This document shows, piece by piece, positions 1 through 40,122 of a stretch of DNA of 40,122 nt. The notes beneath the pieces were generated by a model that saw nothing but the letters and a program-made list of their open reading frames with translations, ran no database searches and was not told the origin of the DNA. Numbering within the stretch: position 1 is the stretch's first letter; the number at the start of each line of letters is the position of its first letter. Location of the stretch: positions 1-40,122 of the IMG/VR virus record IMGVR_UViG_3300049215_000769. One strand, 5' to 3'. This DNA is from a virus. The position numbers and the translations under genes were made by a program.

Positions 1-894
1 ATGAATCAACTCGCTGTGGTCGATGTTGAGACCGGTGAGATTGCCGAATATCGCCCCCAGGAAGCGTTGGTCGAGCAGGCGAAGGACGACGCGGTCATTG
101 AGCTGGCTAAGCGAACGAAGAACTGGCCGCTGCTGGAATCAGCGGTGGAGAAGAAGCTGGATGATCAGGAGGATTTCGTTAATTGGTGGCGGGAGAACGT
201 CAGCCGCAATCACGGGGGTAAGCGTATCAAGTCCGCCGAACGGGGGACTTGGAATTACGAAACAGCTGAAAAGCTTACCGGCATCAGCAGTCAGCAGGTC
301 TCCAAATGGGCCAAGCGCCTCGCTAAGCGCGACGAATACCGCGCGGCTCTGTACGGCGTGGCCTATCGTCAAGCCATGGGCGCTCTGCTGAACAACTTCC
401 GCGCGCAGGCTTCTGGCAAACAGGAATGGTACACGCCTTCCCAATATATCGAGGCAGCCCGCAAGGTGATGGGCGCTATAGATTTGGACCCGGCAAGTAG
501 CGACGAGGCGCAAAAGACGGTTCGCGCCAAGCGCTACCTCACCGCTGCCGATAACGGGTTGAATCACGAATGGTTGGGGCGCGTCTTCCTAAACCCTCCT
601 TACGCGGCGCAGGAAGTATCCGCGTTCGTGCGAAAGCTGATCGAGGAAGTGGAGGCGCAGCGCGCCGAACAGGCCATACTGCTGGTCAACAATTGCACTG
701 ATACCAGTTGGTTTCACGAAGCCTTTAAGAGTTGCGCCGGTGTTTGCTTCACCTCTGGACGAATCTCTTTCGATAATCCGACTGGTAGTTCAGCGTCTCC
801 CACCCAAGGGCAAGCCTTCTTCTACTTTGGCGAGCGCCTGCGTGAGTTCGTCAAGGTCTTTAGCGCATTCGGCCTTATGGCTGGACGCTTATGA
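1..894 (+). CDS. Phage DNA N-6-adenine methyltransferase (Dam-like)
   Basis: Likely transfers a methyl group from SAM to adenine N6 in phage DNA, for protection from restriction or for regulation. The 297-residue protein has the conserved block of the phage Dam family (PF05869 type): EWYTP at 142-146, IDLDPAS at 160-166, a D-N-G-L stretch at 184-187 and the catalytic NPPY at 198-201. Residues about 85-105 (YETAEKLTGISSQQVSKW) look like a helix-turn-helix, so the N-terminal half may bind DNA. The window begins exactly on this ATG, so upstream regulation cannot be seen and a longer start cannot be excluded. It overlaps the next gene by 4 bases (ATGA), implying translational coupling. Family confidence is high; the recognition sequence is unknown. 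Confidence 0.9.
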   Translation: MNQLAVVDVETGEIAEYRPQEALVEQAKDDAVIELAKRTKNWPLLESAVEKKLDDQEDFVNWWRENVSRNHGGKRIKSAERGTWNYETAEKLTGISSQQVSKWAKRLAKRDEYRAALYGVAYRQAMGALLNNFRAQASGKQEWYTPSQYIEAARKVMGAIDLDPASSDEAQKTVRAKRYLTAADNGLNHEWLGRVFLNPPYAAQEVSAFVRKLIEEVEAQRAEQAILLVNNCTDTSWFHEAFKSCAGVCFTSGRISFDNPTGSSASPTQGQAFFYFGERLREFVKVFSAFGLMAGRL

Positions 895-1454
895 ACGCCT
901 TTGATGCTGGCCGCGCAATCGAGCAACGTAGCAACGAGGTTCTATTGCCTTGGCTTGGATCGCGCTGTGCTGACGGGAGATATGTTCTGACGACCAAAGG
1001 ACGGCTGGCGAAAGAACTTCAAAAATCCGTTGGCGACATCGTGTTCAATCCGTCAGTCGCGCCCGATACGGTGGTGACTGCCGAAGTTAAGGCAGAGCAA
1101 ACTAATGCTTACGGCAATGTGTTCTTAGAGATTTGGAGCAACCTTTCGCGCTTCACTCCTGGATGGCTCTACACGCTCAACGCCGATTTGTTGCTCTACC
1201 ATTTTCTCGATGAAGACGAGCTGTTCGTATTCCATTTCCAGCGTCTGAAGCGCTGGGCATTCACGCCTGATGGGAATGGCGGGGTGCCGCTCTATCGTTT
1301 CCCAGTAAAGCGGCAGAGCAAATATAACCAGCTAAATGACACCTGGGGCGCGTGTGTTCCTTTGGCGCGCATTCCACCCAATGCATTGATTGAGCATGTG
1401 CGCTGTCTCTCGGGAGAGCCGGCGACTGAAACAACGGAGGATTTTGGTTGGTGA
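891..1454 (+). CDS. Hypothetical protein with PD-(D/E)XK nuclease-like signature
   Basis: I do not recognise a named family. The 187-residue protein carries a pattern typical of restriction-endonuclease folds: G48-D49 followed by E65-V-K67, then a predicted alpha/beta segment (FLEIWSN) and another hydrophobic strand. D49...E65-x-K67 would be the metal-binding catalytic triad. It overlaps the adenine methyltransferase gene by 4 bases, so the two are probably co-translated. A methyltransferase directly coupled to a PD-(D/E)XK-like protein suggests a restriction-modification-like pair or a phage DNA-processing pair. The nuclease assignment is inference from the motif only; it could be a structural or binding variant of the fold. 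Confidence 0.6.
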   Translation: MNAFDAGRAIEQRSNEVLLPWLGSRCADGRYVLTTKGRLAKELQKSVGDIVFNPSVAPDTVVTAEVKAEQTNAYGNVFLEIWSNLSRFTPGWLYTLNADLLLYHFLDEDELFVFHFQRLKRWAFTPDGNGGVPLYRFPVKRQSKYNQLNDTWGACVPLARIPPNALIEHVRCLSGEPATETTEDFGW

Positions 1455-1461
1455 AATGAAA

Positions 1462-1706
1462 GCCCCGGACTCGGTGAGCTAACCGGCCGGGGCCAGGTAC
1501 TGCGTGTACGGTGCAAAAACGACTCCACGCAATGCCTTGATTCTACTGACTAGAGTGGGTGCGGGCAAGTCAGCGCGGCAGGCATTGGAGGAAGCCGCGA
1601 AAACCGCCAGGGGTTGAGAGCCCCTGAAAGTAGCCTCCAGCGGGTGTGGCTCCGGCGGGCCACAAGCGCAGTCAGCTCGACGGGCAACCAAGGGCTAAGA
1701 CTGCGC
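1462..1706. other. Hairpin-rich non-coding stretch before the replication genes (structured RNA or origin candidate)
   Basis: The 290-base gap between 1454 and 1745 has no convincing gene but holds a run of perfect inverted repeats: 1462-1468/1487-1493 (GCCCCGG, inner stem 1472-1475/1482-1485), 1501-1506/1526-1531, 1546-1551/1568-1573, 1574-1579/1594-1599, 1609-1615/1619-1625, 1645-1650/1659-1664 and 1666-1673/1699-1706 (GCGCAGTC/GACTGCGC). Alternative pairings also exist (1586-1591 with 1634-1639; 1530-1536 with 1581-1587). It lies just upstream of the two replication-type genes. It could be a structured RNA, a replication origin or a leader with regulatory folds. No run of T follows the hairpins, so simple terminators are unlikely. 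Confidence 0.45.
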
Positions 1707-1744
1707 GGGTGTTCACCAACGGGCCACCAGTTGGGAGAGAAGAG

Positions 1745-2086
1745 ATGGGGAAAACAGGGATACCAGAGGATTTCTGTATCTCAGAGGCGATGAGGGTATG
1801 GGCGGCGGCAAAGGTGCCGAATGTAGATATCGACCGGGAGCATGAGAACTTTTGCGACTACTGGAGGAGTCGCGGCAAGAAGATGGCCGACTGGCCGGCT
1901 ACGTGGCGGGTGTGGATGCGGCGAGCACCGCAGATGGGAGGGACAGTGAAGCGGTCTGCGCCGCCTCGAAACGAGACACCAATGGAGCGCTTCAAACGAC
2001 TGAATGGAGGGCAGAGCAATGGACAGACTTACGACGCCGAGAGCCCGGCAAGTCTGGGGCCACCTCGTCGCGCTCTTTGGGGCTGA
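1745..2086 (+). CDS. Small replication-initiator-like protein (C-terminal domain type)
   Basis: Residues 36-60 (FCDYW...KMADWPATWRVWMRR) match the short helical element found at the C-terminus of phage O-like and DnaT-like replication proteins, where it takes part in DNA or helicase-loader binding. The protein has 113 residues from ATG 1745, which has a purine-rich ribosome site (GGGAGAGAAG) just upstream. An in-frame ATG at 1646 would run through the hairpin region and was rejected. The usual N-terminal winged-helix domain of O-like initiators is missing, so this is either a minimal initiator or a truncated one. It overlaps the next gene by 68 bases, an initiator/loader order like lambda O-P. 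Confidence 0.6.
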   Translation: MGKTGIPEDFCISEAMRVWAAAKVPNVDIDREHENFCDYWRSRGKKMADWPATWRVWMRRAPQMGGTVKRSAPPRNETPMERFKRLNGGQSNGQTYDAESPASLGPPRRALWG

Positions 2087-2558
2087 CGCAGTCGAGCGCA
2101 AATATGGGCTTGAGCCGCCGGACGAATGGTCCGGCGCGCTCGAAACCCTCTCGGAGGCGCAGCTGCGCGCGGGCGTCAGTGGCTTGCTCAATGGTGGCCG
2201 CGCCTATGTGCCGACGCTGCCGGAGTTTTTGGCTGTCTGCCGCAATGGTCGCGAGTTCAGTAGGGAGCTTCCCAAGCTTTCATACCGAGACGACTGGGAG
2301 CCGCAAGGTAATCAGCACCTGCTTGCCTACGTGTTACTGCGGCCGAAGCGCTATTCGCCCGATGGCGTGCCGAGTGATGTTACGCGGGCCCGCACGCTCT
2401 GTTTATGTCGTGCGAAGGCTCGCTGGGTAAAACTCATGCGGGAAAGCGGCGATGAGAAAGGGCTTGTGGATGTTGAGACGCAGAAAGCTATCTGGGCCGA
2501 TGAGATGGCACAAGCAGAGCGGGAAATTGATGCATTGGTGAAGAAGGAGGCAGCATGA
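2019..2558 (+). CDS. Replication protein P-like (putative helicase loader)
   Basis: Residues about 8-75 show the pattern of the lambda P-like family: ARQVWGHLVALFGADAVERK, then a W-x-x-AL segment, then GRAYVPTLPEFLAVCR. P proteins bind host DnaB and deliver it to the phage origin. The protein has 179 residues. The start at 2019 is preferred over an ATG at 2004 because GGAGG at 2006-2010 sits 8 bases before it. The C-terminal third is highly charged and helical. It overlaps the preceding initiator-like gene and is coupled (ATGA) to a tiny membrane protein gene. The family assignment is reasonable but the sequence is divergent. Confidence 0.6.
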   Translation: MDRLTTPRARQVWGHLVALFGADAVERKYGLEPPDEWSGALETLSEAQLRAGVSGLLNGGRAYVPTLPEFLAVCRNGREFSRELPKLSYRDDWEPQGNQHLLAYVLLRPKRYSPDGVPSDVTRARTLCLCRAKARWVKLMRESGDEKGLVDVETQKAIWADEMAQAEREIDALVKKEAA

Positions 2559-2695
2559 AAGCGCGTTTTCTTCAGATACCGCCATGGCAGCAGCTGGCGC
2601 TGATGTGGGTGGTTGGCGTGTGGGTAATCATTGGGATGGCTAAGACGGCCGTCTGGGTATTCCAGGCATTCGAGGCTCTGGCGCGCGCGATATGA
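2555..2695 (+). CDS. Small single-pass membrane protein (46 aa)
   Basis: A 46-codon gene with a strong ribosome site (AGGAGG at 2545-2550, 4 bases before the ATG) and ATGA overlaps at both ends. Residues about 12-30 (a run around ALMWVVGVWVIIGMA) form one transmembrane helix. The rest is short and amphipathic. No family is recognised. The position between replication and nuclease genes and the perfect coupling argue that it is translated. Possible roles are membrane anchoring or host takeover, but nothing in the sequence decides this. Confidence 0.6.
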   Translation: MKARFLQIPPWQQLALMWVVGVWVIIGMAKTAVWVFQAFEALARAI

Positions 2696-2967
2696 GCTAC
2701 GGACCCTCAAACCTCGGCCGGCGCGATGCCAATGAGGCCCAGATCGTACTGGCTCTGCAACAGGCCGGCTGTGATGTCCACTACATGGTCAAAGCGCCAT
2801 GGGACATCACAGTCGGAAGGGCAGGGCAGGCTTTTCTGCTGGAGGTTAAGACCCGCAAGGGTAATGTGCGCAAGAGCCAGGAGCAGTTTCTGGCCTCTTG
2901 GCGGGGTCACTATGCGGTGGTCAGGAGCGTCGAGGATGCACTGAAGGCGGTGGGTCTCCATGTGTAG
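2692..2967 (+). CDS. VRR-NUC domain nuclease (Holliday-junction-resolvase-like)
   Basis: A compact 91-residue PD-(D/E)XK nuclease of the VRR-NUC type common in phages. Visible elements are E15 in the first helix, P36-W-D38, E51-V-K53 and the following K-S-Q-E-Q-F segment (61-66). These residues would bind the metal and cleave DNA, probably branched replication or recombination intermediates; the substrate is inference from the family. It overlaps the preceding small membrane protein gene by 4 bases and the next gene by 8, so it belongs to the early replication operon. Confidence 0.8.
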   Translation: MSYGPSNLGRRDANEAQIVLALQQAGCDVHYMVKAPWDITVGRAGQAFLLEVKTRKGNVRKSQEQFLASWRGHYAVVRSVEDALKAVGLHV

Positions 2968-3298
2968 CGTCTGGGCCATCCTGTGCTTGGCCCACTGGCC
3001 CACGCAGACCGTGGCGCTGGAGACCATCAGCCAGGCACTCATCGTTATGGATGCTGCGCAGACTGCAGCGCTCGTGAGCGAGGGTTATGTGGAGCGAGAA
3101 AGCGACTGCATCCTTGGGCACCACCCGAGCGCCGGCAGTACCGCGATGTACTTCGGCTCCCTCGCCGTCGGCCATCTGCTGGTCACTAATGCGCTGGAGA
3201 AGGTTTCTCCCAAGCTGACGACTGCGTTTCAGGGGCTGACGATCGGCTGGGAAGGTTCGACGGTCGCACTCAACGTGCGCCTAGGGGTGCGCTTTTGA
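2960..3298 (+). CDS. Conserved phage membrane-associated protein
   Basis: A 112-residue protein with a hydrophobic N-terminus and the pattern E-x-x-C-I-L-G-H-H-P-S near residues 46-57, followed by Y-F and a hydrophobic helix (about 63-78). I recall similar NPILG-HPS-YF patterns in small membrane proteins of phages and bacteria, function unknown. It overlaps the VRR-NUC gene by 8 bases. The C-terminal part (TIGWEGSTVALNVRLGVRF) looks like beta strands. No catalytic motif is visible. It is the last early gene before a 131-base gap that leads to the packaging genes. Confidence 0.55.
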   Translation: MCSVWAILCLAHWPTQTVALETISQALIVMDAAQTAALVSEGYVERESDCILGHHPSAGSTAMYFGSLAVGHLLVTNALEKVSPKLTTAFQGLTIGWEGSTVALNVRLGVRF

Positions 3299-3367
3299 TG
3301 CCAGCCATTCCACCAGTCCCCACCCTACGAGGCACACCACGATGAACCAGAAGAAGCCAGAGACCAT
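3281..3367 (-). CDS. Candidate tiny membrane protein on the minus strand (28 aa, possibly 41 from TTG 3406)
   Basis: In the gap between 3298 and 3430 the minus strand is open for a strongly hydrophobic peptide (MVSGFFWFIVVCLVGWGLVE then WLASKAHP) that would form one transmembrane helix. From TTG at 3406 it gains 13 residues. The complement of the TATAGT box at 3415-3420 reads as a plausible -10 for this direction (TATACT). The ribosome site is poor. The + strand here encodes nothing of note. It may be a real tiny gene or a chance open frame. Confidence 0.3.
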   Translation of the reverse strand: MVSGFFWFIVVCLVGWGLVEWLASKAHP

Positions 3368-3414
3368 GCCTTTGAGGAAGTTGAAAATTTTGGTATTCCC
3401 CGGCAAACGCTGAG

Positions 3415-3420
3415 TATAGT
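3415..3420 (+). promoter_or_regulatory. TATAGT box before the packaging genes
   Basis: GTATAGTCC lies 9 bases before the ATG of the small terminase gene. The same box occurs at five other gene boundaries (7356, 9208, 26857, 33889, 38147). It resembles a sigma-70 -10 element; the best -35 in view is TTGGTA at 3390-3395, 19 bases away. If it is a promoter, the message would be almost leaderless. Confidence 0.5.
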
Positions 3421-3429
3421 CCCGCGCCC

Positions 3430-3708
3430 ATGGCTGCCCGCAAGAGGACATGGACCCCCGAAATAGTACGGCAACGAATCCGTACGAGTATGCTCGTGAA
3501 TCGCTTACAGAATCACGCGCTTGGTAAATGCGACATGACGCGCACCCAAGTCACTGCGGTCGAGATTCTGTTGCGTAAGTGCCTGCCCGATCTGAATCGC
3601 ACCGAACTGACGGGTGAAGGCGGTGGCCCCGTAGCGGCTGTCACCCTGAACACGGATGACCCGCAGGAGGCCATGCGTGAATACGCAAGGATGCTCAATG
3701 CTAGCTGA
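3430..3708 (+). CDS. Terminase small subunit-like protein
   Basis: The 92-residue product begins with a basic helical segment (KRTWTPEIVRQRIRTSMLVN), followed by a helix-turn-helix-like part (TRTQVTAVEILLRK, about 37-50). This is the pattern of small proteins that precede the large terminase in many phages and recognise the packaging site on DNA. It sits directly upstream of the large terminase and overlaps it by 11 bases. The start at 3430 is the only good ATG; it lacks a clear Shine-Dalgarno site and follows the TATAGT box closely. The role is inferred from position and the HTH-like pattern. Confidence 0.7.
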   Translation: MAARKRTWTPEIVRQRIRTSMLVNRLQNHALGKCDMTRTQVTAVEILLRKCLPDLNRTELTGEGGGPVAAVTLNTDDPQEAMREYARMLNAS

Positions 3709-4729
3709 GCCAGAAGAGATTCTGGCTGCCCAGCCGGAATACCAGCTGGACTTCAAGCAGCCATGTTATGGGCCGATTATCCAGAAGCGCGCCCAACGCT
3801 GGGCGTACTTAGCGAACAATCCGAAAGCCGTTCAAGCGGCCCTGCGCGTGTATGAGCGCGAGCCGTGGCGGTTCATTACCGATTGGGGCTGCACGCACGA
3901 ACCTCGAAATATCGAGGTCGGGCTGCCCGCCCATGTGCCCTTCATTCTCTGGCCGAAACAGGTCGAGTTCGTGCAATGGGTACTCGCACGCTGGCGCGGT
4001 CGCCAAAACGGTTTGGTCGAGAAATCGCGCGATTCTGGAGTGACGTGGCTCGCCGTGGCGGTGGCCTGCGCGTTGTGCATGCTCCATCCCGGTATCGTCA
4101 TAGGCTTCGGATCGCGCAAAAAAGAATACCTTGAGAAGGGTGCCCCCAAAGGCATCATGGAAAAGGTTCGTCAGTACATGCGCATGATCCCCCCGGCTTT
4201 TCGCGGGGAGGCCTGGAGCGAAGATCAGCACATCATGAGCATGAGGGCGATGTTCCCCACGACAGGGTCGTATATCACCTGTGAGTGCGGAGACGACATC
4301 GGTCGCGGGGATCGCACGTCCATCTATTTCGTGGATGAGGCCGCGCACTTGGAGCATCCGGTGACAGTCGATCAGGCGCTCAGCCAGACGACCAATTGTC
4401 AGATCGATATCTCCACACCCTTTGGGACCGCCAACACCTTCGCCATCAAACGTTATTCCGGCAAGGTGTCGGTGTTCACGTTCCATTGGCGTGATGATCC
4501 GCGCAAGGGGGAGGAGTGGTATGCGGAGCAGCTGAGCAAGATTGTCGATCCCGTCACGGTCGCGCAAGAAATCGACATCAGCTACACCGCCAGCGTTGAG
4601 GGGCATCATCATTCCGAGCGAGCATTTCGAGGCGTGCGTGGATGCACACCTGAAACTGCCCCAGCTATTCAAGGACGGAGGAGTCAGATGCGGGGCGCTG
4701 GACATTGCCGATCTAGGGAAAAATCGTAA
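3698..4729 (+). CDS. Terminase large subunit, ATPase half (frameshifted)
   Basis: This is the motor ATPase domain that pumps DNA into the prohead. From ATG 3698, residues 108-117 (EKSRDSGVTW) are the adenine-binding/Walker A region, 208-214 (SIYFVDE) Walker B with the catalytic Glu, and STPFG (239-243) the coupling motif. Homology runs to about residue 302 and then stops at the GGGG tract 4600-4603. Beyond that the frame encodes an unrelated tail ending at 4729. Reading three G instead of four would restore the normal join to the nuclease half at 4605-5363, giving about 554 residues. The start overlaps the small subunit gene; AAGG at 3687-3690 is a fair ribosome site. Confidence 0.88.
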   Translation: MLAEPEEILAAQPEYQLDFKQPCYGPIIQKRAQRWAYLANNPKAVQAALRVYEREPWRFITDWGCTHEPRNIEVGLPAHVPFILWPKQVEFVQWVLARWRGRQNGLVEKSRDSGVTWLAVAVACALCMLHPGIVIGFGSRKKEYLEKGAPKGIMEKVRQYMRMIPPAFRGEAWSEDQHIMSMRAMFPTTGSYITCECGDDIGRGDRTSIYFVDEAAHLEHPVTVDQALSQTTNCQIDISTPFGTANTFAIKRYSGKVSVFTFHWRDDPRKGEEWYAEQLSKIVDPVTVAQEIDISYTASVEGHHHSERAFRGVRGCTPETAPAIQGRRSQMRGAGHCRSREKS

Positions 4730-5363
4730 TGCGTTCGCCGCGCGGCATGGCAATATCGTGCATGAGGGATTGACGTGGAGCGGGCAAGGGTCTGGTCTTG
4801 AGGAAACCATAGAGAAGACCTTCACGCTGTGTGACCAGCATAAGCTGGATGGCTTCTACTACGATGCAGACGGGATAGGCGGCCAGGCGCGGGATGATGC
4901 TCGCCGCGCCAATGAGCGCCGAGCGAGCAAGCGCTACAAAACTCTGCGGGCTGATCCGTTTCGTGGGTCCGCGAAGGTCTTCGACCCAGAGCGCAAGGCG
5001 CCCGGCACCGACATCCTCAATGAGGACCGTTATCAGAACGCCAAGGCGCAAGCCTGGGACTATCTGTCTCTGCGATGTCGAAATACCTACTTGGCCGTGA
5101 ATGGCAAGCCCTACGACCCGGATTACCTCATCAGCTTCTCATCGGCCATTAAGGAGCTGGCGCTGCTGCGCAGCCAAATATCACAGCCGCAATGGAAGAT
5201 TGCAACGACCGGCAAACTCGTGGTGGACAAGCTGGCGGACGGAGCACCGTCGCCGGACCTGGCCGACGCGGTGATGATCCTGATGGCGCCCAAGCGCCAG
5301 CCGATGAAGATCAACCCCGCGCTGCTACGGGAAACCAATAACCCGTATGCACCCGCCGCATGA
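4542..5363 (+). CDS. Terminase large subunit, nuclease half (frameshifted continuation)
   Basis: Carries the RNase H-like headful/cos nuclease that cuts concatemers. True homology begins at about 4602 (GIIIPSEHF), so the open frame from TTG 4542 includes about 20 non-native codons. The three metal-binding acidic positions are visible in ALDIADLG, GFYYDADGIGG and SPDLADAVMIL. The half is intact to its stop, which overlaps the next ATG by 4 bases. No good independent ribosome site precedes it, so without frame correction or +1 frameshifting it may not be made. This could be a real mutation, a sequence error, or an unusual split terminase. Confidence 0.85.
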   Translation: MSIPSRSRKKSTSATPPALRGIIIPSEHFEACVDAHLKLPQLFKDGGVRCGALDIADLGKNRNAFAARHGNIVHEGLTWSGQGSGLEETIEKTFTLCDQHKLDGFYYDADGIGGQARDDARRANERRASKRYKTLRADPFRGSAKVFDPERKAPGTDILNEDRYQNAKAQAWDYLSLRCRNTYLAVNGKPYDPDYLISFSSAIKELALLRSQISQPQWKIATTGKLVVDKLADGAPSPDLADAVMILMAPKRQPMKINPALLRETNNPYAPAA

Positions 5364-5566
5364 GCCTGCCAGTCGAACAGCTCGTGCGTGCGCTCTTGAT
5401 GCGATCGCGCATTGAGCAGCGTTTACCCCTATTGCCGCACATGATCGAACCCATGGCGCTGGCCAATCTCATCATGCAGGAGCGAATGTATGCCTCGCAA
5501 ATCCGACGCCCCCCGCGCGCCCAGCGCCGAGCAGCTGCCCACGCCCAAGGTAAGGCTGCAGCGTGA
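5360..5566 (+). CDS. Small hypothetical protein between terminase and portal
   Basis: A 68-residue open frame starting with an ATGA overlap on the terminase stop. The first 45 residues look like a helical protein (LVRALLMRSRIEQR, then MIEPMALANLIMQE). The last 23 are basic and low-complexity and lie where the next gene begins in another frame, a 77-base overlap. No family is recognised. Translational coupling to the terminase is the main support; the long overlap with the following gene is odd. Confidence 0.5.
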   Translation: MSLPVEQLVRALLMRSRIEQRLPLLPHMIEPMALANLIMQERMYASQIRRPPRAQRRAAAHAQGKAAA

Positions 5567-5705
5567 GCTGCCCCAGCGTCCTCTGGAGCGGCACGAACTG
5601 ATCGAGCGGCAGCTGGAGACGGCGCGCCGAGAGGCTGCGGAGCGCGCGGCCGCGGAGCCCAAGCCGGCCGAGGAGACGGGCGATGCCCCTGACCAAGAAG
5701 GGTGA
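5490..5705 (+). CDS. Small charged helical hypothetical protein
   Basis: A 71-residue protein rich in Arg, Glu, Ala and Pro, predicted helical from about residue 20 to 55 (ELIERQLETARREAAERAAA). The start has a good AGGAG site (5478-5482) with 7-base spacing, which favours a real gene despite its overlap with the preceding frame. It overlaps the next gene by 23 bases. No family is recognised. Its location between terminase and portal suggests a head-assembly accessory or a packaging regulator, but this is only context. Confidence 0.5.
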   Translation: MPRKSDAPRAPSAEQLPTPKVRLQRELPQRPLERHELIERQLETARREAAERAAAEPKPAEETGDAPDQEG

Positions 5706-5892
5706 GGAGATCAAGGAGAGCATGGAGCGCGAGTACGGCAAGGAGCGCGGCGAGCGCGTGTTCTATGCCTCGCGCAACAAGGGCACGATCAGTGGCGCGG
5801 ATGAGTTGCGCAAGGCTGCCGATTCAGGCAATGCCGAGGCGCAGCGGCTGATGTCCGGTAAGCACGTGAGTGGGCGGGATCGCAAGCGATGA
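5683..5892 (+). CDS. Conserved small phage protein (terminase-portal region)
   Basis: A 69-residue protein beginning MPLTKKGEEIKESMEREYG and containing VFYASRNKG (about 26-34). This K-G...M...YG...VFYAS-NKG pattern recurs in small proteins of many phages and bacteria, usually near portal genes; function unknown. The C-terminus is basic (HVSGRDRKR). It overlaps the portal gene by 4 bases. Confidence that it is a real gene is good because of the recurring pattern. Confidence 0.7.
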   Translation: MPLTKKGEEIKESMEREYGKERGERVFYASRNKGTISGADELRKAADSGNAEAQRLMSGKHVSGRDRKR

Positions 5893-7346
5893 GCGCAGGC
5901 ACGGCAGCGGAGCGGTTCGAAGCGCTGATGGCGCTGATGCCTCGCGAGGCTCCGATTGACTACCGGCGTCATAAGCTGCAGCTGCCGCAGCTGCCTCCAG
6001 CCGTCAAACGAGCTGAGCCGGCGATGGCGATGGACGACGCCACCAATGGCAATTTCAACTATCTCAATACCGTCGCGGGGTCGATGGCCTACGGCCTGTA
6101 TTTCCCCGGCTACCCTTGGCTCGCGGAGCTGGCCCAGCGCTCTGAATACCGGCAGCCCGTCGAGACCACTGCCAAGGAGATGACCCGCAAATGGATCACG
6201 CTCAAGAGCAACGGCAAGGGCGATAAGTCCGAGCGCATCGGGGAGATTGAGGACGAGTTCCGGCGCTTCAATGTGCAGGAGCTGTTCCGAAAGGCCGCCA
6301 CGCACGATGGCTTCTATGGCCTGGGACAGATCTTTATCGATATCCGCGGACAGGAAAAGGAGATGGACCTGCCGCTGGAGCTCACGTCCAAGACCATCGA
6401 GAAGGATTCACTCAGGGGCTTCACGAACATCGAGCCCATGTGGGTCTCGCCGATCGCATGGAATAGCAACGATGCGACCAAGCCCGATTTCTATGTTCCG
6501 GACAGCTGGATGGTGCTCGGCAAGCGGGTACATAGTACGCGCCTGCTGAGCTTCATCAGCCGTGAAGTGCCCGACATCATCAAGCCGGCCTACAACTTTG
6601 GCGGCATCTCGCTCACGCAGCTGATTGAGCCGTATGTGTCGCGCTGGCTCAAGACCGTGGACGCGGTCAATCGCCTGATCAGCAACTTCAGCGTGATCCT
6701 GCTGCAGACGGATATGGCTGCGGTACTGAGCGGCGGGGACGATGGGGATTATCAGAACCTCATTGCGCGCCTGAAGTTCTTCACCCAGGAGCGCAACAAC
6801 CAGGGTGTCTTCCTGACTGACAAGGAGCGTGAGGTGCTGGAGCAGCTGGCCGTACCGCTGTCGGGCCTCTCGGAGCTGCAGGCGCAGGCCCAAGAACACA
6901 TGGCCGCGCCCACTCACCTGCCGCTGGTGGTGCTTACGGGCATCACCCCTGCCGGGCTCAATGCCTCCAGCGAAAGCGAGATGGAGGTATTCCATGACTG
7001 GATCCACAGCCAGCAGGAAGCGTTGTTTCGGCCGCACCTGGACAAGATCCTGCGGCTCATCCAGCTGAACCGGTGGGGCAATGTCGATGACGACATTACC
7101 TACGAGTTCGTACAGCTGAAGGAGCTCGATGGGGAGGCGGCCGCACGCGTGCGCAAGATGGCCGCTGATGCCGATGTGGCATTCATTGGGGCTGGCGTGG
7201 TCGATGCCCATGAGGTGCGCGAGCGCTTGTCTCTGGATCCGGACAGCGGCTACATCAACCTGGACCCGAACAAGGAGATTGATCCGCCGGAACTGCAGCT
7301 GGCAGAGGCGACGGCCAATGCGGGAGGCGATGACGGTGAAGACTGA
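5889..7346 (+). CDS. Phage portal protein (DUF1073 type)
   Basis: Forms the dodecameric ring at the capsid vertex through which DNA passes. The 485-residue protein has the typical portal order: an N-terminal arm, then YPWLAELAQRSEYR...ETTAKEMTRKWI (about 75-105), a domain with GFYGLGQIFIDIRG (about 138-152), and a central LPLVVLTGITPAGLNASSES segment (about 342-361) followed by the clip and stem helices. The family PF06381 is also named after the anti-CBASS Acb1 fusions, but the C-terminal phosphodiesterase part is absent here. It overlaps the preceding small gene by 4 bases and is followed by a 125-base leader region before MuF. Confidence 0.88.
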   Translation: MSAGTAAERFEALMALMPREAPIDYRRHKLQLPQLPPAVKRAEPAMAMDDATNGNFNYLNTVAGSMAYGLYFPGYPWLAELAQRSEYRQPVETTAKEMTRKWITLKSNGKGDKSERIGEIEDEFRRFNVQELFRKAATHDGFYGLGQIFIDIRGQEKEMDLPLELTSKTIEKDSLRGFTNIEPMWVSPIAWNSNDATKPDFYVPDSWMVLGKRVHSTRLLSFISREVPDIIKPAYNFGGISLTQLIEPYVSRWLKTVDAVNRLISNFSVILLQTDMAAVLSGGDDGDYQNLIARLKFFTQERNNQGVFLTDKEREVLEQLAVPLSGLSELQAQAQEHMAAPTHLPLVVLTGITPAGLNASSESEMEVFHDWIHSQQEALFRPHLDKILRLIQLNRWGNVDDDITYEFVQLKELDGEAAARVRKMAADADVAFIGAGVVDAHEVRERLSLDPDSGYINLDPNKEIDPPELQLAEATANAGGDDGED

Positions 7347-7348
7347 AA

Positions 7349-7395
7349 CCCGGTCTATAGTCTGCCGGGGGTGGTCTTACTCGTGAGTCACCACC
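7349..7395 (+). promoter_or_regulatory. TATAGT box with leader hairpin upstream of the MuF gene
   Basis: TATAGT (7356-7361) lies inside a CCCGG/CCGGG inverted repeat (7349-7353/7365-7369). It is followed by a second hairpin, GGTGGT 7370-7375 with ACCACC 7390-7395 (inner ACT/AGT), whose CGTG loop holds a GTG codon at 7383. No convincing -35 is visible. The arrangement resembles the sites at 9208 and 33889. Confidence 0.45.
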
Positions 7396-7475
7396 TTCAC
7401 GAAAGCAACCGCGAGTGCCGGCGGCGGGTGCAGCCAGCAATGGCGAAATCCTCCCCCGCGCGGCCGGCTCCATGA
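7383..7475 (+). CDS. Candidate 30-codon leader frame coupled to MuF
   Basis: GTG at 7383 sits in the loop of the leader hairpin and opens a 30-codon frame (starting VSHHLHESNRE) whose TGA overlaps the MuF ATG at 7472 as ATGA. The peptide is basic and low-complexity with no recognisable domain. The only support is geometry: hairpin, start codon and coupled stop. It may be a leader peptide or chance. Confidence 0.22.
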   Translation: MSHHLHESNRECRRRVQPAMAKSSPARPAP

Positions 7476-8281
7476 GCGTCTTTGACCGCGATGAGTCGGT
7501 CCTGCCCGGCATTCATCCCAATGCCGGGGTGGAAGCCGGCTATCGACGTCAGCTGCAGGCGATGGTGCGCGAGATGGCGCAGTCCATGCTCTGGCACATC
7601 GGCGCGGTCTACAAGCGCATCCGCCCCGGCTTCGGAGTCGGCGGTCAGGATCCTGTGAGCTCCGTGCGCGATGCGCTGAGCAAGTGGGGCGATCACTGGA
7701 TCGGGAACATCGAGGAGGCTAGCCACCAGATCGGCGCGATGTTCGCGCGTCGGGTGTGGGCGGACCTGGACCGGCGCATGATGAACATGCTCGTGCGCGC
7801 AGGCTTTGCGGTGCGCTTCAAACCGACGCTGGCCATGAAGCAGGCTTACCGGCTCACCATTGCCGAGCAGGTCAATCTCATCAAGTCCATTCCCCAGCAA
7901 TTTCTCAAGGACGTACAGACCAGCGTCTGGCAGTCGGTCATGAAGGGCGCGGACATGGGCGAGCTGACGCGCACGATCCAGAACAATTATGGGGTCGCGC
8001 ATCGACGGGCGGCGCTTATCGCGCGCGACCAGAACAACAAGGCCAAGGCGATCATGGAGGCCGTGCGTCGGGAGGAGCTGGGTATTACCCAGGCGATCTG
8101 GATACATAGCGGCGGCGGCAAGGAGCCCAGGCCCACGCACCTCGCCATGAATGGCAAGCGATTCGATGTGAAGAAGGGCATGTGGGATTCCCACGAGCAG
8201 AAATGGGTGCAGCCCGGCGAACTGATCAACTGCCGGTGCGTGTCGCGTTCAATCATTCCCGGACTTAAGGCAGTGGCATAA
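7472..8281 (+). CDS. MuF-like minor head protein (head morphogenesis)
   Basis: Minor capsid protein that associates with the portal inside the head. The 269-residue protein ends with the MuF domain: RAALIARDQNNKAKA (about 191-205), WIHSGGGKEPRPTH, FDVKKGMWD, and NCRC near the C-terminus. The N-terminal half is helical (YRRQLQAMVREMAQSMLWHIG). I chose ATG 7472 because the conserved part begins just after it and because it overlaps the stop of a short upstream frame. A GTG at 7415 would add 19 low-complexity residues. The stop abuts the next ATG. Confidence 0.85.
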   Translation: MSVFDRDESVLPGIHPNAGVEAGYRRQLQAMVREMAQSMLWHIGAVYKRIRPGFGVGGQDPVSSVRDALSKWGDHWIGNIEEASHQIGAMFARRVWADLDRRMMNMLVRAGFAVRFKPTLAMKQAYRLTIAEQVNLIKSIPQQFLKDVQTSVWQSVMKGADMGELTRTIQNNYGVAHRRAALIARDQNNKAKAIMEAVRREELGITQAIWIHSGGGKEPRPTHLAMNGKRFDVKKGMWDSHEQKWVQPGELINCRCVSRSIIPGLKAVA

Positions 8282-8968
8282 ATGTCGAACCGCAATCTAC
8301 AGACCCAACCCGTGCTCACGAAGATGCAGAACCTCGTGGACGAGGGCAGCTACTTCGTGGCGAATAACGCCCAGACGGGCATTGCCATGACGGCTGGTGC
8401 GACCTTCAGCGCCACGGCGCCGTTTCTGGTGGTCGATAACAACAACCCTGCGGCGTCCGGTGGCAGCGCGGGAGTCAATATCGCGCTGGACTATCTGGCG
8501 CTGGTGGCGAGTGCGGCGGGCGGCGCCGGTTCCACCCTCTCATACCTCGCGATGGCCGTCTATATCGACTCCATCAAGCGTTATCAATCTGGCGGCTCTC
8601 AGTTGACCGGCAGCAGCCCCAACATGAATTTGGGGGCCACCTCCAATGCGGTGATTCACGCCGGCGCGGTGACGGCGGCGGCCGCCTCATCTGGTGTGCG
8701 CGCGATCGTTGGCCAGCGCAACGTGCGGCCCGCTGTATCGGCGACGGTGGCCTGCGTGGTGGGCGACTCCTTCATCCTGGACTTTGGATCTCTGGAAGGA
8801 GGCGTCGGTGGTTCGGTGACAGTCGCAAGCCCCCAGAGCATCGCGCTGTCGTTACCGCCGCTCATCATCGGCCCACAGCAGTCCGCGCTGATCTATCTCT
8901 GGCTGCAGGGTGCCACGACCCCATCGGCAGCCTCCTTCCTGACTGAACTGGGTTACTGGGAGCGCTAG
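8282..8968 (+). CDS. Putative virion structural protein, unknown family
   Basis: A 228-residue, Ser/Ala/Gly-rich protein with beta-strand character (VVGDSFILDFGSLEGG) and a central segment TLSYLAMAVYIDSIKRYQSG. No signal peptide or catalytic motif is visible. It starts on the base after the MuF stop and lies between MuF and the zinc-ribbon gene, a slot that often encodes head decoration or fibre-like proteins. I do not recognise the family. Confidence 0.6.
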   Translation: MSNRNLQTQPVLTKMQNLVDEGSYFVANNAQTGIAMTAGATFSATAPFLVVDNNNPAASGGSAGVNIALDYLALVASAAGGAGSTLSYLAMAVYIDSIKRYQSGGSQLTGSSPNMNLGATSNAVIHAGAVTAAAASSGVRAIVGQRNVRPAVSATVACVVGDSFILDFGSLEGGVGGSVTVASPQSIALSLPPLIIGPQQSALIYLWLQGATTPSAASFLTELGYWER

Positions 8969-8971
8969 AAC

Positions 8972-9187
8972 GTGAGACGCGGAGGGCGCCGCCGAGTCAG
9001 CCCGCTACGGACCCTGGATGGTCGGCATGGCAGTCCCCGCTCTATCACGCGATTGCTCTGTGCGAGATGCGGTGACTTCACGCTGCATGTCTATCATCGC
9101 TGCATGTTCTGCTCGCAATCAGCTGGGTTTCTAGTGCCCCCGCGTCGGCGACGTCGTTGGAACGGCGCAGCCAAGGCGACGTGTTGA
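8972..9187 (+). CDS. Small zinc-ribbon-like protein
   Basis: A 71-residue very basic protein from GTG 8972 (GGGAG at 8959-8963 upstream). It has two CxxC knuckles, CARC and CMFC (about 30-33 and 44-47), with 10 residues between them, suggesting a structural zinc site. Both ends are Arg-rich. Its stop codon lies inside the -35 of the promoter at 9184. No family name is offered; nucleic-acid binding is plausible from the charge. Confidence 0.5.
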   Translation: MRRGGRRRVSPLRTLDGRHGSPRSITRLLCARCGDFTLHVYHRCMFCSQSAGFLVPPRRRRRWNGAAKATC

Positions 9188-9248
9188 CACGCTGAACAAA
9201 CTGCCTGTATAGGGCAGATGCCAGTGAATGAACACGCACTCACTGGCA
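9184..9248 (+). promoter_or_regulatory. Sigma-70-like promoter and start-codon hairpin of the DUF2213 gene
   Basis: TTGACA (9184-9189), an 18-base spacer and TATAGG (9208-9213) form the best promoter in the window. Transcription would start near 9220. A perfect 9-bp inverted repeat, TGCCAGTGA (9219-9227) with TCACTGGCA (9240-9248), encloses a 12-base loop that begins with the ATG at 9228. The message would therefore begin at or within the hairpin, with almost no room for a Shine-Dalgarno site. Confidence 0.7.
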
Positions 9249-10427
9249 TTCGACAAGTCCCTGCGATCGATCGACGCAGACGGACACATGCGCGTGGAAG
9301 AGTCGCGCATCTCCAAGGCGAACGTTTGCCCGTACCGGGGCAGCGAGATTCCCGGCTGGGAACGGCTGGGACTCTCAGCCGATCGCATCTATCACCTGCT
9401 GCGCGACCCGAAGGAGCTGCAGAAGGCTGCCGATTCGTTCTCCGGCAAGCCCCTGCTCGTGCGGCATGTCGCGGTCAGCGCCGATCTGCCGCAGAAGGAC
9501 CTCTGGGTCGGCACCGTCGGGACTGTGACCTGGGAGGAGCCGTACTTGGTGGCGCGCCCTCTCATGGTGCTGACCAAGGAAGCCATCGAGTTGGTTCAGA
9601 GCGGCGAGCAGCGCGAACTGTCAGCCGCATATCGCTACGAGGCCGATATGACGCCCGGCACCTACGGGGGCCAGGCGTATGACGGCCGCATGGTCAACAT
9701 TCGCGGCAATCACGTCGCGATCGTTTCCGAAGGTCGGGCAGGCCCCGACGTTCATGTCGCAGACGAACTCCCTCAGGAACTCAAAGCTATGAAGCATCCT
9801 GCTCTGTTCGAGGCTCTGAAGAAGGCCAACCTTCTGGCCGCAGACGCCGATCCCATGGCCTTTGATGCCGTGCTGGGCGAGACGCCGGCCGTCGCCGTCG
9901 TGAAGCTGTCCAAGGACGAGATGAAGGCCGCCGAGGACGAAGCGCTGGCCGAGAAGCGCAAGGAGCACGGCGAGGATGCCGAGCTGGACGAGGAGGAGCG
10001 CGAGAAGGCCTACGAGCGCGCGCGCGACAAGAAGGCCAAGGACAAGAAGGCCAAGGATTCCAAGCATGCGAAGGATGGGGATGTGGATCACCGCAAAGAT
10101 TTCGATTCCCACGCGAAGGATGAGCTGCGCGCCGAGATCAAGGCCGAGCTGACCAAGCAGTTCCGTGAGGCCGCCGAGGCGCGCGAGGCCGTCAAGCCGC
10201 TGGTCGGCGTGGTGTCCATTGCGATGGACAGCGCGGAGGAGATCTATCGCTTCGCGCTGGAGCGCGTGGGCAACAAACGCGCCAAGACGGCTCATGTGGA
10301 TGCGCTGCCCGACATGATTGCTTCGGCGCTGGAAGCCAAGCAGGCCAAGCCGCGCGTATCCCATGCCATGGATTCATCTGTCACCCCCGTCGATTTCGAC
10401 GCGATCTTCCGCCCGAAGGCGGCCTAA
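9228..10427 (+). CDS. DUF2213 protein: putative prohead protease with scaffold region
   Basis: The N-terminal 175 residues match DUF2213 proteins: RISKANVCPYRGSEIPGWE (about 27-45), GKPLLVRH, RELSAAYRYEADMTPG and GNHVAIVSEGRAG. The last two resemble the Ser and His segments of prohead proteases with the assemblin fold, so proteolytic maturation of the head is likely (inference). Residues about 225-320 are extremely charged and helical (EEEREKAYERARDKKAKDKK), typical of an internal scaffold. The start at 9228 is preferred because the family begins with a short F-D-x-S-x-R-x-x-D-A-D-G segment, present here right after it. It precedes the cement and capsid genes. Confidence 0.78.
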   Translation: MNTHSLAFDKSLRSIDADGHMRVEESRISKANVCPYRGSEIPGWERLGLSADRIYHLLRDPKELQKAADSFSGKPLLVRHVAVSADLPQKDLWVGTVGTVTWEEPYLVARPLMVLTKEAIELVQSGEQRELSAAYRYEADMTPGTYGGQAYDGRMVNIRGNHVAIVSEGRAGPDVHVADELPQELKAMKHPALFEALKKANLLAADADPMAFDAVLGETPAVAVVKLSKDEMKAAEDEALAEKRKEHGEDAELDEEEREKAYERARDKKAKDKKAKDSKHAKDGDVDHRKDFDSHAKDELRAEIKAELTKQFREAAEAREAVKPLVGVVSIAMDSAEEIYRFALERVGNKRAKTAHVDALPDMIASALEAKQAKPRVSHAMDSSVTPVDFDAIFRPKAA

Positions 10428-10439
10428 GAGGTCATTGTC

Positions 10440-11402
10440 ATGACGCAGCCCGGTTCCGGTACTGGTTTCCAGACCTTCGTCAACAATCTGCCCCCTCCGG
10501 CTGTCGCGGGTGACTTCGCGGGTGCCAACATCCGCGCGAACGTCATCGCGAGCCTGAATGGGTTCGTGGCGACCCCCGCCGGTGTAGTGGTCGGCCGCGG
10601 TGCCTGGGCCGATCCGACCTATGGCCTCGCCTCCAACTACTACCGAACGAGCTCCTTCATGGGGTTCGTCCACCGCAACATGCAGGCGCTGATCACGGCG
10701 TACCTGGCCAACAACGGTAGCACCATCCAGTCCGGTGACCCAGTCACCGTGATGGACCAGGGCGAATTCTGGGGCTTTTTCGCCTCCAGCGCATCAGTGG
10801 GCCAGAAGGTCTACTTCGACCCGGTCACCGGTGCATTGACGGCCAACAGCACGGGCCAGTCGGTCACGGCCAGCAATACCTCGGTCACGATCTCCGGCGG
10901 CAATGCGCTCTCGTTGGTGGGCACGACCACCGGCACAGTCGCGATCGGGCAGCTGGTAGTGATGGCGGGCCTGCCGAATGGCACCTACATCACGGCTGGC
11001 TCGGGCACCAGCTGGACCATCGCGAATGCGGATGGCACCACGATCCCGAACATCAGCACGACCGCCGCGAGCTTCTACGGTGTGCAGGAATCGCAGTTCT
11101 TCGTGGCCTCTCCGGTCACGGCAGATGCGAGCTTCACCGCGTCGCTGGCGGTGCCCACCGCGCCGAGCAACTTCGGCGTGCTGAACGTCAGCGCGATCGC
11201 CTCGGGCGTGCTGGCGGCAGGCCAGTGGCTCAGTGCCACGGGCCTGCCGGCGAGCGCCAACGTGCAGATCCTCGAACAGCTGACCGGCACGGCGGGCAGC
11301 ACTGGCACGTACCTGACCAACAACGTCGCCTACACGATTTCCTCGACCAGTTCGTTCGCTGCCACCCAGGGCAAGCTCGGAAAGATCAGCAGCTGGGTCT
11401 GA
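10440..11402 (+). CDS. Putative capsid cement/decoration protein (Gp24-like) with inserted beta modules
   Basis: Residues about 18-135 have the pattern of structural cement proteins (PAVAGDFAGAN, GVVVGRGAWADP, GFVHRNMQALITAYL, GDPVTVMDQGEFW, GQKVYFDPVTGAL), and the last residues (GKLGKISSW) close the domain. Between about 145 and 305 lie two repeated beta modules (V-A-I-G-Q...L-P-N-G-T-Y-I and L-A-A-G-Q...L-P-A-S). Related modules occur in the baseplate J protein and the glycoside hydrolase of this window. It lies directly upstream of the major capsid gene. A second cement-like protein follows the capsid gene. Confidence 0.7.
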   Translation: MTQPGSGTGFQTFVNNLPPPAVAGDFAGANIRANVIASLNGFVATPAGVVVGRGAWADPTYGLASNYYRTSSFMGFVHRNMQALITAYLANNGSTIQSGDPVTVMDQGEFWGFFASSASVGQKVYFDPVTGALTANSTGQSVTASNTSVTISGGNALSLVGTTTGTVAIGQLVVMAGLPNGTYITAGSGTSWTIANADGTTIPNISTTAASFYGVQESQFFVASPVTADASFTASLAVPTAPSNFGVLNVSAIASGVLAAGQWLSATGLPASANVQILEQLTGTAGSTGTYLTNNVAYTISSTSSFAATQGKLGKISSWV

Positions 11403-11426
11403 TAGCCAGGACACACGAGAGACACC

Positions 11427-12515
11427 ATGGACAATCAGTTCGCATACGACAGCGCCAAGCTCGAACAGGCCATCCGTGCGGGTGCCGGCCCACAGCTGAT
11501 TCAGTGGCTCGCGGGCAAGGGCGTGCGCTTCGCCGAATCGCTGGGACCCCAGCGGGTGATGACTGCGCAGATGGCCATGGATGCCATGGCAATGGACGCG
11601 CCGCAGTCCGCGCTGGAGACCAGCGCCAGTGCGGGCATTCCGTGGTTCTTCGCGAACTGGGTAGACCCCAAGATCATCCCGATCCTACTCTCTCCGATGA
11701 TGGGTGCAGTCATCGCCGGTGAAGTTCAGAAGGGCGACTGGCTGACCGAGACCGCGATGTTCCTGACCGCCGGCAACGTCGGTGAGTCCAGCGCCTACGG
11801 GGACTACAACGAGTCGGGCAGCACGAACGTCAACGTCAACTTCCCGCAGCGCCAGAACTTCGTGTTTCAGGCGTTCCTGCAGTACGGCGAGCGCGAAGTG
11901 GGCCGCGCCGGCCTGGCCAAGCTCGATTGGATCAGCCTGCAGCAGCAGTCCAATGCGATGCGGCTGATGAAGGACCTCAACGAGATGTACTTCTTCGGCA
12001 TCTCGAACCTGGTCAACTACGGGATCCTGAATGATCCATCACTGCCGCCTGCGCTCACGGCTACCTATCCGTGGCTCACGAGCTCCAGCGCGACCGCGAA
12101 CACGATGTATCAGGACGTCGTGCGCATGTTCGTGCAGCTGCAGAGCCAGTCGGGTGGTGTGGTTCGGCAGGACACGCGCATGGTGCTCGCGATGAGCCCC
12201 ACGCAGGCCATGGCCCTCTCGAACATCACGCAGTACAACACCAACTCGGTGCTGATGCTGCTGAAGCAGAACTACCCGAACCTGCGGCTGGAGACGGCGG
12301 TGGAGTACGGTCCGCCGAACAACTCTTCGGGCCAGCTCATGCAGCTGATCGCCGAGGACGTGGAAGGCCAGCGCACGCTGGAGGGCGCGTTCTCCAGCAA
12401 GCTGATGGCGCATCAGATGGTGGTGGGTTCTTCGAGCTGGCGGCAGAAGCGCTCCAGTTCGGGCTTCGGCACTGTCATCTATCGGCCGTTCCTGATCGCG
12501 CAGATGTACGGCTGA
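11427..12515 (+). CDS. Major capsid protein (DUF2184 type, HK97 fold expected)
   Basis: The 362-residue product shows the DUF2184 pattern: SAGIPWFFANWVDPKIIPIL (about 70-89), GDWLTETAMFLTAGNVGESSAYGDYNESG, the N-V-N-V-N-F-P-Q-R segment with QYGEREVGRAG, ISLQQQSNAMRLMKDLNE, and a C-terminal domain ending RPFLIAQMYG. It forms the icosahedral shell. Length and position between cement proteins fit the family. GAGAG lies upstream of the ATG. It should be the most abundant virion protein. Confidence 0.88.
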   Translation: MDNQFAYDSAKLEQAIRAGAGPQLIQWLAGKGVRFAESLGPQRVMTAQMAMDAMAMDAPQSALETSASAGIPWFFANWVDPKIIPILLSPMMGAVIAGEVQKGDWLTETAMFLTAGNVGESSAYGDYNESGSTNVNVNFPQRQNFVFQAFLQYGEREVGRAGLAKLDWISLQQQSNAMRLMKDLNEMYFFGISNLVNYGILNDPSLPPALTATYPWLTSSSATANTMYQDVVRMFVQLQSQSGGVVRQDTRMVLAMSPTQAMALSNITQYNTNSVLMLLKQNYPNLRLETAVEYGPPNNSSGQLMQLIAEDVEGQRTLEGAFSSKLMAHQMVVGSSSWRQKRSSSGFGTVIYRPFLIAQMYG

Positions 12516-12527
12516 GGTGGCTTCCCA

Positions 12528-13064
12528 ATGCGGCCGGGATTCTTTGCCGGCGCTGGGACGCCGTTTCAGAACTACCAGGCCACCGGCTACGACCGTCAGC
12601 CCTACGCTTGCTACAGCGCGGGGCTGAACCAACTGCAAGCGGCTGCGGCCGGCGTCATGATGGGCGTGTTCGGCTGGGCAGACCCAGGGAGCGGTTTGGT
12701 CTCAAACGGCTACAGCGCAGGTCAGCAGCTGGGCTTTGTACTGCCGACGTTCAACGGCTGGAACTGGCAGCGCGCGTACTGGTACGACGCCAATGACCCG
12801 GATGACACGCCGGACATCACCTCGCCCGTCTCGGGAATGATCCTGCGCGGTGGCATGCCCGTCGTGCTCGCGGTGCAGGGCGACTTCTACACCCCGTTTC
12901 CCAATGGCGCCACCGCTGGTGCGCGCGTGTGGGCGGATCCTGTCTACGGCCTCGCCTACTGCGCAGATGGCGGCGGCTACATCCAGACACCTTGGGTCTG
13001 CATGCAGAACCGCTCGGGCGGCTGCGCGGCCCGCATCTCATCGTTCGCAACCTCGTTCAACTAG
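12528..13064 (+). CDS. Second cement-like structural protein
   Basis: The 178-residue protein resembles the cement-like protein upstream of the capsid gene: AGVMMGVFGWADPGSGLVSN parallels its GVVVGRGAWADPTYGLASN, and the later RGGMPVVLAVQGDF and ARVWADPVYGLAY parallel SGDPVTVMDQGEF and KVYFDPVTG. This indicates an old duplication around the capsid gene. It is rich in aromatic residues (NGWNWQRAYWYDAND). A role in decorating the capsid surface is inferred from this similarity and from position. Confidence 0.6.
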   Translation: MRPGFFAGAGTPFQNYQATGYDRQPYACYSAGLNQLQAAAAGVMMGVFGWADPGSGLVSNGYSAGQQLGFVLPTFNGWNWQRAYWYDANDPDDTPDITSPVSGMILRGGMPVVLAVQGDFYTPFPNGATAGARVWADPVYGLAYCADGGGYIQTPWVCMQNRSGGCAARISSFATSFN

Positions 13065-13072
13065 GAGGAGAC

Positions 13073-13558
13073 ATGGCAACTGTCGTGATTGGATGCAAGT
13101 TACCCCATGGTCTGGTCATGGAGCTCGTGGAACCGGGCCAGGACGACGCCGGCAAGGTCGGCATAATGCCCCGGCCCCCGAGTAAGCGCGTGGTGCTCAA
13201 CGGTGCCAATTCCGTGCAGCGCGCGACCCAGCGCAAAGGGCCGCTCGGGGAATACCCAGCGCTCGCCGAATACCCATTTGGGCTCACGACCGTGGACGAG
13301 GACTTCTGGAAGAAGTGGCTGGAGCGGCACAAGGACTTTGACTTCATCAAGAACGGCTCGATCTTCGTCGCGAAAGACGACAAGGCCGCAAAGGCCATGG
13401 CCGAGGAGCGCGTTCACGACGTCAAGACAGGATTGGAGCCGCTGAAGCCATCGGTCGACGGCAAGCCGAGTGGCGATAAGCGTTTGGGCACGACAGCAGA
13501 TCCCTCCATGGCGCAGGCGATGCGCCAGAACGAGCAGGAGCTGCCTCCGGCCGCATGA
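13073..13558 (+). CDS. Conserved phage head protein, function unknown
   Basis: A 161-residue protein starting at ATG 13073, which has an excellent AGGAGG site in the preceding bases; an in-frame extension upstream to 12929 was rejected because it runs into the previous gene. It has a short beta N-terminus (VVIGCKLPHGLVMEL), then FGLTTVDEDFWKKWLERHKDFDFIKNG, a pattern I associate with small proteins between capsid and neck genes, and a disordered Lys/Glu/Pro-rich C-terminus. It overlaps the next gene by 4 bases. No biochemical role is visible. Confidence 0.65.
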   Translation: MATVVIGCKLPHGLVMELVEPGQDDAGKVGIMPRPPSKRVVLNGANSVQRATQRKGPLGEYPALAEYPFGLTTVDEDFWKKWLERHKDFDFIKNGSIFVAKDDKAAKAMAEERVHDVKTGLEPLKPSVDGKPSGDKRLGTTADPSMAQAMRQNEQELPPAA

Positions 13559-14007
13559 GTGTCACGCCGGGAATCGTCGCGTTCAGTCCGACTGCGTTCG
13601 TCGCGGCGTTCCCGGCATTTGCCTCCGTTCCGCAGACAGCCCTCACGGCCAATTTCAACTTCGCGTGCCTGCAGCTGGACAACACGCTGGCCAGTCCCGT
13701 GCAGGACGAACCCACGCGGGCTCAGCTGCTGAATCTGCTCACCGCGCACATCACGGCGCTGCTCAATGGCGTCAATGGTCAGGCGCCCACGGGCACGGTC
13801 GGGCGCATCTCCAACGCCTCTCAGGGGTCGGTGAGCGTGCAGACTGAGTTCGACGCCAAGACATTCTCCGAGGCCTATTACCTGCAGACCCCATGGGGCG
13901 CGCAGTACTGGCAGTCCACCGCGCGCTTTCGCACCGCGCGCTATGTGCGCCCCTGTCTCTATGCCGATGGCATGCCGGGCATGCCGTGGAACGCATGGCC
14001 ACAGTAA
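13555..14007 (+). CDS. Head-tail connector / adaptor protein (DUF4054-like)
   Basis: The 150-residue protein has the layout of DUF4054 and gp6-like adaptors: an N-terminal FRAAFPAF-type segment (here TAFVAAFPAFASVP), helices with ALLNGV, a GRISNASQGSVSVQTEF segment, and a C-terminal AYYLQTPWGAQYWQ. Such proteins dock on the portal to extend the DNA channel. It lies first in the neck module and overlaps the gp10-like gene by 13 bases. The family call rests on pattern and gene order. Confidence 0.75.
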   Translation: MSVTPGIVAFSPTAFVAAFPAFASVPQTALTANFNFACLQLDNTLASPVQDEPTRAQLLNLLTAHITALLNGVNGQAPTGTVGRISNASQGSVSVQTEFDAKTFSEAYYLQTPWGAQYWQSTARFRTARYVRPCLYADGMPGMPWNAWPQ

Positions 14008-14576
14008 GCGCCAAGCTCATCGGAGGCCAGAAGCTCAGCAAGGTGCTCGCACAGATCAGCGAGCGTGCAGGCGGCCGCAGCGGCGCGCACGTCAAGGTTG
14101 GGTATCTGGCAGGGGCCACCTATCCCGACGGCACGCCGGTGGCTCAGAACGCGTTTTGGCAGGAGTTTGGAACGCCCGGAGCGCAGTTCCCTATTCCTGC
14201 GCGTCCGACGTTTCGCACGATGATCAAGCAGCACATGGCCGAGTGGGGCGGCCAGCTTGCCCGAGTGCTCAAAGGCGCGAACTACGACCGGCATACGGCG
14301 CTCGGTCGCATGGGCGAGCTCATCAAGGGCGAGTTGGTGGATTCGCTCCTGCATGCGGACGTCGCCCCGCTGTCGGCGGTGACGCTCATGTTGCGCAAGA
14401 TGCGAGATGAGAATCCGGGCCTGAGGGTCTCACGCGCCACAGTGTTCGAGGCAATCCGGCGCGTGAGGGCTGGCGAGCAGGGCGCAACCGGTACGCGCGC
14501 CAAGCGCCTGGTGAATACCGGGGTGCTGGAGCGCGCGCCGGACTATGAGGTGGTGGATGGCGCTCAATCTCCATAA
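13995..14576 (+). CDS. HK97 gp10-like tail completion / neck protein
   Basis: From ATG 13995 the protein has 193 residues. It contains HVKVGYLAGATYPDGTPVAQ and AFWQEFGTPGA...FPIPARPTFR, the hallmark of gp10-like proteins (V-x-V-G-...-A-x-x-x-E-F-G-T-...-P-x-R-P-F). These proteins complete the tail or neck so that heads and tails can join. An in-frame start further upstream (13893) was rejected because it lies inside the previous gene. It overlaps the next gene by 20 bases. Confidence 0.78.
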   Translation: MATVSAKLIGGQKLSKVLAQISERAGGRSGAHVKVGYLAGATYPDGTPVAQNAFWQEFGTPGAQFPIPARPTFRTMIKQHMAEWGGQLARVLKGANYDRHTALGRMGELIKGELVDSLLHADVAPLSAVTLMLRKMRDENPGLRVSRATVFEAIRRVRAGEQGATGTRAKRLVNTGVLERAPDYEVVDGAQSP

Positions 14577-15102
14577 CGCTGTCCGAAGCGCCATCCCGGG
14601 CATCAATCCGGATGTGCAGGCGCTCTATCTCGCCTCGCGTGGGTTTGCGCTCAGCGCGACCACCGGCGTGTCTACGCCGGTCTATGCGCCGCCCTATTGG
14701 GTGACGGTGCAGGTGCAGCCCCCGTCGGGTCGCGACCTTCAGCACATCAACATGCTGAACCTGCAGGGTGTGGTCCGCACGATCTACATGTACGGCAACC
14801 CTCAGGCGATCAATCGCGTCAGGGCCGGCGGTGCGGATCTGATCATGATGCCGCAGTGGCAGCCGCATGTGACCGTCGACAACCGCGGCGGCACGGTCAC
14901 CGACAACCTCACCAATCCGATTCTCGGCGCGTTCCCGGTGGACAACTGGATCGTGTCCGCAGTGGACGAGTGGTACGACATCGAAGGTCTGGGCTGGACG
15001 AAGCTCTACGTCACGCTCCAGACCGATGGCCCCTACATCGTGTTCGACAGCAACCGGCTGCCGGTCCTCGACAGCAACGGCTCTCTGGTGACCTCGCAAT
15101 GA
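14557..15102 (+). CDS. Neck / tail-completion structural protein
   Basis: The 181-residue protein starts MALNLHNAVRSAIPGINPDV, followed by a TYAPP-like turn and VTVQVQPPSGRDLQHINMLNLQGVVRTIYMYG, then DLIMMPQW and a C-terminal KLYVTLQ. This layout is typical of small neck proteins next to gp10-like genes. ATG 14557 is preferred over 14545 because homologous N-termini begin with M-(A)-L-N-L-H. It is the last normal virion gene before the signal-peptide cassette, and its stop overlaps the ATG of the first cassette gene. Confidence 0.65.
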   Translation: MALNLHNAVRSAIPGINPDVQALYLASRGFALSATTGVSTPVYAPPYWVTVQVQPPSGRDLQHINMLNLQGVVRTIYMYGNPQAINRVRAGGADLIMMPQWQPHVTVDNRGGTVTDNLTNPILGAFPVDNWIVSAVDEWYDIEGLGWTKLYVTLQTDGPYIVFDSNRLPVLDSNGSLVTSQ

Positions 15103-17015
15103 AGAAGCTACTCATACTGCTGGCGTTCCTCATTCCTGGCGTGCAGGCCGCGGAGGTCGGCGGCTACGGGAATGCCACCACCCCACTCTCGGGCACCGAG
15201 CGATTGCTGGCCGACCAGAACATGGTCACGGTCAACATCACCCCCGCACAGATCGCGAGCTACATCGCCTCGGGCGGCTACATCTACCAGATGCTGCCCG
15301 CGCTGGTGAACGGCTATGTGCTCTCTAACAATGGCACGACGCTGCAGTGGGTGCCGAACAGCGGCGGGGGTGGCGGTGGGGGCACGGTCACGAGTGTGGG
15401 CCTCACGATGCCAGCCGGGCTGTCGGTGGCCAACTCTCCGGTCACGACCAACGGCACCATCAACGTGACCACGACGCTCAGTGGGCCGATCAAGGGGACC
15501 GGCTCAGGATTCTCGGCGGCCACCTATGCCGACATCGTAAACCTGTTCAGCGGCTGCACAGGCACGGAATACCTAGCGGCCAACGGAAACTGCTACGCGG
15601 CCAGCGGTTCGGGCACAGTCACCAGCGTCGGACTCACCGCGCCGTCGTGGTTGACCGTCAGCGGCTCGCCAGTTACGACCTCGGGCACACTGGGGCTGGC
15701 AGCGGCTTCTCAGTCCGCCAATACCTTCCTGGCCTCCCCCAGCGGAGCCTCGGGAGCGCCCTCATTCCGCGCAATTGTCAGCGCGGACCTGCCCGCCACG
15801 ATTGCGGCGAATACCACCGGCAATGCGGCCACTGCGACGGCGCTGGCCACTTCGCCCACCCAGTGCGGCACGGGACAGTTCGCCACCGGTGTCGCTGCGT
15901 CGGGCAACGCCAACTGCGGCACGCACCAGGTCAACGGTGTGGCGCTCACTGGGACCACGCCGATCAACTTCATCAACAGCGCCGCGACCAATGGTCTGAC
16001 GCTGACCTTCACCAATACGACTGCGGGGGTCATTCAGCTTGGGCTCTCCGGCACGCTCGCCAACGCAGGACTTACCAACTCCAGCGTGACGCTCAACGGG
16101 CAGGCGATCTCTCTCGGCTCCTCTGGCAACGTGAACAACGGGGCCGCGCAGTACTCGATCGCCCTGAATGGCGCAGCGGGTGCCGCGATCGCTGGCATCA
16201 CGCTGCCGGGTGCGACCGGCATTTACTGCATCGATTACACCAGCCTGACCGCGAACCCCACTCTGACGAGCTGCCCAGCGGCGCCCACCCTGCAGACCAA
16301 CGGCACCAACAACTCCAGCCAGACCACGCTGAACATCCAGAGTGGCACGGGAATCAGCGTGTCGAATCCCTCGGGAGGAAACGTCACGGTCAACCAGACG
16401 CAGGCGATCAACGCGCAGACTGGCACGACCTACACGGTTGCTTCGACCGATGCGTCCAAGTTCATCACCTTCAACAATGCGAGCGCGGTGGCGGTCACGC
16501 TACCCCAAGCCACCGGCAGCTTCGGTGCTGGGTTCGCCATCACGGTGCAGAACCTCGGTGCCGGCACGGTCACGATCACGCCGACCACGAGCACGATCAA
16601 CGGTCAAGCGAGCCTGACTATTCCGACCGGTTACGGCTGCGGCATTGTCAGCGACGGCACGAACTACCAGCTCGGCAACTGCCCGGCCGTGCGGGACATG
16701 CCGATCACCCTTTCAGCTGGCGCCACGGTCACGCCGAACTGCTCAGCGAATAACAACGTCGTGACGATCACGGCGAACGTCACCTTCGCAGTGCCGGCGA
16801 ATTGCACTCCCTTCCAGGGACAGCGGATCTTCTTCGATGTCATCGCCACTTCGGCCTACACGTACACCTTTACCGGTTACTTGGCCGCTGGAAGCAGCGT
16901 GGCCTACCCCACGGCGCACTCCGCGACCGGCGCGGATCACATGGAGCTGATCTACGAAGGAACAGCGGCCACCAAGGGATGGGTGCTTGATGCGATCAAT
17001 CCAGGTATCCCGTAA
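15099..17015 (+). CDS. Secreted fibre-like beta protein with Sec signal peptide
   Basis: A 638-residue protein that begins with a clear signal peptide (MKKLLILLAFLIPGVQA, cleavage after residue 17) and continues with modules typical of phage tail fibres: two copies of G-T-V-T-S-V-G-L (95-102, 172-179) each followed by S-P-V-T-T, a LFSGCTGTEYLAANGNC module (149-165), an N-T-F-L-A-S-P-S-G segment and a long beta region with TDASKFITFNNASAVAVTLP. No enzymatic motif is seen. The start overlaps the neck gene by 4 bases; an open frame upstream to 14697 lies inside that gene and was rejected. Export is unexpected for a virion protein. It could be an exported adhesin or receptor decoy. Confidence 0.72.
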   Translation: MKKLLILLAFLIPGVQAAEVGGYGNATTPLSGTERLLADQNMVTVNITPAQIASYIASGGYIYQMLPALVNGYVLSNNGTTLQWVPNSGGGGGGGTVTSVGLTMPAGLSVANSPVTTNGTINVTTTLSGPIKGTGSGFSAATYADIVNLFSGCTGTEYLAANGNCYAASGSGTVTSVGLTAPSWLTVSGSPVTTSGTLGLAAASQSANTFLASPSGASGAPSFRAIVSADLPATIAANTTGNAATATALATSPTQCGTGQFATGVAASGNANCGTHQVNGVALTGTTPINFINSAATNGLTLTFTNTTAGVIQLGLSGTLANAGLTNSSVTLNGQAISLGSSGNVNNGAAQYSIALNGAAGAAIAGITLPGATGIYCIDYTSLTANPTLTSCPAAPTLQTNGTNNSSQTTLNIQSGTGISVSNPSGGNVTVNQTQAINAQTGTTYTVASTDASKFITFNNASAVAVTLPQATGSFGAGFAITVQNLGAGTVTITPTTSTINGQASLTIPTGYGCGIVSDGTNYQLGNCPAVRDMPITLSAGATVTPNCSANNNVVTITANVTFAVPANCTPFQGQRIFFDVIATSAYTYTFTGYLAAGSSVAYPTAHSATGADHMELIYEGTAATKGWVLDAINPGIP

Positions 17016-17042
17016 TGCCTACCTTCTCGTGGATCAGATCGC

Positions 17043-18680
17043 ATGCGTAAGCTGACGACGGCCATACTCGGGGCGGTCCTCATCGCGACCTGCAGCGGCT
17101 TTCTGTCACTCGGCGGCAGTGCCGCCACGAGCAGCGGCAATCCGTTCAATCTGCCGCGTGTACTGGCGACCGATAACATCCTGACGTTCCTCGGCAGCTT
17201 CAAGGCGCCGACCAGCTTCGTCTATCGCGGCGGCGCGATGTCGGTCAACGGCTCGACCATGTATCTGTCGGGCCTGTACTACTACAACAGCGGTTCCAGC
17301 TACGTGAACGGCATTGGCTCGTTCACCATCCCTACGTTGACCGGCGCACCGGCCCTGGACGGTTCCAACGGAACGGCCACAGCCCTCGTTGCGCCCACTA
17401 CCCTTGTGGACGGCTCCGGCAATCCCATCCTCGACTGCGGGCAGGGCGCGAGCTACGGCAACAATACCTATTGCGTCTTTACCGGCTCGCTGGTGTATGG
17501 CGGCAAGCTCTACATGACTGTTGGCCCCTACTACGATCAGTCCACGAGCGCACTGCCGGGATTCTTGGTATCGACTGATACTGGCATCAGCACTTGGGGC
17601 CTCGTCAACGCGGCCAGTGGCGCAGGCTGTCTGAGCAGCAGCCCTGGATGCACTCAACGCTATTTCGCTGGCCCTCTTGGAGTGCTGCCGAGCATCTGGC
17701 AGCCTTACTTTGGCGGTCCTTGCTACGAGTCGGCTGGCCCCGGTGGGCTCTCCAACAATACGAGAAGCCCCAACGGATTTAGCCTCGCGACCTTCAATTG
17801 CGCTGCTTACAACGCCGCTGGCGGGTCGATCTCGGTCCATGAGGCGCTGGACTATTACTACCAGACCGTCAGCCGCAACCCGTCTCAGTACCAATTGGCT
17901 TATCGCTCATTCTCTGGGCCATTCCCGACGGGCGGCAGCGGTGTCTCCTACACGCTGACCTCGCAGCCCACAACGGCAACAACATCCGTCACGCTTACCG
18001 CTGCCTTCAGCAGCAATACGGCCGCCACCATTGGCCCGTTTCAGATCACCTTCAATATCACGGGCGGCGGTACAGCGACGCGCATCGTTCACCTGACGAA
18101 CGGCATGACCGCTGTTCCTGATGGGACGACGACTTGCTATTACGGCGTGACGGGCTGCGTCTCTTTCCCAGCCTTGACTGAGTGCAATCCAAGCTGCACT
18201 ACGGCCGTGACGATTGCCCCGATGGGGGATAACTACTACAGCGAATACGAGGGTGGCGACCTCGGATACGGCTTCTTCGTTCCAGGCAGCCGCAGCTTCC
18301 TGGTCATCAACATCCATCAATATGGGCCGTCAGGCGCGGCAGGCAGCGGATGCGATAAAGGGGCCAGCGGTAGCAACGACACGCCGTTATCGCCGGACAC
18401 GAGGCACTATCGGCGCCTGCAAATCAGCGCTTATGACGCGAATGACCTCTATGCGGGCTATAACGGCTCGCAGGCGGTGTACGTAGCGGCTCCCTATGCG
18501 GAGTGGGACTTCCCAAACTGGCAAGCTAACTGGGGCGGCACGACCAACTGCATCAATGGTGGCCCTCCCGGTAATTTCTACTTCGATCCGAACACCAGCA
18601 TCCTCTACGGAACATTTTCGAGCAATCAAGATGGCTCGGGCCACATGATCGTCAACGAGTGGCAGGTATCCGGCACATGA
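17043..18680 (+). CDS. Secreted beta-rich protein with signal peptide, unknown family
   Basis: A 545-residue protein with a signal peptide (MRKLTTAILGAVLIATC, cleavage near residue 28). After that it is Gly/Ser/Tyr-rich beta sequence with repeated short blocks (ILTFLGSFKAP, GAMSVNGSTMYLSGL, GSFTIPTL) that suggest a beta-propeller or beta-sandwich. Residues about 300-365 form an Ig-like insert (TSQPTTATTSVTLTAAFSS). Several Cys pairs (for example TECNPSC) fit an oxidising extracytoplasmic location. It follows the fibre-like gene by 27 bases; its stop overlaps a 32-codon remnant. No catalytic residues are recognised. Confidence 0.65.
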   Translation: MRKLTTAILGAVLIATCSGFLSLGGSAATSSGNPFNLPRVLATDNILTFLGSFKAPTSFVYRGGAMSVNGSTMYLSGLYYYNSGSSYVNGIGSFTIPTLTGAPALDGSNGTATALVAPTTLVDGSGNPILDCGQGASYGNNTYCVFTGSLVYGGKLYMTVGPYYDQSTSALPGFLVSTDTGISTWGLVNAASGAGCLSSSPGCTQRYFAGPLGVLPSIWQPYFGGPCYESAGPGGLSNNTRSPNGFSLATFNCAAYNAAGGSISVHEALDYYYQTVSRNPSQYQLAYRSFSGPFPTGGSGVSYTLTSQPTTATTSVTLTAAFSSNTAATIGPFQITFNITGGGTATRIVHLTNGMTAVPDGTTTCYYGVTGCVSFPALTECNPSCTTAVTIAPMGDNYYSEYEGGDLGYGFFVPGSRSFLVINIHQYGPSGAAGSGCDKGASGSNDTPLSPDTRHYRRLQISAYDANDLYAGYNGSQAVYVAAPYAEWDFPNWQANWGGTTNCINGGPPGNFYFDPNTSILYGTFSSNQDGSGHMIVNEWQVSGT

Positions 18681-18775
18681 GGAAGTTACTGCTGCTGATT
18701 GCTTGCCTTGGATTCTCCGTCAATGCTACGGCAGCTGCGAGACAGGTGATTATCGGAGTGTGGCAGATATCATGA
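18677..18775 (+). pseudogene. Signal-peptide-only remnant (32 codons)
   Basis: ATG 18677 overlaps the previous stop (ATGA) and encodes MRKLLLLIACLGFSVNATAA, a complete signal peptide. After it come only 12 more residues before TGA, which again overlaps the ATG of the next gene. It looks like the 5' end of a cassette gene whose body was lost by deletion. It may still serve as a coupling leader or a tiny exported peptide. Confidence 0.5.
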
Positions 18776-19617
18776 AGTATCTTTTAATTACCTTACTGCT
18801 TCTTTGCCCGTTGTTTGCGCGAGCAGCACCAGCACTGCTAGGAGTAGCGAAAAATCGCGTAGTCGGGACCACCAGCAACCCGGTCAACTATACGCCAAGC
18901 TCCGGCAGTACCCTCATTGTTTGGTTCAATGCTGCGACAGCGGAAACACTTAGCATCTCTGATACCCAAGGCAATACGTGGAACGTCGCGCATGCCTACG
19001 CGGACGGCGGCACTGGTGCGTATCTGGCGGTTTATTACGCACAGGGCGTTACTAACACAGCCGATACGGTCACGATCTCATACGGGACCGCTGCCGCTAG
19101 CGTGATCTATTTGGCTGATTACAACGGCGTGGGCAGCTTCGACAAGGTTTCCACCGTGGCAAGCGGCAATAGCGCTAGCCCGGCTACGTCTGCGGTGACA
19201 CCGGCACAATCGGGAGAACTGGCACTCGCACTCATTGGGACCAATGCGTCAGCCATCGTCACGTTCTCCAGTTGGACCGGCGGCTTTAACCAGGAAGATG
19301 CCTATACGGCCAGCGTGCCATCTGGAGTGTGGGCGGATCAAGTGCTCGCTGGGACCGGCAGCGTGAGCGGGGGCGCCACGATCAGCGCTTCGATTCGTTG
19401 GTCAGCGTTGACTGTGCTGTTTGAGGCGAGCGGCGCGCCAGCCGGCAATGCCTCCAATTTCTTTATGGTTGGCTCTACGATGGGCGCCGAGCAAATACAT
19501 AGCCTGCCCGAAAGCCTGAGCAGTCCTCATACGCTTCTATCTGAAATCCAGCGTTCTGCAGCACGGACACTAACTCATCGGAGAGTTGGCGTTTGCGAAG
19601 GATGTGCTCGTGGCTAG
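18772..19617 (+). CDS. Secreted beta-sandwich protein with signal peptide
   Basis: A 281-residue protein with a signal peptide (MKYLLITLLLLCPLFARA) and a mature domain of the pattern S-G-S-T-L-I-V-W...ISDTQGNTWNVAHAY...YLAVYYAQGVTN-ADTVTISYG...VIYLADYNGVGS-FD...ELALALIG. I recognise this as a common exported jelly-roll-like module, function unknown; the gene at 25484 encodes a divergent relative. Homology ends near LTVLFEASG (about residue 224). The last 40-50 residues are encoded opposite the 3' end of the FkbM gene, so the tail is probably not native. Base composition is less GC-rich than the flanks. Confidence 0.62.
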   Translation: MKYLLITLLLLCPLFARAAPALLGVAKNRVVGTTSNPVNYTPSSGSTLIVWFNAATAETLSISDTQGNTWNVAHAYADGGTGAYLAVYYAQGVTNTADTVTISYGTAAASVIYLADYNGVGSFDKVSTVASGNSASPATSAVTPAQSGELALALIGTNASAIVTFSSWTGGFNQEDAYTASVPSGVWADQVLAGTGSVSGGATISASIRWSALTVLFEASGAPAGNASNFFMVGSTMGAEQIHSLPESLSSPHTLLSEIQRSAARTLTHRRVGVCEGCARG

Positions 19618-19687
19618 GGCTCCGATAGTCCCAGTCAAGGATGGGAACGGAATACTCCATCACCACACGGTTGACCTTGCGCCAGAC
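19475..19687 (-). pseudogene. FkbM methyltransferase, C-terminal part beyond an in-frame amber stop
   Basis: Downstream of the TAG at 19688-19690, in the same frame, the minus strand keeps coding for a sensible C-terminus (VWRKVNRVVMEYS... then LVSVLQNAGFQIEAYED ...GYVFARR) that ends at TAG 19475-19477. FkbM proteins normally continue like this after K-I-D-C-E-G-A-E. The frame is intact, so only one codon separates it from the main part. It overlaps the 3' end of the + strand gene that stops at 19617. Confidence 0.6.
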
Positions 19688-20350
19688 CTAAATCGGCGCG
19701 GCAGGGATGAAGTCGAACTCGGCTCCCTCGCAGTCAATCTTCATCAATTCGCAGTGCTCCACTCGCGCCAAGAGATTGCTGAGAGTCATGGCCGGGACAT
19801 CCGTATAGCCGCGTCCAGCGTTGAAGCGCAAAGAGTGGTAACCGGTATCGCTGCCGGTGAACAGTCGGCACGTGCCATCGCTCGCAGCTACGGCAGCGCC
19901 GATGACTTCGGCGTCAATGCGATTGGCGGCGACGTTGCGGCGCAAGTAGCGGAGGTTGTCAGGGTGCGGTTCGACAGCGATCACTCGCGCACCGTAGCGC
20001 GCCGCAGCCAGTGTGAAACAACCCATATTCGCGCCGATGTCGATCACGATCTGGCCGGCAGAGGGGCGGTAGCCAGGACGGAAATACTCTTCCCGCTGCA
20101 GCACGTTCTCAATGAAGGCTTCGTCGGTGGAGCAGCGCCGAAAGCTGACGCGATATCCCCCGAGCTTCGCGGTGCGAGAAACGATTCCCGCGCGCTTGAG
20201 AATGCGATCCCAGCGCTGGCGCAGAACGTAAGGCATCCGGTGCTCCACGAGCAGTGCTCGGCACGCGCGAGTCAGCGCATTGCCGCTGGGTTTTTCAAGG
20301 ATGGGCGCGCGAAAGATGGTCGGTTCTGGAATGGCCATATCGTTGTACAT
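19688..20350 (-). CDS. FkbM-family SAM-dependent methyltransferase (amber-interrupted)
   Basis: FkbM-type enzymes O-methylate sugars or antibiotics using SAM. The open part has 220 residues: motif I VIDIGANMGCF (102-112), acidic residue of motif II in AVEPHPDNL (125-133), and LMKIDCEGAEF (202-212). It ends at TAG 19688-19690, but homologous sequence continues in frame to 19475 (see separate entry), so the full protein would be about 290 residues. It is the only sizeable minus-strand gene, placed between two sets of secreted-protein genes, which is typical of a cargo (moron) gene. ATG 20350 and ATG 20338 are both possible starts. Sugar methylation of host surface glycan is an inference. Confidence 0.75.
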   Translation of the reverse strand: MYNDMAIPEPTIFRAPILEKPSGNALTRACRALLVEHRMPYVLRQRWDRILKRAGIVSRTAKLGGYRVSFRRCSTDEAFIENVLQREEYFRPGYRPSAGQIVIDIGANMGCFTLAAARYGARVIAVEPHPDNLRYLRRNVAANRIDAEVIGAAVAASDGTCRLFTGSDTGYHSLRFNAGRGYTDVPAMTLSNLLARVEHCELMKIDCEGAEFDFIPAAPI

Positions 20351-20412
20351 AACCCCCCCGGCGGAAAGCTCGGCGAGCCAGCATACACCGCGCCGATATT
20401 TGGAGCGATCAG

Positions 20413-21543
20413 ATGAGCATTAAGAAATGGCTATCCCCGCTCCTGGTGCTGCTGGCGGCCGGCTGCGCCGCCATCCCCAACGGGCCGCCCCAGGCTCCCC
20501 ATCGGGTGCTCACGAGCACCGCGGACGGCGGGGTCACGAGCGTTCAGGACGTGGAGCAGAAGACGCACCTGATGCGCCTGGGCGGTACACCCCCGGCCCA
20601 GCAGGTCATCAATATCGGCACGGCCGCCAACAGCGGCAATGGCGACCCGATCCGAACGGCCTTCACCAAGGACAACACGAACACCACCGCGCTGTTCTCG
20701 ATGTTCGGCACGTCCTCGAACCTCTACAACAACGGCACGGCGCTCGCCACGGATATCGCGGGCCTGTTCACCGGTTGCGGACCCTCGACACCGGCTCTGG
20801 GCTACCAGGGTGCCTGCGTCTCGGGCGGCGGAGGAGGCGGGACGCCCGGCGGCTCGAACCTTCAGATCCAGTATAACAACGCGGGCTCCTTTGGCGGATA
20901 CACGCCAGCGGGCGCCATCGGCTACCTGGACTCGGGCACCGCCAACGCCCAGACCGGCACCACCTACACGCTGGTCTCGGGCGACGCCAACAGCGAAGTG
21001 ACCATGTCGAATGCGTCAGCGAACACGCTGACCATTCCGGCCAATGCCACCGTGGCCTTCGCGACCGGCACGATCATCACGGTGCAGGAGCTATCCACCG
21101 GCATCACCAGCATCGCGCCGGCGTCTGGCGTGACCATCGAGTCCCCGACCTACGGCGCTTCGACCTCTCAGCAGTATTCCCTCGGCGGCATCTACGGCCA
21201 GATCCAGCTGCAGAAGGTCGCGACCAACACCTGGAACGTGATCCTCTGGCAGCCGGGCAAGACCACCTACACGCTCAGCGGCACCTGTACGACCTCCGCC
21301 TCCACGGGCGGCAACACCGGCGGCCATATCACCATGAGCGGCACCGGCAGCTGCACACTGATTGTGACCCCTGGCGGCGGACTTCAGGCGCCGGACTACT
21401 GGGTGGGGCGCATGTCCGATACGACCCAGCCGACCATTCCAGGATGGGGTGAGACCTCCAGCAGCGCCAGCTCAGTGACCTTCACGGTACCGGCGGCCGT
21501 GGCGGCCAGTGACGTGCTGACGTTCACGGTGACGATGGAATGA
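20413..21543 (+). CDS. Fibre-like lipoprotein
   Basis: A 376-residue protein with a type II signal peptide (MSIKKWLSPLLVLLAAGC, lipobox LAAGC with Cys18). Ala at +2 predicts outer-membrane sorting. The mature part has phage-fibre modules: NIGTAANSGNGDPIRTAFTK (about 57-76), a DIAGLFTGCGPSTPALGYQGAC module matching that in the 15099 gene, a poly-Gly linker, then AQTGTTYTLVSGDANSEVTM, also shared with that gene. It is therefore a lipid-anchored relative of the first cassette protein. GGAG at 20401-20404 precedes the start. Its stop overlaps the glycoside hydrolase gene by 4 bases. Confidence 0.72.
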   Translation: MSIKKWLSPLLVLLAAGCAAIPNGPPQAPHRVLTSTADGGVTSVQDVEQKTHLMRLGGTPPAQQVINIGTAANSGNGDPIRTAFTKDNTNTTALFSMFGTSSNLYNNGTALATDIAGLFTGCGPSTPALGYQGACVSGGGGGGTPGGSNLQIQYNNAGSFGGYTPAGAIGYLDSGTANAQTGTTYTLVSGDANSEVTMSNASANTLTIPANATVAFATGTIITVQELSTGITSIAPASGVTIESPTYGASTSQQYSLGGIYGQIQLQKVATNTWNVILWQPGKTTYTLSGTCTTSASTGGNTGGHITMSGTGSCTLIVTPGGGLQAPDYWVGRMSDTTQPTIPGWGETSSSASSVTFTVPAAVAASDVLTFTVTME

Positions 21544-24500
21544 AGCGGCTCGCAGCGTTCCTGACGCTGCTGGCGGTCTGCGGGCTCGCCAGTGCGCAGT
21601 TCAATCCGGTCTCGCTGGGCCTGGGGTTCACTGCCACCGGCAGCACACCGCCCACGACGCTGCAGATCACCACCGCAAGCCTTTCTTCTGCCACCGTCGG
21701 GAGCGCCTACAGCCAGACGCTCACTGCGACTGGCGGCACGGGCACCGGTTACAGCTTCAGCGAGCTGGTCAACTACCCGAACACCGATCGGTGGGAATAC
21801 CTCACGCCCAGCGGCACGATCGGTGGCACCCCCGACAACGCCGAGACCGAGACGGTCACCTATCAGGTCACCGACTCGGGCGGGAACACCGCACAGAAGA
21901 CGTTCTCACTGCCGGTCTCGGCCTCGGGCGCGCTGACCATCGTCAGCCCGACGACGCTCCCGGCTGCCGTCAACAACGGCTATTACGCCTACAAGATCAT
22001 CATCAGCGGCGGCACGCCCCCCTATACGTGCAGCGGCACGAGCGCGCAGCCGCTCACGATTACGCCTGATTGCTGGATCGAAGACACCCCGACCGCGACG
22101 GGCACGGTCACGGTCGGTACGGTCACGGTCACCGATGCCGTGGATGCCACGGCGAGCTTCTCGCCATCCTTCACGGTCAACTCGACGCTCACGCTCGGTG
22201 GCATCGATCAGACTGTTGGGATCATCCGGCTGCCGCCGGCCTATGCCGGCCAGTATTACCAGTACCAGTTCCATGCCTACGGCGGCAGTGGCTCGGGATA
22301 CACCTACACAGCCATCAATGGCCTGCCGGCCTGGGCGGCTGTGTCCGCCTCCGGCCTGCTCTCTGGCACACCGACCTCCAGTGGCTCGATCGAGCCCACC
22401 ATCAAGGTCACCGACAGCAGCAGCAATACGGCCACCGAGCCCGCGCTGGTCAACGTCCTGAATGCCGCGGGCGTCAACCGCCCGAGTTACAACGCCTCGG
22501 TCAATAACGGCTTCTTCACGCTGAACGGTCGCATCTACGACCCGAACGGCAAGCCGTTTCTGATCCACGGCCTGGACCGCAACCACTTCGACAACGTCAG
22601 CTGGGCCGGCGCGGCCAGCATCAACTGGAACCCCGGCCCCTACCTGCTGACGTACAACCAACCGCTGTCCGTGGGCTCCTCAGTGCCCACCGCCGATATC
22701 TCAGCGGCAGCAGCCTGCACGCCCTGCAAGGGCTATGCGTTCTGGGCCACCTGGAGTTTCTTCGAGGGCGGCGCGGGCGGCACGCAGGGCAATTACACCG
22801 TCGGCCCTTCCAGTGTGCTCGGGCAGATATTCACCGCGGTCGGCAACAACAACCAGAAAGTCATCATCCAGTTCAACCCCGACCAGTTCAACGCTACCGG
22901 GCTGCAGGCGGTCGGGGACGGCTACACGCTGCCGCTGTACCTCACGCAGAACTCTTCCTTCGGCGCGGCCAACGTCGGCACCTCCGGGGTGAGCGTCAAC
23001 CCGTCTTATCCCTACGGCTGGTACGAGCAGCAGACCGGAGGCTACGGAGCCAACTGGGTAGGCAATACGAACGTCTATAACGCGTTATTGGCGACGTTCC
23101 AGGCCATCGCCTCCCAGTGGGATGGCGACCCGCGCTTTGAGGCCATCATCGTCGTCGCAGACGATGTGATGTACCCCTACAACGGCACCGGCCTTCAGGG
23201 CTCGACGTACTTCACGCAGCTCACCAACTTGATGCTCGCCATCAAGAGCTACTTCCATCACACAAACGTCGTGCTGCAGATCGCCGGGCAGCAGAGCACC
23301 GCCAGCCAGCAGATGGTGCAGACGCTGGTGCAGGCCGGCGTCATGATGGGCGCCTCCGATACAGCGGGCGCCACGGCCTGGAACGACACCTACACCAGCG
23401 TCACCTTTAGTTCGATCTCGGGCACGACCGGGACGCTCGCCAGCCCCCTGGCCGGATGGGAAGCGGGCAACACCTACACCTGCAAGCTCTCCACCGGCCA
23501 GACCGTCCAGATGACGGTCAGCACGAGTTCCCCGTATACCGCGGTCACATTCTCGCCAGCCGTGACCGGCAGCCCATCGGCCACGGCGACCATCAGTTAC
23601 GCCTGGCCGCAGCTCGGCCCGGAGATGATGGCCTGGGCGGGCATTCAGTCCGCATTCTCTTCCTGGGCACCTCCGTCGCCTGCGCTGCAGACCTACTCCA
23701 CCTCGTTCATGGAGGCGCAGGAAGGGGACTTCTCGAACACGGTCGGCTCACCTGCATTTCCCACGACCTTCACTGCAGCCGACATGGTGCAGGCGCTGAA
23801 TGACAACGTGACCGGCGGGGTCGGGTATCACGGCTCGCACTTCCTGATGAGCTACGGGAACTCGACCGCCTGGGCTGCGCGGCTGGCTTCCTACAACGGA
23901 ACCTCCGGCCTGACGAATACCGGCTACCCCTCGGTGTACGGCTCGGGAGGCGGCCAGAACGGCGCGCTCAGCGGCTCCAACGTCGTGCGGGAGTTCTCGG
24001 GCTTTGGCCAGTACAACCAGAGTGCCACGGCGATGGCCTCTCAGGTCACCAATCAGTACGCGAACAACGGCATCGTGCCGATCATCACGGTGTACGAGCT
24101 GCAGGAAGCCTTCACGGCCTCGGCCAGCGGCACCACGCTCACGGTCACCGCAGTCAACACGACGCCCTCGATGAGCAACGATGGGCTCATCGTCAAGAAC
24201 ATGCAGGTCATCGGCACCGGCATCCCGAACAACCCGCAGTGGACCGGCTCCATCTCCAGCACCACGATGAGCGTGACGGCCATCAGCTCCGGGCCCCTGT
24301 GCGTCGGCATGACGGCCTCGGGGTCCGGTTTCTCCACCACGATTACCGCAGTCCCCGGCGGCGGCGCATGCAGCAGCAGCACCGGCAGCTACACGGTCTC
24401 TTCCAGCCTGACGGAAAGTTCGCAGCCGATCTACGGCAACAACCCAGTCATCACGAATACAGGCGGGGGCACCGGCACCTATTCGCTCAACTACCAGCTC

Positions 24501-25487
24501 AGCGTGGGCTCGGAGTCGATGACGGGGACGTGTGTCACCAGCGGCAATAACGATCCGAATGCGGTCGTGGCCGCGACCAACATGCTGGTGTACGCGCTGA
24601 ATAATGGGCTGGGCTCGGTCGGCAGCAAGATCATGATCAACGTCGCCAACGAGTGGGGCGTGAGCCCGCTCTACAGCGGCCCGAACACGGAGGCGAACTG
24701 GGAAAGCTACTACGCGACCGCGATCTCGTCGCTCCGTTCGGCGGGCTTCTATGGCCCCGTGGTCGTGGACAGCCTGAATGATGCCGAGGATTTCACGGTG
24801 TTCTCGGGTGGCTATGCCCAGACCCTGATCAATTCGGACCCGTACAAGAACGTCGTGATCTCGATGCACCTGTACAACACGACGAACCTTGAAGGGCAGA
24901 TTACGAGCATCAGTCACGGGACCAATGCCGTCATCAAGTTCGCTTACAACGGCGCCACCAATCCGTGGAGCACGTTGACCAACTTTCTCAATCAGGTGTA
25001 TGTCACCGGCGTCTCGGGCATGACCCAGATCAACGGCCAGACCATCACGGTGACCTCGATCGGCAGCTGTTCGGCGGGCGCGTGCAGTCTGAACACGAAC
25101 CTCGATACCTCCTCCTATGGGACGTACACGAGCGGCGGTCAGGTGTTCGACGGCGCGCACTACCAGATCCGCTTCGCCTCGCTCGCCAATTATCAGGCGA
25201 TGGGCATTCCGATCATCGTGGGCGAGTACGGGCCTCCGGGATTGAACAACACCACGGCGGGTCTCTCGCAATTCGCTGCGGCTTCCATCTCCTACAACAT
25301 CGGGGAGATCGAATGGGCGTGGGATGACAGCAGCTGCTCGGGCTCCTGGTCGGGCTGGTTCAACGACACGCTCAGTTGCGGAAACTACTCCAAGCCCTCG
25401 GATCTCACCGAGCCCGGCATGGATGTGATCGACAATCCCCGAACGGGACGCAGCATGCTCGGTGTGCCTGTGCCGGTGTTCCATTGA
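21540..25487 (+). CDS. Secreted multidomain glycoside hydrolase (GH5-like) with Ig-like and FCCH-like inserts
   Basis: A 1315-residue exported protein. A signal peptide (MKRLAAFLTLLAVCGLASA) is followed by putative-Ig (He_PIG-like) repeats at about 38-310 (ATVGSAYSQTLTATGGTGTG; LPAWAAVSASGLLSGTPTSS). An N-G-R-I-Y-D-P-N-G-K-P-F segment (about 329-340) opens the enzyme part. Residues from about 810 resemble a GH5 mannanase/cellulase barrel: NVVREFSGFG, IVPIITVYELQ, INVANEWG with acid/base Glu1038, ISMHLYN, and IIVGEYGPPG with nucleophile Glu1229. Three beta inserts interrupt it: about 607-688, 860-993 and 1118-1200; the last resembles an E1-FCCH-like phage module. Residues 350-800 are not assigned. 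Likely degrades a surface or environmental polysaccharide. It is coupled at both ends to its neighbours. Confidence 0.78.
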   Translation: MKRLAAFLTLLAVCGLASAQFNPVSLGLGFTATGSTPPTTLQITTASLSSATVGSAYSQTLTATGGTGTGYSFSELVNYPNTDRWEYLTPSGTIGGTPDNAETETVTYQVTDSGGNTAQKTFSLPVSASGALTIVSPTTLPAAVNNGYYAYKIIISGGTPPYTCSGTSAQPLTITPDCWIEDTPTATGTVTVGTVTVTDAVDATASFSPSFTVNSTLTLGGIDQTVGIIRLPPAYAGQYYQYQFHAYGGSGSGYTYTAINGLPAWAAVSASGLLSGTPTSSGSIEPTIKVTDSSSNTATEPALVNVLNAAGVNRPSYNASVNNGFFTLNGRIYDPNGKPFLIHGLDRNHFDNVSWAGAASINWNPGPYLLTYNQPLSVGSSVPTADISAAAACTPCKGYAFWATWSFFEGGAGGTQGNYTVGPSSVLGQIFTAVGNNNQKVIIQFNPDQFNATGLQAVGDGYTLPLYLTQNSSFGAANVGTSGVSVNPSYPYGWYEQQTGGYGANWVGNTNVYNALLATFQAIASQWDGDPRFEAIIVVADDVMYPYNGTGLQGSTYFTQLTNLMLAIKSYFHHTNVVLQIAGQQSTASQQMVQTLVQAGVMMGASDTAGATAWNDTYTSVTFSSISGTTGTLASPLAGWEAGNTYTCKLSTGQTVQMTVSTSSPYTAVTFSPAVTGSPSATATISYAWPQLGPEMMAWAGIQSAFSSWAPPSPALQTYSTSFMEAQEGDFSNTVGSPAFPTTFTAADMVQALNDNVTGGVGYHGSHFLMSYGNSTAWAARLASYNGTSGLTNTGYPSVYGSGGGQNGALSGSNVVREFSGFGQYNQSATAMASQVTNQYANNGIVPIITVYELQEAFTASASGTTLTVTAVNTTPSMSNDGLIVKNMQVIGTGIPNNPQWTGSISSTTMSVTAISSGPLCVGMTASGSGFSTTITAVPGGGACSSSTGSYTVSSSLTESSQPIYGNNPVITNTGGGTGTYSLNYQLSVGSESMTGTCVTSGNNDPNAVVAATNMLVYALNNGLGSVGSKIMINVANEWGVSPLYSGPNTEANWESYYATAISSLRSAGFYGPVVVDSLNDAEDFTVFSGGYAQTLINSDPYKNVVISMHLYNTTNLEGQITSISHGTNAVIKFAYNGATNPWSTLTNFLNQVYVTGVSGMTQINGQTITVTSIGSCSAGACSLNTNLDTSSYGTYTSGGQVFDGAHYQIRFASLANYQAMGIPIIVGEYGPPGLNNTTAGLSQFAAASISYNIGEIEWAWDDSSCSGSWSGWFNDTLSCGNYSKPSDLTEPGMDVIDNPRTGRSMLGVPVPVFH

Positions 25488-26317
25488 AGCGGCTGATCGC
25501 AATCCTTGCGCTCCTGTGCGCGCCGGCCGCCTTCGCCTACAACAGCTCGGGTGTTGTGGCGCTGCCGAACTACACCACCACGACCTCCTACACCACCACC
25601 TGGAGCGTGAGCGCAGGGGATACGCTGCTGGTGCTTGAGAACACGATCGATAACAACAACAACACGAGCGCACTGCAATCCGTGTTCGACGGGCAGGGCA
25701 CCTACACCCAGGATGCCGTCTATGACTGGCAGACGCATTCCTGGTTCGGGGTGTGGCGGCTGAGCAATGCGAACGCCGGCACTCACGCGATCGATCTTCA
25801 GCCGATCAGCGGCGGCGATGACTACAGCACGATTGTGGTACTGGAGCTGCCGGGGACATGGTCCTTCGACACCACCTGGCTGTACTCAGGGAACAGCTAC
25901 GGGACCAGCATCTCCTTCAACGCCTCAGCCCCAACCGGATCGGGGAATCTCCAGATCGGCATGGCATCGATCAATCTCACGAGCGATCCACCCTCGCAAA
26001 CGCCCGTGGGATGGACCAGCCTCGGGCTCACCGGTAGCCAGTGGCCCTCCGGCGGCTGGGCCTATATCAGCTCCAATTCCGCGCAAACTCTGAACTGGGG
26101 CACGACCATGACCGCGGCTTCCTGGGGTGGCCTTGTCGTGGACTATCAGCAATCGGCCGTGGCCTGCTCACATAACTTCTGGTCCTCGACCGGCGGCTGG
26201 ACTCAGCCCAACGGCTCCAGCGGATCATTCTGGAATGTGGCTTCTGGCACCTTCTCCACGCCGAACTGCTCCACCGGTTCCTTCTGGCGGCAGGACGGCA
26301 ACAAGGCGGCGAACTGA
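25484..26317 (+). CDS. Secreted beta-sandwich protein with signal peptide (TTG start)
   Basis: A 277-residue protein starting at TTG 25484, which overlaps the hydrolase stop as TTGA, the same geometry as the ATGA overlaps of its neighbours. The signal peptide is MKRLIAILALLCAPAAFA. The mature domain (SAGDTLLVLENTIDNNN, AVYDWQTHSWFGVWRL, TIVVLELPGTWSFD, GNLQIGMASINL) follows the same strand order as the 18772 product, so the two are likely paralogues. The C-terminus is Trp/Ser-rich with three Cys. Its stop overlaps the ATG of the neck terminator, so the cassette is in one coupled chain with virion genes. Function unknown. Confidence 0.65.
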   Translation: MKRLIAILALLCAPAAFAYNSSGVVALPNYTTTTSYTTTWSVSAGDTLLVLENTIDNNNNTSALQSVFDGQGTYTQDAVYDWQTHSWFGVWRLSNANAGTHAIDLQPISGGDDYSTIVVLELPGTWSFDTTWLYSGNSYGTSISFNASAPTGSGNLQIGMASINLTSDPPSQTPVGWTSLGLTGSQWPSGGWAYISSNSAQTLNWGTTMTAASWGGLVVDYQQSAVACSHNFWSSTGGWTQPNGSSGSFWNVASGTFSTPNCSTGSFWRQDGNKAAN

Positions 26318-26844
26318 TGACCGTCAACACAACCCCGATCCTGAGTGATGTGCTCACCGATGTGGTGGCCGTCATCAATTCCATCGTGCCGCCCAAGGTC
26401 TCGGTCATGCGTGGTATCGCCAACCGCGTGGCCGCCCCTAACCCGATTCCAGGGTTCGTGGTCGTTACCCCGCTGTATCAGGGCCGGCTCGCCTGGAACG
26501 TGAACCAGACGCCCGCGGGGCCTTTGCCGAGTACCGAGACGGTGCGGCAGTCCACACGCGCGGACCTGCAGATCGACTTCTATGGGACCTATTCAGGCGT
26601 CTGGGCCGCTCAGTTCGTGACGCTCTGGCGTGATGAGTACGCCTGCGCCCTCATGCAGAACAGCCAGCCACTGTATGCCGATGAGGCTCGCATGATCCCG
26701 CTGGTCGACAGCGAGCAGCAGTACGAGGAACGCTGGATGGTCGAAGCGGCCGCCCAGTACAACCCCGTGACCACCGTATCTCAGGGCTACGCGGACGCGC
26801 TGGATGTCACCTTGATCGACGTGGAGCAGCGTTACCCGACATGA
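26317..26844 (+). CDS. Neck terminator protein (gp12-like)
   Basis: The 175-residue product matches the phage neck terminator pattern: MRGIANRVAAP...GFVVVTPLYQGRLAWNVNQ, then T-x-x-QSTRADLQIDFYG, WAAQFVTLWRDEYAC, QPLYADEARMIPLVDSEQQYEERW and FADALDV-like (YADALDVTLIDVEQRYP). These proteins cap the tail and receive the head connector. Normally it would follow the 14557 neck gene directly, so the 11.2-kb secreted-protein cassette interrupts the module. A TATAGT box follows its stop. Confidence 0.82.
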   Translation: MTVNTTPILSDVLTDVVAVINSIVPPKVSVMRGIANRVAAPNPIPGFVVVTPLYQGRLAWNVNQTPAGPLPSTETVRQSTRADLQIDFYGTYSGVWAAQFVTLWRDEYACALMQNSQPLYADEARMIPLVDSEQQYEERWMVEAAAQYNPVTTVSQGYADALDVTLIDVEQRYPT

Positions 26845-26856
26845 GCTATCTCACAG

Positions 26857-26874
26857 TATAGTCGTCCGGCGACG
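26857..26874 (+). promoter_or_regulatory. TATAGT box with small hairpin before the sheath gene
   Basis: GTATAGTC (TATAGT 26857-26862) lies in the 47-base gap between neck terminator and sheath. It is followed by a short inverted repeat CGTC/GACG (26863-26866/26871-26874), then AGGGA and the ATG at 26892. The best -35-like hexamer (TTACCC, 26832-26837) is weak and 19 bases away. It is one of six related boxes. Confidence 0.45.
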
Positions 26875-26891
26875 CCAGACAGGGACTTAGC

Positions 26892-28376
26892 ATGACCATT
26901 CCGGCATCGCAATTCGTGAACGTGATTCCGTCCGTCTTGAGCGCGGGTGCGCCGCCGCTCTCGATGTCGGGACTCATCGTCACGGAGGACACCTCCATCC
27001 CGATTGGCACGGTGCAGAGCTTCGCCAGTGCCACAGCGGTCTCGAACTGGTTCGGTGCGAGCTCCAATCAGGCCGCGCTCGCCAATGTGTACTTCAACGG
27101 TTACAACGGCGCGACCCAGCTGCCCGGCAATCTTCTGTTCGCGCAGTACAACGCCTCCAACGTGGCGGCCTACGTGCGCGGTGGATCGGTCTCGGCCCTG
27201 ACGCTCACGCAGATCCAGGCGCTCTCCGGCACGATCTCGATCCAGGTCAACGGCACGACCTACACGACCGGCAACATCAATCTGTCCAGCGCCACGAGCT
27301 TCAGCAACGCGGCAACGCTGATCACTACGGCGCTGATCTCGGTGAGCGCGCCGGCGACCTGTACTTACGATTCGCTGCGCACGGCCTTCGTCATCACCTC
27401 GAACACCACCGGCTCATCGAGCACGATCGCGTTCCCGACGGACTCTTCCCTGTCGCCCTCGCTGTACCTGCAGGCCGCCCAGGGCGCCGTGATCTCCCAG
27501 GGTGCGAACGCCACGACGGCTGCGGCGCTCATGAATACGGTGATCGGCATCACGACGAACTGGGCGAGCTTCACGACCGACTGGCTGCCAACCCTCACGG
27601 TGATGGAGGCGTTTGCCAGCTGGGTCACGACCCAGAACAACCAGTTCCTGTACGTCCCATACGACAACAACGCTGCGGCCGAGTCGCCCAATGCCAGCGG
27701 CGTGATCGGCACGGTGACCGCCAACTACAACGGCGTGTGCTGCGTCTGGAACCCCTCCGGCCTCATTGCGGCCTTCGTAATGGGCACCATCGCATCGATC
27801 AACTTCAATGCGACTGGCGGCCGGATCACCTTCGCGTATAAGAGCGGTAGCGGATTGTCGGCCGACATCACCAGCCAGACGGTCTATCAAGCGCTGGTGG
27901 GCAATCACTACAACGCCTACGTCTCGGTGGCGAGCGCGACCGAGGCCTTCACGTTCTTCCAGAATGGGCAGGTTTCGGGCACCTGGGCGTGGCTGGACAG
28001 CTACGTCAACCAGATCTACTTCAACGCGGCCTTTAAGGGCGCGCTGATCACATTTCTCAGCCAGGTCAACTCGGTCCCGTACAACAACGCGGGCTACGCG
28101 AGCATCGCCGCGGCGCTGCAGCCGGTCATCAATCAGATGCTAACCTTCGGGGCGGCCGTGGCGGGCGGCACGCTCTCGGGCTCTCAGGCGGCCGAGGTGA
28201 ACGCAGCCACCGGCGTCAATGCGGCGCAGGCCATTGAGAGTAACGGCTACTTCCTGCAGATCACGGCGCCCTCAGCTTCGGTGCAGGCCGCGCGCGGCTC
28301 ACCGACGATCAACTACTGGTACTTTGATGGCGAGAGTATCCAGTCGATCACGATGGGCAGCATCGACGTGGAGTGA
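26892..28376 (+). CDS. Contractile tail sheath protein (DUF3383-like)
   Basis: A 494-residue protein with the DUF3383 layout: SQFVNVIPSVLSAGAPPLSM at the N-terminus, IPIGTVQSFASATAVSNWFG (about 37-56), ANVYFNGYNGATQLPGNLLFAQY, a variable beta domain (about 100-200), and a conserved C-terminal half with FMGTIASINF-like, GLSADITSQTVYQALVG and YWYFDGESIQSITMGSIDVE. It forms the contractile sheath, so the phage is a myovirus by morphology. AGGGA precedes the ATG. The tube gene follows 3 bases later. Confidence 0.87.
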   Translation: MTIPASQFVNVIPSVLSAGAPPLSMSGLIVTEDTSIPIGTVQSFASATAVSNWFGASSNQAALANVYFNGYNGATQLPGNLLFAQYNASNVAAYVRGGSVSALTLTQIQALSGTISIQVNGTTYTTGNINLSSATSFSNAATLITTALISVSAPATCTYDSLRTAFVITSNTTGSSSTIAFPTDSSLSPSLYLQAAQGAVISQGANATTAAALMNTVIGITTNWASFTTDWLPTLTVMEAFASWVTTQNNQFLYVPYDNNAAAESPNASGVIGTVTANYNGVCCVWNPSGLIAAFVMGTIASINFNATGGRITFAYKSGSGLSADITSQTVYQALVGNHYNAYVSVASATEAFTFFQNGQVSGTWAWLDSYVNQIYFNAAFKGALITFLSQVNSVPYNNAGYASIAAALQPVINQMLTFGAAVAGGTLSGSQAAEVNAATGVNAAQAIESNGYFLQITAPSASVQAARGSPTINYWYFDGESIQSITMGSIDVE

Positions 28377-28379
28377 CGC

Positions 28380-28817
28380 ATGGCCGATATCACCAGTGCC
28401 AACAGTAAGTTCTACCTGACCGTCCCCGACGTCTTTCCCGTCGCCCAGCTGGTGCAGGGCTATGCCACGGACGATGCCTTCGCCTCCGAGGAGATCGATG
28501 TTGCGGAGGTGATGATGGGCGTGGATGGCCGCATGTCGAGTGGCTACATCCCAGTCGTGACCCCCATGGAGATCGTGCTGCAAGCCGACTCGCCCTCGAT
28601 CCTCGGAGTGTTCGAGGCCTGGCACTCGACCAATCTTTCCAACCAGGTGAATTATCTGGCCAGCGGCCTGATCCTGATGCCGTCGATCGGCACTCAGTAC
28701 CAGCTGGCCAATGGCGTGCTGCTCCGTGTGACGCCATTTCCGCAGGCGAAGAAGGTGCTGCAGCCGGTTCGCTATCGGATCGTGTGGGAGAGCTACAAGG
28801 CTCAGCCGGTGGCGTAA
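28380..28817 (+). CDS. Tail tube protein
   Basis: The 145-residue protein starts MADITSANSKFYLTVPDVFP and contains LVQGYATDDAFASEEIDVAEVMMGVDGRMSSGY (split here by the sheath-tube family pattern), MEIVLQADSPS and a C-terminal KVLQPVRYRIVWES. This is the pattern of the inner tube protein that follows DUF3383 sheaths. It polymerises into the tube through which DNA passes. The stop overlaps the start of the tail assembly chaperone (TAATG). Confidence 0.82.
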   Translation: MADITSANSKFYLTVPDVFPVAQLVQGYATDDAFASEEIDVAEVMMGVDGRMSSGYIPVVTPMEIVLQADSPSILGVFEAWHSTNLSNQVNYLASGLILMPSIGTQYQLANGVLLRVTPFPQAKKVLQPVRYRIVWESYKAQPVA

Positions 28818-29278
28818 TGGCGCGGCGTAAGCACACCGTCGTTATTCCTGGAGAACGTTCTGACCATCCGCACTGCCGGGACAATGGCAAAACGTTCATC
28901 CTGACGGAGATGCCAGCCGATCAGGGCGAACGCTGGTGCCTGAAAGCTCGCATGCTGATTGCCGAGGCTACCGGTACGCCAAAGGCTGAGCCGGCAGATG
29001 AAGGGGAGGCTGCTGCCCTGGCCAATATGGGCATCGACTTCAACAATCTACGCATCTGGCGTGCGCTGTCTGATCCATCCTTAGATGAGGTTTGGAATTT
29101 CATTCACTATCAGCATAAGCCTGGGCATCCTGCCCTACCTATTACGACTGGCGAGAACTCTCCCATTGAGGAGATCGAGACGCGCCTGCTCTTGCGAGCG
29201 GAGGCGCTTAAACTCAACTTGGGTTTTTCGCAGGCCGCCGAGCGCCTGAGCTCGGCATCGGGCCAGAGCACCACCTAG
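28817..29278 (+). CDS. Tail assembly chaperone, short form (G-like)
   Basis: The 153-residue protein has the chaperone layout: a basic start, KTFILTEMPADQGERWCLKA (about 26-45), a middle helical part and EEIETRLLLRAEALKLNLGF (about 118-137). Such proteins bind the tape measure during tail assembly, like lambda gpG. The start at 28817 overlaps the tube stop. A slippery heptamer G-GGT-TTT lies in its frame at 29221-29227, so a fraction of ribosomes should shift by -1 and make a longer G-T-like fusion. Base composition becomes less GC-rich here. Confidence 0.78.
   Translation: MARRKHTVVIPGERSDHPHCRDNGKTFILTEMPADQGERWCLKARMLIAEATGTPKAEPADEGEAAALANMGIDFNNLRIWRALSDPSLDEVWNFIHYQHKPGHPALPITTGENSPIEEIETRLLLRAEALKLNLGFSQAAERLSSASGQSTT
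29221..29256 (+). promoter_or_regulatory. Programmed -1 frameshift signal in the tail chaperone gene
   Basis: The heptamer GGGTTTT (29221-29227) reads G GGT TTT in the chaperone frame, a canonical X-XXY-YYZ slippery site. Nine bases downstream begins a perfect 7-bp hairpin, GCCGAGC (29237-29243) with GCTCGGC (29250-29256), loop of six. The -1 frame has no stop from 29227 to 29452, so slippage joins the first 137 residues to 75 residues ending at 29454. Site, spacing, hairpin and open -1 frame agree. Confidence 0.75.
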
Positions 29279-29292
29279 TCGGATACGAAAAC

Positions 29293-29454
29293 GTGCCGCG
29301 GGTCATCGCAATCATTGTGAGCGCCCGCAAGGCTACGCTCCGAGAGCTGCAGACCTTCTACAGTCTGCGCGACGCCTATGATCTGTTAGAAATAATCTCT
29401 GTTGACGCTGTCAACGAGCGTCGTGTGATGGAGCACGCCAAACGCCATGGCTAA
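29293..29454 (+). CDS. Tail assembly chaperone, second part (T-like, reached by frameshift)
   Basis: In the -1 frame relative to the preceding gene lies a 53-codon stretch from GTG 29293: PRVIAIIVSARKATLRELQT, then SLRDAYDLLEIISVDAVNE. The R-E-L-Q-x-x-Y-x-L-x-D-A-Y-D-L-L-E-I pattern is that of the second tail chaperone ORF, which binds the tape measure. It has no clear ribosome site at the GTG, and the frame is open back to the slippery site, so the fusion (about 212 residues in all) is the likely product. It overlaps the tape measure gene by 8 bases. Confidence 0.72.
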   Translation: MPRVIAIIVSARKATLRELQTFYSLRDAYDLLEIISVDAVNERRVMEHAKRHG

Positions 29455-30664
29455 GACGGTCATTGACGAGTTGATCGTGACTTTGGGGCTAGATGCCTCG
29501 AAGTTCACCGCTGGCCAGAAACAAGCAGCGCAGGCACTCCTCAATACCCAGCATACGGTGGAGAACAGCGTTGGGGCTATGGGCTCTGCGCTCGCTGGCT
29601 TTGCTGGAAAGCTCACAGCGTTCTTCCTGGGCTTCGAAGGGCTGCGCGGGGTCATTGACCTCGTCAAGGATACTGCCTTCGAAATGAAGCAGCTCGCGAT
29701 TACCGCTGACCTTATGGGGACGCACTTTCGTGAGGCCAGAGTGCTACAGGAGCTGTCCGAGCTGGCGGGGGGAGGGAAGGGCTCAAATATGTTTGGCGAC
29801 TGGCTCATGGGCTTTCGCATGCAGCTATCGTCCATGGGTCTCGGGAAGATCCCGCAGCAATTCCTGCCTGCTTTGATCGGAGTTAACCCATTTGAGCTAG
29901 CAAAGATGCCGGCCGATCAGGTTCCGGGTTTCCTGTCCAAGCGGATACATGAATATGCCCCGTTCCTGCAGATGATGATGCCGGGCGCTCGCACGCCCCA
30001 CATGGCCGAACAGCAGTTTGCGCAGTTGCTAGGGCTGCCCGCACCAGGAGCAGCAGAGCTAGCGAATCAGCAGCAACTGGCCAAGGATGAGAACAAAGCG
30101 AAGAAGGACAATGCCGGCGTTACGGACAAGATGGGTGAGGCGGCGAGACAAACAGCCAACGATCTGACTTCGTTGCGCTACCAAGCCGAAAATTTAGCTG
30201 CTCAGGGATTTACGGTACTAGACTCTGCGGCGCAGCTGTTGATCGATGCATTTGGCGATCTGTCCAAAATCATCGATGGCATCACCAACAGCTGGTTCGG
30301 GAAGCTGTTTGTCGCGAGCCCCTATGACTCGCTTTTGCAGCAACAGCATTCTATTACGAGCCAGAACGAAGCCACCGGCGTGCAGTTTGCCAAGGCGTTC
30401 TGGCAAGACTTGCAGGCATTTTTCACCGGAGAGGGGAAGATGGTGCCGCTGCCTGCGCTCCCACGACCACCATCTGGCGTGTATCACCCCACGGCTGTGA
30501 CAGGCTCGCTCATCGGCGGGGGCGGTCAGAACACCCATCTCACTATCGGATCGATGACGGTCAACACAAAGGCCACGGATGCGGCGGGAGTGGCGGCCGG
30601 CATGCATGCCGCGATCCGTCGCAAGTTCGACGTGACGCAGGCTGACAGCGGGATCGTGCAGTAG
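29447..30664 (+). CDS. Tape measure protein (short)
   Basis: A 405-residue protein with an N-terminal VIDELIVTLGLDASKFTAGQ, typical of phage tape measures, a hydrophobic helical part (AGFAGKLTAFFLGFEGLRGV, about 50-69), a long helical body and a C-terminal SMTVNTKATDAAGVAAGMHAA pattern. At 1.5 angstrom per residue it predicts a tail of about 60 nm, short for a contractile tail. It follows the chaperone pair as usual. Together with the chaperone it is less GC-rich than the flanking structural genes, which suggests module exchange. Confidence 0.8.
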   Translation: MAKTVIDELIVTLGLDASKFTAGQKQAAQALLNTQHTVENSVGAMGSALAGFAGKLTAFFLGFEGLRGVIDLVKDTAFEMKQLAITADLMGTHFREARVLQELSELAGGGKGSNMFGDWLMGFRMQLSSMGLGKIPQQFLPALIGVNPFELAKMPADQVPGFLSKRIHEYAPFLQMMMPGARTPHMAEQQFAQLLGLPAPGAAELANQQQLAKDENKAKKDNAGVTDKMGEAARQTANDLTSLRYQAENLAAQGFTVLDSAAQLLIDAFGDLSKIIDGITNSWFGKLFVASPYDSLLQQQHSITSQNEATGVQFAKAFWQDLQAFFTGEGKMVPLPALPRPPSGVYHPTAVTGSLIGGGGQNTHLTIGSMTVNTKATDAAGVAAGMHAAIRRKFDVTQADSGIVQ

Positions 30665-31491
30665 TGGCGCTGCCATTTCCCAATGTCCCGAACCTCCCCG
30701 GCGTCCCGCCGGTACCGCGCTCGCCCGCGCTCACGCCCACGGAGATCGCCACGCTCGGAACGGACGCCATCTCCAGCGTGCTCTGGCAGTCCGCCCAGGC
30801 TCCCCCTCAGTGGGGCATCTTCGACACGGCGGGTAATCAGCTGGTCGATCCGGACTCGATCATCGATTTCAGCAATCGCAACGAGTGGGACGTGGCGACC
30901 TTCCCGGTGCAGCAGGGCACCTTCGCAAGCTACAACAAGGTCAAGGCTCCCTCGGAGTACATGGTCCGGATGACCAAGGGAGGGGGGCCGCAGAGCAGTT
31001 CCGGCTCGCCCTTCGCGAACCTTGCAGGGGCTCTGGTGGCGACCAGCCAGCCGTTGAGTCAAGCCCAGGCCGACTACTACGCACTCTCTCAAAGTGCACT
31101 GCTGCAAGGAGTGGTCGGCGCAAGCCCCACGAACAGCGGGGCAGGGGCCAGACAGGCATTCCTACAGCAGATCGATACGCTCGCGGGCAGCACGCAGCTG
31201 GTGAGGATCCTGACGCCAGAGTGGGCGTATCTGAGCGTCAACGTCACGCGCTATGAGGTCACGCGCCGCGGCGCCGCCGGCGCGTTCTTCCTCGACGTTG
31301 ATGTGTACTTCATTCAGGTCATCGAGGTATCCGCTCAATACCAATCCACCTCGGACACTTCGAACGCCCAGGACGCGACCGCGCAGCCCGCCACCAATGT
31401 CGGGTATGTGCAGCCCCAGGCGGTCGATCCTCAAACTGAGGGCGCAGCTATCTACGCGTATCAGTTCAACAACGCGATCGCGGTGGACTGA
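30664..31491 (+). CDS. Baseplate / tail hub-associated protein
   Basis: The 275-residue product (GTG start overlapping the previous stop) contains QWGIFDTAGNQLVDPDSIIDF (split: QWGIFDTAGNQ and DSIIDF), WDVATFPVQQGTFASYNKVK and PSEYMVRMTKGG, the pattern of a conserved baseplate protein that follows the tape measure in Mu-like and Pam3-like phages. The C-terminal half is less conserved and Gln/Ala-rich. It probably bridges the tube end and the hub. The specific name is not certain. Confidence 0.7.
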   Translation: MALPFPNVPNLPGVPPVPRSPALTPTEIATLGTDAISSVLWQSAQAPPQWGIFDTAGNQLVDPDSIIDFSNRNEWDVATFPVQQGTFASYNKVKAPSEYMVRMTKGGGPQSSSGSPFANLAGALVATSQPLSQAQADYYALSQSALLQGVVGASPTNSGAGARQAFLQQIDTLAGSTQLVRILTPEWAYLSVNVTRYEVTRRGAAGAFFLDVDVYFIQVIEVSAQYQSTSDTSNAQDATAQPATNVGYVQPQAVDPQTEGAAIYAYQFNNAIAVD

Positions 31492-31943
31492 TGCAGATCA
31501 TCCCGCTGCAAGCTGTGCCGAGCCAGACCCTGAGCACCACGCTCAATGGGCAGGCCGTGCAGCTCTCCATCTACAGCATGGAGACGCCCGGCAGCATTCT
31601 TTCCAGCTACGGCTCGGATACTGCCGACTCGACCATCATCACGGCAGACAACACCAATCTCACGGCGGATGTGACCACCGAGAATGCCGCGACCACCCTG
31701 CAGGGCTATGACGCGCTCTACATCGATGTGATTCTGGCGGGCCAGCAGATCGTGACCGCGCGGCTCGTGCGCAATCTCATCCCGATCATGCTGACCTCGT
31801 CCTATTACGGGTTCGAGGGTGAGCTGGCCTTTGTCGACACGCAGAACGTTGGGCTGCAGTCCGGCACTCAGCCGGTCTATACGGGTCTCGGCACCCAGTA
31901 CCAGCTGGTGTACTACTCACCGGCCGACTTGGCGGCCGCATGA
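31491..31943 (+). CDS. Baseplate plug protein (Pam3 gp18-like)
   Basis: The 150-residue product starts MQIIPLQAVPSQTLSTTLNG and ends with ARLVRNLIPIML...YYGFEGELAFVDTQ...PVYTGLGTQYQLVYYSPADL. The pair I-P-L-x-x-x-P-S/N-Q-T-L and G-x-L-x-F-V-D-T-Q...Y-T-G-L-G is typical of baseplate plug proteins of small contractile phages. It would plug the tube end before infection. It is coupled on both sides by short overlaps. Confidence 0.75.
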   Translation: MQIIPLQAVPSQTLSTTLNGQAVQLSIYSMETPGSILSSYGSDTADSTIITADNTNLTADVTTENAATTLQGYDALYIDVILAGQQIVTARLVRNLIPIMLTSSYYGFEGELAFVDTQNVGLQSGTQPVYTGLGTQYQLVYYSPADLAAA

Positions 31944-32845
31944 GTTCGTTCCAGTCCAAGCAGCTGCGGGTGACCTTTACCCTTGGCAATACCAATGCGA
32001 CCTTCGCCGGCACGAGCTCCAATCAGCTTGTACTGACGAACCTGCGCACTCTGGCCTTGATGTCCGGCGCGCTGGGGTTTCTGTGGCAGCTTGACCTGCA
32101 GGTGTATGGCATGCGCCCGCAGGACATGAATGCCCTGACGGTGATCACCGTGCCGGGCCAGCCGACTGCCATCGGCAAGAATCAGGTGCTCCTGGAAGGC
32201 AACCAGGGCGATGGGCAGTGGTACACCCTCTTCAACGGAATCATCATCGAGGGCGGTCCCGAATACCGCACCATGCCAGAGGTGTTCTATCACTGTCAGG
32301 CGGTGCCGCTCGCGTACTTTGCGGGCAAGGCTCCGACCTCACCGCTCTCGTATCAGGCCGGCGCGCAGGTGTCTCAGGTCGTCAGCACGATCGGCCAGAC
32401 GCTCGGCGTCGCCACCACGCAGACCAATGGAGTCAGCGGCTCCGTCGCGACCGGCGCGTATCTTGCCGGCTCACCCATCGATCAGCTGAGTGCGCTGAAG
32501 GCCAAGAGTGGCAACGCCTTCGACTGGACGATTGACCCGGACAACACGCTGCAGGTCATCCCCGCCAATCCTTACGCGCCGCGCGCTGGCGGCACGCAAT
32601 TTATCCTGAGCCCCACCACAGGCCTTGTGGGTTATCCCACCCCTGAGGTCATGGGCATCGGAGTGGTGGCACTGTTCGAGCCGGCGCTGCTGGGCTTGGG
32701 CTCACAGATTGAGATCAAGGACAGCGACATCCCGGCAGCCAATGGCCTCTGGATGGCCTACAGCATGGACCTGCAGCTGGAAGCGGTCCGGCTCTCCGGA
32801 GGCCAGTGGTATGCCTCCATGCACTGCATCGCGTTGCCCTCATGA
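31940..32845 (+). CDS. Baseplate hub protein (gp27/gp44-like)
   Basis: A 301-residue protein with hub-like architecture: an N-terminal beta domain containing LQVYGMRPQDMNALTVITVP, LFNGIIIEGGPEYRTMPEVF and a conserved QVSQVVSTIGQTLG, then a second beta domain (GNAFDWTIDPDNTLQVIP). Hub trimers connect tube, spike and wedges. Neighbours are the plug upstream and the spike protein downstream, in the expected order. It overlaps the plug gene by 4 bases and the spike gene by 4. Confidence 0.75.
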   Translation: MSSFQSKQLRVTFTLGNTNATFAGTSSNQLVLTNLRTLALMSGALGFLWQLDLQVYGMRPQDMNALTVITVPGQPTAIGKNQVLLEGNQGDGQWYTLFNGIIIEGGPEYRTMPEVFYHCQAVPLAYFAGKAPTSPLSYQAGAQVSQVVSTIGQTLGVATTQTNGVSGSVATGAYLAGSPIDQLSALKAKSGNAFDWTIDPDNTLQVIPANPYAPRAGGTQFILSPTTGLVGYPTPEVMGIGVVALFEPALLGLGSQIEIKDSDIPAANGLWMAYSMDLQLEAVRLSGGQWYASMHCIALPS

Positions 32846-33522
32846 GCGACCAGGTCTCTACCCAGCGCACGCTTGGGGCCTTTGCCACCGACTACCAGCG
32901 GCTGACGTTCGTCATTATGCAGCTGCTCGGGCGGGTTATCACGATTGTGCCGGTAAGGGTCGTGGCGGTCTATGGGGCGGGGACTCTTACCAGCTGCCCC
33001 ACGGTGGACGTGCAGCCATTGCTCGATCAGCGCACCGGCGATGATGTGGGAGTATCCCATGTGACCGTCTTCGGGGTGCCCGCTTGGCGGCTGCAGTCCG
33101 GCACGGTGGCTGTTGTGGTCGACCCGAACCAGGGCGACGTTGGCCTGATGCTCGTGGCCTATCGCGACACCTCGAATCTGCGCGCGGCGGACAAAGCATC
33201 TCCTGGGAGTCTGCAGGGCGGCAGCAAGACGTATCAAACCGGCTCGGCCGCGCAGTTCGACTGGGGCAGCGGGTTCTATCTCGGTGGCTGGTTGAACGGG
33301 GCAGCGAGCCAGTACATCCAGCTGACCAGCTCGCTCTGCAAGATCGTCGCGCCGAGCATCAATCTGAACGGCCTGACGATCGATAGCAGTGGCAACCTCT
33401 CGACCTCAGGGAACATCACCACCACAGGTGGCAATGTCACCGCAGGGTCGATTGACCTGAAGACCCACGTACACACTGGGGTCACCACCGGATCAGGCAG
33501 CACAGGACCTCCGACAGGATGA
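32842..33522 (+). CDS. Baseplate spike protein (gpV / Gp138-like)
   Basis: From ATG 32842 the protein has 226 residues. It has an N-terminal OB-fold-like part (VRVVAVYGAGTLTSCPTVDV, DVGVSHVTVFGVPAWRLQSG), followed by G-D-V-G-L-M-L and a C-terminal beta-helix tail (NLNGLTIDSSGNLSTSGNIT) that ends in HVHTG and a Gly/Pro/Thr tip. HxH at the tip often binds iron in spike proteins. It pierces the outer membrane during infection. The start overlaps the hub gene as ATGA. Confidence 0.8.
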   Translation: MSDQVSTQRTLGAFATDYQRLTFVIMQLLGRVITIVPVRVVAVYGAGTLTSCPTVDVQPLLDQRTGDDVGVSHVTVFGVPAWRLQSGTVAVVVDPNQGDVGLMLVAYRDTSNLRAADKASPGSLQGGSKTYQTGSAAQFDWGSGFYLGGWLNGAASQYIQLTSSLCKIVAPSINLNGLTIDSSGNLSTSGNITTTGGNVTAGSIDLKTHVHTGVTTGSGSTGPPTG

Positions 33523-33881
33523 GCGCTCCATTCAGCACGCTGTTGCTGGACAACAGCTATTGGGATTTGGTCCTCGACAGTAACGGCGACATTGCCGTGG
33601 CCTCGCCGCCCTATGCCGTTGCACAGGATGTCGCGAGCGCCATCAAGACGTTTCTGGGCGAGGTCTGGTACGACTCCACGCTGGGCGTGCCTTACTTCCA
33701 GCAGATCCTTGGCAAGGCCCCACCGCTGTCGGTCTTCAAGGCCGCGATGGTCGACGCCGCGCTCACGGTGCCGAGCGTGGTCAGCGCGGTGTGCATCATC
33801 GAATCGTTTCAGGGTCGACAGGTCACCGGTCAGGTGCAATTCGTGACCAGCAGCGGACAAGTCCAGACGGTGGCCATCTAA
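33519..33881 (+). CDS. Baseplate wedge protein (gp25-like)
   Basis: The 120-residue product has WDLVLDSNGDIAVASPPYAV (15-34), the IKTFLGEVWYDSTLGVPYFQ segment and a C-terminal strand set. The E-x-W-Y-D-x-x-x-G-x-P-Y motif is diagnostic of gp25-like sheath-initiator/wedge proteins with lysozyme-like ancestry but no known activity. It nucleates the sheath and joins the baseplate J protein. A TATAGT box lies between it and the next gene. Confidence 0.82.
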   Translation: MSAPFSTLLLDNSYWDLVLDSNGDIAVASPPYAVAQDVASAIKTFLGEVWYDSTLGVPYFQQILGKAPPLSVFKAAMVDAALTVPSVVSAVCIIESFQGRQVTGQVQFVTSSGQVQTVAI

Positions 33882-33888
33882 CCCATTG

Positions 33889-33912
33889 TATAGTCCGGCG
33901 GTCCATGGCCGG
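33889..33912 (+). promoter_or_regulatory. TATAGT box and start-codon hairpin of the baseplate J gene
   Basis: TATAGT (33889-33894) lies in a 23-base gap, 10 bases before the ATG at 33905. CCGGC (33895-33899) pairs perfectly with GCCGG (33908-33912), and the 8-base loop holds the ATG. The first bases closely match the site before the terminase (GTATAGTCC ... CCATGGC). No good -35 is seen. Confidence 0.5.
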
Positions 33913-35374
33913 CACGAACGTCCCGAGTATTACATGGACATCCACGGGCGTCGTCGTCCCGACCCAGGCAGCCATTCTTGCCGGCGTGCAGGCCGACTTC
34001 CAGGCTGCATTCGGCGGCAACATGAACGCCGCCCTGAATACCCCTCAAGGGCAGTTGGCCAGTTCGCTCGCGGCCATCATCGCCAACTGCTACGCGACCA
34101 TTGCCTACTTCGCCAACAACGTCAATCCCAATGCCGCCACCGACGCGATGCAGGATGCCATCGCGTACATCTACTACCTGACACGTAATCCCGGCACACC
34201 GACCTCGGTGCAATGCACTTGCACGGGTGTCGCCGGCACGGTGATTCCGGTCGGCGCCCAGGCGACCGACACCAGCGGCAACCTGTATGAGGCCTCACAG
34301 TCCGCCACGATCGGCAGCGGCGGCACGGCCACGGTGACCTTTGAGAACGTCACCAATGGCCCGATTGCTTGTCCCACTGGAACCCTGACGCAAATTTACA
34401 AGGCGATCGCCGGCTGGAACGCGATCACCAATCCGTCGCCCGGCGTGCTCGGCACGGACGTCGAGAGTCAGGCCGCGTTCGCCGCACGCATGCAGGCCTC
34501 CGTGGCGGTGAACGCCCAGGGGTCACTCCAGGCCATCTACGGTGCGGTGGCCTCGCTCGCCGGGGTCAGCAGCGTGTACGTCTACGAAAACGACACGAAC
34601 TCTGCGGTCAACGTCGGCAGCACCAACTACCAGCTGCTCGCCAATTCGATCTACGTGGCGGCAGTCGGAGGCGCGGCAGCGAGCATCGCCCAGGCGATCT
34701 TCAGCAAGAAATCCCCAGGCTGCGCGACCAATGGCAACACCTCGGTCACCGTCTACGACACGAGCTACCCGCAGGGACAGCAGCCCTCGTACACGATCAA
34801 GTACAACGTCCCGACCAGCATTCCGATATCGGCCGTCGTTACGATCAAGAACAGTTCGAACCTGCCTTCGAACTACGCCACGCTGATCCAAAACGCGTTA
34901 TTGGCGGCTTTCGACAATGGCGTGGCCGCTGTCACCAACTCGGCCGGAACGATCGTGGTGCCGGCCGTGCCGGCGATCAGCATCGCCTCCAACATCGTCG
35001 CGGCCAATTACTTCGCGCCGGTGCTCGCGGCTTTCCAGCCGATGACGCTGTTTTCGATTCTGCTGGGCACGGTCTTCAGCGGGTCGGGTTCGGTAGCGAG
35101 CTCCACCACCCTGACGATCACCGGCACGCCCACTGGATTCCTCGCGCCCGGCGATTACGTTACGGGCATCTCGCAGATCCCCGCGAACACCTACATCGTG
35201 AGCCAGCTCTCTGGCACGACGGGTGGGGCCGGTACCTATCAGATGTCGCAGTCCGCCACCGGAAGCGGTAGCGGGACCGTCACGAGCGCCACCGGGAACC
35301 TGCAGAGCTATCAGGCCGGCATCGACCAGATTCCCACCCTGGCTGCGGCCAATATCAGCGTGGTGACCAGCTGA
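33905..35374 (+). CDS. Baseplate J-like protein with an inserted beta module
   Basis: From ATG 33905 the protein has 489 residues; an in-frame extension upstream lies inside the gp25 gene and was rejected. It follows the Mu gp47/baseplate J plan: an N-terminal helical part (QLASSLAAIIANCYATIAYF), DAIAYIYYLTRNPG, a beta domain with G-T-V-I-P-V-G-A-Q, GTDVESQAAFAARMQ (about 183-197) and a C-terminal part ending IDQIPTLAAANISVV. Residues about 390-460 (LTITGTPTGFLAPGDYVTGI ... GGAGTYQMSQSATG) form a beta module that interrupts the C-terminal domain and resembles modules in the cement protein and hydrolase here. It forms the wedge arms. Confidence 0.82.
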   Translation: MAGTNVPSITWTSTGVVVPTQAAILAGVQADFQAAFGGNMNAALNTPQGQLASSLAAIIANCYATIAYFANNVNPNAATDAMQDAIAYIYYLTRNPGTPTSVQCTCTGVAGTVIPVGAQATDTSGNLYEASQSATIGSGGTATVTFENVTNGPIACPTGTLTQIYKAIAGWNAITNPSPGVLGTDVESQAAFAARMQASVAVNAQGSLQAIYGAVASLAGVSSVYVYENDTNSAVNVGSTNYQLLANSIYVAAVGGAAASIAQAIFSKKSPGCATNGNTSVTVYDTSYPQGQQPSYTIKYNVPTSIPISAVVTIKNSSNLPSNYATLIQNALLAAFDNGVAAVTNSAGTIVVPAVPAISIASNIVAANYFAPVLAAFQPMTLFSILLGTVFSGSGSVASSTTLTITGTPTGFLAPGDYVTGISQIPANTYIVSQLSGTTGGAGTYQMSQSATGSGSGTVTSATGNLQSYQAGIDQIPTLAAANISVVTS

Positions 35375-36288
35375 TGCAGAACGTCGGCCAGACGGTCATC
35401 TCCCAGTATGCCAACTCGCCGGTGATCAATGCGCTGATCAACTCCTGGAATGCGGCGCTGGATCCGGCGGTGAATTTCGAATCGTTCTACGGTCAGGTCT
35501 GGAACCTGCAGACCGCCAGCGGCTGGGGACTGGACAACTGGGGCAAGATCCTCGGGATCTCACGCTACGTGCAGTTGCCGAACATCGGCAATTACGTCGG
35601 CTTCAACAACCCTGAGAATGACTGGCTGCCGATGAGTCAGGGGCCGTTCTACAGCGGCGGCTCTCTCAACACGGCCTATGCGCTCTCGGACGCCGCTTAC
35701 CGCACGCTTCTGCTGGCCAAGGCGCTGGCGAATATCTCGCGCACGTCGATCCAACTGCTGAACAGTGTGGTGCAGACCGTTTTCGGGACGGGCGCCATGT
35801 GCGTGGCGGACCTGGGCTCGATTGGCACCAGCGGCATGGCGATGGCCTATGTGTTCGCGACCACGCCGACCACGGTCAATCTGGCGATCGCCGAAAACTC
35901 GGGCGTGCTCCCGCATCCGACCGGGGTGAATACCGCGGTCTATACCGCGCTGCTCTACAACGCAGTGCTGACAGCCGCGGCATCCAGCACCAATACTGGT
36001 TACAGCACGGGCTCCTACGGCACGCTCACGCCATCGACGGATCTGAATGGCCACACGATCGCTCAGGCCTATACCAGCAGTTCGACCAATGCCTTCTACC
36101 TAACGATCAATAGCGGGACCACGCTGAGTTCGACCTATCTGAACTATGTCGTCGTCGGCGGGATGGTGTTCAAGGGGTCCCTTGCCACCTTCACCGCCAA
36201 CTATCCGAGTGCCGGCCAGTACAACTGGGAATGGGCATCCATTCCTCAACTCGTCGCCGGCACATCCAACAGTCTCCTGATCTTCTGA
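35374..36288 (+). CDS. Baseplate wedge/tail protein (DUF2612-like)
   Basis: A 304-residue protein starting with helices (VISQYANSPVINALINSWN), then GQVWNLQTASGWGLDNWGKI and LSDAAYRTLLLAKALANISR, the DUF2612 pattern found after baseplate J genes (tail protein I position). The second half is Ser/Thr/Tyr-rich beta sequence (YSTGSYGTLTPSTDLNG), probably the fibre-attachment part. It starts on the base of the J stop (TGATG). It likely connects the wedge to the tail fibre. Confidence 0.8.
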   Translation: MQNVGQTVISQYANSPVINALINSWNAALDPAVNFESFYGQVWNLQTASGWGLDNWGKILGISRYVQLPNIGNYVGFNNPENDWLPMSQGPFYSGGSLNTAYALSDAAYRTLLLAKALANISRTSIQLLNSVVQTVFGTGAMCVADLGSIGTSGMAMAYVFATTPTTVNLAIAENSGVLPHPTGVNTAVYTALLYNAVLTAAASSTNTGYSTGSYGTLTPSTDLNGHTIAQAYTSSSTNAFYLTINSGTTLSSTYLNYVVVGGMVFKGSLATFTANYPSAGQYNWEWASIPQLVAGTSNSLLIF

Positions 36289-36295
36289 GGCCATC

Positions 36296-37402
36296 ATGCC
36301 AGGTTCGCCCACACCCCCGGTGATTGTCGAAGCGTTCGGCGCCAGTGCCGGCAGCAGTTACATCACCAACCCTATCCCGGTGCCCTCTCAGATCGGCATC
36401 AAGGCGGGAGCCGCGTCCTTTACGGACGGCTTCCCGCCGCTGTCCATGACGGCGGAAGGCTCGGGTGGCGTGGCCATGTACGGCCAGGACATGAACGGCA
36501 TCCTGTACATGCTCAGCGCCTACTGCGCGGCCATGACGGGGGGCCAGTTCTGGCAGTACAACTCGACCTATGAATCCTCCGCGGGCGGCTACGCCCTCGG
36601 CGCCATTCTGGCAATGGCGGCCGGCAATGGTTTCTGGCTCAACACTTCTTCGGGCAACACCCACAACCCCGACACGACCTCCCCGCCGGGCAACAGTCTG
36701 TGGGTGCCGCTGTTGGCTTATGGCGTCAGCACGATCACAGGCCTGACCGGCGGCACGCTGACACTGAGCGCGGCCCAGGCGGCCACGCCGACCATCGTGC
36801 TGGAAGGCACGCTGACGAGTAACCTTCAGATTCAGTTTCCGTACTGGGCCTACAACTGGCGCATCTTCAACGCCACGACCGGCAACTACACGGTCACGGT
36901 CGCCGGCATACAGATTCCTCAGCTCAATCAATACAACGGCGGGTTTACCGAGCTGTGCTGTGATGGCACCAATATCTACCTGCGCGGCCACTATTGCTCA
37001 GGGCTCTTCACGGCGACGCTGAACGGCGTCAGCGGCACGGTCACAGGCACAATCAATTTCGAGATGAGTGGGCGCCTCTGTACGTTGTATGCGCCGAGTG
37101 CCATCACGGGCACATCGGTGGATACGCCGATATACCTATCTGGCCTACCGTATGCGCTACAGCCTAATACGGGCGCTTTGACGACTTGGGCCTACCAAGC
37201 CTGTCCGGTCCACAACAACAATAGCGACGGCCCAGGCAGCGCCTACTACGCCAAGAGCGGCGCCACGATTCAGCTGGCCTTCTCGCAGGTGTTGAGCCCA
37301 GGGGGGGCCGGAGCGGTGATTGGTTATCAGGGTGGCGGCGCGACGGCCGGTAACACGGTTGGGGTATCCGACGGCTGGCAGTTCATCTATCCGATGCAGT
37401 GA
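36296..37402 (+). CDS. Tail fibre protein
   Basis: The 368-residue product begins with the typical attachment part SFTDGFPPLSMT...GGVAMYGQDMNGILYMLSAY (about 40-78) of short fibres, followed by QFWQYNSTYESSAGGYALGA and a beta-rich shaft and tip. The last 60 residues, after about 300, are Gly/Asn/Ser-rich and would form the receptor-binding tip. It has no signal peptide, in contrast to the fibre-like proteins of the 15-21 kb cassette. It is the only classical fibre gene at the baseplate end. Confidence 0.78.
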   Translation: MPGSPTPPVIVEAFGASAGSSYITNPIPVPSQIGIKAGAASFTDGFPPLSMTAEGSGGVAMYGQDMNGILYMLSAYCAAMTGGQFWQYNSTYESSAGGYALGAILAMAAGNGFWLNTSSGNTHNPDTTSPPGNSLWVPLLAYGVSTITGLTGGTLTLSAAQAATPTIVLEGTLTSNLQIQFPYWAYNWRIFNATTGNYTVTVAGIQIPQLNQYNGGFTELCCDGTNIYLRGHYCSGLFTATLNGVSGTVTGTINFEMSGRLCTLYAPSAITGTSVDTPIYLSGLPYALQPNTGALTTWAYQACPVHNNNSDGPGSAYYAKSGATIQLAFSQVLSPGGAGAVIGYQGGGATAGNTVGVSDGWQFIYPMQ

Positions 37403-37668
37403 TGAACGCCATGGCACCCAGCTCCGGCGATGTACAGCGCGACTTGGGCGGCTTCGAGGCCAGATTGGACGAGCATGACCGCCGCTTCGATCAGATCGAG
37501 CAGAAGATCGATCACGGCTTTGCGGAACTCTCCCGTCAGATACAAGACCTGTTCGCCGCCGAGAACCGCCGCCGCGGGATGTTTGGGTTTGCGAAGGTAC
37601 TGATTGCGGGCGGCGCACTCACGGGTGCCGCCGAGTGGTTGCGTTCGATGTTTCACCACCACTCATGA
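37402..37668 (+). CDS. Holin-associated coiled-coil membrane protein (XhlA-like)
   Basis: An 88-residue protein with an N-terminal coiled coil (about 12-50, FEARLDEHDRRFDQIEQKID) and one C-terminal transmembrane helix (about 62-83, FAKVLIAGGALTGAAEWL). This plan matches XhlA/hemolysin-type proteins that act with holins in lysis. ATG 37402 (TGATG with the fibre stop) is preferred over GTG 37399. It overlaps the DUF5675 gene by 4 bases, starting the lysis-like cassette. Confidence 0.65.
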   Translation: MNAMAPSSGDVQRDLGGFEARLDEHDRRFDQIEQKIDHGFAELSRQIQDLFAAENRRRGMFGFAKVLIAGGALTGAAEWLRSMFHHHS

Positions 37669-38135
37669 ATCTGACCCTGCGCAGCACCTGCGGATCGGAT
37701 GCCACCACGGGCATACTGACCGTGGGCACGCTCACGTTGCACACTATCGAGCCGCCATGGCGTGGCAACCGCACGGATGTCTCCTGCGTGCCAGCAGGGG
37801 AATATCGCCTGCTTCCCTATGTGTCGCCCAAGCACGGGGCCACATGGCGCCTGCACAATCCTCTGCTCGGCATCTATGGCACGACATTCGTACCAGAGGG
37901 TGGACGCAGCGAAGTGGAGATCCACTCGGGGAACCTCGCTTCCCAGAGCGAAGGCTGCATCCTCGTGGGGCTCTCTGCCAACGAGATGCTGGACCCTTCG
38001 ACCAATGAGGTGGAACCCGCCGTACTCGACAGCATCGTGGCCCTAAACCGCCTGCGCGATCTCATGGATGGCAGCTCCGAGGAAGACGTGCTGACGATCT
38101 ATCGGGACGGGCTCTACGCACCTACCTTGCTGTAG
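37665..38135 (+). CDS. DUF5675-like protein, possible cell-wall enzyme
   Basis: The 156-residue product has the DUF5675 pattern: RGNRTDVSCVPAGEYRL (33-49), L-H-N-P...E-I-H-S-G-N (85-90) and SEGCILVG (95-102). The H-S-G-N...S-x-G-C arrangement recalls the active site of L,D-transpeptidases (His...Ser-x-Gly-Cys), so His87 and Cys98 may be catalytic; this is inference. It lies between the XhlA-like and holin-like genes, where an endolysin would be expected. A TATAGT box follows its stop. Confidence 0.7.
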   Translation: MNLTLRSTCGSDATTGILTVGTLTLHTIEPPWRGNRTDVSCVPAGEYRLLPYVSPKHGATWRLHNPLLGIYGTTFVPEGGRSEVEIHSGNLASQSEGCILVGLSANEMLDPSTNEVEPAVLDSIVALNRLRDLMDGSSEEDVLTIYRDGLYAPTLL

Positions 38136-38146
38136 GAAACCCGCAG

Positions 38147-38180
38147 TATAGTGACGGCCCCAGCTTCAATCAGCTGGGAG
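38147..38180 (+). promoter_or_regulatory. TATAGT box and hairpin that covers the ribosome site
   Basis: TATAGT (38147-38152) lies 11 bases after the DUF5675 stop. A perfect 7-bp hairpin CCCAGCT (38159-38165) with AGCTGGG (38172-38178), loop TCAATC, pairs part of the GGGAG ribosome site (38176-38180) of the gene at 38186. Translation may depend on opening this stem. Confidence 0.5.
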
Positions 38181-38185
38181 TCTCC

Positions 38186-38839
38186 ATGAACTTCTGGAAG
38201 AACTCGGGCGCCCATATTGTGGGCTACGTGCTCGCGCTCGCGACCTTTCTGTCGAACCTGCCCGCCCAGGCAGACTTCCTCGGTCCCAACACGGACAAGT
38301 ATGTCGGCATCGCTGCCGCGCTCGTGGTCTTCATCCATCAGGTGCAGAAGCAGCTCGGCGCCAAGAGCGACGCCACCAAGCAGGGCGGTTACGCGCGCGT
38401 GTCGCTGCTGGTCACCATCGCCGCCGTCGCCACCGCGGTGACTGGCTGTGCGCTGCTCGCCAATCCGACCTTCGACCTCGTGCTACAGGCGGCCATCCAG
38501 GCGGTGGTGGATGCGGTGCTGGCGAAGAATCCGCTCGCCGCGCCAATTCTCGTTCAGGACGCCACGACGCTGGCGAGTCTCGCGAGCGGCAGCACTTCGG
38601 TTGGGGCTCTCCAGACTCAGGCTGACAACGTCATCGCGGCATCGAAACTGCCGACGGGTGACAAGGCGGCCATCGAGGATTTGGTGGCCGCCGCGGCGGG
38701 ACTCATTCAGCAGGAAGCCGCGAAGATTCCGGCCAATGCCCAGAGCGGCCTGCAGCTGGTGTTCACGGACATCGCCAATGCCGCGCAGCTGTCTGTCCGG
38801 GCGACCGGCCAGACGAAGGGCATCGTCCTGCAGCGTTGA
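38186..38839 (+). CDS. Holin-like membrane protein with internal lipoprotein-like segment
   Basis: A 217-residue protein. Residues 10-27 and 38-54 form a two-helix membrane hairpin like a small holin. Residues 72-92 (VSLLVTIAAVATAVTGCALL) look like a lipoprotein signal with lipobox V-T-G-C (Cys88), followed by a long Ala-rich helical domain. GTG at 38399 could serve as an internal start for a separate lipoprotein, so the gene may be a fusion or encode two products. It lies in the lysis-like cassette and its stop overlaps the next ATG. Function is inferred only from topology. Confidence 0.55.
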   Translation: MNFWKNSGAHIVGYVLALATFLSNLPAQADFLGPNTDKYVGIAAALVVFIHQVQKQLGAKSDATKQGGYARVSLLVTIAAVATAVTGCALLANPTFDLVLQAAIQAVVDAVLAKNPLAAPILVQDATTLASLASGSTSVGALQTQADNVIAASKLPTGDKAAIEDLVAAAAGLIQQEAAKIPANAQSGLQLVFTDIANAAQLSVRATGQTKGIVLQR

Positions 38840-38934
38840 TGGACTATCTGGCGGAACTGCTCGTAGGGCTTGCAGCGCCCATCGCGCTGGTGCTGATGCT
38901 CTGGATTCTGTTCCGCCCCTCCGGCAAGCCATGA
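38839..38934 (+). CDS. Tiny membrane protein (31 aa)
   Basis: A 31-codon gene starting on the last base of the preceding stop (TGATG) and ending in an ATGA overlap with the next gene. It is nearly all one transmembrane helix (LLVGLAAPIALVLMLWILF) with a short basic tail (RPSGKP). The double coupling and strong hydrophobicity support translation. It could be a pinholin-like or accessory lysis peptide; no family is recognised. Confidence 0.55.
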   Translation: MDYLAELLVGLAAPIALVLMLWILFRPSGKP

Positions 38935-39242
38935 AGGTGGTGGTTATTCTCGCCGTCTTCATGGCCCTGTCGGTGGCCTCCATCACCGGCCGGCTCGCCG
39001 AGCACAACCCCATCACACGGGTGCTGCTGTACCTCGACATCTTCCTGTGCTCGCTGCTCTTGGCCAGTCCCGACCTCACCATCTCATCACGCTGCGGGCT
39101 TGCGCTTCGAGCCGGGCATCCCTGGCCGCTCTGTGGACTGGGTCGCGCGCTGAACTGGCTCGCGCCCAATCACTGCGAGAACGCCATCGCCAACGACATC
39201 CGCCGCGCGCGGGTAGCCATCGAACGACTCCTGGGAGATTGA
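38931..39242 (+). CDS. Small membrane protein of the lysis cassette, phage-conserved
   Basis: The 103-residue product has two N-terminal transmembrane helices (VVVILAVFMALSVASI and VLLYLDIFLCSLLLAS), then PDLTISSRCGLALR, a Cys/Trp/Pro part and HCENAIANDIRRAR. I recall the pattern D-x-T-I-S-S-R...H-C-x-x-x-I in small proteins near phage lysis genes, function unknown. It is coupled upstream by ATGA and followed by the papain-like gene 1 base later. A membrane location is secure; the role is not. Confidence 0.6.
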   Translation: MKVVVILAVFMALSVASITGRLAEHNPITRVLLYLDIFLCSLLLASPDLTISSRCGLALRAGHPWPLCGLGRALNWLAPNHCENAIANDIRRARVAIERLLGD

Positions 39243-39243
39243 T

Positions 39244-40122
39244 ATGGCCGGCAAGCTCGGCAGGCGCCCTGCAGTTCATACCCGCCGCACGATGCGGCTC
39301 GGGCTCGCCATGGCCCGCAGCCTCGACCCGCTGGGAGCCCCGCCGGCGAAGTCAGACGATTACACGAGCGCCGTGGAAAAGCAGTCCCCAAAGGGCTGGA
39401 TGTGCTGGTGGAATAACACACTCGGCGATTGCGTCTGCGAGGACAGCGGCCACCAGGTCATGCTCCATACGGCCAACGCCGGCAGCATCGTCATCCCGGA
39501 GGCGTCCGACATCCTCGCGCTGTATGAGGCGGTCGGCGGCTACGTACTGAGCAACCCCGCCACCGATCAGGGCTGCGATGAGACGGCCATGGGCCGCTAC
39601 ATGCAGACCGTAGGGCTCTGCGGGCAGAAGGCCGCGGCGACTGGCCCGGTGGACCCGGCGAACGTGGACCATCTGAAGTGGGCCGTGCAGCTGTTCGGAG
39701 CCTGCCGGCTGGGAGTCAACATCCCGCAGTCGGCCATGACCCAGTTCGATGCCGGCCAGCCGTGGGAGCCGGTGGCCGATGATGGCGGCATCCTCGGGGG
39801 CCACGATGTCCCGATCGTGGAGTACGACAGCGACTTCCTCTACGTGGTCACCTGGGGAAAGCTGCAGCCGGTGGCCTGGGCGTGGCTCGTCAAGTACGTG
39901 GACGAGGCGCATGCCGAGGTGTACCCGGACTGGATTCGCTCGGGCGGCACGGCTCCCTCCGGCTTCGACCTACAGGCGCTGCTCGCCGACGCGCAGGCGA
40001 TCGAGCAGGAGCAGATGGCGGCGCCGAAAAGCCGTACCGCCTCCTGGTTCGTGAACCTCGGCGTTACCGTGCAGCCGGGGGCGCCTCCCACCGTCAGCGC
40101 TGGCGTGACCGTCAGCCTCTGA
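39244..40122 (+). CDS. Papain-like cysteine peptidase-fold protein
   Basis: A 292-residue protein. NNTLGDCVCEDSGHQ (57-71) presents Cys63 at the start of a helix and GGHDVPIVEYD (185-195) presents His187. VVTWGK (201-206) sits where papains have N-S-W-G, with Thr replacing Asn. Other conserved-looking parts are NPATDQGCDETAMGRYM and YVDEAHAEVYPDW. It has a basic N-terminus and no signal peptide. It may be an endopeptidase for the cell wall or for virion processing, or an inactive relative. GGAG at 39234-39237 precedes the ATG. The window ends at its stop codon. Confidence 0.6.
   Translation: MAGKLGRRPAVHTRRTMRLGLAMARSLDPLGAPPAKSDDYTSAVEKQSPKGWMCWWNNTLGDCVCEDSGHQVMLHTANAGSIVIPEASDILALYEAVGGYVLSNPATDQGCDETAMGRYMQTVGLCGQKAAATGPVDPANVDHLKWAVQLFGACRLGVNIPQSAMTQFDAGQPWEPVADDGGILGGHDVPIVEYDSDFLYVVTWGKLQPVAWAWLVKYVDEAHAEVYPDWIRSGGTAPSGFDLQALLADAQAIEQEQMAAPKSRTASWFVNLGVTVQPGAPPTVSAGVTVSL

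Follow-up and report, generated by a model that had tools for sequence, protein, structure and literature searches.

The IMG/VR record analysed here is complete at 40,122 bp, and the whole of this stretch is referred to below as the window. It comes from a contractile-tailed phage, and its genes encode terminase, portal, MuF-type protein, protease, major head protein, neck proteins, DUF3383 sheath, tube, tape measure, baseplate and tail fibre. Between a head-completion or neck protein and the neck terminator lies an 11.2-kb block in which every plus-strand gene begins with a predicted Sec-type signal peptide (SP). The features discussed are listed below; plus-strand genes are named by their first position, and comparison loci carry L numbers.

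14545..15102, plus strand: head-completion/neck protein, left border of the insertion (phrog_1912, E 3e-24; adjoins the terminator in PA-1 and BcepNY3)
15099..17015, plus strand: SP-bearing fibre-like protein, 638 aa, 10 Cys when mature (SP-bearing homologues L132:6501 and L142:6660; N-domain also in SP-free fibres)
17043..18680, plus strand: SP-bearing protein with no assigned fold, 545 aa, 12 Cys (from SP and Cys count)
18677..18775, plus strand: 32-codon remnant, apparently an SP plus the C-terminal end of a 17043-type gene (end similarity)
18772..19617, plus strand: SP-bearing paralogue of 25484 whose C-terminal end is missing (antisense overlap with the FkbM gene)
19475..20350, minus strand: FkbM-type methyltransferase, interrupted (PF05050, E 2.4e-15)
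20413..21543, plus strand: fibre-like protein with lipoprotein-type SP, 376 aa (phrog_677, 3e-4; phrog_8780, 3e-14)
21540..25487, plus strand: SP, Ig-like repeats and GH5 beta-mannanase-like region, 1315 aa, 12 Cys (phmmer to 1bqc, E 8e-8)
25484..26317, plus strand: SP-bearing protein of the 18772/L142:11773 family, TTG start, 277 aa, 2 Cys (SP; match to L142:11773)
26317..26844, plus strand: neck/tail terminator, right border of the insertion (PF23961, E 3e-19; phrog_1876, E 2e-42)
36296..37402, plus strand: ordinary tail fibre behind a DUF2612-type protein, SP-free here (phrog_12796, E 4e-49)

The block as an insertion

The first-pass annotation of this DNA stated that the terminator at 26317 normally follows neck genes, and this agrees with the gene order of Pantoea phage PA-1, Burkholderia phage BcepNY3 and Pseudomonas phage Amjad_SA, in all of which the phrog_1912 head protein and terminator genes lie side by side or overlap. 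Since 11.2 kb separates the same two genes in the window, we regard the block as an insertion. Its GC and GC3 equal those of the flanks, except in 18772 and, mildly, in 17043, which led us to reject a recent foreign origin of the block as a whole, and start and stop codons overlap at both borders, which makes a chimeric assembly unlikely. A scan of the block found no sigma-70-like promoter, a result that is uninformative.

The genes had been described as a single row joined mostly by 4-base overlaps. Such overlaps occur at five of the eight junctions (15099, 18677, 18772, 21540 and 25484), the others being a 1-base overlap (26317), a gap of 27 bases (17015/17043) and a gap of 795 bases (19617/20413). 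The six genes and the remnant do stand in order, but the row is interrupted by the minus-strand FkbM gene in the 795-base gap, which that description passed over. The FkbM gene is itself broken by a single in-frame TAG at 19688-19690, and the frame continues past the stop.

Signal peptides and cysteines of the block proteins

SPs were called by a rule set written for this analysis, which uses a charged start, a hydrophobic core and an AxA motif or lipobox; Cys content is no part of it. By these rules the six full-length plus-strand genes and the 32-codon remnant 18677 all start with a Sec-type SP, as had been proposed, each with a K/R n-region, a hydrophobic core of 8-11 residues and a cleavage-type c-region (n/h/c architecture with an SPase I or II site). 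The predicted cleavage sites are VQA/AE (15099), VNA/TA (18677), ARA/AP (18772), ASA/QF (21540) and AFA/YN (25484). The SP of 20413 has the lipobox LAAG/C with Cys +1 at residue 18, and that of 17043 is ambiguous in type, with either a weak lipobox (LIAT/C) or an SPase I site near GGSA/AT. In close structural relatives 5 of 187 genes receive an SP call, compared to all six full-length plus-strand genes of the block, so that the SPs of the block are more than would be expected by chance.

The mature proteins contain 10 (15099), 12 (17043), 2 (18772), 4 (20413, in addition to the lipid Cys), 12 (21540) and 2 (25484) Cys residues, an even number in all six cases when the lipid Cys of 20413 is set aside. 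This amounts to 2.3 times the Cys content of the window's other virion genes (43/3314 versus 37/6621, p = 1.9e-4), and because the SP calls make no use of Cys, the enrichment is an independent sign of an oxidising destination. The preference for even numbers extends to proteins of at least 250 aa from about 160 sampled phage loci, where the even:odd ratio is 73:25 among SP-bearing and 230:271 among SP-free proteins (p = 2.4e-7).

Individual proteins

Profile and homologue matches place fibre domains in both 15099 and 20413. Behind its SP, 15099 has a short N-terminal domain followed by fibre-shaft repeats, and this N-domain is common to SP-free fibres (L007, L026, L113, L191) and SP-bearing ones (L118, L121, L132, L133). 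The tail-fibre domain of 20413 matches Gordonia minor tail proteins (5e-12). A region of the same protein weakly resembles the T4 gp9/gp10 N-terminal domain, with weak support from phrog_677, and does not reach the curated Pfam cut-off for PF07880 (E 0.03; 14.7 bits versus a cut-off of 25). In 21540, Ig-like repeats read from the sequence precede the GH5-like region, in which the acid/base and nucleophile Glu motifs (NEW/NEP and GEYG/GEFG) align to 1bqc; the protein has no Pfam match. These assignments uphold the earlier proposal of an adhesive and glycan-acting set, with export predicted, inside the structural operon: 21540 resembles a GH5 mannanase, and 15099 and 20413 carry tail-fibre domains.

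The remaining genes are less readily classified. Searches with 17043 (Pfam, PHROG profiles, and tblastn against isolate phages) gave no family match and no phage match, and AF2 single-sequence models of this protein and of the GH5 part of 21540 were discarded (pLDDT 34 for each). The remnant 18677 ends in RQVIIGVWQIS and 17043 in HMIVNEWQVSGT; given this short similarity, noted by eye, 18677 looks like an SP fused to the end of a deleted 17043-type copy. The proteins 18772 and 25484 match each other (BLASTP E 2e-4, SP included in the alignment), and both match L142:11773. No match to 17043, 18772, 25484, L142:11773 or L132:2466 was found by tblastn against isolate phages, and single-protein scans of viral contigs found no relatives of 15099, 21540 or the terminator.

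The neck site in related phages

We surveyed the region before the sheath gene in 33 relatives, 30 of which have both anchors (phrog_1912 and the terminator); as in most of our comparisons, the sequences are largely metagenome contigs. SP-bearing genes between the neck genes, which the first-pass annotation had suggested looking for, are present in at least 8 of these 30: L291 has four consecutive ones that span 5.2 kb, L294 and L321 have three, L316 and L320 two, and L295, L308 and L312 one each. One further such gene occurs in L323, where the left anchor is missing. Neck-site SP genes accompany five of nine SP-bearing tail fibres compared to three of 21 SP-free ones. The neck site is thus a recurrent insertion spot; it is the site that recurs and not the cargo, since no homology was found between the window's cassette proteins and the neck-site SP genes of the relatives. 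One small neck-site protein (PLGYQQLT...AVRWRDDG) lacks an SP in many relatives, where it is mostly without Cys as well; in L308, L294, L321 and L312 it has an SP and exactly one Cys pair.

A cultured host exists for one of these cassettes, because the record that contains L316 also contains L045, which is identical to a Rhizobium freirei PRF 81 sequence over 12,321 bases. The PRF 81 prophage carries a neck-site SP cassette together with an SP-bearing fibre of the QWN type described below. When the order to which the Rhizobium genome belongs was searched for further cultured hosts, only a weak match was added.

Orthologous tail fibres with and without signal peptides

The tail fibre encoded behind the DUF2612-type protein provides a comparison among orthologues. 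Among 64 distinct sequences from related contractile phages, 44 are SP-free and 20 SP-bearing; the sample was drawn by sequence motifs and ranked by identity, so that 20:44 is not a natural frequency. Wherever enough sequence is available, the DUF2612-type gene lies upstream of SP-free (41/41) and SP-bearing (19/19) forms alike. SP-free fibres start with Met at the domain, and in several SP-bearing forms the SP ends just before that Met (AAAA/MQQSQVPPKF in L200; likewise L050, L221 and L258). An AxA motif was found by script in 18 of the 20 SP-bearing fibres and by eye in one more. The N-terminal sequence of SP-bearing fibres has 25% identity, compared to 64% for the domain behind it, and the n/h/c architecture is kept.

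The two forms also differ in Cys. SP-bearing fibres have 1.69 Cys per 100 aa versus 0.52 in SP-free ones (3.3 times), an even:odd ratio of 13:1 versus 10:23 among complete genes (p = 9e-5), and in 12 of 20 cases versus none of 44 a Cys pair formed by NC before and GGC after the ASLTDGFPP motif (p = 4e-8). On the fibre tree the SP trait changed 3 to 6 times, the link between SP and Cys pair is clustered by descent, and on independent pairs of fibres it is not significant; consequently, these p values overstate independence. The SP-bearing fibre of L200 has a Tail Collar domain. At about ten SP-bearing fibre loci the next large gene or genes are SP-bearing too, and no large SP-free fibre was evident in the stretch read. 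A related fibre domain also occurs in the Bcep781 group, Orisa01 and phiAO1.

These observations bear on the premise, adopted in the first-pass annotation, that Sec signals are absent from virion proteins. The premise finds no support here: related phages have the syntenic tail fibre in an SP-bearing and an SP-free version, and likewise the small neck-site protein. It should therefore not be used against virion membership of the block proteins.

Signal-bearing fibres and cassettes elsewhere

Fibre proteins with a QWN N-domain are SP-bearing in 31 of 33 distinct cases (30 by the predictor and L055:8712 by eye). Proteins with a GTVTSVGLT shaft are SP-bearing in at least 15 of 64 cases, with 1.23 Cys per 100 aa versus 0.35 in the rest. 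Runs of three or more SP-bearing genes exceed expectation in sampled loci (6 versus 2.0, and 8 versus 0.9). A sister cassette at L142:6660-12582 comprises three SP-bearing genes that overlap by 4 bases and have homologues in 15099/20413 and 18772/25484; a convergent acyltransferase 3 gene comes next. Further SP-gene cassettes occur in L121, L132, L133, L134, L059, L060 and L081. We found no description of SP-bearing tail fibres in the open-access PMC literature.

Interpretation

The explanation that we favour, with a probability of about 0.6, is that the 11.2-kb block is an array of appendage-type genes at a recurrent neck spot, whose products undergo late export and periplasmic oxidation and are released by lysis, after which they either dock on virions or serve as free adhesins and depolymerases. 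Under this scheme 1) the array would be read together with the late virion genes, 2) the products would be exported by Sec, with 20413 probably lipidated, 3) the signal would be removed and disulfide-bonded folding would take place in the periplasm, 4) lysis would release the proteins, and 5) the released proteins would attach to virions, as tail or neck fibres that are finished outside the cytoplasm, or would work in the surroundings of the lysing cell as free adhesins and glycan hydrolases. Export is well supported as a prediction; actual export in cells, late expression, disulfide formation, enzyme activity and virion docking are all steps that we infer for the block proteins. Docking outside the cytoplasm is plausible in that fibre-type domains are kept and orthologues retain the exact mature N-terminus. 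The block proteins may be virion appendages matured outside the cytoplasm and not free secreted effectors, and 21540 and the lipoprotein 20413 may instead have a free adhesin or mannanase role.

Several observations count against this explanation. This phage has no SP on its ordinary tail fibre, and the cargo of its cassette lacks homology to the SP genes found at the neck site in relatives. Among the fibres, the association of SP with Cys falls into clusters on the tree (3-6 changes), and decay affects some of the genes in the array. In addition, the lipoprotein-like character of 20413 suits a protein held in the membrane more than a fibre of the virion.

The main rival, to which we give considerably less weight, holds, as the first-pass annotation proposed, that the block encodes free secreted effectors: adhesins and glycosidases that, once exported, break down matrix, cover receptors or alter the lysogen surface and are never part of the virion. 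Biofilm degradation, superinfection exclusion and lysogenic conversion were the roles put forward there as possible. The SP on the GH5 mannanase-like 21540 and the lipobox of 20413 fit this rival, as does the surface-modification-type gene that is convergent beside an 18772/25484-type gene in both phages (FkbM here and acyltransferase 3 in L142). It accounts less well for the fibre-type domains kept behind the SP in 15099 and 20413, for the same kind of SP on orthologous tail fibres, and for the translational overlap with late virion genes; due to such overlaps on both sides, lysogenic conversion in particular suits the SP genes less well.

It is improbable that the array is a passenger, captured with little present function and retained since the operon is unbroken. 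Remnant 18677, the truncated 18772, the in-frame stop in FkbM and the lack of the block at the same site in many relatives would be expected of a passenger, whereas five long intact frames, even Cys counts, an intact GH5 motif, GC and codon use that mostly equal those of the genome, and the recurrence of the theme in unrelated phages would not. Still less credence can be given to the hydrophobic N-terminus as a virion anchor or loading tag that stays uncleaved. In its favour, the genes lie among those of the virion, and leader-dependent loading is known for the contractile injection systems called Photorhabdus virulence cassettes (PMC11495950); however, we reject such an anchor on account of an unconserved N-terminal sequence combined with a kept AxA and n/h/c architecture, and the gain of Cys pairs together with the SP also speaks against it. 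An artefact of assembly or start-codon choice, conceivable for a metagenome contig read with a rule-based SP predictor, is scarcely credible given the codon overlaps at both borders, the occurrence of comparable cassettes both in independent contigs and in Rhizobium freirei PRF 81, and a Cys parity test that is independent of start choice.

With regard to phages beyond the window, we propose only tentatively, and think it somewhat more probable to be wrong than right, that Sec export by the host serves a broad group of tailed phages as the route for their receptor-binding fibres and neck appendages, with oxidation in the periplasm and completion of the virion outside the cytoplasm, at the time of lysis or later; the array of the window would then be the largest such set found here.

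Comparison with known systems

In the textbook view, the whole assembly of tailed phages takes place in the cytoplasm and precedes lysis. A second route is suggested by the fibre orthologues in which a Sec signal and disulfide-type Cys are gained or lost together: such fibres would be exported and folded under oxidation, and would then either dock late or be shed as free adhesins and enzymes. If either docking or shedding is true, it would change the view of host range, of receptor competition after lysis and of fibre expression, and such fibres should be produced with their own signal in an oxidising compartment. The PRF 81 prophage, which combines the neck-site SP cassette with an SP fibre of QWN type, makes the question directly testable in a cultured strain.

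The closest comparison is provided by the phrog_12796 tail fibres of DUF3383-sheath myophages, which share the N-terminal domain and the place behind DUF2612, the SP-bearing and SP-free forms being orthologues. They differ in that the fibres of PA-1, Amjad_SA and other isolates (N-terminus read or annotated) have no SP, whereas the SP-bearing forms come from metagenome records.

In the neck region of T4, the genes for the whisker fibritin and a short fibre lie beside neck genes 13-15. The window similarly has fibre genes beside neck and tail-terminator genes, an arrangement for which T4 is a precedent; however, the T4 proteins have no Sec signal and are assembled in the cytoplasm. Llp of T5 and Cor are phage-encoded outer-membrane or lipoprotein exclusion factors and thus, like 20413 with its lipobox, exported phage proteins, but they are small, single, early or prophage genes that have no fibre domains and form no array in a virion operon. 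With GH5 beta-mannanases such as 1bqc, 21540, a putative enzyme, shares both catalytic Glu motifs and the alignable blocks that flank them, and it differs in its large inserts, the Ig-like repeats in front and its location in a phage late operon. SAR endolysins, an example of phage lysis proteins exported by Sec, are also late phage proteins on the host Sec route (PMC3765740), but they are lysis enzymes and not fibre-type adhesins, and their signal is an uncleaved arrest-release anchor, unlike the cleavable signals predicted for the block proteins.

Predicted signal peptides in related loci

Genes with Sec-type signal peptides, as called by our rule-based predictor, occur at several places in the sampled phage loci (L-numbers):

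L134:7303-9946 and L163:7185-9413, signal-peptide-bearing genes directly upstream of tail genes (phrog_394, phrog_376)
L294:2750-3346, L320:3233-3829 (minus strand), L294:3346-4413 and L321:3844-4902, additional neck-site protein families
L023:3108-4559 and L023:4537-6546, consecutive tailspike-like genes, both with predicted signal peptides

The first two loci constitute a further head/tail junction holding such predicted genes, and neither phage has a match to the DUF3383 sheath. The neck-site families recur among relatives and have no match in Pfam. The N-terminal domain of the first tailspike-like gene recurs in phages PAE2 (L024:4025) and P26218 (L027:2995), where it begins at Met without a signal peptide; compared with these forms, the L023 form has additional Cys residues. 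Separately, Acetobacter phage phiAO1 (L273:1-32) carries a catalase-annotated gene near its baseplate genes.

Interrupted frames, a convergent gene and record ends

3656-4729 and 4542-5363 (span 3656-5363), window, terminase large subunit, apparently split into two overlapping frames
19475-20350, window, minus strand, FkbM-type methyltransferase frame interrupted by one in-frame TAG (19688-19690)
L142:12552-13601, minus strand, acyltransferase 3 gene convergent with a 25484-type gene

The apparent split of the terminase suggests a frameshift or sequencing error. The window opens with ATG at position 1 and closes with a stop codon at 40122, which gives it the look of a contig cut back to where genes start and stop.

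The 3' part of the FkbM-type frame overlaps the end of signal-peptide gene 18772 in antisense. In L142, the sister cassette, the acyltransferase 3 gene, possibly surface-modification cargo, lies beside the 25484-type gene in a placement that parallels that of FkbM beside 18772.

Follow-up and report, generated by a model that had tools for sequence, protein, structure and literature searches.

The closest described systems to the locus presented here are bacterial beta-mannanases (1bqc from T. fusca, 3jug, 2whj and 1wky), which we take to be members of GH5_8. GH5 enzymes are expected to be retaining hydrolases acting by double displacement, and the beta-to-alpha loops of a TIM barrel lie on its catalytic face. 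A His on strand beta3 is usual in GH5 though not defining, and CAZy families are assigned by overall similarity. GH5 has also been found on a viral contig from peat, where the encoded enzyme was shown to be an endomannanase cutting both glucomannan and galactomannan (PMC6786970); we liken it to our enzyme by description, not by sequence. Domain insertion in TIM barrels, which have been named preferred hosts, is well documented, and deeply nested cases are known (PMC13114784). In the open-licence literature we came across no report of a TIM barrel that has another lodged within it, which counts as weak evidence. Here we describe an ORF (21540-25487) from a 40,122-base virus record in IMG/VR, the whole of which was analysed and is referred to as the window. 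Its product is probably an exported myophage enzyme that hydrolyses polysaccharides, with a GH5_8-like core split by three inserts. The full barrel fold, the Glu pair and the Arg, Asn, His, Tyr and Trp residues are shared with the GH5_8 beta-mannanases. However, the window enzyme differs from them in its three large insertions, in having Tyr852 in place of the beta3 His and in grouping with phage enzymes and one further locus (L024) in a separate clade.

By their PHROGs matches, the genes of the window form a myophage morphogenesis run. Its first part, as far as ~15.1 kb, codes for the terminase, the portal, a head protease, the major head protein and head/neck proteins; further on come a tail terminator (26317) and sheath gene (26892) followed by baseplate and tail fibre genes. 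The terminase large subunit appears split across 3656-5363, with an ATPase part (3656-4729) and a nuclease part in another frame (4542-5363, 8e-22 to a large terminase); this looks like a frameshift, a split gene or a sequencing error. ORF 21540-25487 sits in a block of ~11 kb with the head completion gene on one side and the tail terminator gene on the other. All six consecutive forward ORFs of this block (15099-26317) have a signal-peptide-like start with a peak hydropathy of 2.5-2.85, whereas none of the ORFs listed elsewhere in the window came up to 2.3. These calls were made by eye and from hydropathy rather than with SignalP. On the opposite strand within the block lies an FkbM-type methyltransferase gene (19688-20350, PF05050 2.4e-15), possibly a polysaccharide-modifying cargo gene.

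The partner immediately upstream (20413-21543, forward strand) starts with a signal peptide carrying a lipobox-like LLAAGC motif, after which comes a fibre-, connector- or T4 gp9/10-like domain (phrog_677, baseplate wedge tail fiber connector, 3e-4; phrog_8780, 3e-14). In two sister loci, L106 and L107, a homolog of this gene immediately precedes the GH5 gene (5.6e-24), and in L107 the GH5 gene occupies the same slot, after head genes. In L022 the gene upstream of the GH5 gene is related to window ORF 15099. The downstream partner (25487-26317, forward; possible TTG start at 25484) also has a signal peptide and a related gene in the L127 locus (3e-5). Another exported protein of the block (17043-18680, forward) is homologous to the C-terminal part of a GH5 fusion protein (L109, 7035-11126; 6e-81), downstream of which lie homologs of ORF 18772. 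By inspection L109 adjoins podovirus-like genes, which points to possible transfer of the cassette from one type of phage to another. Elsewhere, a GH5 protein (L128, 6555-11186) has a C-terminal region that looks like a beta-helix by inspection. No obvious signal peptide was seen at the starts of L105, L109 and L128, which suggests that some versions are virion proteins.

As the preliminary description had proposed, 21540-25487 is a single coding frame, open for 1315 codons on the forward strand, as are all features given below. The 1315-residue product was likewise described as an exported protein with Ig-like repeats, which agrees with our analysis. Its first 19 residues (MKRLAAFLTLLAVCGLASA, 21540-21596) resemble a signal peptide, with a peak hydropathy of 2.67 and two N-terminal positive residues, again judged by inspection and not by SignalP. 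Ig-like (He_PIG) repeats follow at aa 40-310 (21657-22469; PF05345, 9.2e-11) and are homologous to aa 39-360 of the L107 protein. Searches of Pfam, PHROGs and NCBIfam with the intact ORF matched it to none of their GH families, and no close relative of the whole protein or of its largest insert, here domain A, was found in the viral, genome, phage and plasmid collections.

The intact protein did yield piecewise phmmer matches to beta-mannanases in the PDB, at aa 1030-1132 (5e-8) and, weakly, at 324-349 and 1216-1264, and this pattern suggested a core broken by inserts. Once aa 357-795, 861-999 and 1118-1202 were removed, the remaining core matched PF00150 (3.1e-11; 43.7 bits against a cut-off of 23.5), which the intact ORF did not. 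It also aligned end to end with the T. fusca mannanase (residues 7-284 of the query to 3-259 of 1bqc, 5.8e-14). When the beta1 segment was removed as well, 1bqc scored 44.2 bits instead of 55.2 and the alignment stopped short of the barrel's N-terminal part. The core is made up of four stretches. These are the beta1 segment at aa 322-360 (22503-22619), which aligns with the N-terminus of GH5_8 mannanases; beta2 (NVVREF, with R817) to beta3 (PIITVYE) at aa 801-856 (23940-24107); beta4 to beta6 at aa 1000-1116 (24537-24887), which includes the region aligned to 1bqc at 1030-1132; and beta7-beta8 with a C-terminal extension at aa 1204-1315 (25149-25484).

The NEWG motif at 1037 and the GEYG motif at 1228 place the candidate acid/base at Glu1038 (24651-24653, in ANEW) and the candidate nucleophile at Glu1229 (25224-25226), 191 residues apart, the pair and spacing originally proposed. 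We collected relatives from 80 bacterial and 29 viral loci and examined an alignment of 48 rows, window included. Both Glu residues are invariant in 48/48 rows, as are R817 (beta2), N1037 (beta4), H1110 and Y1112 (beta6) and W1259 (beta8), which complete the expected GH5 residue set. Such conservation is more than chance would be expected to give and, at 22-38% identity to the window, suggests selection for activity. The beta3 His is missing throughout the phage clade, and activity or specificity may therefore depart from that of the mannanases.

An AlphaFold2 model of aa 300-1315, computed with the 47 other rows, gave a core pLDDT mostly of 80-97, including beta1 (80-92) and the beta4-beta6 stretch (mostly 87-97), with low confidence for domain A and for the module in the beta3 loop. 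The top 11 Foldseek matches were all beta-mannanases. With VIA-align the model (range 24-1015) superposed on 284 of the 294 residues of mannanase 3jug at 2.2 Å rmsd (Z 34.7), and ten mannanase entries scored Z 33-35, above other GH5 enzymes at ~24. The two Glu residues fall at the ends of beta4 and beta7. The preliminary description had asked for a model in which both faced one barrel site, and, to the extent that a model superposed on known mannanases can show it, this held. Its call of a GH5-like hydrolase is backed by the sequence matches, the alignment and the model, which together support a GH5 (beta/alpha)8 barrel closest to the GH5_8 beta-mannanases.

The largest interruption of this core falls directly after beta1. 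From G344 (beta1) to R817 (beta2) the window has 472 residues, compared with 21-28 in all 47 relatives, so that ~446 extra residues, a stretch larger than the GH5 core itself, separate beta1 (322-352) from beta2 (812-818). This stretch holds domain A (aa ~361-800, 22620-23939), which has its own start motif, INWNPGPYLL, and is absent from 47/47 aligned relatives. It is the most unusual part of the protein and had been missed: a beta stretch was correctly noticed at 607-688 but was placed as an insert in the barrel, when it lies within domain A. That stretch corresponds to a beta module, m1 (aa ~616-688, 23385-23603), which has no counterpart in homologs of domain A and was modelled as strands at a pLDDT under 45.

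Relatives of domain A were sought by aligning it with bait sequences, and only those that the window's own sequence, L133 or L135 bore out were kept. The domain matched a phage protein (L133) in its C-terminal domain (blastp 1e-13, 25% identity over 263 columns) and, through it, a single-domain secreted protein of 392 aa (L135, 3743-4921; PF02449, 5e-7). The same N-terminal motif was found in that C-terminal domain and in single-domain secreted proteins (L135, L139-L146). A profile search of 398 genomes from one phylum gave nine with clear members (all at E 5e-14 or better), mostly of 320-390 aa with export-signal-like starts, and a profile of the family matched GH35 beta-galactosidases at 4e-5. 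Together with L147 these proteins make up an uncharacterised secreted GH42/GH35-like family, for the most part not covered by Pfam, that occurs in both phages and bacteria and has an NPGHY start motif and invariant W, E and D. Several members begin at the motif, which corresponds to aa 362-366 in the window, and the conserved residues (W405, E409 and D607 in window numbering) are retained in domain A. Domain A of the window differs from its family in being nested, in having m1 within it and in the loss of the common ET Glu. The latter, at the position of the beta4 catalytic Glu, is replaced by A540/D541, which makes activity of domain A doubtful. At the beta7 position the family mostly has VQ and the window AQE728, where the alignment is uncertain.

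Domain A itself did not match PF02449, as opposed to three of nine family members (best 3.4e-7), and when excised it gave no GH family in Pfam, NCBIfam or PHROGs. Modelled alone with three rows it reached a mean pLDDT of 42, with six beta-alpha units over aa 368-605. The VIA-align neighbours of this weak model were almost all TIM-barrel glycosidases (Z 10-12.6), and a BFVD fold search returned no match at E 0.001. At such a pLDDT, the case for a barrel in domain A rests on homology and a weak model. The best explanation remains a GH42/GH35-like secreted barrel-family domain that would have been inserted whole into the GH5 barrel.

Two further beta modules interrupt the core, close to where the preliminary description had set them (860-993 and ~1118-1200). 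The first, m2, fills the beta3-alpha3 loop (aa 857-999, 24108-24536), stretching the R817-N1037 spacing to 219 against a median of 76 in relatives; two other enzymes, L127 and L131, have a similar module in the same loop (blastp 1.4e-7 and 9e-6). The second, m3, lies between the Glu pair in the beta6-alpha6 loop (aa 1117-1203, 24888-25148), and its insertion after beta6 accounts for the 191-residue Glu spacing; the H1110-E1229 distance is also enlarged relative to relatives. When excised, m3 matched the E1-FCCH family PF16190 over 1153-1202 at 2e-6, though its 28.2 bits fall below the Pfam cut-off of 29.5, so we call it FCCH-like only. A comparable module occupies the same loop in seven sister phage enzymes from IMG/VR (L104-L109 and L128), which also share the Ig repeats, GH5 core and C-terminal extension, and some of which have a fibre-like upstream gene as in the window. 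None of them has domain A. Three (L108, L109, L128) differ in having another module near alpha4, and L109 and L128 have other C-terminal domains. The insertion of fibre modules into an enzyme core had been singled out as unusual; the insertion stands, but not its uniqueness, as it recurs in these sister enzymes. FCCH-like modules also occur within a baseplate wedge protein (L002, 6185-7624, phrog_6) and a phrog_2913 protein (L003, 7236-8369), and have the look of promiscuous decorations that move among phage proteins.

A tree built on 264 core columns placed the window in an eight-row viral clade (96/95), a sister clade outside the ordinary mannanases, and on a long branch (1.36). The other seven rows of the clade lack domain A. 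The simplest reading is that domain A was gained on the window's own branch.

The nested form was seen on one metagenomic contig only, with no close relative having domain A at this position, whereas beta-module insertions recur in the sister enzymes. An assembly chimera or recombination artefact could produce such a singleton. We consider this very unlikely, as the frame is open for 1315 codons, GC3 is 0.81-0.92 over all ORF segments, like that of the capsid genes, and no target-site or flanking repeat over 8 bp was found at the insertion site. Even less probable is a simple tandem of domain A and GH5, with aa 322-352 belonging to domain A. Both domains do resemble clan GH-A barrels, and domain A directly follows the beta1 segment. 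However, that segment runs straight into beta2 in 47/47 relatives, proteins of the domain A family have no such segment ahead of the NPGHY-like motif with which they begin (aa 362 in the window), and the AF2 GH5 core takes in aa 322-352.

What the nested protein does can also be read in other ways. A secreted auxiliary metabolic enzyme, absent from the particle, that helps the infected host to break down polymers from plants or soil is a less probable but serious alternative. It would fit the signal peptides on six consecutive ORFs and the peat virus endomannanase, interpreted as carbon degradation (PMC6786970), but not the position of the gene inside a head-tail morphogenesis run, the relatives without an obvious signal peptide (L105, L109, L128) or the connector-like domain in neighbour 20413, which is N-terminal. 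We think it unlikely that the GH5 barrel is dead or altered and now serves as a fibre-like binding scaffold, with the modules and domain A as receptor-binding decorations. The lost beta3 His of the phage clade, Ala540/Asp541 in place of the acid/base-like Glu of the domain A family, a catalytic face crowded by inserts and fibre-like neighbour genes all point that way, against which stand the catalytic Glu pair and the R, N, H, Y and W residues, invariant across 48 sequences. At the other extreme, and somewhat less probable again, both barrels could be active, one nested in the beta1-alpha1 loop of the other, so that two glycosidase sites would lie side by side with fibre modules clamping the substrate.

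We favour a polysaccharide hydrolase, likely exported or virion-associated. Computation shows the core fold, the conserved residues, the nesting and an N-terminus resembling an export signal, from which activity, substrate, the role of domain A and a place in the virion are inferred. Its retaining GH5 core would use Glu1038 as acid/base and Glu1229 as nucleophile. All three inserts follow beta strands (beta1, beta3 and beta6), which should place them on the catalytic face; most likely they would bind, gate or position a long polysaccharide around the cleft, while the Ig repeats could act as a spacer or attachment. The target is likely to be a mannan-like or other beta-linked extracellular polysaccharide, such as the slime or capsule of the host or a polymer in the environment, and by analogy with the peat viral endomannanase (PMC6786970) a mannan-type substrate is plausible. 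The interrupted core explains how such enzymes escape annotation. The active-site loops of a phage enzyme have here served as insertion sites for whole domains, one of them larger than the host core. A second enzyme-like domain and two fibre-type modules in these loops would represent an unusual phage route to a sugar-degrading protein.
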